Part shown: positions 1-44,938 of the stretch, one piece after another
How positions within the stretch are numbered: the first letter of the stretch is position 1
Layout of the letters: the number at the start of each line of letters is the position of its first letter
Assembly (NCBI GenBank): GCA_003246265.1
Contig: QKAU01000063.1
Span: forward strand, 1 to 44,938
Length of the DNA stretch: 44,938 bases
Direction of reading: 5' to 3'
From: Kiritimatiellales bacterium
Lineage (GTDB): Bacteria; Verrucomicrobiota; Kiritimatiellia; Kiritimatiellales; Pontiellaceae
Made by a program: the position numbers and the translations under genes
The notes under the pieces: generated by a model
The model's database searches: none
What the model saw: the letters and a program-made list of their open reading frames with translations, nothing else
What the model was told of the DNA's origin: nothing

Positions 1-1
1 G

Positions 2-376
2 CAGGAGACCTTCAAACTCCTGCCCCCGACCGTGGTTCCAACCGAAACGGGACTTATGGTCCGCTTCCGCTTCCAGCCCGTTGGGGACACCCCCCTCCCG
101 AAGGAGCTCACCCTGGTGGTGCGCGTCCCCGGCGACTCGGCCGCAACGATCCAGCACCTCCGGCCCGCTGCGGAAGAGGGCTATGGGCAGCTCACCCACA
201 TGGTCGGCCCCGGCGGACGGCTGGGCCTGGTGGAAGGAATCCCATCCGACGTATCGGCGCTGGAATTCGAGCTCGTTGTAACCGGCCCGGTCAAGGCCAC
301 GCTGCGCGGCTCGGAGGGCATCAGGGATTTCGAGCTGGACATCTCGCCCGACGGCTGCTCGGTCCGGCAGCTGTAG
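2..376 (+). CDS. C-terminal part of an unidentified protein (5' end outside window)
   Basis: The frame is open from the first bases of the window to a TAG at 374-376, so this is the tail (about 124 residues) of a longer protein; an internal GTG at 32 is an unlikely start because the frame continues upstream. The visible part has no motif I recognise. It is rich in alternating hydrophobic and charged residues, as in a beta-sandwich (for example LTLVVRVPGDS and LEFELVVTGPV). It has no cysteine cluster or membrane helix until the single Cys near the end. A SEC-C zinc-binding motif lies in the same frame just past the stop codon (see next entry), which may originally have been its tail. Function unknown. 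Confidence 0.6.
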   Translation, partial: QETFKLLPPTVVPTETGLMVRFRFQPVGDTPLPKELTLVVRVPGDSAATIQHLRPAAEEGYGQLTHMVGPGGRLGLVEGIPSDVSALEFELVVTGPVKATLRGSEGIRDFELDISPDGCSVRQL

Positions 377-388
377 CCACCTCTGGAT

Positions 389-463
389 TTGACCCGGAAC
401 CCCCGAGACCTGCCCTGCCCGTGCGGGTCGGGCAGGAAGTTCAAGAAGTGCTGCGGGGCGTAG
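389..463 (+). CDS. tiny SEC-C motif peptide, in frame after the preceding stop
   Basis: Four codons after the TAG of the preceding gene, in the same frame, a TTG could start a 24-residue peptide containing PCPCGSGRKFKKCCG, a near-perfect SEC-C zinc-binding motif (CxC...CC) as found at the end of SecA and many other bacterial proteins. There is no obvious ribosome-binding site before the TTG. Three explanations remain: a free-standing SEC-C microprotein, a readthrough extension of the upstream protein, or a former C-terminal tail cut off by a nonsense mutation. The motif is clear; its expression is not. Confidence 0.4.
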   Translation: MTRNPRDLPCPCGSGRKFKKCCGA

Positions 464-476
464 CGGCGGAAGCCGT

Positions 477-498
477 CCCCCCTGCTCTAATAGGGGGG
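477..498 (+). terminator. GC-rich hairpin after the first gene
   Basis: CCCCCCT at 477-483 pairs with AGGGGGG at 492-498 around an 8-nt loop, 13 bp after the SEC-C stop. There is no run of T after the stem, so it is only a weak candidate for an intrinsic terminator. Confidence 0.3.
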
Positions 499-660
499 TA
501 AATTCCCATTTCATTGAATATCGTGGGTTTTACAGGCAAGCCGCTTGCTTGTTTTCCGGCGGGAGGCATCGGCGGCTAAAGGGGGAAGAGCGGAGAAGGG
601 AAACGAAACCCGCCGCCCCCGGAGAGGAGGTGGCGATAAAGGCAAAATGCTACAATGTAC

Positions 661-737
661 GGGCTGACCCCTCTCCCGGTATCGGTCCAGGCGGCATCGG
701 GCAACCCAGAAAATATCATTTCATAGGACTGACCCCT
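661..737. repeat. two copies of a GGRCTGACCCCT repeat
   Basis: GGGCTGACCCCT (661-672) and GGACTGACCCCT (726-737) agree at 11 of 12 positions and lie 65 bp apart, each preceded by an A/T-richer segment. Similar GGGGTCAG-type short sequences occur as interspersed intergenic repeats in many bacteria; a genome-wide family is inferred, not seen here. Confidence 0.35.
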
Positions 738-768
738 TTTACGTCAACGGTCGGCCAAGGGTGTACTC

Positions 769-788
769 TCACACTTCATGAAGTGTGA
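769..788. repeat. 20-bp perfect palindrome after the dodecahaem cytochrome gene
   Basis: TCACACTTCATGAAGTGTGA is identical to its reverse complement over all 20 bases, starting 18 bp past the stop of the leftward cytochrome gene. As RNA it would form a hairpin with almost no loop and no U tract, so it is an unusual terminator; a protein-binding site or end-processing element is equally possible. Confidence 0.5.
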
Positions 789-806
789 AATAGTTCCCGG
801 GGCGCG

Positions 807-1775
807 TTACGGCGTCTTGGTCCAGTGGCAGAGGTAGCAGTTTTCGATGCCGGGCTGGTTGTGGTTGACCGGGGCGCCGCCCCAGTACTTTTCGTGGAGG
901 AGGACGTCGTTGCCCCCTTCGTGGCAGGTCGCGCATCCGTCGCCGGGCGACGAGGTGTTGTGGCAGCCGATGCAGTGGGTCGGTTTGAATCCGGGGGCCG
1001 CCCAGCGGGCGGTATGCGAGCGCGGCCGCGTCTGCGCATGGCAGGAGGTGCAGGAGTCCTCCAGATGGCACACCATGCAGGCGGCGCGGTCCCAGGCCGC
1101 CACCGCGCCGTGGGAGTGGAGCCTCCAGAGATTGTTGTGGGTGGCCGGCTGCATGACGCTGTGGCACTCGGCGCAGGATTCCCCCGAATGGCAGACGGTG
1201 CACGAGGCGTCGGGCTGCGTGCCGAACATTCCATGCCGCTTGGTCCACGCCATGTTGTGGTTGCCGGGGCGGACATCGCGCTCGATGCCGACGTGGCAGG
1301 TTGAGCACGCTTCTCCGGAGGCATGGGCCTTTCCGCGGATCGCCAGCACCTCGGAGCGCTGGAGCGACGGTACGTGTTCGAGCTCCTTGTCCATGATCGA
1401 GGCATGGCACTCCTGGCACTTGCCCGCGAGGGATTCCGAGTGCACGAAGACAGGCGGCTGCGCTTCGGCGGGCGCGCTGGCAGGCTCGGCCTGGAGCATC
1501 GGCAGCTGCTGCTCCCGATGGCAGATGCCGCAGGTGTCGGGACCGACTTCCTCGGAGGATACCTCGTCGTGGCAGTCGGAGCAGGTTTCGTGGGTCGGCC
1601 GCCGGAAGGAGTCGGTACCGACCTCCCCGTGGCAGTCGGAACATTCCATGCCGTTTTCGGTCACGTGCAGGTCGTGGCTGAAGCGGAGGGCGTATTTCTC
1701 CTCCTCGTCGCACCCCGCCACCAGCAGGAGCGCCGCACCGAGCAGAATGGATTGGATGGCCCCCTTCGTTCTCAC
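807..1775 (-). CDS. dodecahaem c-type cytochrome lipoprotein
   Basis: A 322-residue exported cytochrome with twelve CxxCH motifs, at C45, C65, C82, C120, C157, C192, C201, C233, C242, C268, C281 and C313. The N-terminus is a lipoprotein signal with lipobox LVAGC, so Cys22 should be lipidated. A proline/alanine-rich linker (about residues 95-109) separates a three-haem head from the rest. Its ATG overlaps the TGA of the upstream barrel gene (ATGA, 1772-1775), implying translational coupling. In known porin-cytochrome conduits (MtrAB, OmbB-OmaB) a multihaem cytochrome sits inside or against an outer-membrane barrel; gene pairing suggests that role here. It is not a close MtrA look-alike (ten haems, no lipidation), so homology is open. 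Haem attachment is certain; partner and direction of electron flow are inferred. Confidence 0.88.
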   Translation of the reverse strand: MRTKGAIQSILLGAALLLVAGCDEEEKYALRFSHDLHVTENGMECSDCHGEVGTDSFRRPTHETCSDCHDEVSSEEVGPDTCGICHREQQLPMLQAEPASAPAEAQPPVFVHSESLAGKCQECHASIMDKELEHVPSLQRSEVLAIRGKAHASGEACSTCHVGIERDVRPGNHNMAWTKRHGMFGTQPDASCTVCHSGESCAECHSVMQPATHNNLWRLHSHGAVAAWDRAACMVCHLEDSCTSCHAQTRPRSHTARWAAPGFKPTHCIGCHNTSSPGDGCATCHEGGNDVLLHEKYWGGAPVNHNQPGIENCYLCHWTKTP

Positions 1776-3142
1776 AGCCGCACCTCGATGGATGTGCGGA
1801 CCCGCATGCCCAGGTCCGTCTCTTCGCTATCGTCTTCGATTTCGCCGGCCAGAAGCAACGACGTACGCTCCGAAATATTCCACCTGCCGCGCAGGAAGTA
1901 GGTGAAGGCGTCCGGCGACCGCTCCACGCGCGTGCCGTCCAGCGGATCGATGAGGGGCGGCGCCTGGTTGTCGTCCGTGACCACGGAATAGTCGGAAAGC
2001 TGGTAGTAGGAGTAGTCGACATAGGCGGCACCGGCCGAAACCTCCCAGAGGCGCCGGTAGCGGTAGCGGATGTCGCCGCTCAGCCCGAAGAAGCTGTCGC
2101 TCTCCTCCACATCCCAGTATTCGAGGGCGACGCTGGCGGTCAGCGCATCGGACGGTTCGAGGATGAAATTGAGGTCGTAGCGCTCGAAGCTGCGGTTGGT
2201 GAAGTCCGAATCGTCCGGCTGCTTCACCATGGCGCCGGGGGAGAGGTAGAGCCAGGGGAGCAGTTCGGTGGTGAAGCGCCCGTAGGCGGTGGTGTAGGGC
2301 TCCTCGTCGCCCAGGGCGTCGATCAGCGGGGAATAGACGCGGCTGTAGGCGTCGTAATCGCCCCAGCGCCGCACGCCGAGCATCGCGTCGAACACCTGGT
2401 CCGACATGGAGATGTAGTAGAGGTCGGCCCCGCCCATGCGGATGTCCTCGTTCATGAGCGAGAGGTAGGCGCGGCTCCGCAGCTCGTCCGAGACCTGCTG
2501 CTTCATGTCGAGGAAGATGCCGTCGTCCGTCGCGGACTCGCTGCCGTCGTGGTACTGCGCGTAGGTGGCGCGGCTGACATTGCCCCACCAGGGCCGGCCG
2601 ACCAGCGACACGCCTCCGAAGGCGTCGCCCGCGACGGAGCTGTAGTCGCTGACGGGCTTGCCGAGGAAGACGCGTCCGCCCAGCCGTCCGTTCTCGAACA
2701 GCATGGCCTGCGCGCCATCCATCTGGATGTAGTCGGCGACGTCGACGTACTGCCGGCCGTAGCGCATCGCCATCCGTTTTTCGGGATCATGCACATCGAC
2801 GTAGAACTGGAGGAGCCGCAGCTTGCCCTGCTCCCCGTCGTCGATGCTTCCGAAGGGATCGTAGGAGGAGGACGAGTCGCCATCGAGATCCGAGTGGAGC
2901 CGGCCCGACGTGTAGATCTCAACCCGCTTGTCCGCCAGGTTGCGGCCGCGGAGGTACCAGAAGCCGTAGGCGTCGTGGTCGTCGTAGGAACCCAGCCCGC
3001 GGTAGTCGTATGTGGCGCGGAATGAGCCCGAAACATCGGGCTGTACGCTCCCCTCCCCGCCCTGCGAAGGCAGAACGCCGAAAGCGAGACCCGCCGAAAG
3101 CAGGATCCGCATACACGGTTTCGGCATGAAGGAAGGCCTCAT
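1772..3142 (-). CDS. outer-membrane beta-barrel protein, probable partner of the multihaem cytochromes
   Basis: 456 residues with an N-terminal signal segment (RILLSAGLAFGVLPSQG) and then a long series of alternating short beta-type segments rich in Tyr, Trp, Arg and Asp, such as YLRGRNLADKRVEIYTSGRL and YAQYHDGSESATDDGIFLDM, ending in RTSIEVRL; this is the look of a porin of roughly 16-22 strands. There are no CxxCH motifs. It lies between two multihaem cytochrome genes, overlapping the dodecahaem gene by 4 bp. By analogy with MtrB/PioB and OmbB it would be the sheath of an outer-membrane electron conduit, although I see no MtrB-type CxxC near the N-terminus. The first ATG is preceded by GGAG; a second ATG five codons in is possible. 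Confidence 0.72.
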   Translation of the reverse strand: MRPSFMPKPCMRILLSAGLAFGVLPSQGGEGSVQPDVSGSFRATYDYRGLGSYDDHDAYGFWYLRGRNLADKRVEIYTSGRLHSDLDGDSSSSYDPFGSIDDGEQGKLRLLQFYVDVHDPEKRMAMRYGRQYVDVADYIQMDGAQAMLFENGRLGGRVFLGKPVSDYSSVAGDAFGGVSLVGRPWWGNVSRATYAQYHDGSESATDDGIFLDMKQQVSDELRSRAYLSLMNEDIRMGGADLYYISMSDQVFDAMLGVRRWGDYDAYSRVYSPLIDALGDEEPYTTAYGRFTTELLPWLYLSPGAMVKQPDDSDFTNRSFERYDLNFILEPSDALTASVALEYWDVEESDSFFGLSGDIRYRYRRLWEVSAGAAYVDYSYYQLSDYSVVTDDNQAPPLIDPLDGTRVERSPDAFTYFLRGRWNISERTSLLLAGEIEDDSEETDLGMRVRTSIEVRL

Positions 3143-3162
3143 CTAAACTCCGTGGAACAAGT

Positions 3163-3188
3163 GGGCCGGCCGCGCGGGCGGCCGGCCC
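3163..3188 (-). promoter_or_regulatory. strong GC hairpin between cytochrome and barrel genes
   Basis: GGGCCGGCCG (3163-3172) pairs perfectly with CGGCCGGCCC (3179-3188) around a 6-nt loop, in the 58-bp gap between the nonahaem cytochrome and the barrel gene. No T-run follows in the direction of transcription, so it looks like an attenuating or message-stabilising stem rather than a full terminator. Confidence 0.5.
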
Positions 3189-3200
3189 CCGGTTGCCGCC

Positions 3201-5390
3201 CTAGTCTTCTATCGCACGGAAGAACCGGTTCGTGGTCCCGCGCATGGAGTCGAGCTGATAGACCCATCCGTTCGCGTTGGTCTGCGCCGGGCCCAGGTCG
3301 GACCATCCGCCCGCCTTGAGGCTGTCGATCGACTGGAACTGGACCGTCGTATTGGTGCCCTTGACCAGGTAGCCGAGCTCGGCCGCCGGGAGCAGGACCA
3401 GGTCGCTGTCCGGAACGCTGCCCGCATCGAGCGGATTGCTGCCGGCCTGCGCTTCGACAAGGTCGGAGAATCCGTCGTTGTCGGAGTCGGCCAGGTTCGG
3501 ATCGGTGCCGAGATTCTCTTCCTGGTCGTTGCTCAGGCCGTCGCCGTCGGCGTCATCGGCGCCGGACTGGCTGGTCAGGTCGCCGAAGTGCTCGATTTCC
3601 CACGAATCCACCAGGCCGTCGCGGTCGATGTCGATCCCGCCCTTGAGGTCGTCGATCGAGGCCCGCAGGATGGCCGCAATATATTTCGGGTTGTGCACAC
3701 CCAGGCTGCCGTCTTCCGAAACCATCGTCAGGTTGTAATTCGCCTTGTTGCGGCCTTGTCCCGCGGGTTCCGCTGCGACAAGAAGGGCCAATTCAGCCAT
3801 CATGTCGGCGATTTCCGACTGAACCCCTTCAACCACGCCGTCGAGGTCGTAGTCGGCTCCGCCGAAATCGAAGTTCTCGATTTCGCCATGGCAGCTGGTG
3901 CAGGTTTCGGTCAGGTGAACTGGTGCATTGGTGCCGTCATTGTAGGACAGCATGAAGGTATGGCCGCCAACCAGGTTCTTGGCATAGGCCGGCAGATCGG
4001 CCGGGGTTTCCTGCATATGGCATTGGGCGCAGGTTTCCTCCACGACCACACCATGCCTGGAACTGGGCATGTTCTGGCCGTATTCGATGGCGTTCTCGCC
4101 AAACAGCAGATCGCCCTGGACACCATGGTGCGGAGTGCGGCCCTGTGACGCCCTGTCGTTGGCTTCGTAACGGTCGTGATGGCAGGCCATGCAGACGAGG
4201 CCGGCACCGCCTGCGGTGATTTCCGTTCCGTTCGCCAGCGTGACGCTTGCGATTGCACGCGTCTGATGGGCATGGCCATCCCCGGAATGCGGATCATGGC
4301 AGGCGGCGCAGGTTATGCCCTCGTTGCCCGTACCTTCCGTCGGAACCATCTGCCCGAATTCGTTCATGCCGGGATCGTTGGCATCGATGTAGCCCTTGGT
4401 GCTATGGCACGGGGCGCATGAGCCGGTGGAACGGAACACATAGCCCTGGGCATGCAGCGTGGTCTTCCACTCGGCGGCCTTCACGTGGTGCGTCTTCTTG
4501 TCGTGGCACTGCGAGCAGTTGCCGGCACTGATGCTGACGCCGATCTTGCTGGTGTCGCCGCCGCTGCGCAGGTGCTCCTGGGCCGGGCCGTGGCAGTTTT
4601 CGCACTGCACGTTGGACTTCATCTGGAGCGCGACGGGCATGTCGTCCCAGTTGTTGGTGCCGAGCGTCGGCGGGAAGGTCCAGCCAAGGTCGGCCGCCAC
4701 GTCGTCGAAGCCGGCATTGACCGCTCCGGGTGTCTTGTCGTAGCCCAGTGCGTGGCAGGAGATGCAGCGGTCGCTGAAGTGCCCGGCCGGGTCGTTGATG
4801 TTGGCCTTGAGGGCCGTGGCATGGTGCGTTGCGAGATAGCCCTCCTGCTTGCTGGCATGGCAGAGCGTGCAGGCGGTGTAGCCCTGGCCCAGGAAGGCCG
4901 ATCCCACCACCTCGATGCTGGCCCCAAGCGTCTTGCTGGCCGTGATGGCCTGGGCCGAAACCGTGTAGGTGCCCTTGACGTCGGGAACCAGCACCTTGCG
5001 GTCGATGACGTTGAACGCCTTCTGGTCGCCGACGTTGTAGGTCGGCATGGACGGGGGCAGCGGGCTGTTGGTAATGGCCGCGGAGGAAGCCACCGGAAGA
5101 TCGTCCGCATCCAGCACGGAATCGAGCGACCAAACAGCCTGTGTCACCACCGTGCCGGTCTGCACCAGCAGTTCGAGGTAGACCGGCTGGCCAATCCCCA
5201 CGACCGGGTAACCGCTGGCTCCCTGCGTTCCAGTTGGAAGACCGTAGTCCGAAATCTCCTGCGGCGTGAGCGGACGCGTGTTGATCCGGATGTTCTGCGC
5301 CTGGACCCATCCTGCGCCAAGGCCCAGGAGAACCAGCGTAACCGCCACGATGCCCCCGAACCCGTGTCTTAGCTTGCGATGATGTTTCAT
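3201..5390 (-). CDS. secreted nonahaem cytochrome c with calcium-binding repeats
   Basis: 729 residues. A signal peptide (about 1-31, hydrophobic core VAVTLVLLGLGAGW) precedes a roughly 130-residue beta-type domain without haems. Nine CxxCH motifs follow at C174, C209, C263, C292, C325, C361, C400, C454 and C497. Residues about 565-580 (VHNPKYIAAIL) match the HNPxY helix typical of multihaem cytochromes of the NrfA/octahaem group. Three thrombospondin-type-3-like calcium loops (DIDRDGLVDS, DADGDGLSND, DSDNDGFSDL; 587-650) lead to a C-terminal module ending NRFFRAIED. Calcium repeats and this tail suggest location outside the cell or on its surface. It sits directly upstream of the barrel and dodecahaem genes, so it may be the outward terminal of the conduit. 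It could instead be an enzyme; the haem-binding order does not identify a known reductase. Confidence 0.85.
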   Translation of the reverse strand: MKHHRKLRHGFGGIVAVTLVLLGLGAGWVQAQNIRINTRPLTPQEISDYGLPTGTQGASGYPVVGIGQPVYLELLVQTGTVVTQAVWSLDSVLDADDLPVASSAAITNSPLPPSMPTYNVGDQKAFNVIDRKVLVPDVKGTYTVSAQAITASKTLGASIEVVGSAFLGQGYTACTLCHASKQEGYLATHHATALKANINDPAGHFSDRCISCHALGYDKTPGAVNAGFDDVAADLGWTFPPTLGTNNWDDMPVALQMKSNVQCENCHGPAQEHLRSGGDTSKIGVSISAGNCSQCHDKKTHHVKAAEWKTTLHAQGYVFRSTGSCAPCHSTKGYIDANDPGMNEFGQMVPTEGTGNEGITCAACHDPHSGDGHAHQTRAIASVTLANGTEITAGGAGLVCMACHHDRYEANDRASQGRTPHHGVQGDLLFGENAIEYGQNMPSSRHGVVVEETCAQCHMQETPADLPAYAKNLVGGHTFMLSYNDGTNAPVHLTETCTSCHGEIENFDFGGADYDLDGVVEGVQSEIADMMAELALLVAAEPAGQGRNKANYNLTMVSEDGSLGVHNPKYIAAILRASIDDLKGGIDIDRDGLVDSWEIEHFGDLTSQSGADDADGDGLSNDQEENLGTDPNLADSDNDGFSDLVEAQAGSNPLDAGSVPDSDLVLLPAAELGYLVKGTNTTVQFQSIDSLKAGGWSDLGPAQTNANGWVYQLDSMRGTTNRFFRAIED

Positions 5391-5403
5391 TTTCCTTCTC
5401 CCG

Positions 5404-5417
5404 GGCCGGTTCCGGCC
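5404..5417 (-). promoter_or_regulatory. small GC hairpin upstream of the nonahaem cytochrome gene
   Basis: GGCCGG (5404-5409) and CCGGCC (5412-5417) form a short perfect inverted repeat 14 bp upstream of the cytochrome ATG, in the 61-bp gap after hemA. It could influence initiation or RNA processing; no further support. Confidence 0.25.
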
Positions 5418-5451
5418 GCTAGTTAACGTTTCCTACCCAAAGTGTTTCCGC

Positions 5452-6537
5452 CTACACCGCCGCCACGGCATCGTGCAGGACGTTCTCCGCCGCCTGGCGG
5501 TTCTTGAACTGCGCCACCAGGTTTTCGGTTTCGCGGGCAATGATCGCCTCGCAGGTTTCCAGATCCCGTTCCCAGCGCCCCAGCGTCTGGTCCACCGAGG
5601 ATTGCAGCGCATCGATATCGTGCAGATGGACTCCGTCGAGCTCCGCCACGGCCGGATCGATGTCGCGCGGAACGGCAATGTCGATCATGACCAGGGGCCG
5701 TCCGCCCCGGCGGGCCATGACCGGTTCGAGGTCTTCGCGATGGATGATGGTGTCGGGACTGCCCGTGGAACTGATGACCACGTCCGCCCGCTCCATGGCC
5801 TCATGGATCCGGTCGAGCCCGATGGCTTCGCCTTGGAACTCCGCAGCCAGCTCGCGGGCCCGGCCCGGGGACCGGTTGGCGACGGTGACGGTGCAGTCGC
5901 CCTTCTTCTGCAGGTGGCGCAGGCAACATGCGGCCATCTCGCCGGCACCGATCATAAGGATGGAGTGGCGTTCGAGGCCGCCGGAGCCCAGCACCTCCCG
6001 TGCGTGCGCCACGGCCACGCCGCCCACGGAACGGGCTCCCCGGCCGATGGTTGTCTGCGTACGGATCGCCTTGGCGGTCTGTAGCGCCTTTTGGAACACG
6101 CTGTTGAGCACCTTGCCGGCCAGCTTCTCCAGGCGCGCGGCCTCGTAGGCGTCGCGGACCTGCCCGGTGATCTGTGTTTCGCCAAGAACCATGGAATCCA
6201 GGCCGCCCGCCACGCGAAAGAGGTGGCCGACCGCATCGAGGCCGCGATGGCAGTAGACGTGGGAAGCGAGGCTGGGCGCCTCGCGCGACAGGCATTCGAA
6301 CATGCGCGGCAGGTCCACCTTCCCGTCGCGCGCCGCCACGCCGTAGATTTCGACGCGGTTGCAGGTCCAGAGCACGACGACCTCCGCAAGGCCGGCCTTG
6401 AGCTGAAGCATACGGCTTACCTCGGTCCGGTCGGGATGCGCGACGGCCATGCGCTCGCGCACCTCCACGGGAGCCGTGCGATAGTTGACGCCAGCGACAA
6501 AGAATCTCTGCTCCAAGTTTTGCCGAGTCTTCTGCAT
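5452..6537 (-). CDS. hemA: glutamyl-tRNA reductase
   Basis: Reduces glutamyl-tRNA(Glu) with NADPH to glutamate-1-semialdehyde, the first committed step of C5-pathway tetrapyrrole synthesis, in the cytoplasm. The catalytic domain shows FFVAGVNYRTAPVEVRE and LWTCNRVEIYG, with nucleophile Cys59; GGLDSMVLGETQITGQV follows at about 110. The NADPH domain contains GAGEMA and VANRSPGRA. The ATG at 6537 is chosen because residues upstream in this frame have shadow composition and the family's N-terminus begins here. At 361 residues it is shorter than the roughly 420 of E. coli HemA: the C-terminal dimerisation helix region is cut to a short stub. Shorter forms exist in related phyla as far as I recall. 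It lies within a multihaem cytochrome operon, 31 bp after the tetrahaem gene, linking haem supply to cytochrome production. Confidence 0.93.
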   Translation of the reverse strand: MQKTRQNLEQRFFVAGVNYRTAPVEVRERMAVAHPDRTEVSRMLQLKAGLAEVVVLWTCNRVEIYGVAARDGKVDLPRMFECLSREAPSLASHVYCHRGLDAVGHLFRVAGGLDSMVLGETQITGQVRDAYEAARLEKLAGKVLNSVFQKALQTAKAIRTQTTIGRGARSVGGVAVAHAREVLGSGGLERHSILMIGAGEMAACCLRHLQKKGDCTVTVANRSPGRARELAAEFQGEAIGLDRIHEAMERADVVISSTGSPDTIIHREDLEPVMARRGGRPLVMIDIAVPRDIDPAVAELDGVHLHDIDALQSSVDQTLGRWERDLETCEAIIARETENLVAQFKNRQAAENVLHDAVAAV

Positions 6538-6568
6538 GGTCCCGTGCTCCGTGGTTTTCCGCAAGCGC

Positions 6569-7138
6569 CTAGGGCCGCTCGTGCTTGACCTTCTCGTAAG
6601 CCTGAGCGACATCGAATCCGGTCTTCCCGCCGGAGGTGGTCGTGTAGCGTTCGGGGTTCCAAGTGGGGCTCGTGTCGTTGTGGCACAGGGTACAGGACTT
6701 TTCCTTGGCCGGATAGACCAGTCCGTTGGCGATCGCGTCCTCGCGCTTCTCCATGATGGCCTTGGCCTTGTAGTCCGCGCCGGGGCCGTGGCACGACTCG
6801 CAGGAGACGCCGTCTTCGATCGCAACGGCTTCGGACTGGCGGGCATCGGTGAAATAGTAGGCGGTCGAATGGCACTTCAGGCATTGGCCGCTGGTCTGGG
6901 GATTGTCGATGCCCAGCTTGGCCGCCACCGCCTTGGCCTCTTCCGTGCCGAGCAGCTCGAACGCCTTGGAGTGGGACATGGCCTGCCATTTCCCGTACTG
7001 GTTCCCCGTCTCGTCCTTCTTGTGGCACATCGCGCACTTCTTGGTGCCGATCAGCTTCGCGGGATCTCCCGCCTGGCCCACCGCGGAGGTCACCAGAACC
7101 ACCGCACCCACACTTGCCGCCATCACCATAGCCTTCAT
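6569..7138 (-). CDS. tetrahaem cytochrome c (cytochrome c554-like)
   Basis: 189 residues from the ATG at 7138 (AGGCAGG precedes it; the frame upstream is not signal-like). A signal peptide (MKAMVMAASVGAVVLVTSAVGQA) is followed by four CxxCH motifs at C35, C86, C113 and C149. The spacing and phrases such as GTKKCAMCHK, CLKCHSTAY, GVSCESCHGPG and KSCTLCHND fit the cytochrome c554 / tetrahaem CxxCH family, which shuttles electrons in the periplasm. It is the first structural gene after the Rrf2 regulator and precedes hemA. A likely job is a soluble periplasmic shuttle between the inner-membrane cytochromes encoded divergently and the outer-membrane complex encoded downstream. A catalytic role cannot be excluded. 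Confidence 0.87.
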   Translation of the reverse strand: MKAMVMAASVGAVVLVTSAVGQAGDPAKLIGTKKCAMCHKKDETGNQYGKWQAMSHSKAFELLGTEEAKAVAAKLGIDNPQTSGQCLKCHSTAYYFTDARQSEAVAIEDGVSCESCHGPGADYKAKAIMEKREDAIANGLVYPAKEKSCTLCHNDTSPTWNPERYTTTSGGKTGFDVAQAYEKVKHERP

Positions 7139-7321
7139 CGTCTTTGCCTGCCTTTCGTGCCTTGGTCGTAGGACCCGCTTCAACTAGAATTACGATAGAT
7201 GCGCTCCTTTTTAGTACAGCGCCCCCCCGCACTCCAGAAAAAAGATGTTGTCATCCATTTTTAAATCGAGTCTACGGAACCCCATACGCCCCCGGAAATA
7301 CCTATATAATGCCTTGTATTT
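7139..7321 (-). promoter_or_regulatory. upstream region of the minus-strand cytochrome operon
   Basis: The 183-bp gap between the regulator stop and the tetrahaem cytochrome start contains A/T-rich tracts (TTTTTAAATCGAG, CTATATAATGCC on the plus strand) in an otherwise GC-rich setting, as expected of a promoter. I cannot assign -35/-10 boxes with confidence, and I see no clear terminator after the regulator. Confidence 0.3.
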
Positions 7322-7807
7322 TCAGGCGTTAACGGGTTTCGCATGCTGGCCGCAGTTCATCTGGTGGCTCCCCTTCTGGCGATAGAACTCCAGCACGTCG
7401 GACAGCTTGGTCCTTTCCAGCTCGCGGCGCATCAGCTCCTTGTTCTTGGACCAGAACCGGTGCGTCGGGCATTCGCGCTCGTCGCTGCATCGCTCCGGAC
7501 CGAGGAGGCAGCAGTCGAGGAACTCCTCCCCCTCCAGGGCCACGCAGATCTCCAGCAGGCTGATCAGCTTGGCCGGACGGGCCAGCCAGATGCCGCCGCC
7601 GGTTCCGCGCTTGGACTCGACGATGCCGCAATCATTGAGTTTCTTGAATATTTTGGCCAGATAGGCTTGGGGCACGTTGGCGCATGTCGCCACGTCCTTG
7701 ATGTTGGCCGGGGGACTGGAGCAGCTGGCCAGGCAGGCCAGCGCCTGGATGGCATGCCCCGTGGTGCTGGATAACGACATCATGTGCGCAAGCGCCTTCC
7801 TGTTCAT
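7322..7807 (-). CDS. Rrf2-family transcriptional regulator, probable Fe-S sensor
   Basis: 161 residues with the Rrf2 layout: N-terminal winged helix (TTGHAIQALACLAS, IKDVATCANVPQAYLAKIFKKLNDCGIVESKRGTGGGIWLARP) and a following segment with clustered cysteines C99, C100, C107 and C113 (CCLLGPERCSDEREC, then PTHRFW). In IscR, NsrR and RsrR three cysteines at this place hold an Fe-S cluster that senses iron-sulphur status, nitric oxide or redox state; the spacing here (C-x6-C-x5-C from Cys100) is compatible. It stands at the head of the minus-strand cytochrome operon and faces the plus-strand cytochrome operon across 210 bp containing palindromes, so it probably controls both. The signal sensed is inferred only. 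Confidence 0.88.
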   Translation of the reverse strand: MNRKALAHMMSLSSTTGHAIQALACLASCSSPPANIKDVATCANVPQAYLAKIFKKLNDCGIVESKRGTGGGIWLARPAKLISLLEICVALEGEEFLDCCLLGPERCSDERECPTHRFWSKNKELMRRELERTKLSDVLEFYRQKGSHQMNCGQHAKPVNA

Positions 7808-7860
7808 GTTGGTACGGATCCCCCCTATAGCAGAACCGCGCGCCTCCCCGCCAGTCTAAT

Positions 7861-7876
7861 TGGATATTGATATCCA
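7861..7876. promoter_or_regulatory. candidate Rrf2-family operator
   Basis: TGGATATTGATATCCA has 7-bp perfect arms around a 2-bp centre and lies 54 bp upstream of the regulator start. Its size and dyad symmetry suit a dimeric Rrf2 protein, and autoregulation is common in this family. The assignment rests on position and symmetry alone. Confidence 0.4.
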
Positions 7877-7970
7877 GATTCAGTTCCAACATTGGCTAAT
7901 CCCACCCAGGCATCCTGTTTAATCTTGACTATATCCATCGGCTTACCCAATGTGCGGCCGCGTAAATGAG

Positions 7971-8000
7971 GCGTATCTGATTCGCAACATATTGATACGC
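7971..8000. promoter_or_regulatory. inverted repeat just upstream of the heptahaem cytochrome gene
   Basis: GCGTATC (7971-7977) and GATACGC (7994-8000) are perfect 7-bp arms separated by 16 bp, ending 17 bp before the ATG. It could be a second operator or a leader hairpin close to the ribosome-binding site. Confidence 0.35.
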
Positions 8001-8017
8001 ACTGGATTGGAGCGGCA

Positions 8018-9499
8018 ATGAAAAATCCACCCCCAAAGGGGCTCATACGGAACATGGTCAGCCTGTGCGGCATCGTGATGGCGGCGTTCGGCTTCGTTGC
8101 CGGCGCAGGGCTGATCGCGATCGACATCCAGACCCACTTCGACAATCCGTACACCGGCATCTTCACCTACATGGTCGTCCCCGCCCTGCTGGCGGGCGGG
8201 CTACTCCTCATCCTGCTGGGCGTGCTGCGGGAACGGCGCCGGCGCACCCGGAACGAAGCGGCCTGCGAGCGCCTGCCGGTCATCAACCTGAACGACCGCC
8301 GCCAGTTCGCCACCTTCGTCACGGTCGTGGTCGTCACGTTGCTGTTCATCGCCATCAGCGTGGTCGGAAGCTACCAGGCCTACCACTTCACCGAGTCGGT
8401 TGAATTCTGCGGCAAGACGTGCCACAGCGTCATGAAGCCGGAATACACCGCCTACCAGAATTCGCCGCATGCCAATGCCGGATGCACCCGCTGCCACATC
8501 GGACCCGGGGCCGACTTCTACGCCAAGTCGAAGCTCAACGGCCTCTACCAGGTCTATTCGACCCTCTTCAACAAGTACAGCCGCCCCATCCCCGCACCGG
8601 TGCACAACCTGCGTCCGGCCAAGGAGACCTGCTACACCTGCCATTGGCCGGAAAAATTCTTCGGGGCGGTGGAACTCAAGCGCACCTATTTCCGCGCCGA
8701 CGAGGAGAACAGCCCATGGACCATCCAGATGCTGCTCAAGGTCGGCGGGGGCAATCCGAAGCACGGCCACGCCCAGGGCATCCACTGGCACGTGTCGGGC
8801 AGGAACAAGATCGAATACATCGCCACCGATGAAAAGCGGCTCGAGATCCCCTGGGTGCGCATGACCGACGAAACCGGCAACACCACCATCTTCCAGACCT
8901 CCGGCAAGCAGCTTACCCCCGACCAGGTGGCGCAGGCCGAGATCCGCACCATGGACTGCATCGACTGCCACAACCGCCCGACTCACCAGTACCCCTCCCC
9001 CGAGCGGGTCCTCAACACCGCGCTGGCCAACGGCGTGCTCGATGGAGGCATCCCCGACATCAAGCGCAACGGCATCGAGGCGCTAGACGGCGGCTATGCC
9101 ACCGAGGCGGAGGCCATGGAGGCCATCCGGCAGAAGCTGGCGGACGCCTATCCCGAAGGCGGGCCGGCGATCGAAAAGGCAATTTCCACCATCCAGTACA
9201 TCTATTCGCAAACCATCTTCCCGGAGATGAAGGTGAGCTGGAGGGAGTATCCCGACCATATCGGCCACATGATCACGCCGGGCTGCTTCCGATGCCACAA
9301 CGGCGACCATCGGGATGCCGAAGGCCGGACCATTACGCGCGACTGCAACACCTGCCACTCCATCATCGCCCAGGGACCGGGCCGCAATGTCGAGAGCATC
9401 AGTTCCGGCGGACTCGACTTCCAGCATCCGGAGGATATCGACGAGGAGTGGAAGGAGACCCGTTGCGACGAGTGCCATACGGGAGTGCCGGTGCTGTAG
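8018..9499 (+). CDS. heptahaem NapC/NirT-type inner-membrane cytochrome, ImcH-like quinol dehydrogenase
   Basis: 493 residues with three predicted membrane helices (about 12-35, 49-70, 98-118) and a periplasmic domain with seven haem sites: C131-GKT-C135-H (a CX3CH motif), then CTRCH (about 156), CYTCH (about 207), CIDCH (314), CFRCH (423), CNTCH and CDECH. The order of three N-terminal helices, NapC-type first haems and seven haems overall matches Geobacter ImcH, the inner-membrane cytochrome required for reducing higher-potential extracellular acceptors. It would take electrons from menaquinol and pass them to periplasmic cytochromes. It is the first gene of the plus-strand operon, 38 bp before the next. 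Homology to ImcH is judged from architecture by eye. Confidence 0.86.
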   Translation: MKNPPPKGLIRNMVSLCGIVMAAFGFVAGAGLIAIDIQTHFDNPYTGIFTYMVVPALLAGGLLLILLGVLRERRRRTRNEAACERLPVINLNDRRQFATFVTVVVVTLLFIAISVVGSYQAYHFTESVEFCGKTCHSVMKPEYTAYQNSPHANAGCTRCHIGPGADFYAKSKLNGLYQVYSTLFNKYSRPIPAPVHNLRPAKETCYTCHWPEKFFGAVELKRTYFRADEENSPWTIQMLLKVGGGNPKHGHAQGIHWHVSGRNKIEYIATDEKRLEIPWVRMTDETGNTTIFQTSGKQLTPDQVAQAEIRTMDCIDCHNRPTHQYPSPERVLNTALANGVLDGGIPDIKRNGIEALDGGYATEAEAMEAIRQKLADAYPEGGPAIEKAISTIQYIYSQTIFPEMKVSWREYPDHIGHMITPGCFRCHNGDHRDAEGRTITRDCNTCHSIIAQGPGRNVESISSGGLDFQHPEDIDEEWKETRCDECHTGVPVL

Positions 9500-9537
9500 G
9501 CCGGTGAGTGGGAATTGGGATGTACAGGGGAAACAAC

Positions 9538-12354
9538 ATGGGGAAACAGTTTGCACCGGGCATGGTACGGGGAACGTCCGCCGTCCGTCTTTTTCTTGCC
9601 GCCCTCTGCTGCGGCCTTTTCGCCGGCGGCCCCGTGCCGACGGCCCGCGCGGGCAACGGCGACTGCCTGGACTGCCACAACGACCCGACCCTGACGATGG
9701 ATCGCAACGGCACGGAGGTGCCGGTATACGTCAACCCGGAGCGGTTCGGGCAATCGGTCCATGGCGCCCTGGAGTGCACCGACTGCCATGCCGATCTCGA
9801 AGGCGTTGAGCTTCCCCACGACACGCCGATCAGACCGGTAGATTGCCTCAGCTGCCACGACGACCAGGAGAAATCCTTCGCCGCCAGCATCCACGGCCAG
9901 GCGCTGGCCAAGGGCGATCCGCTCGCCCCGCGCTGCCAGAACTGCCACGGCGCCCATGAAATCCTCCCTGTCAACGACCGGAACGCCACGGTGGCCCCGC
10001 TCAAGATCCCCTTTCTGTGCGGCTCCTGCCACAGCGAAGGCACGGAAGTCATGCAGCAGCGGAACATCCCCGAGGACCACATCCTGGAAAACTACTCGGA
10101 GAGCATCCACGGCGAAGGCCTGTTCAAGAAGGGCCTGAGCAGCAGCGCCACCTGCATCTCCTGCCACACGGCGCACGACATCCTGCCGCATACCGACCCG
10201 AAGTCGTCGATCGCGCAGGATAACGTGGTCTCCACCTGCCTGCAGTGCCACTCGGAAATCGAACGCGTCCACCGCAAGGTGATCAACGGCGAATTGTGGG
10301 AAAAGCAACCGGAGACAATTCCGGTCTGTGTCGAGTGCCACCAGCCGCACAAGGCGCGCAAGGTGTTCTACGAACAGGGCGTGGCCAATGCGGACTGCCT
10401 CATGTGCCATGGGCGCAAGGACCTGGCGGCGGCCGACGGACGTTCGCTTTTCGTGGATGGCGATGAGCTGTCGCACTCCATGCACACGCAGGTGGCCTGC
10501 GCACAATGCCATACCGGTGTCACGCCCAGCCACGAGCGGGCCTGCGATACCGTCATCGCAAAGGTCGACTGCGCGGTCTGCCACAACGACCAGGTGGACC
10601 TGTACAACAAGAGCACCCATGGCCAACTCCATGCGGCGAACGACCCCAACGCCCCGGTCTGCACCGACTGCCACGGCACCCACGGCGTGCTGGGCAAGAC
10701 GGACACCAAGTCGCCAACCTACCCCACCAGCGTGCCCACGCTGTGCGCCAAGTGCCACCGCGAGGATGGCCAGGCCGCCATCCGCTACAAGGGGACGGAG
10801 CACCAGATCGTCAACAACTATGTGCAGAGCATCCATGGCAAGGGCCTGCTCCAGAGCGGCCTGTCCGTCACCGCGATGTGCACCAGCTGCCACACCGCGC
10901 ACAACGAGCTGCCGGCATCCCATGCCGACTCCAGCGTCAACCGCAACAACATCGCCGCCACCTGCGCCAAGTGCCACAAGGGCATCTATGAACAGTACCA
11001 GGCCAGCATCCACTCCCAGGAGAAGGCCGACGCATCGGACGAGACCGAACGGCCGGTCTGCAGCGACTGCCACACGGCGCACACCATCCAGCGGACCGAC
11101 ATGGACGATTTCAAGTTCGAGATCATGGACCGTTGCGGCAAGTGCCACACCGAGATCACGAAGACCTATTTCGACACCTTCCACGGCAAGGCCAACAAGC
11201 TCGGGTTCGACAAGGCGGCCAAATGCTACAATTGCCACGGTGCGCACGCCATCCTGCCGCCCGACGACCCCGACTCCACCCTGAGCCACCAGAACATCGT
11301 CCAGACATGCCAGCAGTGCCACCCGGGCGCCACCCGCAACTTCGCCGGGTACCTCACGCACGCCACACACCACGACCCGCAGAAGTACCCTTGGATCTTC
11401 TGGAGCTTCTGGGCCATGACCTCGCTACTCGTTGGCACCTTCACCTTCTTCGGCATCCACACGCTCCTCTGGCTGCCGCGCTCGCTCCATGCGCGCCGCG
11501 AACGCCTCGCCCACAAGCCGGCGCCCGACGAAAAGCTCTATGTCCGCTTCCCGTTCCTCTACCGGGTCCTCCACGCCACCATGATCGTCTGCTTCCTGAC
11601 GCTGGCCACCACCGGCATGACGCTGAAATTCGCCTACACGCCATGGGCGGTAGCCGTGTCGAAGGCGCTCGGCGGGTTCACCGTCACCAGCGTGCTCCAC
11701 CGGGCCGCCGCGATTGTGATGATTGCGATCTTCATCACCCACCTGATCGATCTGGTGCGCCGGAAGAAGACCGACTTCGGAACCTGGAAGGAACTCCTGT
11801 TCGGCCCGAACACCATGCTGCCGACCATGCGCGACATCCGCGAATTCATCGACACGATGAAATGGTATTTCCACAAGGGGCCGCGGCCACACTACGGGCG
11901 GTGGACCTATTGGGAGAAATTCGACTACCTCGCGGTCTTCTGGGGGATTGCGGTGATCGGCATGTCCGGACTGATCCTCTGGTTCCCCGAATTCTTCTCG
12001 CACGTCCTGCCGGGCTGGGCCATCAACGTCGCCACCATCATCCACAGCGACGAGGCGCTGCTCGCCGCCGGCTTCATTTTCACGATCCACTTCTTCAACA
12101 CGCACTTCCGTCCCGAGAAGTTCCCGATGGACAAGGTGATCTTCACCGGGCGCATGTCCGTCGAGGACCTCAAGCACGAGAAGCCGGGCGAATACGAGGA
12201 ACTGGTGCGTACCGGGAAGCTGGAGGAGCGCCTTGCCGATCCGCTGCCGGAACACAAGGTCAAGACCATCACCGTTTTTGCCTGGATCGCACTGGCCATC
12301 GGCATCAGCCTGATCGTTGGAATCATCTACGCGATGATCTTCGTCTATCGCTAG
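9538..12354 (+). CDS. CbcL-like fusion: 19-haem c-type domain plus b-type membrane cytochrome
   Basis: 938 residues from the ATG at 9538 (AGGGGA six bases before it; ATG 9520 and GTG 9508 are less likely). A signal peptide (SAVRLFLAALCCGLFAGG...ARA) leads into a periplasmic region (about 42-594) with 19 CxxCH motifs arranged as 1+6+2+6+4, two of the blocks being copies of one six-haem module. Six membrane helices follow (about 621-646, 676-698, 718-740, 797-819, 836-856, 912-935) with histidines suited to b haems, such as LHATMI, LHRAAA, THLIDL and IHFFNTH, as in the FdnI/HydC cytochrome b group. Geobacter CbcL, a quinol-linked inner-membrane cytochrome for low-potential extracellular respiration, has this plan with nine c haems. 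Nineteen is far more and could reach well across the periplasm. Confidence 0.87.
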   Translation: MGKQFAPGMVRGTSAVRLFLAALCCGLFAGGPVPTARAGNGDCLDCHNDPTLTMDRNGTEVPVYVNPERFGQSVHGALECTDCHADLEGVELPHDTPIRPVDCLSCHDDQEKSFAASIHGQALAKGDPLAPRCQNCHGAHEILPVNDRNATVAPLKIPFLCGSCHSEGTEVMQQRNIPEDHILENYSESIHGEGLFKKGLSSSATCISCHTAHDILPHTDPKSSIAQDNVVSTCLQCHSEIERVHRKVINGELWEKQPETIPVCVECHQPHKARKVFYEQGVANADCLMCHGRKDLAAADGRSLFVDGDELSHSMHTQVACAQCHTGVTPSHERACDTVIAKVDCAVCHNDQVDLYNKSTHGQLHAANDPNAPVCTDCHGTHGVLGKTDTKSPTYPTSVPTLCAKCHREDGQAAIRYKGTEHQIVNNYVQSIHGKGLLQSGLSVTAMCTSCHTAHNELPASHADSSVNRNNIAATCAKCHKGIYEQYQASIHSQEKADASDETERPVCSDCHTAHTIQRTDMDDFKFEIMDRCGKCHTEITKTYFDTFHGKANKLGFDKAAKCYNCHGAHAILPPDDPDSTLSHQNIVQTCQQCHPGATRNFAGYLTHATHHDPQKYPWIFWSFWAMTSLLVGTFTFFGIHTLLWLPRSLHARRERLAHKPAPDEKLYVRFPFLYRVLHATMIVCFLTLATTGMTLKFAYTPWAVAVSKALGGFTVTSVLHRAAAIVMIAIFITHLIDLVRRKKTDFGTWKELLFGPNTMLPTMRDIREFIDTMKWYFHKGPRPHYGRWTYWEKFDYLAVFWGIAVIGMSGLILWFPEFFSHVLPGWAINVATIIHSDEALLAAGFIFTIHFFNTHFRPEKFPMDKVIFTGRMSVEDLKHEKPGEYEELVRTGKLEERLADPLPEHKVKTITVFAWIALAIGISLIVGIIYAMIFVYR
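9754..10251 (+). repeat. six-haem module, copy 1
   Basis: A 166-residue unit of the 938-residue cytochrome running from SVHGALECTDCH to STCLQCH, with six CxxCH sites. It shares order and wording with copies 2 and 3: S-[VM]-H...CxxCH, then VDCxxCH, CxxCHGxH, CxxCH, CxxCH(T/G)xH and TCxxCH. Confidence 0.7.
10477..10977 (+). repeat. six-haem module, copy 2
   Basis: A 167-residue unit running from SMHTQVACAQCH to ATCAKCH. Like copy 1 it contains a SIHGxGL...GLS...CxSCHTAH segment (SIHGKGLLQSGLSVTAMC here, SIHGEGLFKKGLSSSATC there), showing duplication within the gene. Confidence 0.7.
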
Positions 12355-12391
12355 CGGGCAGCGGAAAAATACCGTCTGTGAGCAGGTCGCT

Positions 12392-12417
12392 AATACGCGT
12401 ACCGAATGGTACGTATT
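12392..12417 (+). promoter_or_regulatory. bulged hairpin between the two CbcL-like genes
   Basis: AATAC-GC-GTACC (12392-12403) pairs with GGTAC-GTATT (12408-12417) around the loop GAAT, giving a ten-pair stem with a two-base bulge, in the 102-bp gap. Only four T's lie around its end, so it is a weak terminator; it may tune expression between the two genes. Confidence 0.35.
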
Positions 12418-12456
12418 TTGGTTGCGTCGCCCCCGTTGCGTGACTACGTTGCCCGC

Positions 12457-14367
12457 ATGAAAATCAGATCCTTGTCCGCATACCGGCTATGTACGGCCCT
12501 GCTACTGTTCGCCGCGACGCCCGCCCTGCAGGCGCAAATCGGCGATGGTGAATGCTTCGGTTGCCACGGCGAAGCGGACGCCGACCGTCCCGTCGACAGG
12601 GCCCGCTTCATGCAATCCGTGCATGCCGACAACGAATGCACCAGCTGCCACGACGACATCAAGGAGGCGATGCACGATACGCCGCTGAAGAAGGTCGACT
12701 GTTCGGAATGCCACGACATCGAGTCGGAAATATACCTGCAAAGCTCCCACGGCGTGGCGTTGCGCCAGGGGCGCGACCAGGCCGCCACCTGCAAGGACTG
12801 CCACGGTGATTCGCACTACATCATCTCCTCCAAGAACACCGACTCGACCATCAGCCGGAAAAATATCGCCACCACCTGCGCCCGCTGCCATGGCGACACG
12901 GAGCAGATGAAGAAATACAATCTCAACCAGCTCGAACCGATCGTCAGCTACGAGCACTCCGTCCACGGCCTTGCCATCGGCCGCAACGACGGAACCCCGG
13001 CACCGGTCTGCACCGACTGCCACGGATCGCACAACCTGCACAAGTCGACCGACCCCAAATCCAAGCTCTTCTGGCAGAATCTCCCCGACACCTGCGGCAA
13101 GTGCCACGAAAACATCGCGCAGACCTATTGGCGAAGCATCCATGGCCAAGCCATCCGCAATGGCGTGCGCGACGCCCCATCCTGCACCGACTGCCATGGT
13201 GAACACACGATTGCCGCCGTCAAGCAGGCGCAATCGAGCGTCTACCCGACCCACATCGCGGAAACCTGCGGCCAATGCCACTCGGCCAGGCGCCTTGTCA
13301 CCAAGTACCGGCTTCCCGAGTTCGCCGTGGAAACCTACATGAACAGCTACCACGGCCTCTCCATGCGCCTCGGCTCCGTCACGGCCGCCAACTGCGCCTC
13401 CTGCCACGGCAAGCACGACATCCTCCCCTCGTCCGATCCGCGCTCCTCCATCCATCCCGACAACCTGCAGAAGACCTGCAGCGTCTGCCACGCCGGAGTC
13501 ACCGACCTCGTCGCCCGCGGGCAGATCCATTCCGGCACCCGGCCAGGCGCCGAACACAAGGCCACCGGCATCGTCCGCAGCATCTACATCTGGCTCTTCA
13601 TCGCCGTGCTCGGTGGCATGCTGGTCCACAACGGGCTCGACCTCTCCCGCAAGCTGCGCGAGCACCTGCTCAAGCTTAAGGAGGCAGGCATGCCCCACCG
13701 CATGACGCTCAACGAACGCATCCAGCACGCCATCCTCGCCATTACCTTCATCGTGCTCGGCTACACCGGCTTCGCACTAGTCAATCCCGATGCGTGGTGG
13801 GCCAGCCCCTTCGTCGGGAAGACCGATTGGCGCGGGTTCGGGCACAAGCTCATGGCCGTCGTCTTCGTCGCACTGAGCATCTACCATGTCATCTACATCA
13901 CCTGCACCAAGCGAGGCCGCTGGCAGATACGCCAGCTGGCGCCGCGCTGGTCCGACGTTGTCCATTTCAGCCAGATGCTCGCCTTCTACCTCGGCCGGCG
14001 CAAGGAGCGCGCGCAGTTCGAACACTACAGCTACATCGAGAAGGCCGAGTACTGGGCGCTCGTCTGGGGTTCCATCGTCATGGTCCTGACCGGAACGCTC
14101 ATGACCTACGAGGAGTGGACCCTCGCCCATTTCCCGAAATGGTTCTACGACGTCTGCACCGCCATCCACTTCTACGAGGCGATCCTGGCGTGCGCGGCCA
14201 TCGTGATCTGGCACTTCTACTTCGTGATGTTCGACCCCGAGGAATACCCGGTCAAGTGGACCTTCATCTCCGGACGGGAAGGCCCGTCCGACCACGGCCG
14301 CATACGCCCCTCCGGGCACGATGACCAGAACGCCGGCGACGGGAAATCGGCCGACGGCCCGCATTGA
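12457..14367 (+). CDS. CbcL-like fusion: 11-haem c-type domain plus b-type membrane cytochrome
   Basis: 636 residues from the ATG at 12457, which begins a clear signal peptide (SAYRLCTALLLFAATPALQA); the frame extends upstream but without signal character. Eleven CxxCH motifs fill about residues 33-346 in the order 1+6+4, the six being a copy of the module found twice in the preceding gene. Five membrane helices follow (about 371-393, 421-441, 461-481, 530-550, 569-592), with histidines in or near them (RIQHAIL, FGHKLM, IYHVIY, IHFYEA, IWHFYF) suited to b-haem ligation. It is a tandem paralogue of the upstream gene. The pair may serve acceptors of different potential, as ImcH and CbcL do in Geobacter. 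The C-terminal 30 residues are hydrophilic and appear disordered. Confidence 0.87.
   Translation: MKIRSLSAYRLCTALLLFAATPALQAQIGDGECFGCHGEADADRPVDRARFMQSVHADNECTSCHDDIKEAMHDTPLKKVDCSECHDIESEIYLQSSHGVALRQGRDQAATCKDCHGDSHYIISSKNTDSTISRKNIATTCARCHGDTEQMKKYNLNQLEPIVSYEHSVHGLAIGRNDGTPAPVCTDCHGSHNLHKSTDPKSKLFWQNLPDTCGKCHENIAQTYWRSIHGQAIRNGVRDAPSCTDCHGEHTIAAVKQAQSSVYPTHIAETCGQCHSARRLVTKYRLPEFAVETYMNSYHGLSMRLGSVTAANCASCHGKHDILPSSDPRSSIHPDNLQKTCSVCHAGVTDLVARGQIHSGTRPGAEHKATGIVRSIYIWLFIAVLGGMLVHNGLDLSRKLREHLLKLKEAGMPHRMTLNERIQHAILAITFIVLGYTGFALVNPDAWWASPFVGKTDWRGFGHKLMAVVFVALSIYHVIYITCTKRGRWQIRQLAPRWSDVVHFSQMLAFYLGRRKERAQFEHYSYIEKAEYWALVWGSIVMVLTGTLMTYEEWTLAHFPKWFYDVCTAIHFYEAILACAAIVIWHFYFVMFDPEEYPVKWTFISGREGPSDHGRIRPSGHDDQNAGDGKSADGPH
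12616..13107 (+). repeat. six-haem module, copy 3
   Basis: A 164-residue unit in the 636-residue cytochrome from SVHADNECTSCH to DTCGKCH, with six CxxCH sites. The opening S-V-H...EC-xx-CH, the VDCxxCH step and the closing TCxxCH match copies 1 and 2 of the neighbouring gene. Confidence 0.65.
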
Positions 14368-14391
14368 CTTTGAGGGCCCCGTCCGCATAAT
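14364..14391 (+). promoter_or_regulatory. promoter of the tRNA gene
   Basis: TTGACT (14364-14369) and CATAAT (14386-14391), 16 bp apart, make a good sigma-70-type promoter ending 15 bp before the tRNA. The -35 box overlaps the stop codon of the preceding cytochrome gene. Confidence 0.65.
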
Positions 14392-14406
14392 CCGCCCCTT
14401 GTTCAC

Positions 14407-14481
14407 GCCAGCGTAGCTCAGTGGCAGAGCAGCTGATTTGTAATCAGCTGGTCGTCGGTTCGACCCCGACCGCTGGCTCCA
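14407..14481 (+). tRNA. tRNA-Thr (UGU)
   Basis: Full cloverleaf: acceptor GCCAGCG/CGCTGGC, D arm GCTC/GAGC, anticodon stem GCTGA/TCAGC with loop TTTGTAA (anticodon TGT at 14439-14441), T arm GTCGG/CCGAC with TTCGACC loop, discriminator T and a genome-encoded CCA (14479-14481). It reads ACA threonine codons. Confidence 0.96.
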
Positions 14482-14544
14482 TTCTGATCCAGGGACGGCC
14501 CTGCCGGACGGCACGGGGCCATCCCACGGAAGACGAGGCCCCCC

Positions 14545-15906
14545 ATGCGCAACGAGGAAACCACTTGGCGCTGCTCCATCTGCGGCTACCTGCACTACGG
14601 CGACTCCCCGCCCGACGCCTGCCCCATCTGCGACGCGAAGGCCGAGGATTTCAAGGTGGTCGAAACCACCTTCCGCCCCGAACGCCATGATGTCGGTAAG
14701 GAGATGGTCGTCATCGTCGGCGCGGGAATCGCGGGGGTCTCGGCGGCGGAAGCCGTACGGGAACACGCGCCCGACGCCAAGATCGTCTTGGTTTCGAAGG
14801 AACAGGAGCTCCCCTACCACCGCCTCAACCTCACCCGCCTGCTGGCCGGCGAGATCACCGAAAGCACCCTTCCGCTCCACAAGGAGGAGTGGTACGCGGA
14901 GCGGCAGATCGACTTCCGCCGCGGCGTCGCGGCCACCGACATCGTGCTCGCCGAAAAGACGGTGCGGCTGGACGACGGCACCTCCCTGCCCTTCGACAAG
15001 CTGATCGTCACCACTGGGGCCCACCCCTACATGCCCCCGATCCCCGGCTCCGGCCTGGAGAACGTCTTCACCCTGAGGACGGCAGTGGATGCACGCAACG
15101 TGCTGGCCGCCATCCAGCCCGAATCCGACGTGGTCTGCATCGGCGGCGGCCTGCTGGGGCTCGAAACGGCCGGGGCGCTTGCGAAGCGGGGCGCCCATGT
15201 CACGGCGCTCGAGGCCTTCGGCCACCTGATGCCTCGGCAGCTCAACCCAGAGGGAAGCCGCGTACTGGAGCGGCACCTCGCCACCCTCGGTATCCAAGTC
15301 GTTACCGGCGCCATCGCCGACTGCATCGTGGGCGACGGATCGGCCAGCGGCGTCCACCTCAAGCGCGGCCAGCTGGTCCCTGCGGAGGTCGTCGTGGTCG
15401 CCGCCGGCGACCGCCCCAACACGGAGCTGTTCGAGCGGGCGGGCCTGACGGTCAAGAACGGCGTGCTGGTCGACAATTTCCTGCGCACCTCGAATCCCGA
15501 CATCTTCGCCGCCGGCGACGTATGCGAGCACGACGGGGTGCTCTACGGCGCGTGGTCGCCTGCCATGTACCAGGGCAAGATCGCCGGCATGAACGCCGCC
15601 GGCGTTCCCACCGAGTTCGGCGGGATTCCGCGCTCGCACCTGCTCAAGGTGCTCGGCAAGCCAATGTTCAGCATCGGCACGGTGGTGGCGACCGACGGAA
15701 GCTACCAGGCAATCGAGGACCATGCCGACGAGGGCTACCGCCTCTTCATGCTGCGCGACGGCCGCTTCGTCGGCTGCCTGCTGATCGGGAAGATCAAGCT
15801 GATGAAGGCGGTGCGCAAGGCCATCCAGGCGCGCATCGACGTGCGCGGGCTGCTCGGACCGAACCCGTCGGCGCAAGAAATTGCCGCCCACCTGGCCACG
15901 CTATAG
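14545..15906 (+). CDS. rubredoxin-fused FAD-dependent NAD(P)H oxidoreductase
   Basis: 453 residues. Residues 8-35 form a rubredoxin-type iron site, C10-SI-C13 and C26-PI-C29 (WRCSICGYLHYG...DACPICDA), of the short form also seen at the end of rubrerythrins. A pyridine-nucleotide-disulphide-type reductase follows: FAD motif VIVGAGIAGVSAAEA, second nucleotide motif CIGGGLLGLETAGAL, and TSNPDIFAAGDVCEH near the end. It resembles NirB N-terminal domains and NADH:rubredoxin reductases. The domain order suggests that electrons pass from NAD(P)H via FAD to the attached iron site, perhaps for oxygen or peroxide detoxification in an anaerobe. It is cytoplasmic with no signal peptide. Its last 6 bp overlap the convergent neighbour. 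Confidence 0.88.
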   Translation: MRNEETTWRCSICGYLHYGDSPPDACPICDAKAEDFKVVETTFRPERHDVGKEMVVIVGAGIAGVSAAEAVREHAPDAKIVLVSKEQELPYHRLNLTRLLAGEITESTLPLHKEEWYAERQIDFRRGVAATDIVLAEKTVRLDDGTSLPFDKLIVTTGAHPYMPPIPGSGLENVFTLRTAVDARNVLAAIQPESDVVCIGGGLLGLETAGALAKRGAHVTALEAFGHLMPRQLNPEGSRVLERHLATLGIQVVTGAIADCIVGDGSASGVHLKRGQLVPAEVVVVAAGDRPNTELFERAGLTVKNGVLVDNFLRTSNPDIFAAGDVCEHDGVLYGAWSPAMYQGKIAGMNAAGVPTEFGGIPRSHLLKVLGKPMFSIGTVVATDGSYQAIEDHADEGYRLFMLRDGRFVGCLLIGKIKLMKAVRKAIQARIDVRGLLGPNPSAQEIAAHLATL

Positions 15907-17118
15907 GCTTTCGAGCAGCCGCGCCAGCCGTCCCTTGGCGTGCTCCAGGCGCTGCAGCAGCATTTCGTGGACGGCGGTGCTGACCTCCTGGAACTCGGCA
16001 CGATGGTCGATCAACCGGTCGAGCTCCCGCTGCATGTGGTCGAAATCGCACGCCTCCACCGTGCCGGCGGAGACCTGGCCGAAGGGGGCCAGGAAGTTGT
16101 CCACCTTCGATCCCCGGCTGATGCCGATGATCGGCACGTGCAGCACCGACGCCAGGATCAGCAGGTGCAACCGGCTGCTGATCACCAAATCCAGCCTCCC
16201 GGCGATCGCCAGGATTTCCCTCGGCGTCCACCGTCCGCCCACCACGACCGCGCGCTCCCGGTTGCGCATCCGCGCATGCAGGCCCTCCATGAGCGGGGCG
16301 TCGGTGGCGTGGTTCATCGGCAGGAAGACGATCCGGTGCCCCCGTTCCGCGAGCCGGTCGAGGAATCCGACCAGGGCCTCCTCGTGGACCAGCCGCCGCT
16401 GCGCCGATATGCAGAGCCCCACCTTGCGCTCCGTCGATTCCAGCGTCGCACGGACCCGTGAATCCAACCGCATCGCCACCCACGGCACGGGTTCGAGGAG
16501 CTCCGCCGAATCGGCCCCGACGATGGCGCCGGGAACCGGTCCGCAATCATGCACGGCGGCCAGCGTCTCGGGATCGCGGAGCACCACGAGGTCGGCCAGG
16601 TTGAGCTGCTCGGCGATCCGTCGCCGGACGCGGTTTTCGGCGCGCAATTCCACGGCCCGGACGAGGTCGATGCGAGCGGGCAGGATGCGGGAGAGGAGGT
16701 CGAGCAGGGTTTTGCGTCGACCGGGCAGGACGCGGTAGAGATAGGGGTTGAGTTCGCGGTTCATGCCCACGCACCAGACGACCGTCCTGGTCCCGGCCCG
16801 GTGGGCCAGCTCCAGCATCCCGAGCGGGATCTCCGGATAGTCGGACAGCCCCGTTGCACCGGCCCACACAAAGAGGTCGGCCGCCGCGATGCACGCAGCC
16901 ATCTGCTTCCGGCTGAAGGGCGGCTCGAAGCCGAAGAGCGGCACCGTCTCAACCCCCAGGGCGCGGGCGGTGCCGTCGGGATCGTCGGTGCTGACCGTGA
17001 TTCGCGCCGAGGGGGCGACCTCGCGAAGGATCCGGACCACGCATTCGAGGATGGCCTCGTCGCCCACGTTGTTGCGTCCGAACGGGACGCCGCCGACCAG
17101 GATGTCCACCGCCTGCAT
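15901..17118 (-). CDS. polysaccharide pyruvyl transferase family protein
   Basis: 405 residues. The start ILVGGVPFGRNNVGDEAILE, the middle ILVWAG-like FVWAGATGLSDYPEIPLGML and the late segment LDLVISSRLHLLILASVLHVPIIGISRGSKVDNFL are those of the PS_pyruv_trans family (CsaB, WcaK), which includes enzymes that put pyruvyl ketals on cell-wall or exopolysaccharide sugars using phosphoenolpyruvate. The conserved SxRLH motif is present. No signal peptide or membrane helix. Neighbours (a reductase and Maf) give no glycan context, so the acceptor is unknown. It converges on and overlaps the reductase gene by 6 bp. Confidence 0.8.
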   Translation of the reverse strand: MQAVDILVGGVPFGRNNVGDEAILECVVRILREVAPSARITVSTDDPDGTARALGVETVPLFGFEPPFSRKQMAACIAAADLFVWAGATGLSDYPEIPLGMLELAHRAGTRTVVWCVGMNRELNPYLYRVLPGRRKTLLDLLSRILPARIDLVRAVELRAENRVRRRIAEQLNLADLVVLRDPETLAAVHDCGPVPGAIVGADSAELLEPVPWVAMRLDSRVRATLESTERKVGLCISAQRRLVHEEALVGFLDRLAERGHRIVFLPMNHATDAPLMEGLHARMRNRERAVVVGGRWTPREILAIAGRLDLVISSRLHLLILASVLHVPIIGISRGSKVDNFLAPFGQVSAGTVEACDFDHMQRELDRLIDHRAEFQEVSTAVHEMLLQRLEHAKGRLARLLESL

Positions 17119-17182
17119 GCCGATCCTTATGCCATGCAGAAGGAGCTTTTAATAGTCCGTGTTGCAACATAGTGTCGGCTTC

Positions 17183-17746
17183 ATGCAACCGTATCCCGCA
17201 GTTGGAAAACTGGTCCTGGCCAGCGGCTCGCCCCGGCGGCGCGAAATGCTCGCCGCCCTCGGACTGGCGTTCGAGGTCCAGGTTCCGCAGATCGACGAAA
17301 CCCCGCGGCCCGGCGAACCGCCCCGCGCCTTTGCCGAGCGGATGGCGGCCGAAAAGGCGGCCGCCGCCGAAACCGATGCGACCGTCATCGCCGCCGACAC
17401 GGTCGTGGTGCTCGGCGACCGAATCCTGGGAAAACCGGCCGACGAGAACCATGCACGGGCGATGCTCCGCATGCTCTCCGGAAAAACCCACGAGGTCGTC
17501 ACCGGCATCTGCGTGCGGCGGGGCGGCCGGCAGCGGGTTTTCTCCGTTTCGACCGGCGTGGTCTTCCGCGTACTGGAGCCGGCCGAAATCGATGCCTACA
17601 TCGCCACCGGATGCCCCATGGACAAGGCAGGGGCCTACGCCATCCAGGGCGGGGCGGCGCACATGGTGCGCGCCATCGAGGGCTCCTACACCAACGTGGT
17701 CGGCCTGCCGCTCTGCGAACTCCACGAGGCCTTGATTTCCCTTTGA
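17183..17746 (+). CDS. maf: Maf-type nucleotide pyrophosphatase
   Basis: 187 residues from the ATG at 17183 (a GTG at 17159 would add eight atypical residues). It carries the family signatures LASGSPRRREML at the start, IAADTVVVLGDRILGKP, ARAMLRMLSGKTHEVVTG, MDKAGAYAIQGG and GSYTNVVGLPL. Maf proteins hydrolyse non-canonical or selected nucleoside triphosphates to monophosphates and act as house-cleaning enzymes; which base is preferred cannot be read by eye. It starts divergently from the pyruvyl transferase family gene, and a 10-bp palindrome TGTTGCAACA (17160-17169) lies in the shared promoter. Confidence 0.93.
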   Translation: MQPYPAVGKLVLASGSPRRREMLAALGLAFEVQVPQIDETPRPGEPPRAFAERMAAEKAAAAETDATVIAADTVVVLGDRILGKPADENHARAMLRMLSGKTHEVVTGICVRRGGRQRVFSVSTGVVFRVLEPAEIDAYIATGCPMDKAGAYAIQGGAAHMVRAIEGSYTNVVGLPLCELHEALISL

Positions 17747-17800
17747 TTCACGCATCCAAATCGACTAGTTTCCGCAGGACCTCTTGTTAGCGGAATTACG

Positions 17801-19321
17801 ATGCCGAAACCCAGAACCCCATTCCTGCTCAAGATCCTGCCGGTCGCGGCGGTGGCGGTCTTCGCCACCCGCGCCAAGGCCTTCGGCTGGGCGGGCGACA
17901 TGAGCTACCTGGCGACGGAGACCGTGGTCATCACGCTGCTCTCCTCGATGGTGCTGCTGCTCTTCGGCGTACTCTGCCGCTTGCGGAGCCTGCGTCTCGA
18001 ACTGGAGCGCAAGTCGCGCGCCCTTGAAAAGAGCGAGCGCCACCTTCGCCTCATGGGCGACAACCTGCCCAACGTAACCCTCTTCCAGCTGGTGCGCGAC
18101 GAGGCGGGCGTGTTCCGCTTCAACTACCTCAGCAAGGGCTACGAGCGCGCCCTGGGCCTGGACCGCGACGAAGCGGTCGCCGATGCCCGCACGGCCATGG
18201 ACCAGGTCTACGAGGAGGATCTGCCCATCCTGCGCAAGGCGTATGTGGATTCGCGGGAGGCGATGGCGGCGGTCGACTTCCAGCTGCGGGTACTCAGCGC
18301 CGCGGGCGAGCTGAAATGGCTCCAGGTCAGCGCGGTACCGCACCTCGACGACGGCAACCTGCTGTGGGACGGCCTGATGCAGGACATTTCGCTGAACAAG
18401 CGGATCGAGGACGCCCTGCTCGATGAAAACCGCAACCTGCAGAACCTCTTCGAGACGATCGACGATTTCCTGGTCGTCTGCGATGCCAGCGGGCGCCTGG
18501 TGCACACCAATCCGACGGTGGTGCGCCGTCTCGGCTACTCCCCCGAGGAACTTGGGGGGATGAACCTGTTCGGGCTCTATGCCGAGGAGGCGCGCAGCGA
18601 GGCGTTCAAGGCGATGGCCCAGCTGCAGTCGGACCGGGCCGCCAGCTGCAACCTGCCGCTGCAGTCCAAGGGCGGCCATCGGATCCCGGTCGAGATGAAC
18701 TTCTTCCAGGGCCTATGGAAAAACCGCAAGGCGCTCTTCGGCGTCGCGCGGGACGTGGCGGGCCGCCAGCGGACCGAGGCCGCCCTAAGGGAGTCGCAGC
18801 GGATGCTCCAGCTGACGCTCGACACCATCCCCTTGTCGGTCTTCTGGAAGGATAAGGACTCGGTCTATCTCGGCTGCAACAAGGCGTTCATCCGGGAATG
18901 CGGCATGGAGACCCCCGACCAGGTCGTGGGCAAGACGCCACATGACCTGTTCAATGAGACGACCGCCAACGAGATCATCGAACGCGACCAGCAGCTGATC
19001 CGGTCGGGGCGGCCAGTCCAGGGCATGCTGCAGTCGCATACGCTGATTGATGGGAGCGTCGCGTGGCGCGACGTGACCAAGATCCCCCTGCGCGACGAGG
19101 AGGGAAATGCTGTCGGGGTGCTGGGTGTATGGCGCGACGTCACCGAGCAGAACCAGGCGGAGGAGCGGCTAAAGCGGACCCTCGACGACATGGAACGCTT
19201 CAACCAGCTCATGCGCGGACGCGAACGGCGAACCCTGGAGCTCAAGGCGGAGATCAACGCCCTGCTCGCGGAGATGGGGCGGCCGCGCAAGTACCGGACC
19301 ACCACGGAGGATGCCCCATGA
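17801..19321 (+). CDS. membrane protein with three PAS domains and no kinase
   Basis: 506 residues. An N-terminal hydrophobic signal-like segment (PFLLKILPVAAVAVFATRAKA) and a membrane helix (about 42-62) leave only a short exposed loop. Three PAS-type domains follow (about 80-205, 215-330, 335-460), recognised by SPEELGGMN, ARDVAGRQRTEAAL and WRDVTEQNQAEERL. The protein ends in a charged helix, ERFNQLMRGRERRTLELKAE and onward, without phosphorylation, cyclase or kinase domain. The same helix type ends the next protein, whose ATG overlaps this stop (ATGA, 19318-19321). It probably senses a ligand or redox state and signals through the hybrid kinase encoded third. Confidence 0.85.
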   Translation: MPKPRTPFLLKILPVAAVAVFATRAKAFGWAGDMSYLATETVVITLLSSMVLLLFGVLCRLRSLRLELERKSRALEKSERHLRLMGDNLPNVTLFQLVRDEAGVFRFNYLSKGYERALGLDRDEAVADARTAMDQVYEEDLPILRKAYVDSREAMAAVDFQLRVLSAAGELKWLQVSAVPHLDDGNLLWDGLMQDISLNKRIEDALLDENRNLQNLFETIDDFLVVCDASGRLVHTNPTVVRRLGYSPEELGGMNLFGLYAEEARSEAFKAMAQLQSDRAASCNLPLQSKGGHRIPVEMNFFQGLWKNRKALFGVARDVAGRQRTEAALRESQRMLQLTLDTIPLSVFWKDKDSVYLGCNKAFIRECGMETPDQVVGKTPHDLFNETTANEIIERDQQLIRSGRPVQGMLQSHTLIDGSVAWRDVTKIPLRDEEGNAVGVLGVWRDVTEQNQAEERLKRTLDDMERFNQLMRGRERRTLELKAEINALLAEMGRPRKYRTTTEDAP

Positions 19322-19845
19322 GCGCGCCGCCCGGAATTGGAAAACCCAGGCGATCCTACGGCCTCTTTTCGCTGGCGGCCGTGGCCTACGTCGCGTGCGT
19401 TGCCGCCTTCGCCTTCTGGTCCTACCAGGAGGGGCAGGAGGCGCTGCTCAACTACGCCGGCCGCCTTGAGGCCGGCAGGACGCAGCTCGGCTCACGCCTG
19501 GCCGCGGCCGATCCGACGGAGGAGATGCTGCGGGAACACGCCGCGCGAAGCCTGCTTGCCGGCGTCGTGCTGCTTGCCCTGGCCGCCCCCCTGGCGGTGC
19601 TCTACCACCGCGCCCAGTCGCGAACCGCCCGGGAACTGGCCACCCTCAACTACCGCCTGCAGCAGGATGTCGATGTGCAGCGGCGGCGAGAATCCGAACT
19701 CAAGGACGCCATGCGCGACCTGGAGCGGTTCGCCACCGTGGCCACCGGGCGCGAATCGCGCATCATGGAGCTCAAGACCGAGGTCAACGCCCTGATGGCC
19801 GAACTCGACCGACCGCCGCGCTACAACATCGACCGGACGGATTAG
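19318..19845 (+). CDS. small two-helix membrane protein with sensor-type tail
   Basis: 175 residues beginning at the ATG that overlaps the previous stop. Two membrane helices (about 14-36 and 76-97) enclose a periplasmic loop of roughly 40 residues. A cytoplasmic coiled coil of about 75 residues ends with [20 protein letters not shown] and onward to RPPRYNI, closely matching the tail of the preceding PAS protein. No catalytic domain is visible. By context it is the membrane or periplasmic component of a three-gene signalling unit, but no family name comes to mind. Confidence 0.75.
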
Positions 19846-19853
19846 GCAGACCA

Positions 19854-22343
19854 ATGGAACCATCCACCAGCAGACCACCAAGGATCCGTAGGCGCGTCGC
19901 CCGCAGCGCCGCCCTAGCTGCCGGCGCCGCCACGGCGCTGGTGGCGGCCGCGGCCCATGGGCTGGGCTGGGCCGCCTTCCCCAACCCGGTCCAGGCAATC
20001 GGGGGCCTTGCCCTGCTGGGGCTCCTGCTGGGGCTCCTACTGGGCCATCTGGCCGGTCGGCGCATCGAGCGGGATGCGCAGGCGCACAGCAGCGAGATGC
20101 AGGCGCACCTCGATACCGTCCAGGAGTTGATGCGCGCCAACGAGTTCCTGGAGACCGAGACGCTCGACCTGAAGAAGCACCGCAAGGCCCTGCTGAGCAT
20201 CATGGAAGACGCGGAACGCTACAACCAGGAGCTCAAGCGCGAAATTACCGACCGCAAGCGCGCCGACCAGGAGGCCGCGCGGACGCGCCGCAACATGGAA
20301 CTGATCCTTCATGGAGGCGACCTGGGCTACTGGGACTGGAACCTGGTGGAGAACCGCCACGTTTTCAACGACCGCTTCGTCGCCATCCTCGGCGGCGAAC
20401 CCGATGAACGCGAATGGCGCAACCGGCATATCCACCCCGACGACGCGCGGGCGGTCCGGCGGGCCCTGGATGCGCACCTGGAAAATTCTTCGGAGCCCTA
20501 CGCCTGCGAATATCGCGTGCAGCGGCACGGCGGCGAATGGGCCTGGGTGCTCGACCGCGGCCACGTGGTGGAATGGAGTTCGGAACACCGGCCGCAGCGG
20601 ATGGTCGGCACGTTGCTCGACATCACCGAGCGCAAGGAGCATGAGCTGGAGCTCAAGGAGGCCAACCGGCTGCTCGACCGGCGCAGCCGCGAACTCGAAG
20701 AGAACCAGCACATCATCATGGGCATGATGGAGGATGCCAACGAAGCGCGCGAAAGCCTGGAGCAGGCCAACCGCCAGCTGCTCATCGCCCGGGAGCGGGC
20801 CGAGCAGGCCACCCGCGCGAAATCGGACTTCCTCGCCAGCATGAGCCACGAAATCCGCACCCCCATGAACGGCATCATCGGCACCGCCAGCCTGCTCCAC
20901 GACACCACCATGACCCCGGAACAGCGCGAATACCTGCGCATCATCCAGACGTCCGGCGACACCCTGCTGACCCTGCTCAACGACATCCTCGACTTCTCCA
21001 AGATCGAAGCCGGCAAGCTCGACCTTGAACCCCAGGCCTTCGACCTGCGCGAAACCTGCGAACACGTGGTCGACCTGCTAACGCCCACGGCGCTGGAAAA
21101 GGGCATCGACCTGCACATCCGCTATTCCCCACGCACCCCCGCGTGGGTGGTGGGCGATGCCGGCCGCGTCCGGCAGGTACTGCTGAACCTCGCGGGCAAT
21201 GCGCTCAAGTTTACGCATGAAGGTCACGTCTTCATCGATGTGGAAGCCGTTTCGGTCACGGCCGCGGAATCGACCATCCATTTCAGCATCCGGGATACGG
21301 GCATCGGGGTGTCGCGCGAGGAGATTCCCCAGCTCTTCCAGAAGTTTTCCCAGGGCGACTCCTCGACGACGCGCGAATACGGCGGTACCGGCCTGGGCCT
21401 GGCCATCTGCAAGCAGCTCGTTTCGCTGATGAACGGCAAGATCGGCATGGAAAGCGAACTGGGGAAAGGATCGACCTTCTGGTTCCGGCTGGCGCTGCCC
21501 AACGCCTCCGCACCCACCGAAAACGTCATCGACGCCCCCCGGTTCAAGGGGGAGAAGGTGCTCGTGGTGGACGAAAAAGGGATCATGGGTCCCATCCTCG
21601 CGGAATGGCTGGCACACTGGGGACTGGAGGTCGATCCCGCCACATCGGCACCGGAAGCGGCTGAACGGCTCGGCAGCGGGGACTACCGCCTGGTCGTGCT
21701 CGAGGACCAGCTGGTCCTGGACGGCGAATCCCCGATCGTGCACTGCCCCGACTTCGACCGGACGCCCTCCCTGTTCGTCTGCACCATCCCCAACCGCGAC
21801 TTCCGGGCGATCGACCATGCCGGCCCTTCGGCCAACCTCGTCAAGCCGATCCGCATCGAGTCGCTGCTCCGCCGCACGGCCACGATCCTGGGCTATGCCG
21901 TCGAAACCGCCCGCCCCCCCAGCGGCGCGCCGACGATCGAAACCTCCAGGCTCGCGGTGGCCGGCACATGCCGCATCCTCGTCACCGAGGACAATCTGGT
22001 CAATCAGACCGTGGTCAAGCGCATGCTGGCAAAGCACGGCTACGAGGTCGACCTTGCGGAGAACGGCGAACAGGCGCTGCGCAAGGTGACCCACGGCGGC
22101 CCGTACGACCTTGTCCTTATGGATTGCCAGATGCCGCGCATGGATGGCTATGAGGCTTCCCGGCGCATCCGCGCCTTCGAGGAGGAGGCCGCGCACGGAC
22201 TCCGCGTGCCGATCATAGCCCTCACCGCCAACGCCATGCAGGGGGACCGCGAAAAGTGCCTGGAAGCCGGCATGGACGACTACATCGCCAAGCCGGTGAA
22301 GAAAGAGGCGCTCTTCGAGATGATCCGCCGCTACCTCGACTGA
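19854..22343 (+). CDS. hybrid sensor histidine kinase with one degenerate and one intact receiver
   Basis: 829 residues: two N-terminal hydrophobic helices (about 18-40, 48-66), a coiled coil with [14 protein letters not shown], a PAS domain (about 145-265), a second coiled coil, then a HisKA domain with phosphorylation site His332 in [10 protein letters not shown] and a full HATPase ([20 protein letters not shown]). Two receivers follow. The first (about 565-680) has EDQLV where the phosphorylated Asp-x-x-MP segment should be and a weak acidic pair, so it is probably inactive. The second is normal with Asp757 ([13 protein letters not shown]) and lysine in AKPVKK. There is no output domain. 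It lies 8 bp after the two-helix protein gene. It likely phosphorylates a response regulator encoded elsewhere. Confidence 0.93.
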
Positions 22344-22361
22344 CCGGTCCGGCAGCGGAGC

Positions 22362-23153
22362 CTACCACACCGTGCGAATAGATCCCCCGTCGACCCCGAT
22401 CGTCTGCCCCGTGATGTAGCTCGCCGCATCCGAAAGCAGGAAGGCGGCCAGGCGGCCGAACTCCTCGGTCGTGCCGTAGCGTCCCAGCGGGATGCCCGTT
22501 TCATTGGCGGCCCGGACTTCGGCCAGCGGGACCTCCCGGGCATCCGCCGCCATCTGGTCGAGGGCCAGGACGCGATCCGTGTCGATCCGCCCCGGCATCA
22601 GGTTGTTTACGCGGATGTTCTCCGGCGCCAGCTGGAGGGAAAGGCTTTTGGCGAGGCTGGTCACCCCTGAGCGCATCACGTTCGAGAGCAGCAGGGTGTC
22701 GATCGGCTCCTTCACGGCGATGGAGGTAACCGCAAGGATGGCCCCCCCGCCCGCTTCGCGCATCGAGGGCAGTACGGCGCGGATCATCCGTACGGCTCCC
22801 ATCAACGTCAGTTCGAAGGCGGCCTGCCAGTCGGTATCGGCAAAGTCGTCAAACTTCCCCGCCGGCGGACCGCCGGCGTTCACCACCAGCAGGTCCACGC
22901 CGCCGAACGCCTGTACCGTATTCTCCACCCACTGGGCAATCGAATCCGGATCCGAGGCATCGAGCACATTGGGCAGGACTTCGCCGCCCGTCTCTTCCGC
23001 CAGCGCGCCGGCCGCGTCGAAGATCTCCGATTCGGTACGGCTGCCGATCGAGACCAGCGCTCCTTCGCGCGACAGTTCGCGGGCAATGCCGAAACCCAGA
23101 CCCCGGCTCGAAGCCGCCACCATCGCCACCTTGCCGCGCAATCCGAGTTCCAT
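22362..23153 (-). CDS. atypical short-chain dehydrogenase/reductase lacking the Tyr-Lys pair
   Basis: 263 residues with SDR fold signatures: AASSRGLGFGIA (cofactor loop), NAG at 92-94, catalytic-type Ser144, IRVNNLMPG and ITGQTIGVDGG. The usual YxxxK is missing: counting from Ser144, Tyr is replaced by Ser157 and Lys by Arg161 (SNVMR). A subgroup of FabG-like proteins shares this trait (NCBI BKR_like_SDR_like, as I recall) and its reaction is uncertain. It is preceded by only 3 bp by the 58-residue gene on the same strand, so the two form an operon. Calling it a 3-oxoacyl-ACP reductase would be unsafe. Confidence 0.85.
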   Translation of the reverse strand: MELGLRGKVAMVAASSRGLGFGIARELSREGALVSIGSRTESEIFDAAGALAEETGGEVLPNVLDASDPDSIAQWVENTVQAFGGVDLLVVNAGGPPAGKFDDFADTDWQAAFELTLMGAVRMIRAVLPSMREAGGGAILAVTSIAVKEPIDTLLLSNVMRSGVTSLAKSLSLQLAPENIRVNNLMPGRIDTDRVLALDQMAADAREVPLAEVRAANETGIPLGRYGTTEEFGRLAAFLLSDAASYITGQTIGVDGGSIRTVW

Positions 23154-23156
23154 GGC

Positions 23157-23333
23157 CTACTCCAGCTTCCCTTCCATCCAGTTGGCGATCGCATGCAGCT
23201 CCTCGGCCGAATATTCGCCATCGAGCTTCACGAACGCGGCGCCGTTGACGAATTCGATGAAGGGATCGTCCAGTTCCAGGCAGCCGCACGGCCCCTTCGC
23301 GGCCGCAATCAGTTCCTTGGGTGACCTTCTCAT
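23157..23333 (-). CDS. 58-residue protein with a CGC motif, operon partner of the SDR
   Basis: A short gene with an excellent ribosome-binding site (GGAGGAG, 7 nt before ATG) directly upstream of the SDR gene with a 3-bp gap. The product begins MRRSPKELIAAAKGPCGCLE, continues through an acidic and aromatic stretch (DDPFIEFVNGAAF) and ends ELHAIANWMEGKLE. The pattern of short helices and a Cys-Gly-Cys is compatible with a small metal- or partner-binding protein. No signal peptide. I do not recognise a family. The strong ribosome-binding site and codon composition make it a real gene. Confidence 0.75.
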   Translation of the reverse strand: MRRSPKELIAAAKGPCGCLELDDPFIEFVNGAAFVKLDGEYSAEELHAIANWMEGKLE

Positions 23334-23388
23334 GGGAACGCTCCTCCGTTAACGGGACTACCTTAGCCGGATGCGACGCCTTGTCAAA

Positions 23389-23408
23389 GCGATGTTGCAA
23401 CGCATCGC
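23389..23408. promoter_or_regulatory. inverted repeat in the promoter of bioF
   Basis: GCGATG (23389-23394) and CATCGC (23403-23408) are 6-bp arms around TTGCAACG, starting 41 bp before the bioF ATG. It could be an operator for bioF or for the divergent SDR operon. It does not resemble the BirA operator. Confidence 0.3.
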
Positions 23409-23429
23409 CCCCTCCTGCACAGTGCCGCC

Positions 23430-24593
23430 ATGCACGACGACTGGATCCACCCCCTGCTGGAAGAAGCCCGCCGCCAAGGCTTGGAGCGCTCCGCCCTGCC
23501 CTTTCCCGAAGCCGGCGGCGTCGTCCGGATCGATGGCCGCGAAGTCCTCAATTTTTCGAGCAACGACTATCTCGACCTGGCCCGCCATCCCCATGTCGTG
23601 GACCGGGCGCGCGAGGCCCTCGGCCAGTATGGCGTGGGCGCAACCGCCTCCCGGCTGGTCACTGGAACCCTGCCGATCCACGAGGAGCTCGAAGCCCGCC
23701 TGGCGGCAAGCAAGGGCTACGACGCCGCCCTCGTCTTCGGATCGGGCTACATGGCCAATGCCGGGACGATTCCCGTCCTCGCCGGGCGCGACGACACCGT
23801 CTTTGCCGACAAGCTGGTCCACGCGAGCATGATCGACGCCTGCAGGCTGTCCGGCGCCAGGCTCGTCCGCTTCGCCCACAACGATCCCGAGGCGCTCCGG
23901 CAGCGGCTGGAGCAGCACCAAGGGAGCGGGGGGCGTAAGCTGGTCATCACCGAGTCGGTCTTCAGCATGGACGGCGACCTCGCTCCCCTGCCCGAAATGG
24001 CCCGGTTGTCCGCGGAGCACGGAGCCATGCTGATGGTCGACGAAGCCCACGCCACCGGCACCTTTGGACCGCACGGCGCCGGCCTCGTCCGCGAGCATGG
24101 GCTGGAAGGGCTGGTCATGGTTTCGATGGGCACCCTGAGCAAGGCCATGGCGGGCTACGGGGGCTTCGTGGCCTGTTCATCAACCCTGCGCAAGCTGTTG
24201 GTCCAGTCGGCTCGCGCGTTCATCTATACCACCGCTCCCCCGCCGGCCGTCGTCGGCGCCGCGCTCGGCGCGCTCGACGTCCTCGAAGCATCGCCCAACC
24301 TCGGAAACATCCTGCAGGCCAATGCCGACCACTTCCGCAACCTCCTCAACAAGGCCGGTATCGACACCCTGCAAAGCCGTAGCCAGATCGTGCCTGTCGT
24401 CATTGGCGACAACAACCAGGCTGTCGCCGCTTCCCGGAAACTCCGCGAACAGGGAATCATCGCCGCCGCGATCCGGCCTCCCACCGTTCCGCCGGGTACG
24501 GCCCGCCTGCGCCTGTCGATCACCCTCGCCCACCTGGTCGACGACCTCGAGCGCGCCGCCGCAGCCATTATCGAAACCGTGCAGCGCAGATGA
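23430..24593 (+). CDS. bioF: 8-amino-7-oxononanoate synthase
   Basis: 387 residues of the PLP-dependent alpha-oxoamine synthase family, the usual length for BioF. It joins L-alanine and pimeloyl-ACP (or -CoA) to form the biotin precursor KAPA. Signatures: LNFSSNDYLDLARHP, YGVGATASRLVTGT, VDEAHATGTFGPHGAG with the PLP-contacting Asp and His, and the Schiff-base lysine in MGTLSKAMAGYGGF. Close relatives (Kbl, serine palmitoyltransferase) are less likely because the next gene, overlapping by 4 bp, is BioH-like, and bioC- and bioD-like genes follow further on. No good ribosome-binding site is visible before the ATG. Confidence 0.92.
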   Translation: MHDDWIHPLLEEARRQGLERSALPFPEAGGVVRIDGREVLNFSSNDYLDLARHPHVVDRAREALGQYGVGATASRLVTGTLPIHEELEARLAASKGYDAALVFGSGYMANAGTIPVLAGRDDTVFADKLVHASMIDACRLSGARLVRFAHNDPEALRQRLEQHQGSGGRKLVITESVFSMDGDLAPLPEMARLSAEHGAMLMVDEAHATGTFGPHGAGLVREHGLEGLVMVSMGTLSKAMAGYGGFVACSSTLRKLLVQSARAFIYTTAPPPAVVGAALGALDVLEASPNLGNILQANADHFRNLLNKAGIDTLQSRSQIVPVVIGDNNQAVAASRKLREQGIIAAAIRPPTVPPGTARLRLSITLAHLVDDLERAAAAIIETVQRR

Positions 24594-25252
24594 AATCCGC
24601 ATTGGTCATTTCGGGCTGGGCGCACGGCATCGAGGCCATCCGGCCGCTGGGCGAAGCCCTCTCCGACGGATTCGACGTGCAGCTGCTTACCGGGGCGCAG
24701 CTCCTTGCGGAGCGACGGATGCCGGCGGCGGAGTGCATCGTGACCGGATCGATGGGCGGCCTGCTGGCGATGGAACTGCTGCCAGCCACGTGCAGAAAAC
24801 TGGTGCTGATCTCCTCGACCGCACGGTTCTGCGCCACCGATGGCTATCCGTGCGGGACGCAGGAGCGGATCCTCCAGCGCATGATCCACCAGCTCCAGAG
24901 GCATCCCGAGGCGGTGCTGGAGGAGTTCTACCGCAATGTCCACTTCCCGCATCCGGCCCCGGAATGCGATCCGGGCGCGCCGCTGGAGGCCTTGGCCGCC
25001 GGGCTGGAATACCTGCGCGACGCCGACCTGCGCGTAAAGGTTCCGTCCATCGGCATCCCGGTCCTGCTGATGCACGGCACCCGGGACCGGATCATCCCCG
25101 CCGCCGCGGCGGAATGGCTCCACGCCCGTCTGCCCGACAGCCAGTTGCAGCTGTACGACGACGGGCATGCGCTCCCGGCCCATCGCTTCGAGGAGCTGGC
25201 AGGGGCGATCCGCGCCTTCCTCAACCCGGCACCGCGTCCGGCGAACGATTGA
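24590..25252 (+). CDS. bioH: BioH-like alpha/beta hydrolase, probable pimeloyl-ACP methyl ester esterase
   Basis: 220 residues, small alpha/beta hydrolase: WAHGIEAIRPLGEAL near the start, nucleophile elbow TGSMGGLLAMEL, acid loop LLMHGTRDRIIP and histidine in YDDGHALPAHRFEEL. The elbow reads T-G-S-M-G-G rather than the usual G-W-S-M-G-G, but the Ser-Asp-His set is complete. BioH removes the methyl group from pimeloyl-ACP methyl ester before BioF acts; the 4-bp overlap with bioF supports that role. The sequence is divergent enough that BioG- or BioK-like alternatives remain. Its 3' end overlaps the convergent membrane protein gene by 32 bp. Confidence 0.72.
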   Translation: MKSALVISGWAHGIEAIRPLGEALSDGFDVQLLTGAQLLAERRMPAAECIVTGSMGGLLAMELLPATCRKLVLISSTARFCATDGYPCGTQERILQRMIHQLQRHPEAVLEEFYRNVHFPHPAPECDPGAPLEALAAGLEYLRDADLRVKVPSIGIPVLLMHGTRDRIIPAAAAEWLHARLPDSQLQLYDDGHALPAHRFEELAGAIRAFLNPAPRPAND

Positions 25253-25799
25253 AGGTGATCCCGGCCTTCTGGAGATGGCGGTAGACGAGGCGTTCGCGCA
25301 GTGTTGGCCGCCAATTGAGCAGCAGTCCGGCAAGCGCCTCCCACAACGAGACCCACGAGGCGATGACCAATCCTTCGGCCACGATGCGCCAGGCGACCGG
25401 GTCGCTGTCGTCCACCGCATGGCCAAGGTAGATGGAACCGGCGAGCATGGCCGCACCGACGGCGAGCAGGATGAAGCTGGTGCGCAGCATGGCCTGGAGC
25501 TCGCGCCGGTTCTTGGCGAGCAGGTACGTGAAGTAGTTCGGAACGCTGGAGCGGACGCGCTCCTTGAGCGCTTCGTCGAGGGGTTCCGCCAGCGTGAAGT
25601 TGATGAGGAAGGGGATCCTCCCCAGTTCCCGCCCCGATTCGATCAGGTATTCGACAAGGTCGACATCGAGCTCCTTGCGGACGAAGGGGGCGTTGCGGTC
25701 GAAATCGTCGTAGAGGTCGCTGACCCGCTGCGCGGCGATGTCGACGACGCGCAACCCCCGTTCGTCGAGCGGATAGCGGTCGATGATGCCTCTTTTCAT
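25221..25799 (-). CDS. unidentified membrane protein coupled to MscS-like channel
   Basis: 192 residues from the ATG overlapping the upstream channel gene's stop (ATGA, 25796-25799). The N-terminal half is soluble and charged (IDRYPLDERGLRVVDIAAQR, VDLVEYLIESGREL), with helices resembling a nucleic-acid- or partner-binding bundle. Two membrane helices follow (about 105-126 and 140-161), separated by a short acidic loop. The end is basic (RPTLRERLVYRHLQKAG). I do not recognise a family. Coupling to the channel suggests an accessory subunit or regulator, but that is inference. Confidence 0.75.
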   Translation of the reverse strand: MKRGIIDRYPLDERGLRVVDIAAQRVSDLYDDFDRNAPFVRKELDVDLVEYLIESGRELGRIPFLINFTLAEPLDEALKERVRSSVPNYFTYLLAKNRRELQAMLRTSFILLAVGAAMLAGSIYLGHAVDDSDPVAWRIVAEGLVIASWVSLWEALAGLLLNWRPTLRERLVYRHLQKAGITFNRSPDAVPG

Positions 25800-26719
25800 G
25801 GCGGCCCGTCGGCGGATTTCGCGGGGGGGGCCTCGCGCCCTTCGGGACCGATGTAGAAGCGCGTAGTATTGTAGGCCAGATCGATGTCCGGTTCCGCGGC
25901 GAAGGCGTCGAGGATCTCCTCCCACATCTTCTGCTCGGTGCTGCGGCGCTGGCGGGGATCGACGAGGTACCGGATGGTAAGCAGGACGCCGCTGTCCTTT
26001 ACCGTGGTGTAGACGGTGGGGGTGAGCTTGCCGGCGACGATCAGGTATTTCTTGGCCGCCTGCCGGATCTGGGCCTGGGCCCCCTGCGAGAGGTACTCCG
26101 CGTTGTCCTTGCCGATCCGCAGCAGCAGCTCCTTGGCCTTCTTCCAGTTGCTCTCGAAGGTGACCAGCACGGGCACCTCGTTCCAGATGTATTCGAAGCC
26201 GATGTGGTAGTTGGCCAGCGGCGCCCGCAGCACCATGCTGTTGGGTACGTGGATGATGCGGCCGGTGCTCTGGTCGGCATCGACCCAGTTGCCCACCTCG
26301 ACAATGCTGAACTGGAAGAGGCGGATGTCGATGACGTCGCCCTTGAACTCGGCCAGCTGGATGCGGTCGCCCACCTTGAACGGTTTGCGCGCGGAAATGA
26401 AGAAGAAGCCGGCCATGTTGGCGATGGTGTCGTGCAGGGCGACCGCCAGGCCGGCGCTGGCCAGGCCGAGGAAGGTGCCCAGCGAGGCCATCCCCTTGAA
26501 CCAGATCGAACCGATGACGGCCACCAGGAGGAAGTTGAGGATGTAGTTGGCCGTCTTGCGGGCGTGGTAGCGCCGCTTGTCGTCGTCGAACCGGCGGTTG
26601 ACCAGCATGGCGGCCAGCAGCTTGAGCAGGACGAAGAGTGCCAGCGCCAAAGCGGTATAGGAAAGGTGCTCGGCCAACCTGACCGATATATTGAGCAGTT
26701 CTGCGAGATGTTCAGCCAT
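25796..26719 (-). CDS. MscS-family mechanosensitive channel
   Basis: 307 residues from the ATG at 26719 (GGAGG six bases upstream). Three membrane helices (about 18-40, 58-76, 80-105) are followed by the cytoplasmic beta domain (ARKPFKVGDRIQLAEFKGDVIDI). The pore helix segment GLASAGLAVALHDTIANMAG has the Gly/Ala packing pattern of MscS TM3. MscS channels release solutes at membrane tension on hypo-osmotic shock. It heads a two-gene operon with the downstream membrane protein gene. Confidence 0.88.
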   Translation of the reverse strand: MAEHLAELLNISVRLAEHLSYTALALALFVLLKLLAAMLVNRRFDDDKRRYHARKTANYILNFLLVAVIGSIWFKGMASLGTFLGLASAGLAVALHDTIANMAGFFFISARKPFKVGDRIQLAEFKGDVIDIRLFQFSIVEVGNWVDADQSTGRIIHVPNSMVLRAPLANYHIGFEYIWNEVPVLVTFESNWKKAKELLLRIGKDNAEYLSQGAQAQIRQAAKKYLIVAGKLTPTVYTTVKDSGVLLTIRYLVDPRQRRSTEQKMWEEILDAFAAEPDIDLAYNTTRFYIGPEGREAPPAKSADGPP

Positions 26720-26947
26720 ATCGATCCTCCCCTGCTGAATAGCCGGTGCGGCCGGTTTTGTAAAGCACATCAGCCATTTCCCGGGGTTGATATCGCTTGG
26801 CCTCCTCGTCCCGCAGCAGGTAATGGCTGAGGACAGCCGGTGCTGGGGCATCGGCGCCGCCCGCATCCAGGAGGATTTTTTCATCCGGGTTCTGAAACAG
26901 GCGAGATCAAGCGCATGGTGCTTGTGCCGCAACAGGTCGCTCGTGGT
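26720..26947. other. non-coding gap upstream of the MscS-like gene
   Basis: I see no gene or strong structure here. It includes the upstream region of the channel gene, and composition shifts from GC-rich to AT-richer toward 27 kb, marking the edge of the island. Confidence 0.4.
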
Positions 26948-27121
26948 TCAATCAACGCGAATGGGGGGTAGCTTTTCCGAGAGCAATGCCGGAGCGGTTT
27001 CGTCGCTAACGGTTGGTTTGGATAAATCAACCACCGGCTCGATTGGCGCATCCATCTCCTCCAGCGCAACCGTTTCAGCCTTTTTACTGTTTTTGCGCTT
27101 GGATCTCTTGCTGTCTTTTTC
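26948..27121 (-). other. protein-like tail in a shifted frame after the 310-residue secreted protein
   Basis: In the frame shifted by one base from the gene at 27084-28016, about 57 codons read as a plausible protein end: basic (KDSKRSKRKNSKK) then acidic and proline-rich (ALEEMDAPIEPVVDLSKP), ending in LPPIRVD and TGA at 26948-26950. Removing one A from the five-A run complementary to 27116-27120 would join it to the upstream gene. It may be a frameshifted C-terminus, a programmed-frameshift product or a sequencing error. Confidence 0.35.
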
Positions 27122-28016
27122 TCAGCTCCTCGATTCGCTCCAAGACCAACGGGCTCGACAAGGGCACTTTAATATTCAAGCCATGCATCAACTCTTCTTC
27201 CTCGGATAACGCGCCTTTCAAAGCATTAAGCAATGGACCTTCCTTCATCATGCTGTAACCACGTAGCTCCGCCAGATCCTTTTCCAAATAATCCTCGTTG
27301 GACCCAATTTTATGGATGTTCAAATCCCGCATAACAAAGTACGTAATATCGTTGCTGAAAAGATTATTATTGCCTGAGGCATCTAACGGAGGCTGGATCA
27401 TCGCGTTTTCATATTTGGTAAAATAACGGTCGCTCAAAACACCGTCTTTTTTCAGATCCATAAAGTCCAAATCATCGGTTAGAAAACAGAGTTTATCCCT
27501 GAATCCCAAAACAAACTCATCTTCATCCAACCGCACCAAACCTAGAACCATTCGATCAACGCCCTCATCTCTTACGCAAATTTTTTCGGGACGTTCCCTG
27601 GGACCAAATGCCTGAGTATGCTGAAGAGCGATGCGCACCCATGTCGTTTCGCATTTTCCATCCAGATAGGTTTTCACTCGCGCGTCGATCACCCAAAGGG
27701 AATGCCTCATCAATATCGCATACGCATTCAAGAAGGGCTCGGGTTCCCAATAGGCGGTAGATTTCTCCTTTTTACATATTGGCTCTTTTACATCTCTCGA
27801 GACATAAATATTTCTTTCATGTATATAATTGTAAAGTATGTATGGTTCAGAAAATGCGTAATAGTGCACCACTTCGATTTCAACCAGAGCATCTAGTCCG
27901 GTCAATGTATGTCGTTTTGCGTTATCGTAAAGGATGTGGTCATCAATCCCCGCATGAGTCATTGCTGAGGCAAAGCATATACTTATTAATATGAATAATA
28001 GTTTAATCCTAATCAT
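27084..28016 (-). CDS. unidentified secreted protein of the AT-rich island
   Basis: 310 residues with a clean signal peptide (IKLLFILISICFASAMTHA). The mature part is mixed alpha/beta with many aromatic residues and ends in a charged coiled coil (VLERIEELRKRQQEIQ). No known motif. Its ATG overlaps the stop of the upstream gene (ATGA, 28013-28016). Base composition and codon use are clearly AT-richer than in flanking genes, a sign of recent acquisition. The C-terminus may have been altered by a one-base shift (see entry at 26948-27121). With its neighbour it could form a secreted enzyme and partner or inhibitor pair; there is no direct support. Confidence 0.72.
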   Translation of the reverse strand: MIRIKLLFILISICFASAMTHAGIDDHILYDNAKRHTLTGLDALVEIEVVHYYAFSEPYILYNYIHERNIYVSRDVKEPICKKEKSTAYWEPEPFLNAYAILMRHSLWVIDARVKTYLDGKCETTWVRIALQHTQAFGPRERPEKICVRDEGVDRMVLGLVRLDEDEFVLGFRDKLCFLTDDLDFMDLKKDGVLSDRYFTKYENAMIQPPLDASGNNNLFSNDITYFVMRDLNIHKIGSNEDYLEKDLAELRGYSMMKEGPLLNALKGALSEEEELMHGLNIKVPLSSPLVLERIEELRKRQQEIQAQKQ

Positions 28017-28870
28017 CTGTTACCCCTACCAGGATCTTGATATGCACATGTTGGCCATATCTGATCCGAAATTCTGTAAGCGTTATCTTCTGTCCATTCC
28101 TTTATCTCATCATTGACCGCTCTGTGCCACCCCCCATCGCCCGACACGCCAATCTTAAGATATGAAAACTCCATGAACTCAATTTGCGTGTGCAGATATT
28201 CTGCGCATAAATTAGCAAGTAAAGCCGCACCGTGGACTGCTGCGGGGGCAGCCTCTCCTCCTGTTTGATCAGATACATGCTGAGCCTCATGCTCAGGAAT
28301 CTTTTCACGTCCATCTCTACCTTCCATAAACGGACTTCCTACGGGAATATTCCAACTTGTTTGTGGATCAGAACACGTCCACCCTGTAGAATTAAGCGTT
28401 ATATAACCCCCGCTAAAGGTGGTATCATAGATTCCATGGCTAATCGCAGAAGTAACCGCACCGTTATGTGGCAAGGCAACAGTCACCGTTTTCTCGACAA
28501 TACAGTCGGAACCTCCTGTACCACCACTATCAAACTGCACCTTATACTTTCCAGGGGTCGCCCCCGGATACCAGTAAAAGACTATCGTTGCGGATAGCCC
28601 ATTTTCTGACGCGGTCACCGTACAATCCTTCAGAATTTCCGCTGGTCCACCTGTTCGCGTCACTGTCCAGTTGTGATCATCCAGTGATGCAGTTGATGGA
28701 TCCACAATAATACTAAAATTTAGAGAGTACCCCTCAGGCACCGTTGTTTCTCCAGTTAAGGATAATGTGTATTCCGTTCCATTAGCATTATTACACCCGG
28801 CATTGGCTGGTCCAGAACTGATCATGGCACCCAGCAGACACAAATTGCCTACTAAACATAACTTATTCAT
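28013..28870 (-). CDS. secreted protein with HEAQH metal-site motif
   Basis: 285 residues: signal peptide (LCLVGNLCLLGAMISSGPANA), a beta-sandwich-like region (about 30-135: TEYTLSLTGETTVPEGYSL, GKYKVQFDSGG) with several cysteines that could form disulphides, and a C-terminal helical part with H194-E-A-Q-H198-V-S-D201. HExxH followed by an acidic residue is typical of zinc metallopeptidases, so a secreted protease or zinc protein is possible, but the surrounding sequence matches no family I know. It is the first gene of an AT-rich two-gene unit. A lone five-residue motif can also occur by chance. Confidence 0.72.
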   Translation of the reverse strand: MNKLCLVGNLCLLGAMISSGPANAGCNNANGTEYTLSLTGETTVPEGYSLNFSIIVDPSTASLDDHNWTVTRTGGPAEILKDCTVTASENGLSATIVFYWYPGATPGKYKVQFDSGGTGGSDCIVEKTVTVALPHNGAVTSAISHGIYDTTFSGGYITLNSTGWTCSDPQTSWNIPVGSPFMEGRDGREKIPEHEAQHVSDQTGGEAAPAAVHGAALLANLCAEYLHTQIEFMEFSYLKIGVSGDGGWHRAVNDEIKEWTEDNAYRISDQIWPTCAYQDPGRGNR

Positions 28871-28920
28871 TATATTTTCCTCATGTGATGCCTACTTACT
28901 AATGGTCTCATAATTATCTA

Positions 28921-28987
28921 GACAGGATAACGGGATCGACGGGATTGAATTCCAGCAAATCCATCCTGGACATCCTGTAATCCTGTC
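28921..28987. repeat. palindromic GACAGGAT...ATCCTGTC intergenic repeat
   Basis: A 67-bp unit with terminal arms GACAGGAT (28921-28928) and ATCCTGTC (28980-28987) and internal variants of the same motif (CGGGATCGACGGGATT; CATCCTGGACATCCTGTAAT). Repeats of this 'ACAGGAT/ATCCTGT' type are scattered between genes in many bacteria. One copy is seen here, at the edge of the AT-rich island. Confidence 0.5.
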
Positions 28988-29322
28988 GAAATAAAAACAA
29001 GAAGACTAGTAACTGTCTGATGCGCTTGGTTTTCATCCTTTTTTCCGCAATAGACGATGCAACGGTTCTACCCCCCCCATTATTTAGTCAATACTTATTC
29101 GATACTTCATTAGTTTACTGTATTTTTTACTATACTAAAGTAACGAGTCTCCACACGCGCGCAGTAAAGAATGCAGTGCAATCGAAAGACTCGAGACAAT
29201 GCATATTTGTCTGCGTGCGGAATTCAGCTGCGCCCGGAGGTTGATGGACGGATCTATCTCCGCATGGTTCCGGCAAGGAAACCCCCTTCTCCGAAATCTA
29301 TAAGCTACTATGGTTGCATTGC

Positions 29323-29360
29323 CTCCCCAATTAACGCAATCTGCGCGGCTGTTTGGGGAG
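29323..29360 (+). promoter_or_regulatory. stem that can hide the bioC ribosome-binding site
   Basis: CTCCCCAA (29323-29330) is the exact complement of TTGGGGAG (29353-29360), which contains the GGGGAG ribosome-binding site 5 nt before the bioC ATG. An 8-bp stem with a 22-nt loop would block translation unless opened. Confidence 0.45.
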
Positions 29361-29365
29361 AGTCC

Positions 29366-30133
29366 ATGATAGGAACCCGTTTTTCCGCCGCCGCCGAAAC
29401 CTACGATCGCCACGCCCGCCCGCAGCTGGCGCTCGCCCAGGCGGTCGTCGCCATGCTGCCCGAACTCTATCCCGAGCAGATTCTCGAGCTGGGCGCGGGC
29501 ACCGGCCTGCTGACCCGCCTGCTGGTGGAGCGCTTTCCCGAAGTCCCGATCGACGCGGTGGACCTGGCGGAGAAGATGGTCTCCCATGGGCGGGAAAAGT
29601 TCGCCCGGTTCGCGCAGGTCGACTGGCTGGTCGGCGATGCCCAGACCTTCCGCGGCACCGACCCCTATCCGCTCGTGGCGTCGAGCGCCGCGCTCCACTG
29701 GGTCGCCGATCTCGCGGCGACCTGCGATAACATCTACCAATGCCTTGAACCCGGCGGTACCTTCGCCCTGGGAATGATGCTCGAAGGCACCCTGAAGGAG
29801 CTGCAGGAGATCCGCTCCGCCGTCGCGCCGGCCAAGAACCCCTCCTCCCGCCTCCCCTCCTATGAAACGACCACCGCCTGCCTGCAGTCCGCCGGATTCC
29901 GGATCGAACGCCGCGCGCACGGCGAGGAGCGGATCCTCTACGACGACGCGGAAGCCTTCCTGCGGGCGATCCACGAACAGGGCGTCACCGGCGGCAAGGT
30001 GAGCAGCGGCAGCGCCCCGCTCAACCGCGCGGAGCTCGGCCAGCTCGCCGCCGACTACCAGGAGGCCTTCGCGACCGACGGCGGGGTCTACGCCACCTAC
30101 GAAACCGCCACCTTCCTGCTGTCGCGGAAATAG
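29366..30133 (+). CDS. bioC: probable malonyl-ACP O-methyltransferase
   Basis: 255 residues from the ATG at 29366 (GGGGAG five bases upstream). BioC opening RFSAAAETYDRHARPQLALA, SAM-binding motif ILELGAGTGLLTRLL, DAVDLAEKMVSHGREK, and the BioC-type block ASSAALHWVADLAATCDN...GGTFALGMMLEGTLKELQEI. BioC methylates malonyl-ACP so that it can be elongated by fatty-acid synthase to pimeloyl-ACP methyl ester, the BioH substrate. It lies 4 kb downstream of bioF/bioH-like and 2 kb upstream of bioD, all on the same strand. The general methyltransferase assignment is certain; BioC is strongly suggested by sequence and context. Confidence 0.83.
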   Translation: MIGTRFSAAAETYDRHARPQLALAQAVVAMLPELYPEQILELGAGTGLLTRLLVERFPEVPIDAVDLAEKMVSHGREKFARFAQVDWLVGDAQTFRGTDPYPLVASSAALHWVADLAATCDNIYQCLEPGGTFALGMMLEGTLKELQEIRSAVAPAKNPSSRLPSYETTTACLQSAGFRIERRAHGEERILYDDAEAFLRAIHEQGVTGGKVSSGSAPLNRAELGQLAADYQEAFATDGGVYATYETATFLLSRK

Positions 30134-30159
30134 TCGTACCGTAACGGTCATATTTCCAG

Positions 30160-30188
30160 CTGACAGACCAACTCCACCCTGCTAGGTT
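30160..30188 (+). promoter_or_regulatory. weak promoter candidate for the dehydrogenase-esterase pair
   Basis: CTGACA (30160-30165) and TAGGTT (30183-30188) are 17 bp apart, with a 10-bp palindrome GTTGCGCAAC (30190-30199) directly after. The -10 match is poor. Confidence 0.25.
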
Positions 30189-30218
30189 CGTTGCGCAACC
30201 AAACAGGAGCGAGGAAAC

Positions 30219-31325
30219 ATGACTGCAGCCAAGGCGGCCATTGCGGATGGCAAGGGCGGTTTTTCTATCGAACCCATCGAAGTGGACCACCCCGGGGAAC
30301 ACGAGGTTTTGGTGCGGATCAAGGCGTCGGGGGTCTGCCACACGGATTGGGATTCGCTCAGGTGGGGCCGACCGATCGTAATGGGACACGAGGGGGCCGG
30401 CATCGTGCTGGAAACCGGACCAGACGTCAGCCGCGTCCAACCGGGCGACGAGGTGGTGCTGAACTGGGCCATTCCCTGCGGGCATTGCTTCCAATGCCTC
30501 CACGGCAACCGGCATATCTGTGAAAACCACAACCAGGTCACCGCACCCAAATACATGCAGGGCCACTCCGTCCTGGAACGCACCCGCTTCCGGGGCAAGG
30601 GGATCGAACGATCGTTCAACATCGGCACCATGTCGACCCATGCCGTCGTGCGCGAGGAGGCCCTCGTCAAGATGAACAAGGGCATCCCCTTCTCTTCCGC
30701 CTGCATCATTGGCTGCGGCGTCATGACCGGCTACGGATCGGCGGTCAACGCCGCAAAGGTAACACCCGGATCGAGTGCGGTCGTGCTAGGAGTGGGCGGA
30801 GTCGGCCTGAACGTCATCCAAGGATGCCGCATTTCCGGCGCGGACAGGATCATTGCCGTCGACATCAATCCGCAGCGCCTGGAGTTTGCCAAAACCTTCG
30901 GCGCCACGCACACGATCCAGGCCGACAAGCAGGACGTCGGACTCTTGCAAGCGGCGGAAAAGGTGAAGGCGATAACCGGAGGACGCGGGGCCGATTTCGC
31001 CTTCGAATGCACGGCGATTCCGGCGCTGGGCGCGGCACCGCTGGCCATGGTGCGCAACGCGGGCACCGCCTGCCAGGTGAGCGGCATCGAACAGGAGATC
31101 TCCATCGATATGCGGCTGTTCGAATGGGACAAGATCTACATCAACCCGCTCTACGGGAAGTGCGATCCATACTACGACCTGCCCAAGATCATGAACCTCT
31201 ACGACAAGGGCACGCTGCTGCTCGACGAAATGATCACCCGCACCTATCCGCTGGAGCAGCTGGAACAGGCCTTCGAGGACATGCATGGCGGCCGCAACGC
31301 CAAGGGCGTGCTGGTCATGGAGTAG
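30219..31325 (+). CDS. zinc-dependent alcohol dehydrogenase (class III-like)
   Basis: 368 residues of the medium-chain dehydrogenase family. Catalytic zinc ligands lie in SGVCHTDW, MGHEGAG and IIGCGVMTGYGSA; the structural zinc lobe is C-GH-C-FQ-C-LHGNRHI-C. NAD-binding GVGGVGLNVIQG is followed by an Asp in AVDINPQRL that selects NAD. The overall plan follows class III (glutathione- or mycothiol-linked formaldehyde) and related dehydrogenases. It is followed after 3 bp by an esterase resembling S-formylglutathione hydrolase, the classical second step, so aldehyde detoxification is likely. The actual thiol cofactor and substrate are unknown. A good ribosome-binding site (AGGAGCGAGG) precedes the ATG. 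Confidence 0.88.
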   Translation: MTAAKAAIADGKGGFSIEPIEVDHPGEHEVLVRIKASGVCHTDWDSLRWGRPIVMGHEGAGIVLETGPDVSRVQPGDEVVLNWAIPCGHCFQCLHGNRHICENHNQVTAPKYMQGHSVLERTRFRGKGIERSFNIGTMSTHAVVREEALVKMNKGIPFSSACIIGCGVMTGYGSAVNAAKVTPGSSAVVLGVGGVGLNVIQGCRISGADRIIAVDINPQRLEFAKTFGATHTIQADKQDVGLLQAAEKVKAITGGRGADFAFECTAIPALGAAPLAMVRNAGTACQVSGIEQEISIDMRLFEWDKIYINPLYGKCDPYYDLPKIMNLYDKGTLLLDEMITRTYPLEQLEQAFEDMHGGRNAKGVLVME

Positions 31326-31328
31326 GCC

Positions 31329-32129
31329 ATGTCGCGTTTCCGCATTACCGAGATTTCCGACCCGCGGTTCGAGCGCGACTACCTGCGCTTCATCACCGTC
31401 AAGAGCCCCGCGCTGGGACGCCGTGCCGACATCGCCCTCTACCTGCCCGCGGGGTGGGAGACCATGCGTGACCTGCCTTTGCTCACCCTCCTGCACGGCG
31501 TCTACGGAAGCCACTGGGTCTGGCCGTTCAAGGGGGCCGCCCACCTCACGGCGGCCGAGATGGTCGGCTCGGGCGAAATCAGGCCACTGGCCATCGCCAT
31601 GCCGTCCGACGGGCTCTGGCGCGAAGGCAGCGGCTACCTCCCGCATGCGGGTGCCGATTATGAGCGATGGATCACCGACGACGTCCCCGCCGCCGTCATG
31701 GAAAACGTTGAGCCTGTATCCTTCGGATCGAAGCGCTTCATCGCCGGCCTTTCGATGGGCGGCTATGGTGCGCTTCGGCTTGGCGCCAAGCATGCCCCGC
31801 GCTACTCGGCCATCTCGGCCCACTCCGCCATCACCGATTTCCCCCAGTTGGAAAAGTTCGTCGCCGAACCTCTGGCCGACTACCCGCTGGCGGATGCGGA
31901 AGGGCTTTCCGCCGCCCACTGGATCAAGAAACACGCCGCCACGCTTCCCCCGCTGCGGTTCGATTGCGGCATCGACGACCTTCTGGTCGAAGAGAACCGT
32001 GCGCTCCACCGGGAGTTGACGGAGGCGGGCATCGCCCACGACTACGAGGAGTTTCCCGGAAGCCATGCGTGGGACTACTGGATCCTGCATCTGCGCGACA
32101 CGTTGCGTTTCGTCGACCGCTTCGCCTGA
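31329..32129 (+). CDS. esterase D / S-formylglutathione hydrolase-like esterase
   Basis: 266 residues, alpha/beta hydrolase of the putative-esterase (PF00756) type: LLTLLHGVYGSHWVW for the oxyanion region, nucleophile motif FIAGLSMGGYGALRLG, acid in FDCGIDDLLVEENRAL and histidine in EEFPGSHAWDYW. No signal peptide, so cytoplasmic. It starts 3 bp after the alcohol dehydrogenase stop, suggesting hydrolysis of the thioester made by that enzyme. Feruloyl-esterase-like or acyl-ester substrates are alternatives. About 40 bp separate it from bioD. Confidence 0.85.
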   Translation: MSRFRITEISDPRFERDYLRFITVKSPALGRRADIALYLPAGWETMRDLPLLTLLHGVYGSHWVWPFKGAAHLTAAEMVGSGEIRPLAIAMPSDGLWREGSGYLPHAGADYERWITDDVPAAVMENVEPVSFGSKRFIAGLSMGGYGALRLGAKHAPRYSAISAHSAITDFPQLEKFVAEPLADYPLADAEGLSAAHWIKKHAATLPPLRFDCGIDDLLVEENRALHRELTEAGIAHDYEEFPGSHAWDYWILHLRDTLRFVDRFA

Positions 32130-32170
32130 AATGCGTTGAGTGGGTCCCGATGTTGGTGTTTAGTGGACGC

Positions 32171-32938
32171 ATGAACGGACTCTTCATTACGGGAACGGAC
32201 ACCGGAGTCGGGAAAACCGCACTCGCCGCGCTCCTCTTTGCCGAACTGCGGCACCGCGGAATGAATGCCGCCTACTGCAAGCCGGTACAGACCGGTTGTT
32301 CGGAACGCGACGCCCGATCCCCGACACCTCACCCAGCATCAAGCGTCAAGCATCAACCCTTTTCCGTTCCCGATCTGGACTACGCCCTATCGATGGCTGC
32401 GATGAAGGTGGACGAGGAGACCTGCGAAAAAATGGCCCCCTACCGCTTCGAGCCCGCCTGCTCCCCCCATCTGGCGGCGGAGATGGCCGGCGTGGAAATC
32501 GACATCGCCGAAATCGTGATTGCCGTACGGACGCTCTCCGCGCAATTCGAGTTCATCATCGCGGAAGGTGCCGGAGGCGTCCTGGTGCCGCTCAATCCCC
32601 GGGAGGCGATGCTCGACCTGATGCAGGCGCTCCGGTTCCCGGTGCTGGTGGCCGCACGACCGGGACTGGGCACCATCAACCATACGCTGCTCACCTTGCG
32701 GACGCTGCGTGCCGACGGATTGGAAATCGCCGGTGTCGTCCTCGTCGCCGGGCAACCCGGCGAACCTGGATTCATCGAAGAGAACAATGCCACCACCATA
32801 GAACGCCTCGGCAAGGTGCCCGTGCTGGGCACCATCCCCTACTGCCACGCCCTCGCCTCCGCGCATCCGAACTACAACGACCTCCCCATCCCCGTTGTCG
32901 CCGAAACCGAAAAAATCCTGAACCGGCTAGCCCTATGA
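32171..32938 (+). CDS. bioD: dethiobiotin synthetase
   Basis: 255 residues from the ATG at 32171. P-loop GLFITGTDTGVGKTALAALL, Lys in YCKPVQTG, PYRFEPACSPHLAAEMAG and EGAGGVLVPLN are BioD hallmarks. It carboxylates 7,8-diaminopelargonate with CO2 and ATP to form dethiobiotin. It is longer than usual (about 225-240) because of an extra segment (about residues 47-62) encoded by a heptamer repeat. Its stop overlaps the next ATG (ATGA, 32935-32938), coupling it to a TonB-dependent receptor. bioA and bioB are not in this window. Confidence 0.92.
   Translation: MNGLFITGTDTGVGKTALAALLFAELRHRGMNAAYCKPVQTGCSERDARSPTPHPASSVKHQPFSVPDLDYALSMAAMKVDEETCEKMAPYRFEPACSPHLAAEMAGVEIDIAEIVIAVRTLSAQFEFIIAEGAGGVLVPLNPREAMLDLMQALRFPVLVAARPGLGTINHTLLTLRTLRADGLEIAGVVLVAGQPGEPGFIEENNATTIERLGKVPVLGTIPYCHALASAHPNYNDLPIPVVAETEKILNRLAL
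32336..32356 (+). repeat. 3 x 7-bp tandem repeat inside bioD
   Basis: GCATCAA, GCGTCAA and GCATCAA follow one another without gap, 21 bp in all, so the bioD frame is kept. It falls in a poorly conserved loop after QTGCSERD. Confidence 0.6.
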
Positions 32939-34530
32939 AGCCACGCCCTGCCATCTTTGCCGCCGCGCTGGCCCCGCTACTGGCCTGGGCAGGCAATCCG
33001 GAGATCCTTGTCAACCCGCAAGGGCTGGCCCAGCAGGACCTCTCCATCCGGGGCAGCAGCTATGCGGGAACGGGATTGTCGATCAACGGAGTGATGCTGG
33101 ATATCCCGTGGTCCCGGCATTTCAACGCCGAGCTGCCGCTGCCGCAGTCGATCCTCAGCGAAGCGGAGGCCCGCCGCGGCCTTCACAACATCTCCGGCCA
33201 CCTGGTGGGGACGGCGGACCATACGATCCAACCTTTCGCTTCGCGGTCGGAGGCCCAGCTCGGCCTGGGGTCGAAGGAGCGCTATCAGGCCTCGCTCTTC
33301 GGCAGTTCGGAGAATCTGGGCGGCTTCATCGACGGCGAAAAGGCGAAGGATATCGACTATGGCGCAAACGACCTCGACCGGCTCTCCGGCTCGGCGTTCG
33401 TGCAGTTCATGCAGAACGGCTGGCAGTTCGACATCCTGAGCGCCAGCCAGAGCAAGCGCTATGGCGCCCAGGGATACTATGGAATTCCCGCCACCACCTA
33501 TGCCGAGGAGCGCACCGAGGACCAGTTGATCTATCTCGGTGCCTGCCGGGGCGACCTCGACGGCGCCTATCTCCGCGCCGGGACGGGGCTGCGCGCGTTC
33601 AACGACGAGTATTCCATCCCCTCCTCTTTGTTCTATCAGGAGGTGCTCTCCCGCTCCGCATCGCTGATGGTCGAGGGGCGTACGCTGGAGGTGCAGCATA
33701 TCTTGCTCAACGTGCGCGGCGACCTGCTGCATGAGCGCATCGACCGGGACGTGGACTTGCCGAGCCGCACCCGGGGATCGCTCGTGCTGCTGCCCGAAGC
33801 CCGGTTCGGGCACTTTGCCGCAAAGGGAGGTCTCAACACCGTCTTCCAGACCTCGGAAAGCGCCGAATGGATGCCGCAGGCCGGCATCGACTGGTTCACG
33901 ACCGACAACGCCACGCTCTACGCATCCTACTCCGAAAATGTGCAGCAGCCGGACTACCAATCGCTGGCCAGCAACGCCGCCCTCCAGCTCCAGCGAGCGA
34001 AAAACAGCGAGGTGGGATTCCGCCAGCTCCTCTCGGCCAGCCTCGATTGGCGGATTGCGGCGTTCCACCGCCGCCAGGAGAACGCATCGGATTGGCAGGC
34101 CGGGACCGCCATCGGCCTGGGCACCCTGAATGTGGACGGCTGCGATGCCGCCATCCATTTCGCCCCGTCGGACAAGCTCGACGTGCAGGGCTACTACCAA
34201 TGGATCCATAAGGATGGCGCAGTGGCGGGAGGATTGTACGAAAGCGACTACCCCGAACATCTGGTCGCGGTTTCCGGGTTCTGGCGGTTTGCCCCCGCAT
34301 TCCGTCTCTTTGGCGCGCAAACCCTGCGCTGGCAGGCCGACCATCTGGGGCGCACCGGAGGCGATTTCGGGGCCGATGCCTCGCTGGGCTTGCAATACTC
34401 CCCCCGCTACGCCAAGAATGTGCGCCTTTCGCTGCTGGCGGAAAACCTGTGGAACTCCGACTTCCAGGCCATACCCGGCCTTAAGCCGCGCCCCGCATCG
34501 GTCCTTTCCGCCATCGCCGTTGCATGGTGA
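32935..34530 (+). CDS. TonB-dependent-receptor-like outer-membrane protein with a shortened plug
   Basis: 531 residues with a signal peptide (PAIFAAALAPLLAWA). The mature protein starts almost at the plug's DLSIRGSSYAGTGLSINGVM motif, lacking the usual TonB box and first half of the plug. A beta-barrel follows with many alternating aromatic segments (TLYASYSENVQQPDYQSLAS, LRLFGAQTLRW-like), ending RPASVLSAIAVAW, typical of TonB-dependent receptors. Most family members exceed 600 residues. Overlap with bioD suggests a link to biotin or a precursor, perhaps uptake; this is contextual only. The start is fixed by the ATGA overlap and signal peptide. Confidence 0.75.
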   Translation: MKPRPAIFAAALAPLLAWAGNPEILVNPQGLAQQDLSIRGSSYAGTGLSINGVMLDIPWSRHFNAELPLPQSILSEAEARRGLHNISGHLVGTADHTIQPFASRSEAQLGLGSKERYQASLFGSSENLGGFIDGEKAKDIDYGANDLDRLSGSAFVQFMQNGWQFDILSASQSKRYGAQGYYGIPATTYAEERTEDQLIYLGACRGDLDGAYLRAGTGLRAFNDEYSIPSSLFYQEVLSRSASLMVEGRTLEVQHILLNVRGDLLHERIDRDVDLPSRTRGSLVLLPEARFGHFAAKGGLNTVFQTSESAEWMPQAGIDWFTTDNATLYASYSENVQQPDYQSLASNAALQLQRAKNSEVGFRQLLSASLDWRIAAFHRRQENASDWQAGTAIGLGTLNVDGCDAAIHFAPSDKLDVQGYYQWIHKDGAVAGGLYESDYPEHLVAVSGFWRFAPAFRLFGAQTLRWQADHLGRTGGDFGADASLGLQYSPRYAKNVRLSLLAENLWNSDFQAIPGLKPRPASVLSAIAVAW

Positions 34531-34551
34531 AACCAACGCCAAGGACAAGTC

Positions 34552-35652
34552 ATGGGTTTTGAAAAAGGATCGCTGGGATTCCGGATGTTTTTCGCTTCGC
34601 GCGACCTAACGGAGGAGGATGTCGACCGCTTCGCCGCGCAGGCGCTGCCGCCACTCAACACGCTGGCCGAGGAAGAGGTGCACGGATGGGTGGCCGGGCG
34701 CCACCTGCTCGACCGCAATATCACGCACGACAACGCCTTTCTCGGCGGCTATCTGCGCCTGACCTTGACGCAAGCCAAAAAGAAGGTGCCCGCCTCGCTG
34801 CTGGCGGCGGAGAGCGCCGTCGAGGAGATGGCCGCCATGGAGGCCGAGGGTAGGCAGTACCTCAACCAGCAGCAGCGCGGGGAGATCCGCCGTTCCGTGA
34901 GCGAACGCCTGCTGCCCGACATGCCGCCGCAGCTCAAGGGGATCGATTTTGTCTTCGACCCGCGCTCGCACTTGATCTATGCCTCCGCCACTTCGGAAAA
35001 ACAGGTCGACGCCTTTGTCCTCAGCCTCATGCAGACCACCGGCTGTTCCGCCCAGGCCGCCGATCCCATTGCCATTGCGGCCAAGACTGAGGGCATCGAT
35101 GTCGAAGGTTGGGCTCCCGCAAGCTTCTCGGGCGAACTCGAGGACGGAATGGTCGACGGCACCGCCGGCCGCGAATTCCTGATGTGGCTCTGGTACAGTT
35201 CCGAAAAACGCGGCGGCATCGCCCAGGTTCCGGAGGCCGGGGAGATCGCCTTCATGGTCGAGGGGCCGCTCACTTTCGTGATGGAGGGCAAGGGCGCACA
35301 TGAGATTGCGTTGCGCAAGGGCGAGCCGATGCTTAGCGCGGAGGCGCGCACGGCACTGCTATCGGGAAAGAAGCTGAAAAAGGCCAAGCTCCAGTTTGTG
35401 CGCGGCGAGGAGTCGTGGGCCTTCAGCTTCGATGCCGACGAGTTCGTCTTCCGAAGCCTCAAGTTGCCGCCGACCGAAACCTACGACCGGATCGGCAAAT
35501 TCCAGGAACGGATGGTGCTGCTCGAAACCTTCCGCCAGATCGTCTTCCACCTCTACCGCGAGTTCGTCAAGGAACGCCATGCGCCAGCCACGTGGAAGAA
35601 GACGAAGGAGGCGATGCGCCAGTGGGTGGCCGACCGGCCGGCATCGGCCTAG
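34552..35652 (+). CDS. RdgC-like recombination-associated protein
   Basis: 366 residues without signal or membrane helix. The N-terminus GFEKGSLGFRMFFASRDLTE, GWVAGRHLLDRNITHDNAFL, KKVPASLLAAE and IRRSVSERLLPDMPPQLKGI follow the pattern of RdgC-like proteins from several phyla, DNA-binding rings that modulate RecA. Length is close to E. coli RdgC (303) plus an extension. Residue-level similarity to the enterobacterial protein is weak, so I am only fairly sure. It lies 21 bp downstream of the receptor gene and meets the convergent aminotransferase gene with a 1-bp gap. Confidence 0.55.
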   Translation: MGFEKGSLGFRMFFASRDLTEEDVDRFAAQALPPLNTLAEEEVHGWVAGRHLLDRNITHDNAFLGGYLRLTLTQAKKKVPASLLAAESAVEEMAAMEAEGRQYLNQQQRGEIRRSVSERLLPDMPPQLKGIDFVFDPRSHLIYASATSEKQVDAFVLSLMQTTGCSAQAADPIAIAAKTEGIDVEGWAPASFSGELEDGMVDGTAGREFLMWLWYSSEKRGGIAQVPEAGEIAFMVEGPLTFVMEGKGAHEIALRKGEPMLSAEARTALLSGKKLKKAKLQFVRGEESWAFSFDADEFVFRSLKLPPTETYDRIGKFQERMVLLETFRQIVFHLYREFVKERHAPATWKKTKEAMRQWVADRPASA

Positions 35653-35653
35653 G

Positions 35654-37276
35654 CTACCTGGCGAGCTCCTTCTTGAGGAGGCGGACGAACTTTTCGGCGG
35701 GCTTGTGCTCAGCGCCCATCATGCACGCCTGGATCCAGTTGCGCTCCATGAGGTAGTTGCTGCGGTAGCTGACCAGCACGCCGTGTTCCTTGAGCCGATC
35801 CCCGATCGCCACCGAAGAATGGACCGGCGGCAGGACGATGGTGACGACCGAGGGCATGGCGCACGCGTCGGGAGCCAGGATCGGGGCGTTGATTTCGGCC
35901 AACTTCCGGCGGATCGATTTGGACCATAGGCGGATGTCGCCGTAGCGCCTCGTCCAATCGTGGGACTGGAGGGCGGCGAGCAGGGCATAGACGAGATTGG
36001 ACTGGATGGTGAAGGGGATTCCCGCCTGCTGCTGGTAGAGTCCCAGGTCGAGGGCGCAAGGCAGGTCGTCGGGGGCGGGCTGGATGTCGTGGTTGTGGAA
36101 GACCAGCCCCAGCCCGGAGATCGAGGCCAGCCCCTTTCCGCTGGTGCCGGTGGCGAGATATACGCCATCGAGATCGACGGGCACGGTGCCGATGGAACTT
36201 ATGCAATCCATGCAGAGCTTGAGCCCGCGCCCGGCGCAAACCTGCTTATACGTTCCGAGATCGTTGAGTACGCCCGTGGAGGTTTCACAATGGGTTCCCC
36301 ATACCCAGCCGATGTCGGGATGCGCATCGAGCTCCCGTTCGATCCGACCCCGGTCGAAGGTCTGTCCTTCGGGAATCTCCAACGTGTGGAAGAAGAGCTT
36401 GGCCCCGTTGGCGTTCTTCACCAGGCGGCGGCCGAATTCACCGCTGACCAGGACTAGCCCTTTCCGGCCGAGCAGGGAGAGCTGGCCGGCAACGGCATCG
36501 TTGGCGAGCGTACCGGGCCCCATCATGATCTCGACCTGTCTGGCGTTGACCAGTCCGCACAGGAGCCCGCGCACCTTTTGGAAATCCTTCATGAAGCCCT
36601 CCCCCCGGTGCGAACAGGGGCGGTTCCGGTAGACTTCGGCCACCTGCTTGGCGTAGTCCACCGGCCCGGGCAGGAAGTTGAAGAGCATGGTGTCGTCGTT
36701 GGCTAGTTCGGGCGTGTCCCTGGCGAAGGAACGGGAACGCTTCTTGAGATCCTGGTAGGCCTCGAGCGTGAGGTACATCGGCTGGTACTGCGCATCGTCG
36801 GATCCGACCAGGGGCCCGAAGGGCACGAAGCCGAGGTACTGGTAGAGCTTGATCTGCCGGACCGTGCCGGAAATGACCGCCAGGTCGTGGCCGCAGTCGA
36901 TCGCATGCTGGACGAGCTGAGCAATGAGCCCCTGCGTGATCCGGGTGTAGCGGTATTCCTCCTCGACGGCAAGCAGGCGGATCTCGCACAGCGAACGGCC
37001 ATCCGGCAGATAGGTGTCAAGGTTTGCCAGCTTGGCATCGAGGGAGAAGGGCCGCTTGTCGCGGAAGGCGATCATGCCGGCAAGAACCCTGCGTTCCCGG
37101 TCGACACAGACGATGTAGGTGTTTTCCTCGTGGAACCGGTCGGCCAGTTTCCGCCGGCGGTTGGGTTCGTGCTGGGGAATCTCCTCGACGAAGGTCTTGT
37201 AGTTGAGGGCGTGGACCGCCTCGATCTCCCACGGCTCCTCCGCCACCTTGAATATGAACCCATCCAGCGAAGCCAT
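35654..37276 (-). CDS. GNAT acyltransferase fused to class V aminotransferase
   Basis: 540 residues from the ATG at 37276. Residues about 1-175 form a GNAT-type domain of the autoinducer-synthase/FeeM-like kind (NYKTFVEEIPQHEPN, CEIRLLAVEEEYRYTRITQG, YQYLGFVPFG), enzymes that often use acyl-ACP. Residues about 200-535 are a class V PLP aminotransferase related to alanine-glyoxylate/serine-pyruvate aminotransferases: MGPGTLANDAVAGQ, GTHCETSTGVLND, MDCISSIGTVPVDL, and the PLP lysine near 380 in ATGTSGKGLAS. The fusion suggests that an amino acid is made or used and then N- or O-acylated. It starts 1 bp after the stop of a PlsY-like gene, so lipid chemistry is likely. Confidence 0.85.
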   Translation of the reverse strand: MASLDGFIFKVAEEPWEIEAVHALNYKTFVEEIPQHEPNRRRKLADRFHEENTYIVCVDRERRVLAGMIAFRDKRPFSLDAKLANLDTYLPDGRSLCEIRLLAVEEEYRYTRITQGLIAQLVQHAIDCGHDLAVISGTVRQIKLYQYLGFVPFGPLVGSDDAQYQPMYLTLEAYQDLKKRSRSFARDTPELANDDTMLFNFLPGPVDYAKQVAEVYRNRPCSHRGEGFMKDFQKVRGLLCGLVNARQVEIMMGPGTLANDAVAGQLSLLGRKGLVLVSGEFGRRLVKNANGAKLFFHTLEIPEGQTFDRGRIERELDAHPDIGWVWGTHCETSTGVLNDLGTYKQVCAGRGLKLCMDCISSIGTVPVDLDGVYLATGTSGKGLASISGLGLVFHNHDIQPAPDDLPCALDLGLYQQQAGIPFTIQSNLVYALLAALQSHDWTRRYGDIRLWSKSIRRKLAEINAPILAPDACAMPSVVTIVLPPVHSSVAIGDRLKEHGVLVSYRSNYLMERNWIQACMMGAEHKPAEKFVRLLKKELAR

Positions 37277-37277
37277 C

Positions 37278-37868
37278 CTACGCCTCCTTGCGCGCCGCGG
37301 CCCCGGCGAAGGCCTTGCGCAAACGCTCCCGGTGTGCAAAAAGGATAATCACCGATGCCCCTGCAAGTGCCGCAACGGCATGTCCGGAATAGCCGAGGGC
37401 ATGCGCGGCGGGAGGAAGGAGAAGGAAGGCCGCAAGCCCGCTCAGGATGAAGCCGCGCCGGAAAACCATCAGCACCAGTGTGAAGCAGAGCAGTGCAAGC
37501 GCGAGCAGGGGATCGTAGGCCAGATAGGCCCCGATCGCCGTTGCAATGCCCCGCCCCCCATGGAAATGGAGGGGGAGCGGCCAGATGTGCCCAGCGATTA
37601 CCGCGACGAGTACCAGGGAAAGCGCGGGAGCGGAGACCTCGAAGTTGCGGGCCAGCACTACGGCCAGCACGCCCTTGAGCGCATCGCCGAGCAGGGTGAT
37701 GACGAAGCCCGGCCGGCCGAGCACCCGACCCACGTTGCGGGCGCCGACGCCTCCGCTACCCTGTTCGCGGATATCGAGACCGGTCCTGAACCGTACCAGG
37801 TAGTAGCCGGCGCAGATACCACCCAGCAAGTACGCGAACAGGATGCAGAGGATCTCCTTCCCGGTCAT
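37278..37868 (-). CDS. PlsY-like acyl-phosphate:glycerol-3-phosphate acyltransferase family protein
   Basis: 196 residues from the ATG at 37868. Multi-pass inner-membrane protein with the PlsY landmarks in altered form: GSGGVGARNVGRVLGRPG (canonical SGNPGATNV-type loop), GDALKGVLAV, GHIWPLPLHFHGGRGIATAIGA and AHRERLRKA. PlsY transfers acyl groups from acyl-phosphate to glycerol-3-phosphate. Changes in the first loop (GGVGARNV) may mean a different acceptor. It is directly upstream of the GNAT-aminotransferase gene (1-bp gap) and probably co-transcribed. Confidence 0.85.
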   Translation of the reverse strand: MTGKEILCILFAYLLGGICAGYYLVRFRTGLDIREQGSGGVGARNVGRVLGRPGFVITLLGDALKGVLAVVLARNFEVSAPALSLVLVAVIAGHIWPLPLHFHGGRGIATAIGAYLAYDPLLALALLCFTLVLMVFRRGFILSGLAAFLLLPPAAHALGYSGHAVAALAGASVIILFAHRERLRKAFAGAAARKEA

Positions 37869-37971
37869 GCACAACCCCCATGATGCGATTGTGCAACCAA
37901 TCTAACAGACTCCTAACCTTTTACAACGAGCAAGTGCGGCATGTTCCCGCAAAGCCGGAGCAAGCGCGGGA

Positions 37972-39588
37972 TCAGAGCAGGTTATACCGGCCGGGCGAGA
38001 TGATGTGGTTGGGATCGAGTACCTTCTTGAGGTTGGCGACAGTACGCCAGAAAGGGTCGTCCGCGCACACTACGCGATGCATGGAGTTGATGCCGACCCG
38101 GTATGGGGGGTAGCCCTGCTCCATGTAGCGCGCCTCCATCTCGTCTATGCAGGCATGGGCCTTCCGCATCTGCTCCGCATCGCGGCGGTCGAAGGCCAGG
38201 CTCACGACGCCCTCCATGGCCTTGGTATCCATCAGGTTCACGGTGATGGCCGCCTCGAAACCATGGCGGGAAAAGGTTTCGCGCGTGTCGCGCACCACTT
38301 CCAGAACAGTGCTGCCGGATGCAGGAAGGATCGGCAGACAGAAGAGCAGCCCGGCATTGGAATGGTCCGGGTCGGGCGCATCCAGATGCTCGTAGTCGCC
38401 TGCGGACCAGTAGACGGCCTTGAGGGCCTCGTCGGTCGCCTCTCCCCGGGTGAAGCCGTAGACCGGCTCGACGGCCCGGAGCATCATCGCCTGGCGACGG
38501 ATGGCAGGAATGAACGACAACGCCGAACCGAGCGTCTTCGCCCTTCGCACCAGGGCGTCGTCGAGGAACATGGTTTTGGAAAAATCCCCCGCGGCGTTGC
38601 GGATCTCCTTTTTGGCATGCCGCAAATGCGTCTTGGTTCCAAGTACTCCGATCGCGGCACTCCATGGTCCAAACCCGCCGTTCTCGAGCATATGCACGGC
38701 CTTGGCCCGCGTCGCTTCGCTTGCGGGCTGACCGGATGCCAGAAGTTGCTTATAAAGCAATGGGGCCAAGGTGATGTAGGAGCGCTCGCGGTTTCCCACG
38801 TGGGCGATGGTCGTAAAAACGCCGCGCGAACGAAGAGCTACCAGCGCATCGATGAGCCGGGGCAGTTTTGCTTCGTCATCGATTTTAACGATGGCGGCCA
38901 TGTGGGCGTCGGGTTTGGGCATAAGGTCGATGCAGGCGGAGACAACGATGCCGAAATTGCCTTGCGGAAAGAGCCCGTCGAGCGAGGGCCCCACGCCGTG
39001 GCGATAGAGGTTCCGGGTCCTGGCGTTCCCGTAATGGCCGAATCCGGTCTGGATAGTTTCACCATTGCCCAGCACGACCTGCATGTTCGATATCCCGTGG
39101 GCGCGGGAATCGAAGTAGCCGACACCGCGGTCCATGGCATTGCCGACCAGGCTGGTGTCCGACGTCGATCCGGTCACGTTGAGCATGAGCGGAAGCTTAT
39201 TTTTCCGGATGTGGTCGAGCAGTTGGCGCTGGGTTACGCCGGGCTCGACAACGGCATAGTGGAACTGTTCGTTGACTTCGATGATCCGGTCCATGCGGGA
39301 GAGGTCGATGATCGCAGCGCCATCGCGCACCGGCAGGCGGGAGCCCATGCCCCACTGCTTGCCGCGGCTGACAGGGTAGAGGGGAACGAGGAAGCGGTTC
39401 GCCGTCGCAACGATCCGCTCAACATCGCCGGCCGATGCGGGCCGCAGGACGGCAACGATCTCGCGGCTCGACCCACAGGCGCTGGCCCGGAAGGATTCGA
39501 GGCTGGCCGCATCGGCCACCACGGCATCAGCCCCGAGATCGCGCGCCCAGGCTTGGATCGCTGCTTCAAGGGAGGAGGGGGTGGCCAT
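37972..39588 (-). CDS. VAO/PCMH-type FAD-linked oxidoreductase
   Basis: 538 residues from the ATG at 39588. FAD-binding domain (about 40-220) of the vanillyl-alcohol-oxidase / p-cresol methylhydroxylase type: YPVSRGKQWGMGSRLP, YAVVEPGVTQRQLLDHIRKN, GNAMDRGVGYFDSRAHG and QVVLGNGE. The C-terminal end KKVLDPNHIISPGRYNL is the family's usual tail. Such enzymes oxidise para-substituted phenols or hydroxy acids and pass electrons to cytochromes or oxygen. No adjacent cytochrome subunit is present, unlike p-cresol methylhydroxylase. It is third in an operon after an FadL-type porin and a REC-kinase. Exact substrate unknown. Confidence 0.83.
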   Translation of the reverse strand: MATPSSLEAAIQAWARDLGADAVVADAASLESFRASACGSSREIVAVLRPASAGDVERIVATANRFLVPLYPVSRGKQWGMGSRLPVRDGAAIIDLSRMDRIIEVNEQFHYAVVEPGVTQRQLLDHIRKNKLPLMLNVTGSTSDTSLVGNAMDRGVGYFDSRAHGISNMQVVLGNGETIQTGFGHYGNARTRNLYRHGVGPSLDGLFPQGNFGIVVSACIDLMPKPDAHMAAIVKIDDEAKLPRLIDALVALRSRGVFTTIAHVGNRERSYITLAPLLYKQLLASGQPASEATRAKAVHMLENGGFGPWSAAIGVLGTKTHLRHAKKEIRNAAGDFSKTMFLDDALVRRAKTLGSALSFIPAIRRQAMMLRAVEPVYGFTRGEATDEALKAVYWSAGDYEHLDAPDPDHSNAGLLFCLPILPASGSTVLEVVRDTRETFSRHGFEAAITVNLMDTKAMEGVVSLAFDRRDAEQMRKAHACIDEMEARYMEQGYPPYRVGINSMHRVVCADDPFWRTVANLKKVLDPNHIISPGRYNLL

Positions 39589-39596
39589 GGATCGGG

Positions 39597-40784
39597 TCAG
39601 GCTTGGATCATGGATTCGGGACGCGCAAAATAGCCCAGCGCCGTGTGGGCCTGGGGCACCCGGACGGTCACGATCGTGCCATGTCCGGGCCGGCTTTCGA
39701 ATTCCAGCGATCCGCGGTGTTCCTCGAGCACCTTCTTGGTGATGAACAGCCCGAGTCCCGCACCCTTCTCGACCGTGGCTGTGTTGTCGAACGGTTCGAA
39801 TATCCAGCGCAACCGCCGGGTATCCACCCCACATCCATTGTCCCGCAACTTGATATCGATATCGTTGTTGCGCATGGCGAAGACGGCAACGATACTCGGA
39901 TCGGGCGTGTGCGCAACCGCGATGACGGCGTTGTCGACCAGGTTCTGCAGCGCACGCTTCATCTGAAGCCGTTCGCCGAGCATTTCGTACTGTTCCTCGC
40001 TCCCTTCCACCTCCACCGAAAAGGAGATGTCCGAATGGGCCGCGGCATCGCGGAAGCAGTCGTTGACCAGCCGCGGCAAGTTGAGGCGTTGGAGCTGGGA
40101 GAAGTCGAACCGGCCCAGCGCGCGCCACGCCTCCACCAGTTCGGCGCAGCGCTCCACGTTCTTCTCGATCTGGTCGAGGTATTCGTTCATTTCATCGGAG
40201 GTCGATTCCTGCTTCTCCTTCAGCTCGTAGTTGAGCAGGTCGAGGTAGCCGCGGATGATCGTCAACGGGTTGCGCAGGTCGTGGACCAGTTCGGCCGACG
40301 CCGCCCCGAGGGAGGTGAGCTTGTTGGTCCTTCCCACCTCGCGGCCGAGCGACTGCGTCATCCGCTGCAACTCCTCTTGGGCCTGCTTCTTGCGGGAGAA
40401 GAGCTTGCTGCGGTCGACATACTTCCTGACCACCGCCTGGATGTCGTCGGTATCGAAGGGTTTCTGGAGATAGTCGTTGGCGCCGTAGCGGATGGCCTGT
40501 TGTGCGGTCTCGAGGTCGCCGTACCCGGTCAGCATGACGATCGAGACGTTGGGATCGATCTCGCGGATCTCCTGGAGCCCTTCTATGCCGGTCTTTTCCG
40601 GCATGCGGATGTCCATGATGACCAGGTCGGGCTTTTTTTCGCGCAGAAGCTCGATCCCGCTATCCACGCGGTCGGCAAGGAATATGTCGTAATCGTACTT
40701 GAGAACCATTCTCAGGCTCTCGCGTGGGCCGCGCTCGTCGTCGATAACCAGCACTTTTCCGAGCAATTCCTTCGTTTCCACCAC
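39597..40784 (-). CDS. soluble receiver-histidine kinase
   Basis: 395 residues with the receiver first: Asp58 in LVIMDIRMPEKTG, Lys108 in QKPF. A coiled linker precedes the dimerisation/phosphorylation domain with His168 in SAELVHDLRNPLTIIRGY, followed by an HATPase (NLVDNAV, DNGCGVD, GAGLGLFI). There is no membrane segment, so it is cytoplasmic and probably controlled through phosphorylation of its own receiver. It lies 12 bp after the FadL-type gene and 8 bp before the flavoenzyme gene, so it is translated with them. No DNA-binding partner is encoded nearby. Confidence 0.93.
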   Translation of the reverse strand: MVETKELLGKVLVIDDERGPRESLRMVLKYDYDIFLADRVDSGIELLREKKPDLVIMDIRMPEKTGIEGLQEIREIDPNVSIVMLTGYGDLETAQQAIRYGANDYLQKPFDTDDIQAVVRKYVDRSKLFSRKKQAQEELQRMTQSLGREVGRTNKLTSLGAASAELVHDLRNPLTIIRGYLDLLNYELKEKQESTSDEMNEYLDQIEKNVERCAELVEAWRALGRFDFSQLQRLNLPRLVNDCFRDAAAHSDISFSVEVEGSEEQYEMLGERLQMKRALQNLVDNAVIAVAHTPDPSIVAVFAMRNNDIDIKLRDNGCGVDTRRLRWIFEPFDNTATVEKGAGLGLFITKKVLEEHRGSLEFESRPGHGTIVTVRVPQAHTALGYFARPESMIQA

Positions 40785-40796
40785 CCTGGCCTCCGT

Positions 40797-42014
40797 CTAG
40801 AACGAGTAGGAATATGTCAGACCCAGCAGGTCGGAATCAATCTCATATGTACCCGGAGCCGAACCGGTGATCGGACTGGTACGGTCGTCATAGATGCTGA
40901 AGGTGTAGGCCACATCCAGCGCGTGCCCGCCAACGGCATAGCCGAGGCCAAGACTCAGGGCATGGCGGTCGGCATCCGGCAGCAGCGGCGTGATGGTCTC
41001 ATCGGGAATCGGCGTCTCGATGAACGCATAGCCAGCACGAACCACCCAATGCTCGTCGAGCTGCCAGTCGCCCCCTACCCCGAAGGTGAAGGTATCGTCC
41101 CAGTTCTGTGGCAGGAGCAGGGGTCCATTGACACCTAGATCGGCGATCTGGGTCTTGGTGGAAGACCACTCAAGCCATTCGACATTGGCCTCGACCCGGA
41201 TGGCGTCTGTCAACTCGATGCCATAGCCGGCAGAAACCATGTTGGGATAGGTCACGCCCAGACCAAAACTACTGTTTGCCAGCGGAGCCCCGATTGTGCG
41301 CAGATCTCCCTCGTAGTCCAATTTGACTTCGCTCCGATAGGTGAGTACAGCTCTTTGCCGCCCATCAATCTGCCAGGTAATCCCGACATTGCCGCCATAG
41401 CCCATGCCATCCGCCTCAACATTGGCCGTGCCGGCAGGAGGCCCTCCCAAGCCGGTCAATGCGTTGAACTCGAGCTCCGAATAGAAGATGTCCGCACCGA
41501 GACCAAGGGCAAGATTGTCCCCCAGCCGGACAGCGATCGTTGGGTTGAAGTTCAGGAGCATGATCTCGGCCTGGTAAATGGACGCCGGCGCCGAAGGGTT
41601 GTACAGGTCGGTGGGGTTCCAATCAATGCCTTGGCCGAACGGGGTTGTAATTCCCAGACCCACCGCGACCCCCTCTCCCACTGGCAGGCCAACATACAGG
41701 TTGGGCAGTGGCACCCATTCGTCGTTGGAATCCACGGTTCCCGCGGGATTAAAAGGATTCGTATAGGAATTTTCGGTTCGCGCCAATGTAACGTCAACGA
41801 CCAGGGATCCGCTATCCTGAAAGGCGAGGTTCGCTGGGTTGTAGGAGATCGCGGAAGCATCGTCAACAAAGACCGCGTTGACGCCCGATTTCCCGATGCC
41901 TTCGGCGGTTGGAGGCGGATTCCGGTAGCCGTCGGCCAGGGCTGTGCCAGCAGTTGCAAGGGCCATGATGGTGATGGATGCTGCTACGGCCTGGGTCGGT
42001 GATTTCTTGCTCAT
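40797..42014 (-). CDS. FadL/TodX-family outer-membrane transporter
   Basis: 405 residues from the ATG at 42014. Signal peptide (AVAASITIMALATAGTALA) and N-terminal hatch-like segment (NPPPTAEGIGKSGVNAVFVD, then YNPANLAF) typical of OmpP1/FadL/TodX proteins, then a 14-strand-type barrel with segments such as LPNLYVGLPVGEGVAVGLGI and HWVVRAGYAFIETPIPDE, ending LGLTYSYSF with a C-terminal Phe. FadL family members let long-chain fatty acids or aromatic hydrocarbons diffuse across the outer membrane. First gene of the operon with the REC-kinase and VAO-type enzyme, pointing to uptake of a hydrophobic or phenolic substrate. Confidence 0.87.
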   Translation of the reverse strand: MSKKSPTQAVAASITIMALATAGTALADGYRNPPPTAEGIGKSGVNAVFVDDASAISYNPANLAFQDSGSLVVDVTLARTENSYTNPFNPAGTVDSNDEWVPLPNLYVGLPVGEGVAVGLGITTPFGQGIDWNPTDLYNPSAPASIYQAEIMLLNFNPTIAVRLGDNLALGLGADIFYSELEFNALTGLGGPPAGTANVEADGMGYGGNVGITWQIDGRQRAVLTYRSEVKLDYEGDLRTIGAPLANSSFGLGVTYPNMVSAGYGIELTDAIRVEANVEWLEWSSTKTQIADLGVNGPLLLPQNWDDTFTFGVGGDWQLDEHWVVRAGYAFIETPIPDETITPLLPDADRHALSLGLGYAVGGHALDVAYTFSIYDDRTSPITGSAPGTYEIDSDLLGLTYSYSF

Positions 42015-42259
42015 GGTGCGTACCCCTTCTGCTTTAGGTGGATGCCAATGGTTCAAACGCCCCCTTCCTAGCATCGGCTGTGCCGTTTGTCCACCTACAA
42101 TTTTGCCCATAGGTTGTGTAATAATCCTTGAACTATACAATATATTGACATTTACTCGGAACAAACTTGTACAGGGGTGCTCTTGCCATCTCCGCGCCCC
42201 GCCCCGGGAAATGGGCGAGCCTGCGGGATGCCTGCCACCATGGCGAGGGGGTCTTGAAC
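42015..42259. promoter_or_regulatory. divergent promoter region, FadL-type operon and ketosynthase
   Basis: 245 bp. The central part (about 42100-42170) is AT-rich and holds a 10-bp palindrome CAATATATTG (42138-42147) overlapping a consensus TTGACA (42145-42150) on the plus strand. No good -10 follows at 17 bp, so boxes are not assigned firmly. Confidence 0.35.
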
Positions 42260-43498
42260 GTGATCGGCAGAAACAGAGTGGTTATAACGGGCATCGGGGT
42301 ACTCGCCGCCAATGGCATCGGCAAGGATGCCTTCTGGAACTCCCTCCTCGCCGGAGAGTCCGGCATCGGGCCCATTACTCTTTGCGATGTCGAAAACCTG
42401 CCCTCGAAGATTGCCGGTGAGGTCAAAGGCTTTGATGTAAATGATTACACTCCATACAAGATCAAAGCAAAACGGCTTTCTCGAAATACACAATTTGCCG
42501 TGGCAGCTTCGCTGATGGCCCTGAAGGATAGCGGTATCGACCTGCAAAAATTCAAACCTAAAGCCCCCTTAGCGCTCGCACTGGGAATAAGTATGGCCGG
42601 ATTTGATTTCATAGAAACTGAAATTAGGCGCATAGTGGCGAAGGGGAACCAGTCGATGCTCCCTACTGTGGTAGGTTGCATACACATTGCATCGGCCAGT
42701 TCAGTAGCCGACATTCTTGGATTCCCCTGCACAATCTCAGTATTCTCAAACAGTTGCGTTGGCGGGATTGACGCCATTGCCAAAACATATGCCGATTTGC
42801 GAGATGGAAAGGCTGATGTAGCTCTAGCTGGAGGATCCGACGCTCCTATCGAAACATCTTTGCTTGCCGGCTTTTGCGCCGCCAGAATGCTATGCACTGA
42901 ATATGATAGCCCCGAAACTGCCAGCCGCCCGTTTGACCTGAAGCGCTCCCTAGGTATCTTAGCAGAAGGTGCCGCCATAGTTCTAATGGAAACACTCGAT
43001 CACGCCCTGGACCGCGGAGCCGAACCCCTTGCTGAAATAATTGGATATGGAACAGCATCGGATGCTACTGAAGAACCAGCCAGTGGCTTGGAATGTTCGA
43101 TGCGCAATGCCATGGCAAACGCTTGCATAGCTCCTTCGCAGGTCGGCTATATTTCTGCCCACGCACCAAGCGATCTCGTAATCGATCGGGTTGAAACCAA
43201 TGTGATAAAAAAGGTGCTGGGAGAACATGCCTATAAGATACCCATAAGTTCGATCAAGGGATCGACCGGCAACCCCTTGGCGGCAGGCGGAGCGATGCAA
43301 GTTGCCGCAACTGTAATTGCACTAAGAAGTGGAATATTACCTCCAACGGCAAATCTGGATATTAGAGATCCCGATTGCGACTTGAATTATGTGGAAGTTG
43401 CGACAACCTACAGCAATCGCAACACCGCTCTTGTTAATTCCCACGGAATCGGACGCGTCAACAGTAGCCTCGTACTTCAAAGGGCTGTATGTCAATGA
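42260..43498 (+). CDS. FabF-like beta-ketoacyl synthase with His-to-Asn change
   Basis: 412 residues from a GTG at 42260 (GAGGGGG eight bases upstream; a TTG at 42254 is also possible). KAS II start VVITGIGVLAANGIGKDAFW, GISMAGFDF, nucleophile Cys166 in SNSCVGGID, first His301 in SAHAPSD, Lys333 in SSIKGSTGN. The second catalytic His of FabF/KAS II (KS-x-x-GH) is Asn338, so the triad is Cys-His-Asn as in KAS III, in a KAS II fold. It might condense, only decarboxylate or only transfer. Codon use becomes AT-richer after about the first 55 codons. Its stop overlaps the next ATG (ATGA). Confidence 0.85.
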   Translation: MIGRNRVVITGIGVLAANGIGKDAFWNSLLAGESGIGPITLCDVENLPSKIAGEVKGFDVNDYTPYKIKAKRLSRNTQFAVAASLMALKDSGIDLQKFKPKAPLALALGISMAGFDFIETEIRRIVAKGNQSMLPTVVGCIHIASASSVADILGFPCTISVFSNSCVGGIDAIAKTYADLRDGKADVALAGGSDAPIETSLLAGFCAARMLCTEYDSPETASRPFDLKRSLGILAEGAAIVLMETLDHALDRGAEPLAEIIGYGTASDATEEPASGLECSMRNAMANACIAPSQVGYISAHAPSDLVIDRVETNVIKKVLGEHAYKIPISSIKGSTGNPLAAGGAMQVAATVIALRSGILPPTANLDIRDPDCDLNYVEVATTYSNRNTALVNSHGIGRVNSSLVLQRAVCQ

Positions 43499-44938
43499 GC
43501 CCATTCAAGATATATTTTGTCGTCGTATTTCTGGTCAACATTGCCTTGGGAATCAGCGTTTTTGCCACGAACCATCGAAGAACAGCCAACCAGCTTTATT
43601 CGTTCTTATCCGTGATCGCAGCCTTCTGGCTATCATCCAATTGGACCATCCTCACGGCATCCGATGCTAATACTGCACAGATGGGGATCAAATACGCAAC
43701 CGCTATCGCTATTTTCATCCCAGCTTCGTGTCACCTGCTGCGACTCGCAATCCTGTATCCCTTGGAGCGTTGGAGCAGAATCATCTACCGAGCACGCTAC
43801 TTGCTCGTAGCTTGCATGGCTGTCTCCATTCTCTGTTTTTCAGAATATTTTATTCTTGAGGTTCGGCTGCCCAATTCCAATTCGAGCCAGGTGCCTGAAC
43901 CTGTCTATGGCTGGGCATACTTGGTTTTCACAGCATTATTCATAGGGATGGTCCTCTCCCTCCTAATTTCATTTCGACGAGACAGAGTAAATCTGCTCGG
44001 ATTCCAGCGAATAGAGTTGGACTTCATAACCATGGGCTACTCCCTAGCGCTTCTTACCGGCACAGCCTGTGGATTGATTGTCAACATTGTCACGGGATCC
44101 TCGCAAACCGTACCCATGGCAAATACCACCAGCATCCTAGCCCTTACACTCATCGTGTCCTATGGAATCGCCACTAAGAGGATTTTAGGTATAGCCACGA
44201 TTTTCCGTAACATTATTGCTTACACTTTGCTGACCTGCTACCTCTTAGTTCTCTATTTCTTCATCCTACATGGCTCATCCTGGCTATTAAACAAGATGCA
44301 TTTGTCGTGGATGGCAGTACCGCATGTACTCTCAACATTGGCGGTTGCATTTTCAATGTCTCCCGCACACGGCAAGCTCCAAAAAGTAAGTGCGTTGCTT
44401 GTCGCCACAAAGTCAATGAACGTGGCAGATGCCATGAAAAAAGCGGGTAATATTTTCCAAGCCGTTAGTACAAAAAGAGCGTTGCAAGACCAATTCACCC
44501 GACTTCTCGCACGGGTCCTTGGCTCCGAAAGCATTACGGTACTCCTATCTTCGGATACTAGCTTTGTGCAAAGCTTTCCCCTGCCGCCTCCATCTGAAAC
44601 AGGACTTCAGGTTCAACTCTCGGATGCGGTAACTCGACTACTTGAAAAAAACAAGGAGCCTCTGTGCAAGGATAGCCTGATCCGAACAAGGAACACAAGT
44701 GATGTAGCAGAGGCTATACGAATCCTAGAACAGCTCTCCACCAATGTTGCAGTAGGCGTTTTTTTCAAGGCTAAATTGATTGGGGTTGTATTATTCGGCC
44801 CAAAGAAGAACGGGGCCATTTATGACAAGACCGAACAGGATGCCCTGCAGATCCTGTGCAACCAGTTTGCCGTGGCATTGGAAAACGCCCGTCTCTACAC
44901 CGAGATGCAGGACAACAAGATCCGCAACGACATCATGC
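43495..44938 (+). CDS. multi-pass membrane sensor with GAF domain, probable histidine kinase (3' end cut)
   Basis: The ATG at 43495 overlaps the ketosynthase stop; the frame is open to the end of the window (481 codons). Eight or nine membrane helices lie in about residues 4-285 (for example YFVVVFLVNIALGISVF, YATAIAIFIPASCHLL, ACMAVSILCFSEYFIL, LLTGTACGLIVNIV), like the N-terminal membrane region of PrsK-type histidine kinases. A GAF-type domain follows (about 320-470), ending DALQILCNQFAVALENARLY, then the start of a coiled coil that would lead to HisKA. The kinase domain is outside the window, so the class is inferred. Most of it is AT-rich, but the last 130 bp return to GC-rich codons. 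Confidence 0.75.
   Translation, partial: MSPFKIYFVVVFLVNIALGISVFATNHRRTANQLYSFLSVIAAFWLSSNWTILTASDANTAQMGIKYATAIAIFIPASCHLLRLAILYPLERWSRIIYRARYLLVACMAVSILCFSEYFILEVRLPNSNSSQVPEPVYGWAYLVFTALFIGMVLSLLISFRRDRVNLLGFQRIELDFITMGYSLALLTGTACGLIVNIVTGSSQTVPMANTTSILALTLIVSYGIATKRILGIATIFRNIIAYTLLTCYLLVLYFFILHGSSWLLNKMHLSWMAVPHVLSTLAVAFSMSPAHGKLQKVSALLVATKSMNVADAMKKAGNIFQAVSTKRALQDQFTRLLARVLGSESITVLLSSDTSFVQSFPLPPPSETGLQVQLSDAVTRLLEKNKEPLCKDSLIRTRNTSDVAEAIRILEQLSTNVAVGVFFKAKLIGVVLFGPKKNGAIYDKTEQDALQILCNQFAVALENARLYTEMQDNKIRNDIM

Follow-up and report, generated by a model that had tools for sequence, protein, structure and literature searches.

Organization of the multihaem gene cluster

The window, i.e. 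the whole stretch of DNA that was analysed, comprises 44,938 nt of contig QKAU01000063.1 from a Kiritimatiellales bacterium (positions 1 to 44,938). At its left end, genes for an Rrf2-type regulator, a c554-like cytochrome, HemA, a nine-haem cytochrome, a beta-barrel protein, and a 12-haem lipoprotein follow each other on the minus strand, named here in the order of transcription. Genes for an NrfH-like protein and for 19-haem and 11-haem cytochromes with b561 domains are located on the plus strand, divergent from the cytochrome and barrel genes on the minus strand. The features are listed below, with the evidence in parentheses.

807..1775 (-), 12-haem lipoprotein, proposed trans-barrel wire (12 CxxCH motifs, lipobox Cys22)
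1772..1775 (-), 4-bp overlap GTGA of the barrel stop codon TGA and the lipoprotein start codon GTG (sequence)
1772..3142 (-), outer-membrane beta-barrel with signal peptide, proposed sheath (22-strand AlphaFold2 model, no family match)
3201..5390 (-), secreted nine-haem cytochrome, proposed outer-surface terminal cytochrome (nine CxxCH motifs, signal peptide)
5452..6537 (-), glutamyl-tRNA reductase HemA, haem synthesis (PF05201/PF01488; start from codon model)
6569..7138 (-), four-haem cytochrome c554-like protein, proposed periplasmic shuttle (PF13435, 6.6e-16)
7322..7807 (-), Rrf2-family regulator (TIGR00738 above cut-off; PF02082, 1.6e-29)
8018..9499 (+), NrfH/NapC-like membrane-anchored six-haem cytochrome, proposed quinol-oxidising entry (PF03264, 1.2e-11)
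9508..12354 (+), fusion of a 19-haem cytochrome and a b561-like membrane domain (19 CxxCH motifs; PF14537; PF01292 sub-threshold)
12457..14367 (+), fusion of an 11-haem cytochrome and a cytochrome b561 domain (11 CxxCH motifs; PF01292, 8.7e-17)

A sequence-only reading of this region had proposed that barrel and lipoprotein form a porin-cytochrome pair, with genes overlapping by four base pairs and preceded by that of a secreted cytochrome. Overlap and gene order were confirmed: positions 1772-1775 read GTGA on the minus strand, and the gene for the nine-haem cytochrome (3201-5390) is located upstream of the barrel gene.

The two b561-fused cytochromes (window positions 9508-14367) are encoded in tandem, show about 29% mutual identity, and possibly constitute a large quinol-cytochrome module. 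Just downstream of the multihaem genes, a rubredoxin-like domain fused to an FAD/NAD oxidoreductase is encoded (14545-15906). Elsewhere in the window, the G+C content drops from about 0.64 to 0.50-0.53 in two stretches (26001-30000 and 42001-44000), which suggests recent acquisitions.

Conservation and distribution of the unit

Barrel loci were found 17 times in 16 genomes, 14 of them from Kiritimatiellae and two from another class of the Verrucomicrobiota. A multihaem lipoprotein gene is the next gene downstream in all 17, two of these genes being cut by contig ends. Since the pairing of barrel and multihaem lipoprotein recurs in every homologous locus, it is not due to chance. A start codon at the same -4 offset as in the window is available in 16 of the 17 loci, with other nearby starts possible in some. 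The barrel itself is rare: of 346 genomes from the class Kiritimatiellae, 14 have it, as do two of 197 from the further class; in an even sample of the phylum, the barrel profile matched these two classes only. Barrel identity is about 41-69% within the class and about 24-26% to the members of the other class. Such a patchy distribution combined with tight linkage is the pattern expected of a functional unit. Two weak barrel matches (E 0.05-0.07) were rejected: the one in genome G053 is a fragment of 41 positions, and the one in G381 belongs to an ORF resembling TilS, without a multihaem gene next to it.

In all ten Kiritimatiellae loci that are fully readable at this position, an 8-9-haem cytochrome is encoded directly before the barrel, and the C-terminal part of such a protein is visible in an eleventh. 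The position expected for the secreted cytochrome in locus L011 (10853-13096) consists of N (masked). Genome G026 harbors a second barrel gene, which is followed by the gene for a 20-haem lipoprotein (locus L010, 7646-10428) and directly preceded by ResB and CcsA genes, not by an 8-9-haem cytochrome gene. In the other class, barrel and lipoprotein genes are still paired in G423. Barrel, lipoprotein, and a nine-haem homologue with 37% identity occur together in G626, but in a different order, the nine-haem gene being located just downstream; the gap of about 100 bp between barrel and lipoprotein genes in this genome counts against a conduit made of the two proteins.

The surroundings of the unit are partly conserved as well. 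The gene for the four-haem c554-like protein remains close to the trio in another class, too. An NrfH-like gene is present in five of the six barrel-bearing genomes of the genus vs two of 22 others, counts to which physical linkage contributes. Genes for haem supply were detected beside the unit in several families, namely those for HemA, HemC, CcsB/CcsA, ResB, AhbC, AhbD, HemL, and a CysG N-terminal domain. In loci L045 (G423), L048 (G626), L021, and L023, haem genes of the siroheme route together with CcsA/CcsB and ResB genes adjoin the trio or pair.

A haem-dense lipoprotein of variable length

The lipoprotein ORF (807-1775, minus strand) starts with GTG and specifies 322 amino acids. The lipidation predicted at Cys22 agrees with the lipobox LVAG|C22. 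Twelve haems had also been claimed; the protein of the window indeed has exactly 12 CxxCH motifs, but the number is not fixed, 18, 20 or 22 being found in relatives. The window protein has 25.1 residues per haem, 15 spare histidines, and the lipobox Cys as its single non-haem Cys. In 13 of 14 members of the family, this Cys is likewise the only one outside of haem motifs, and the fourteenth has two more, forming CX3CH; the G626 lipoprotein contains 11 CxxCH motifs plus one CX3CH. Spare histidines are sufficient for bis-His ligation in every member. Across the family, 22-30 residues are present per haem, compared to about 33 for MtrA homologues and 26 for the wires of PCC3, and a low value has been regarded as characteristic of conductive wires (PMC5566968). 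Calculated from the sequences, the ratio of the lipoproteins appears wire-like, at or below that of the MtrA homologues. The window protein scored 21.2 bits against the MtrA/DmsE-type decahaem model TIGR03508, far from its cut-off of 192.2. Matches in the PDB (ActA, c7-type) covered the first haems only. For the 12-haem protein, AlphaFold2 gave a pLDDT of 40 and a pTM of 0.20, and no shape is claimed.

Comparison of the Kiritimatiellae lipoproteins revealed a constant and a variable part. The spacing of haems 1-9 is kept (20, 17-18, 37-42, 37, 35, 9, 32, 9), while beyond haem 9 the tail grows by di-haem modules, resulting in 12, 18, 20 or 22 haems. These modules follow roughly the pattern AGWRxxHCxxCHxGxxxxxxCxxCHGG with spacings of 24-26 and 12-13 in G084, G102, G093, G106, and G112. 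The second copy in G026 has modules of a different kind, with spacings of 28-29 and 9, and for this reason the tail seems to have been lengthened at least twice, independently. Because the length of the barrel is constant whatever the length of the tail, the extra haems probably lie outside of the barrel. Distances between barrels and between lipoproteins are correlated with r = 0.91, a value inflated by shared species history. It is conceivable, if rather doubtful, that the lipoprotein acts as a length-adjustable, lipid-anchored wire, with the nine-haem core held in a constant barrel and di-haem duplications tuning its reach, so that it would span most of the periplasm or project from the cell.

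The location of the lipid anchor needs to be considered. In E. coli, Asp at position +2 after the lipidated Cys is a signal for retention in the inner membrane. The window lipoprotein reads GCDEE at this site, with Asp at +2, which counts against an outer-membrane conduit. Together with a haem-rich tail long enough in the longer members to bridge the space, it would fit a periplasmic hub anchored in the inner membrane, its tail reaching outward from inside and feeding another outer-membrane partner. The +2 residue varies in the family, however, being E, K, N or L in the relatives, and the lipoprotein gene is coupled to that of the barrel instead of an inner-membrane gene, the membrane-bound quinol cytochromes having genes of their own. 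We therefore judge such a hub to be very unlikely. A Pal-like protein of the same genome has Lys at +2, a single case that does not settle lipoprotein sorting.

The barrel

The barrel ORF (1772-3142, minus strand) encodes 456 amino acids including a signal peptide. Its sole Cys (C10) resides in the signal peptide, so that the mature barrel lacks CxxC, as had been noted before. An AlphaFold2 model calculated with ten homologues shows 22 strands at moderate confidence (pLDDT 73.9). A barrel too narrow for a cytochrome, considered in the sequence-only reading as an argument against the pair, is not what the model predicts: according to the standard barrel formula, 22 strands correspond to a backbone diameter of about 39-42 A, and with moderate confidence this would be wide enough to take a cytochrome. 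TonB receptors have a diameter like that of a 22-strand barrel and hold a plug. Hydropathy alternates in each modelled strand, and residues on the side assigned to the lumen are more conserved (mean entropy 0.76 vs 1.13 bits, p = 2e-5); the two sides were assigned by hydropathy, so that this contrast is supportive only.

Searches with 15 diverse members matched no Pfam or NCBIfam family meaningfully. MtrB_PioB (PF11854) was not detected in the 15 barrel homologues at E values up to 1, nor in the genome of the window at E values up to 0.1, and no porin family of Pfam or NCBIfam, substrate-specific ones included, matched at a meaningful level. NCBIfam yielded no match to the barrel, the presence of an ExtI model in this collection not being established. 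A search of PDB sequences with the barrel profile found nothing, and two RNA-binding PDB matches of a single barrel sequence (E 0.04) were rejected as chance. In fold searches with Foldseek and VIA, OprD/Occ porins, LamB/ScrY, and TonB receptors came out best, with identities of about 10%. MtrB was not among the matches listed, which has no bearing either way.

These fold matches, and the fact that 22-strand barrels also act as transporters, could indicate an ordinary porin for solutes or metals, which is co-transcribed with surface cytochromes and beside which the lipoprotein serves as an electron store at the surface or in the periplasm. At such low identity the similarity to OprD-type porins and TonB receptors reads as generic for barrels, and it is not accompanied by a sequence match to any porin family. 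A general porin would also hardly be expected to pair strictly with a wire-like lipoprotein in 17 of 17 loci. An ordinary porin is accordingly considered unlikely.

The secreted nine-haem cytochrome

The product of the gene at 3201-5390 (minus strand) combines an N-terminal non-haem domain with C-terminal TSP3 repeats, and matches PF22113 (MtrC/MtrF domain II/IV) at 1.7e-13 and TSP3_bac at 1.8e-14. A nine-haem homologue in locus L012 (6827-9148) matches PF02335 (NrfA-type cytochrome c552) at 2.9e-9, which hints at an enzyme-like haem arrangement. This match and the occurrence of c554-type domains raise the question whether the unit could be a system of multihaem enzymes acting outside the cell, e.g. 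for the reduction of nitrite, sulfite or oxyanions, with the nine-haem protein as catalyst. Against this, all haem motifs counted in the window protein are CxxCH, a catalytic motif of the CxxCK type was not noted, and PF02335 was reached at 0.072 only. We give such an enzyme system hardly any weight; it would in any case be compatible with a conduit, since it concerns the acceptor.

Comparison with known porin-cytochrome systems

Several known systems resemble the unit described here. MtrCAB, MtoAB, and PioAB share with it a barrel, a compact multihaem wire with few residues per haem and, in the case of MtrC, a multihaem protein at the outer surface. In contrast to these systems, the barrel does not match PF11854, and the wire is lipidated and carries 12-22 haems instead of being a non-lipidated decahaem cytochrome. 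MtrB, the sheath of MtrA, has 26 strands (PMC7198977), compared to 22 in our moderate-confidence model. In OmbB-OmaB-OmcB of Geobacter, a barrel is again combined with multihaem proteins, one of which is a 12-haem lipoprotein. The 12-haem lipoprotein of the window is set apart by description, being short (about 300 amino acids) and wire-like; the unit lacks a separate eight-haem periplasmic partner, and its other cytochrome is a non-lipidated protein. The earlier reading had seen differences from known types in the haem number, the lipidation at Cys22, and the missing CxxC. Haem number and missing CxxC alone are not distinguishing, OmcB also being a 12-haem lipoprotein. The unit is predicted to work like MtrCAB or OmbB-OmaB-OmcB, yet by sequence it does not belong to the Mtr family.

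Within the same phylum as defined by GTDB, a putative porin-multihaem cytochrome c system has been described for freshwater Verrucomicrobia. Its porin, likewise of the barrel type, has at least 20 transmembrane motifs, its partner is periplasmic with eight haems, an extracellular multihaem gene is sometimes present, and it occurs in lineages such as Opitutus (He et al. 2017, PMC5615132). Since our profile found nothing in the sample of these reported lineages, the barrel is probably a different one, set apart by distribution and not by sequence comparison. PCC3 of Fe(II) oxidisers is similar in comprising a barrel together with repeat-containing multihaem proteins, both extracellular and periplasmic, that have about 26 residues per haem; it differs by barrels with up to 42 predicted strands, vs 22 in our model, by higher haem counts, and by a characteristic inner-membrane protein in the unit (PMC5566968). 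No gene for such a protein adjoins the trio of the window, b561-type proteins being encoded nearby instead, a comparison made without PCC3 sequences.

A proposed route for electrons

The unit is real and conserved, and it most likely represents a new type of porin-cytochrome conduit. The proposed pair agrees with the gene order, with the conservation of the unit, with the wide 22-strand model, and with the wire-like haem density, as well as with the quinol-cytochrome genes nearby. Barrel and 12-haem lipoprotein probably constitute a conduit through the outer membrane, and the secreted nine-haem protein is probably the cytochrome exchanging electrons at its outer surface. Complex formation, orientation, and acceptor are what we infer for this conduit, and the route of the electrons is deduced from gene content. 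Quinol oxidation would fall to the multihaem proteins of the NrfH-like and b561 types, and the four-haem c554-like protein may transfer the electrons to the lipoprotein. The barrel would sheathe the conserved nine-haem core of the lipoprotein across the outer membrane, the variable di-haem tail reaching beyond it, and the electrons could exit via the nine-haem protein to an extracellular acceptor such as Fe(III), Mn(IV), humics or the like. That electrons are exported and not taken up is an assumption, made because cultured relatives are anaerobic and fermentative (PMC7356697). Growth of cultured Pontiella is described as fermentative only (PMC7356697), which counts against a conduit.

In the literature on multihaem conduits in Kiritimatiellota and Pontiella, searched with most subscription journals and preprints outside its range, no account of the unit was found. 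Its most surprising part is the modular haem tail. If the proposal is true, a class seen chiefly as fermenters that degrade polysaccharides would possess a sequence-unrelated way of moving electrons through the outer membrane. How AQDS, metals, and sulfur get reduced by cultured Kiritimatiellales has been stated to be unclear (PMC7356697), and the unit is a concrete candidate for these reductions in related lineages. The natural series of 12, 18, 20, and 22 haems on one type of barrel would also make the length of a wire experimentally testable.

Follow-up and report, generated by a model that had tools for sequence, protein, structure and literature searches.

In the agr system, a synthase or modifier gene lies beside the gene for a multi-pass receptor kinase, the signal is a peptide and pherotypes occur; in CqsA/CqsS and RpfF/RpfC, a small-molecule synthase gene lies beside that of a multi-pass membrane kinase. 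The receptors for the signals made by PqsBC and PpyS are transcription factors and are not known to include adjacent receptor kinases, and the kinase AtoS is not known to have a ketosynthase partner. ComQXPA of Bacillus has a receptor, ComP, with a variable membrane part and a conserved cytoplasmic part, strains divided into pherotypes, and overlapping genes (PMC4008528). Two signal synthases of the ketosynthase type have been described: PqsBC, in which PqsC has the Cys-His pair but not the Asn and the His is dispensable for Cys acylation (PMC4807248), and PpyS, which has Cys-His-Asn (PMC4578411). FabF (KAS II) has a GFGG loop 1 and a conserved loop 2 (PMC7138838).

The window, meaning the whole stretch of DNA analyzed here, is the complete contig G000:C10 (44,938 bp) of a Pontiellaceae genome. 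Near its end, a gene for a FabF-fold ketosynthase-like protein (KS) precedes that of a membrane-bound sensor histidine kinase (HK1, Table 1). The co-divergence of these two proteins, described below, suggests an undescribed bacterial communication system. A literature search, conducted mostly outside subscription journals, recovered no paper on a ketosynthase paired with a receptor kinase in Verrucomicrobiota, Kiritimatiellota or Lentisphaerota.

Table 1. Coordinates of the KS-HK1 locus and its neighbors in the window, with the basis of each assignment.
Feature	Position	Strand	Basis
FAD oxidase related to 4-cresol dehydrogenase / vanillyl-alcohol oxidase (VAO)	37972..39600	-	17/31 core loci with room
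RRHK, receiver-HisKA-HATPase protein, 395 aa	39597..40784	-	domains; 51/56 core loci with room
FadL/TodX-family outer-membrane channel, divergent from KS	40797..42014	-	Pfam PF03349 3.6e-53; 43/59 core loci with room
Sigma-54-like promoter site toward FadL, CGGCACAGCCGATGCT, 9/11 consensus positions	42070..42085	-	consensus scoring
KS, FabF-fold ketosynthase-like, 412 aa	42260..43498	+	ORF, Pfam, model, structure search
Hypervariable cassette, approximate extent from KS codon 38 to ~HK1 codon 430	42371..44778	+	borders taken from relatives
Cys166 codon, retained nucleophile	42755..42757	+	C in 73/74 sensor-linked KS
His301 codon, place of FabF His303	43160..43162	+	core n=67: H 49, Y 11, N 6, D 1
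Asn338 codon, place of FabF His340	43271..43273	+	core n=67: N 50, C 8, H 5, S 3, D 1
His395 codon; Phe or Leu in 6 compared FabF	43442..43444	+	n=74: H 59, R 14, gap 1
HK1, first 483 of 838 codons, 7TM-GAF-PAS-histidine kinase, rest on contig C63	43489..44938	+	ORF, joined contigs, domains, model
144-bp identical overlap with start of contig G000:C63	44795..44938	.	sequence identity

The ketosynthase-like protein and its active site

The KS reading frame runs from a GTG start at 42260 to a stop ending at 43498, and its product has the thiolase-like ketosynthase fold and both Pfam domains of FabF / KAS II (PF00109, 1.6e-31; PF02801, 3.1e-23). In a Foldseek search, the AlphaFold model (pLDDT 89.5, pTM 0.91) was nearest to FabF structures (B. 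subtilis FabF, TM 0.91, 36% identity). KS scored 344.5 bits with the NCBIfam fabF model TIGR03150, under the curated cut-off of 493.75, and library scans returned only ketosynthase-type models and one weak thiolase model. The protein does not belong to the FabH/thiolase branch (KAS III or chalcone-synthase type), as the best PDB matches by both sequence and structure were FabF/KAS II and the matched Pfam domains are those of KAS I/II, nor is it a chain length factor (KS beta), a type in which the Cys is replaced. In phylogenetic analysis, 73 sensor-linked KS formed a single clade (SH-aLRT 99) separate from 24 FabF; the L201 homolog, a partial ORF with Glu aligned at the place of the Cys, was left out of this tree. 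Because the genome carries a separate canonical FabF (contig G000:C60; residues checked at L002) and the sensor-linked KS group apart in the tree, an identity as ordinary FabF was rejected. The KS of locus L065 showed a 69% match to that of the window.

Active-site positions were assigned by aligning the window KS to solved FabF structures, together with an alignment of 74 sensor-linked KS. The original prediction, made from the letters of the window, of a KAS II-type ketosynthase with a Cys-His-Asn triad was borne out: Cys166 is the nucleophile, His301 occupies the first His position, and Asn338 aligns to FabF His340 at the second. A true pocket His was sought as evidence against that prediction, and both His were found together in none of the 74 sensor-linked KS (0/74). 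Asn is the commonest residue at the second His position (50/67 core KS), but it is one of several replacements (N, C, S, T or I), and some members miss the first His instead. The combinations at residues 301/338/395 in core KS (n=66) were H/N/H in 35, Y/N/R in 11, H/C/H in 7, N/H/H in 4, H/S/H in 3 and others in 6. Neither His is present in core KS with N/N (2/67) or Y/N (11/67) or in distant members with W/T, W/N or N/I, a pattern under which KS may be inactive. Other residues were strongly conserved among the 74 proteins, with Lys333 or its Arg variant in 73 (one gap) and Glu312 and Asp309 in all 74. The HGTST motif is altered across the family (HAPSD in the window), GFGG of loop 1 is GIGR in the window KS, and loop 2 is shorter in the members compared.

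Pseudogene decay was rejected as the general case because the Cys, Lys/Arg333, Glu312 and Asp309 are retained despite deep divergence. Ordinary decarboxylating elongation is unlikely on the basis of these features: both His never occur together, neither HGTST nor GFGG is preserved, and loop 2 has lost length. Loading of an acyl group on the Cys is possible by analogy with PqsBC, where acylation of the Cys is independent of the His. Residue 395, a new His or Arg in 73/74 sensor-linked KS, replaces the Phe that precedes the gate loop (Phe in 5/6 and Leu in 1/6 compared FabF), and catalytic takeover is a candidate role for it. A distant subgroup (L207, L209, L210 and L212) has Trp at the first His position and shorter kinases, and its KS is still paired with a sensor.

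The sensor kinase, gene pairing and conserved neighborhood

The HK1 reading frame is cut off by the end of the contig. Joining G000:C10 to G000:C63 through their 144-base overlap gave an HK1 ORF of 838 aa and so the extension to a kinase proposed earlier. Next come HK2, a second histidine kinase of 665 aa (46002-47999 in joined coordinates), and then a universal-stress protein; the relative G005 (L033) has the same gene order as the window. The HK1 ATG at 43489 lies inside the end of KS, which agrees with the predicted overlap with a multi-pass GAF sensor gene; the overlap is 10 nt. The GAF domain gave a weak Pfam GAF_3 match (20.4 bits vs. a cut-off of 27) alongside structural GAF matches, and the PAS, HisKA and HATPase domains were read on the G005 ortholog. 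In the sensor model (pLDDT 82.7), residues 1-234 form a seven-helix part (7TM), and the GAF-matching part comes next. The best structural matches of the 7TM model were class C GPCRs (Z 18.9, rmsd 4.6, 222 aligned residues) in a comparison where mostly helical models without a clear match reach Z of about 14, and this model is suggestive only of a receptor-like arrangement, not of kinship to class C GPCRs.

The best-scoring models for the HK1 and HK2 orthologs were those of AtoS, at 307 and 209 against an equivalog cut-off of 646. A sigma-54 regulator after HK2 in L179 scored best with AtoC (445.8 vs. an equivalog cut-off of 714), and the regulator at this place in L048 is a receiver-Fis protein; in the window genome, an NtrC-type gene is absent directly after HK2. 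The PrsK model of the XrtA/PEP-CTERM system (TIGR02916, cut-off 300 bits) gave 88.7 bits for both the HK2 ortholog and RRHK, with HK1 absent from the 25 of 44 matches covered.

A total of 81 loci including the window were collected; L214 was dropped (no match), and fragments L060-L064 were kept outside all counts. HK1 follows KS in 65/65 core loci with room (one of these KS, in L184, is a remnant) and KS precedes HK1 in 63/65, the exceptions being L176 and L191. The spacing of the KS stop and the HK1 start falls within -13 to +7 nt in 59/68 loci, with -4 the commonest value, and the distant KS are accompanied by a sensor in 7/7 cases. Linkage of this order rejects a chance pairing of the two genes, the outcome that had been named as refuting the original prediction, and corresponds to the linkage found in quorum-sensing systems composed of a synthase and a receptor kinase. 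In L176 (G159), HK1 stands alone. L191 (G302) has KS deleted with the receptor and remaining cassette kept, resembling a receptor-only strain, and in L184 (G164) KS is cut to its first ~80 codons with the receptor retained.

The distribution was assessed from a pattern-limited scan of genome contigs and from 387 sampled genomes belonging to the phylum; a sensor match at E 0.001 was present in 64 of these 387. In a reverse search with a KS profile, every genome above 463 bits (n=44) was also in the sensor table, as judged by reading the two tables side by side; below that score, canonical FabF made up most of the matches, alongside a small number of divergent sensor-linked KS (e.g., G124 and G158). 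Named members of the system belong to Verrucomicrobia, Spartobacteria, Chthoniobacterales and Lentisphaerae, beside the Pontiellaceae of the window.

KS-HK1 is generally flanked on one side by the FadL-like channel, RRHK and often the FAD oxidase, and on the other by HK2 (59/63 core loci with room). Spartobacterial and distant loci are without FadL. Possible tailoring genes, encoding VAO-type oxidases, SAM methyltransferases, O-methyltransferases and B12-radical-SAM proteins, vary by lineage, and a shared ACP or reductase cluster beside KS was not apparent in the cluster listing of the loci. Elsewhere in the window, a minus-strand gene (35654-37339; cluster C4, in 10 loci of the set) encodes a PhnW/AepZ-related class-V aminotransferase fused to a GNAT domain that matches the N-acyl amino acid synthase FeeM (PF21926, 7.5e-10), and a PlsY acyltransferase gene (37278-37874) adjoins it. 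In ten FadL-less loci, a protein of up to ~840 aa lies beside RRHK (cluster C5, including L076 6088-8541); the L076 protein, the sole member scanned, had no Pfam match.

Intergenic regions were scored for sigma-54-like sites with an 11-position consensus, which we take to represent the sigma-54 promoter. Sites matching at least 9/11 positions faced FadL in 28/42 FadL-KS intergenic regions, compared with 1.6 expected from shuffles, and faced KS in 2/42, compared with 1.3 expected. At the FadL-less loci, sites with a score of at least 8 faced RRHK in 13/13 as a raw count.

Covariation of KS with the seven-helix domain

Pairwise and tree-based tests were restricted to the loci (n=44) in which KS, HK1, HK2 and RRHK were all long enough, 14 of them from the window's own family. 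Across the 44 genomes, the correlation of KS distances with those of HK1 parts, corrected for HK2 and RRHK, was 0.48 for 7TM, 0.26 for TM8-9, 0.25 for GAF, 0.11 for PAS and 0.20 for the kinase. This domain correlation was exploratory; the trees, the within-family test and the approximately unbiased (AU) test came later and were not blind to it. Within the family (14 genomes), KS and 7TM were correlated at r 0.61 (partial on HK2 0.61, p 0.0005, jackknife 0.55-0.72), compared with 0.27 for TM8-9 (p 0.0125), 0.05 for GAF and 0.00 for PAS plus kinase. Mean identity in the family was 51% for KS and 35% for 7TM, against 70% for PAS plus kinase, 72% for HK2 and 80% for RRHK. The species pair L036 and L051 shares 95% identity in RRHK, 89% in PAS-kinase and 93% in HK2, yet 45% in KS and 25% in 7TM.

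The family formed one clade (support 100) in trees of the HK1 C-terminal part, HK2 and RRHK and was split in the KS and 7TM trees, where the AU test rejected its forced monophyly (p 2.5e-5 and 1.35e-3, respectively). The same behavior extends beyond the family: L048 groups with its order-mates L052, L054 and L055 in the HK1 C-part tree and stands apart from them in the 7TM and full KS trees. In blastn comparisons of 182 ordered pairs, the alignable fraction of DNA was 0.98 for RRHK, 0.89 for KS codons 1-37 and 0.13 for the rest of KS, then 0.04 for HK1 1-234, 0.05 for 311-430, 0.99 for 450-830 and 0.99 for HK2. In nearly all pairs, alignable DNA reached as far as approximately KS codon 37 and resumed near HK1 codon 450, with hardly any in the interval.

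Segment 101-150 of KS is the least conserved and follows 7TM best (r 0.57-0.59). Within it, residue 112 of the window KS (M, L, T or A, depending on the type) aligns with Ile108 of B. subtilis FabF, an acyl-pocket position. The sensor domain therefore varies with the candidate synthase and the kinase core is conserved, with the exception of the sister genomes L042 and L044, in which the KS and 7TM types are clearly mismatched. By analogy, this is the variability pattern of quorum-sensing pherotypes. The earlier idea of KS as the producer or binder of a putative acyl ligand that HK1 senses gains indirect support from this co-divergence, which is strongest at the acyl-pocket segment.

Candidate signaling role and comparison with known systems

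We consider it somewhat better than an even chance that KS synthesizes a signal for which HK1 is the cognate receptor. This synthase-receptor reading is based on the near-invariant gene pair, the Cys retained without both His, and a KS that is swapped along with the receptor part but not the kinase. The single KS clade, the sigma-54-like sites ahead of FadL and the precedent of PqsBC also speak for it. Cys166 would be loaded with an acyl group from acyl-ACP or acyl-CoA, and KS would pass it to an acceptor without ordinary chain elongation, yielding a lipid-like, acyl-derived molecule that differs between lineages as pherotypes. The 7TM domain of HK1 would bind this product, and HK1, HK2 and RRHK may relay phosphate to an NtrC/AtoC-type sigma-54 activator, located after HK2 in relatives, which would turn on the FadL operon. 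The members with neither His, the KS losses (L191, L184), the lone HK1 (L176), the L042/L044 mismatch, a hypervariable GAF start that tracks neither KS nor HK2, the scope for joint recombination of neighboring DNA and the window genome without an NtrC-type gene directly after HK2 count against this reading.

The rival to which we give most weight, although we consider it unlikely, is that KS makes nothing and serves as an acyl-thioester sensor subunit: acylated, or binding acyl-ACP or acyl-CoA, it would dock on HK1 and report the acyl pool, and uptake of external fatty acids through FadL would then be turned on according to need. The lack of a complete His pair (74/74) with the Cys kept is consistent with such a role, as are the gene overlaps, most commonly of 4 nt, which fit equal production of complex partners, and the FadL-family channel behind a sigma-54-like site, which fits fatty-acid uptake. 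However, KS covaries with the membrane-embedded 7TM and not with the cytosolic GAF, PAS and kinase parts, the likeliest docking parts for a soluble protein; a sensor of a universal acyl pool should need no lineage-specific swapping, and FadL is missing from the spartobacterial and distant loci.

Hitch-hiking is less probable still. KS and the 5' half of HK1 could form one recombining, fast-evolving segment, the covariation then reflecting shared transfer and not a ligand and its receptor; the two genes are adjacent, the hypervariable block is uninterrupted and ends at similar places in the four pairs inspected, and L042 and L044 show that the types are separable. Joint recombination of such neighbors can add to the correlation. 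In contrast, FadL, on the other side of KS, is also variable in the family (54% mean identity vs. 80% for RRHK) and is uncorrelated with KS (r -0.10), so DNA closeness alone is insufficient to explain the KS-7TM covariation. The start of GAF, nearer the kinase, is hypervariable too and tracks neither KS nor HK2. Furthermore, the divergence is deep (7TM mean identity 35%), not that of a recent import, and KS is kept nearly everywhere.

We regard as improbable, and more so than hitch-hiking, a regulated biosynthesis in which KS makes an envelope lipid or pigment and HK1 senses another cue and merely controls the pathway. The possible tailoring genes in some cassettes would fit it, but the sigma-54-like sites face FadL-RRHK rather than KS (28/42 vs. 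2/42), the shared ACP or reductase cluster is lacking from the listing, and KS-7TM covariation is not predicted. Rhodopsins hold retinal inside a seven-helix domain, and a KS that likewise supplies a hydrophobic group held within 7TM would fit the receptor-type seven-helix fold of the model, but such a cofactor would leave lineage-specific swapping unexplained and is otherwise unsupported, making this very improbable.

Extending the synthase-receptor reading, we tentatively propose, at slightly under even confidence, a new class of cell-cell signaling in Verrucomicrobiota, Kiritimatiellota and Lentisphaerota, comprising a FabF-derived acyltransferase, lineage-specific acyl signals, a 7TM histidine kinase, pherotype cassettes and a sigma-54-controlled FadL output. 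If true, large bacterial groups for which the literature search recovered no described signaling of this kind would gain a predicted synthase, receptor, relay and target promoter, all of them testable; a fold that elongates fatty acids would have turned signal maker, both catalytic histidines never being kept; and pherotype-like cassette exchange would serve a small-molecule rather than a peptide signal.

KS has in common with FabF / KAS II the fold, the Cys nucleophile, Lys333, Glu312 and Asp309, and differs in never having both His, in the replaced HGTST and GFGG, in its short loop 2 and in the His/Arg for Phe398. HK1 and HK2 orthologs and the sigma-54 regulator resemble AtoS/AtoC in scoring best against these models, below their cut-offs. 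PqsBC and PpyS are likewise signal-making enzymes of the ketosynthase fold, but they belong to the FabH/OleA branch, whereas KS is of the FabF branch; CqsA/CqsS and RpfF/RpfC are set apart, by description, by enzyme families other than ketosynthases. ComQXPA resembles the arrangement here in that the gene of a synthase or modifier adjoins that of a multi-pass receptor kinase with a variable membrane part and a conserved kinase part. Unlike ComQXPA and agr, which use peptide signals, the system described here has a ketosynthase as the adjacent gene and a sigma-54-type output.
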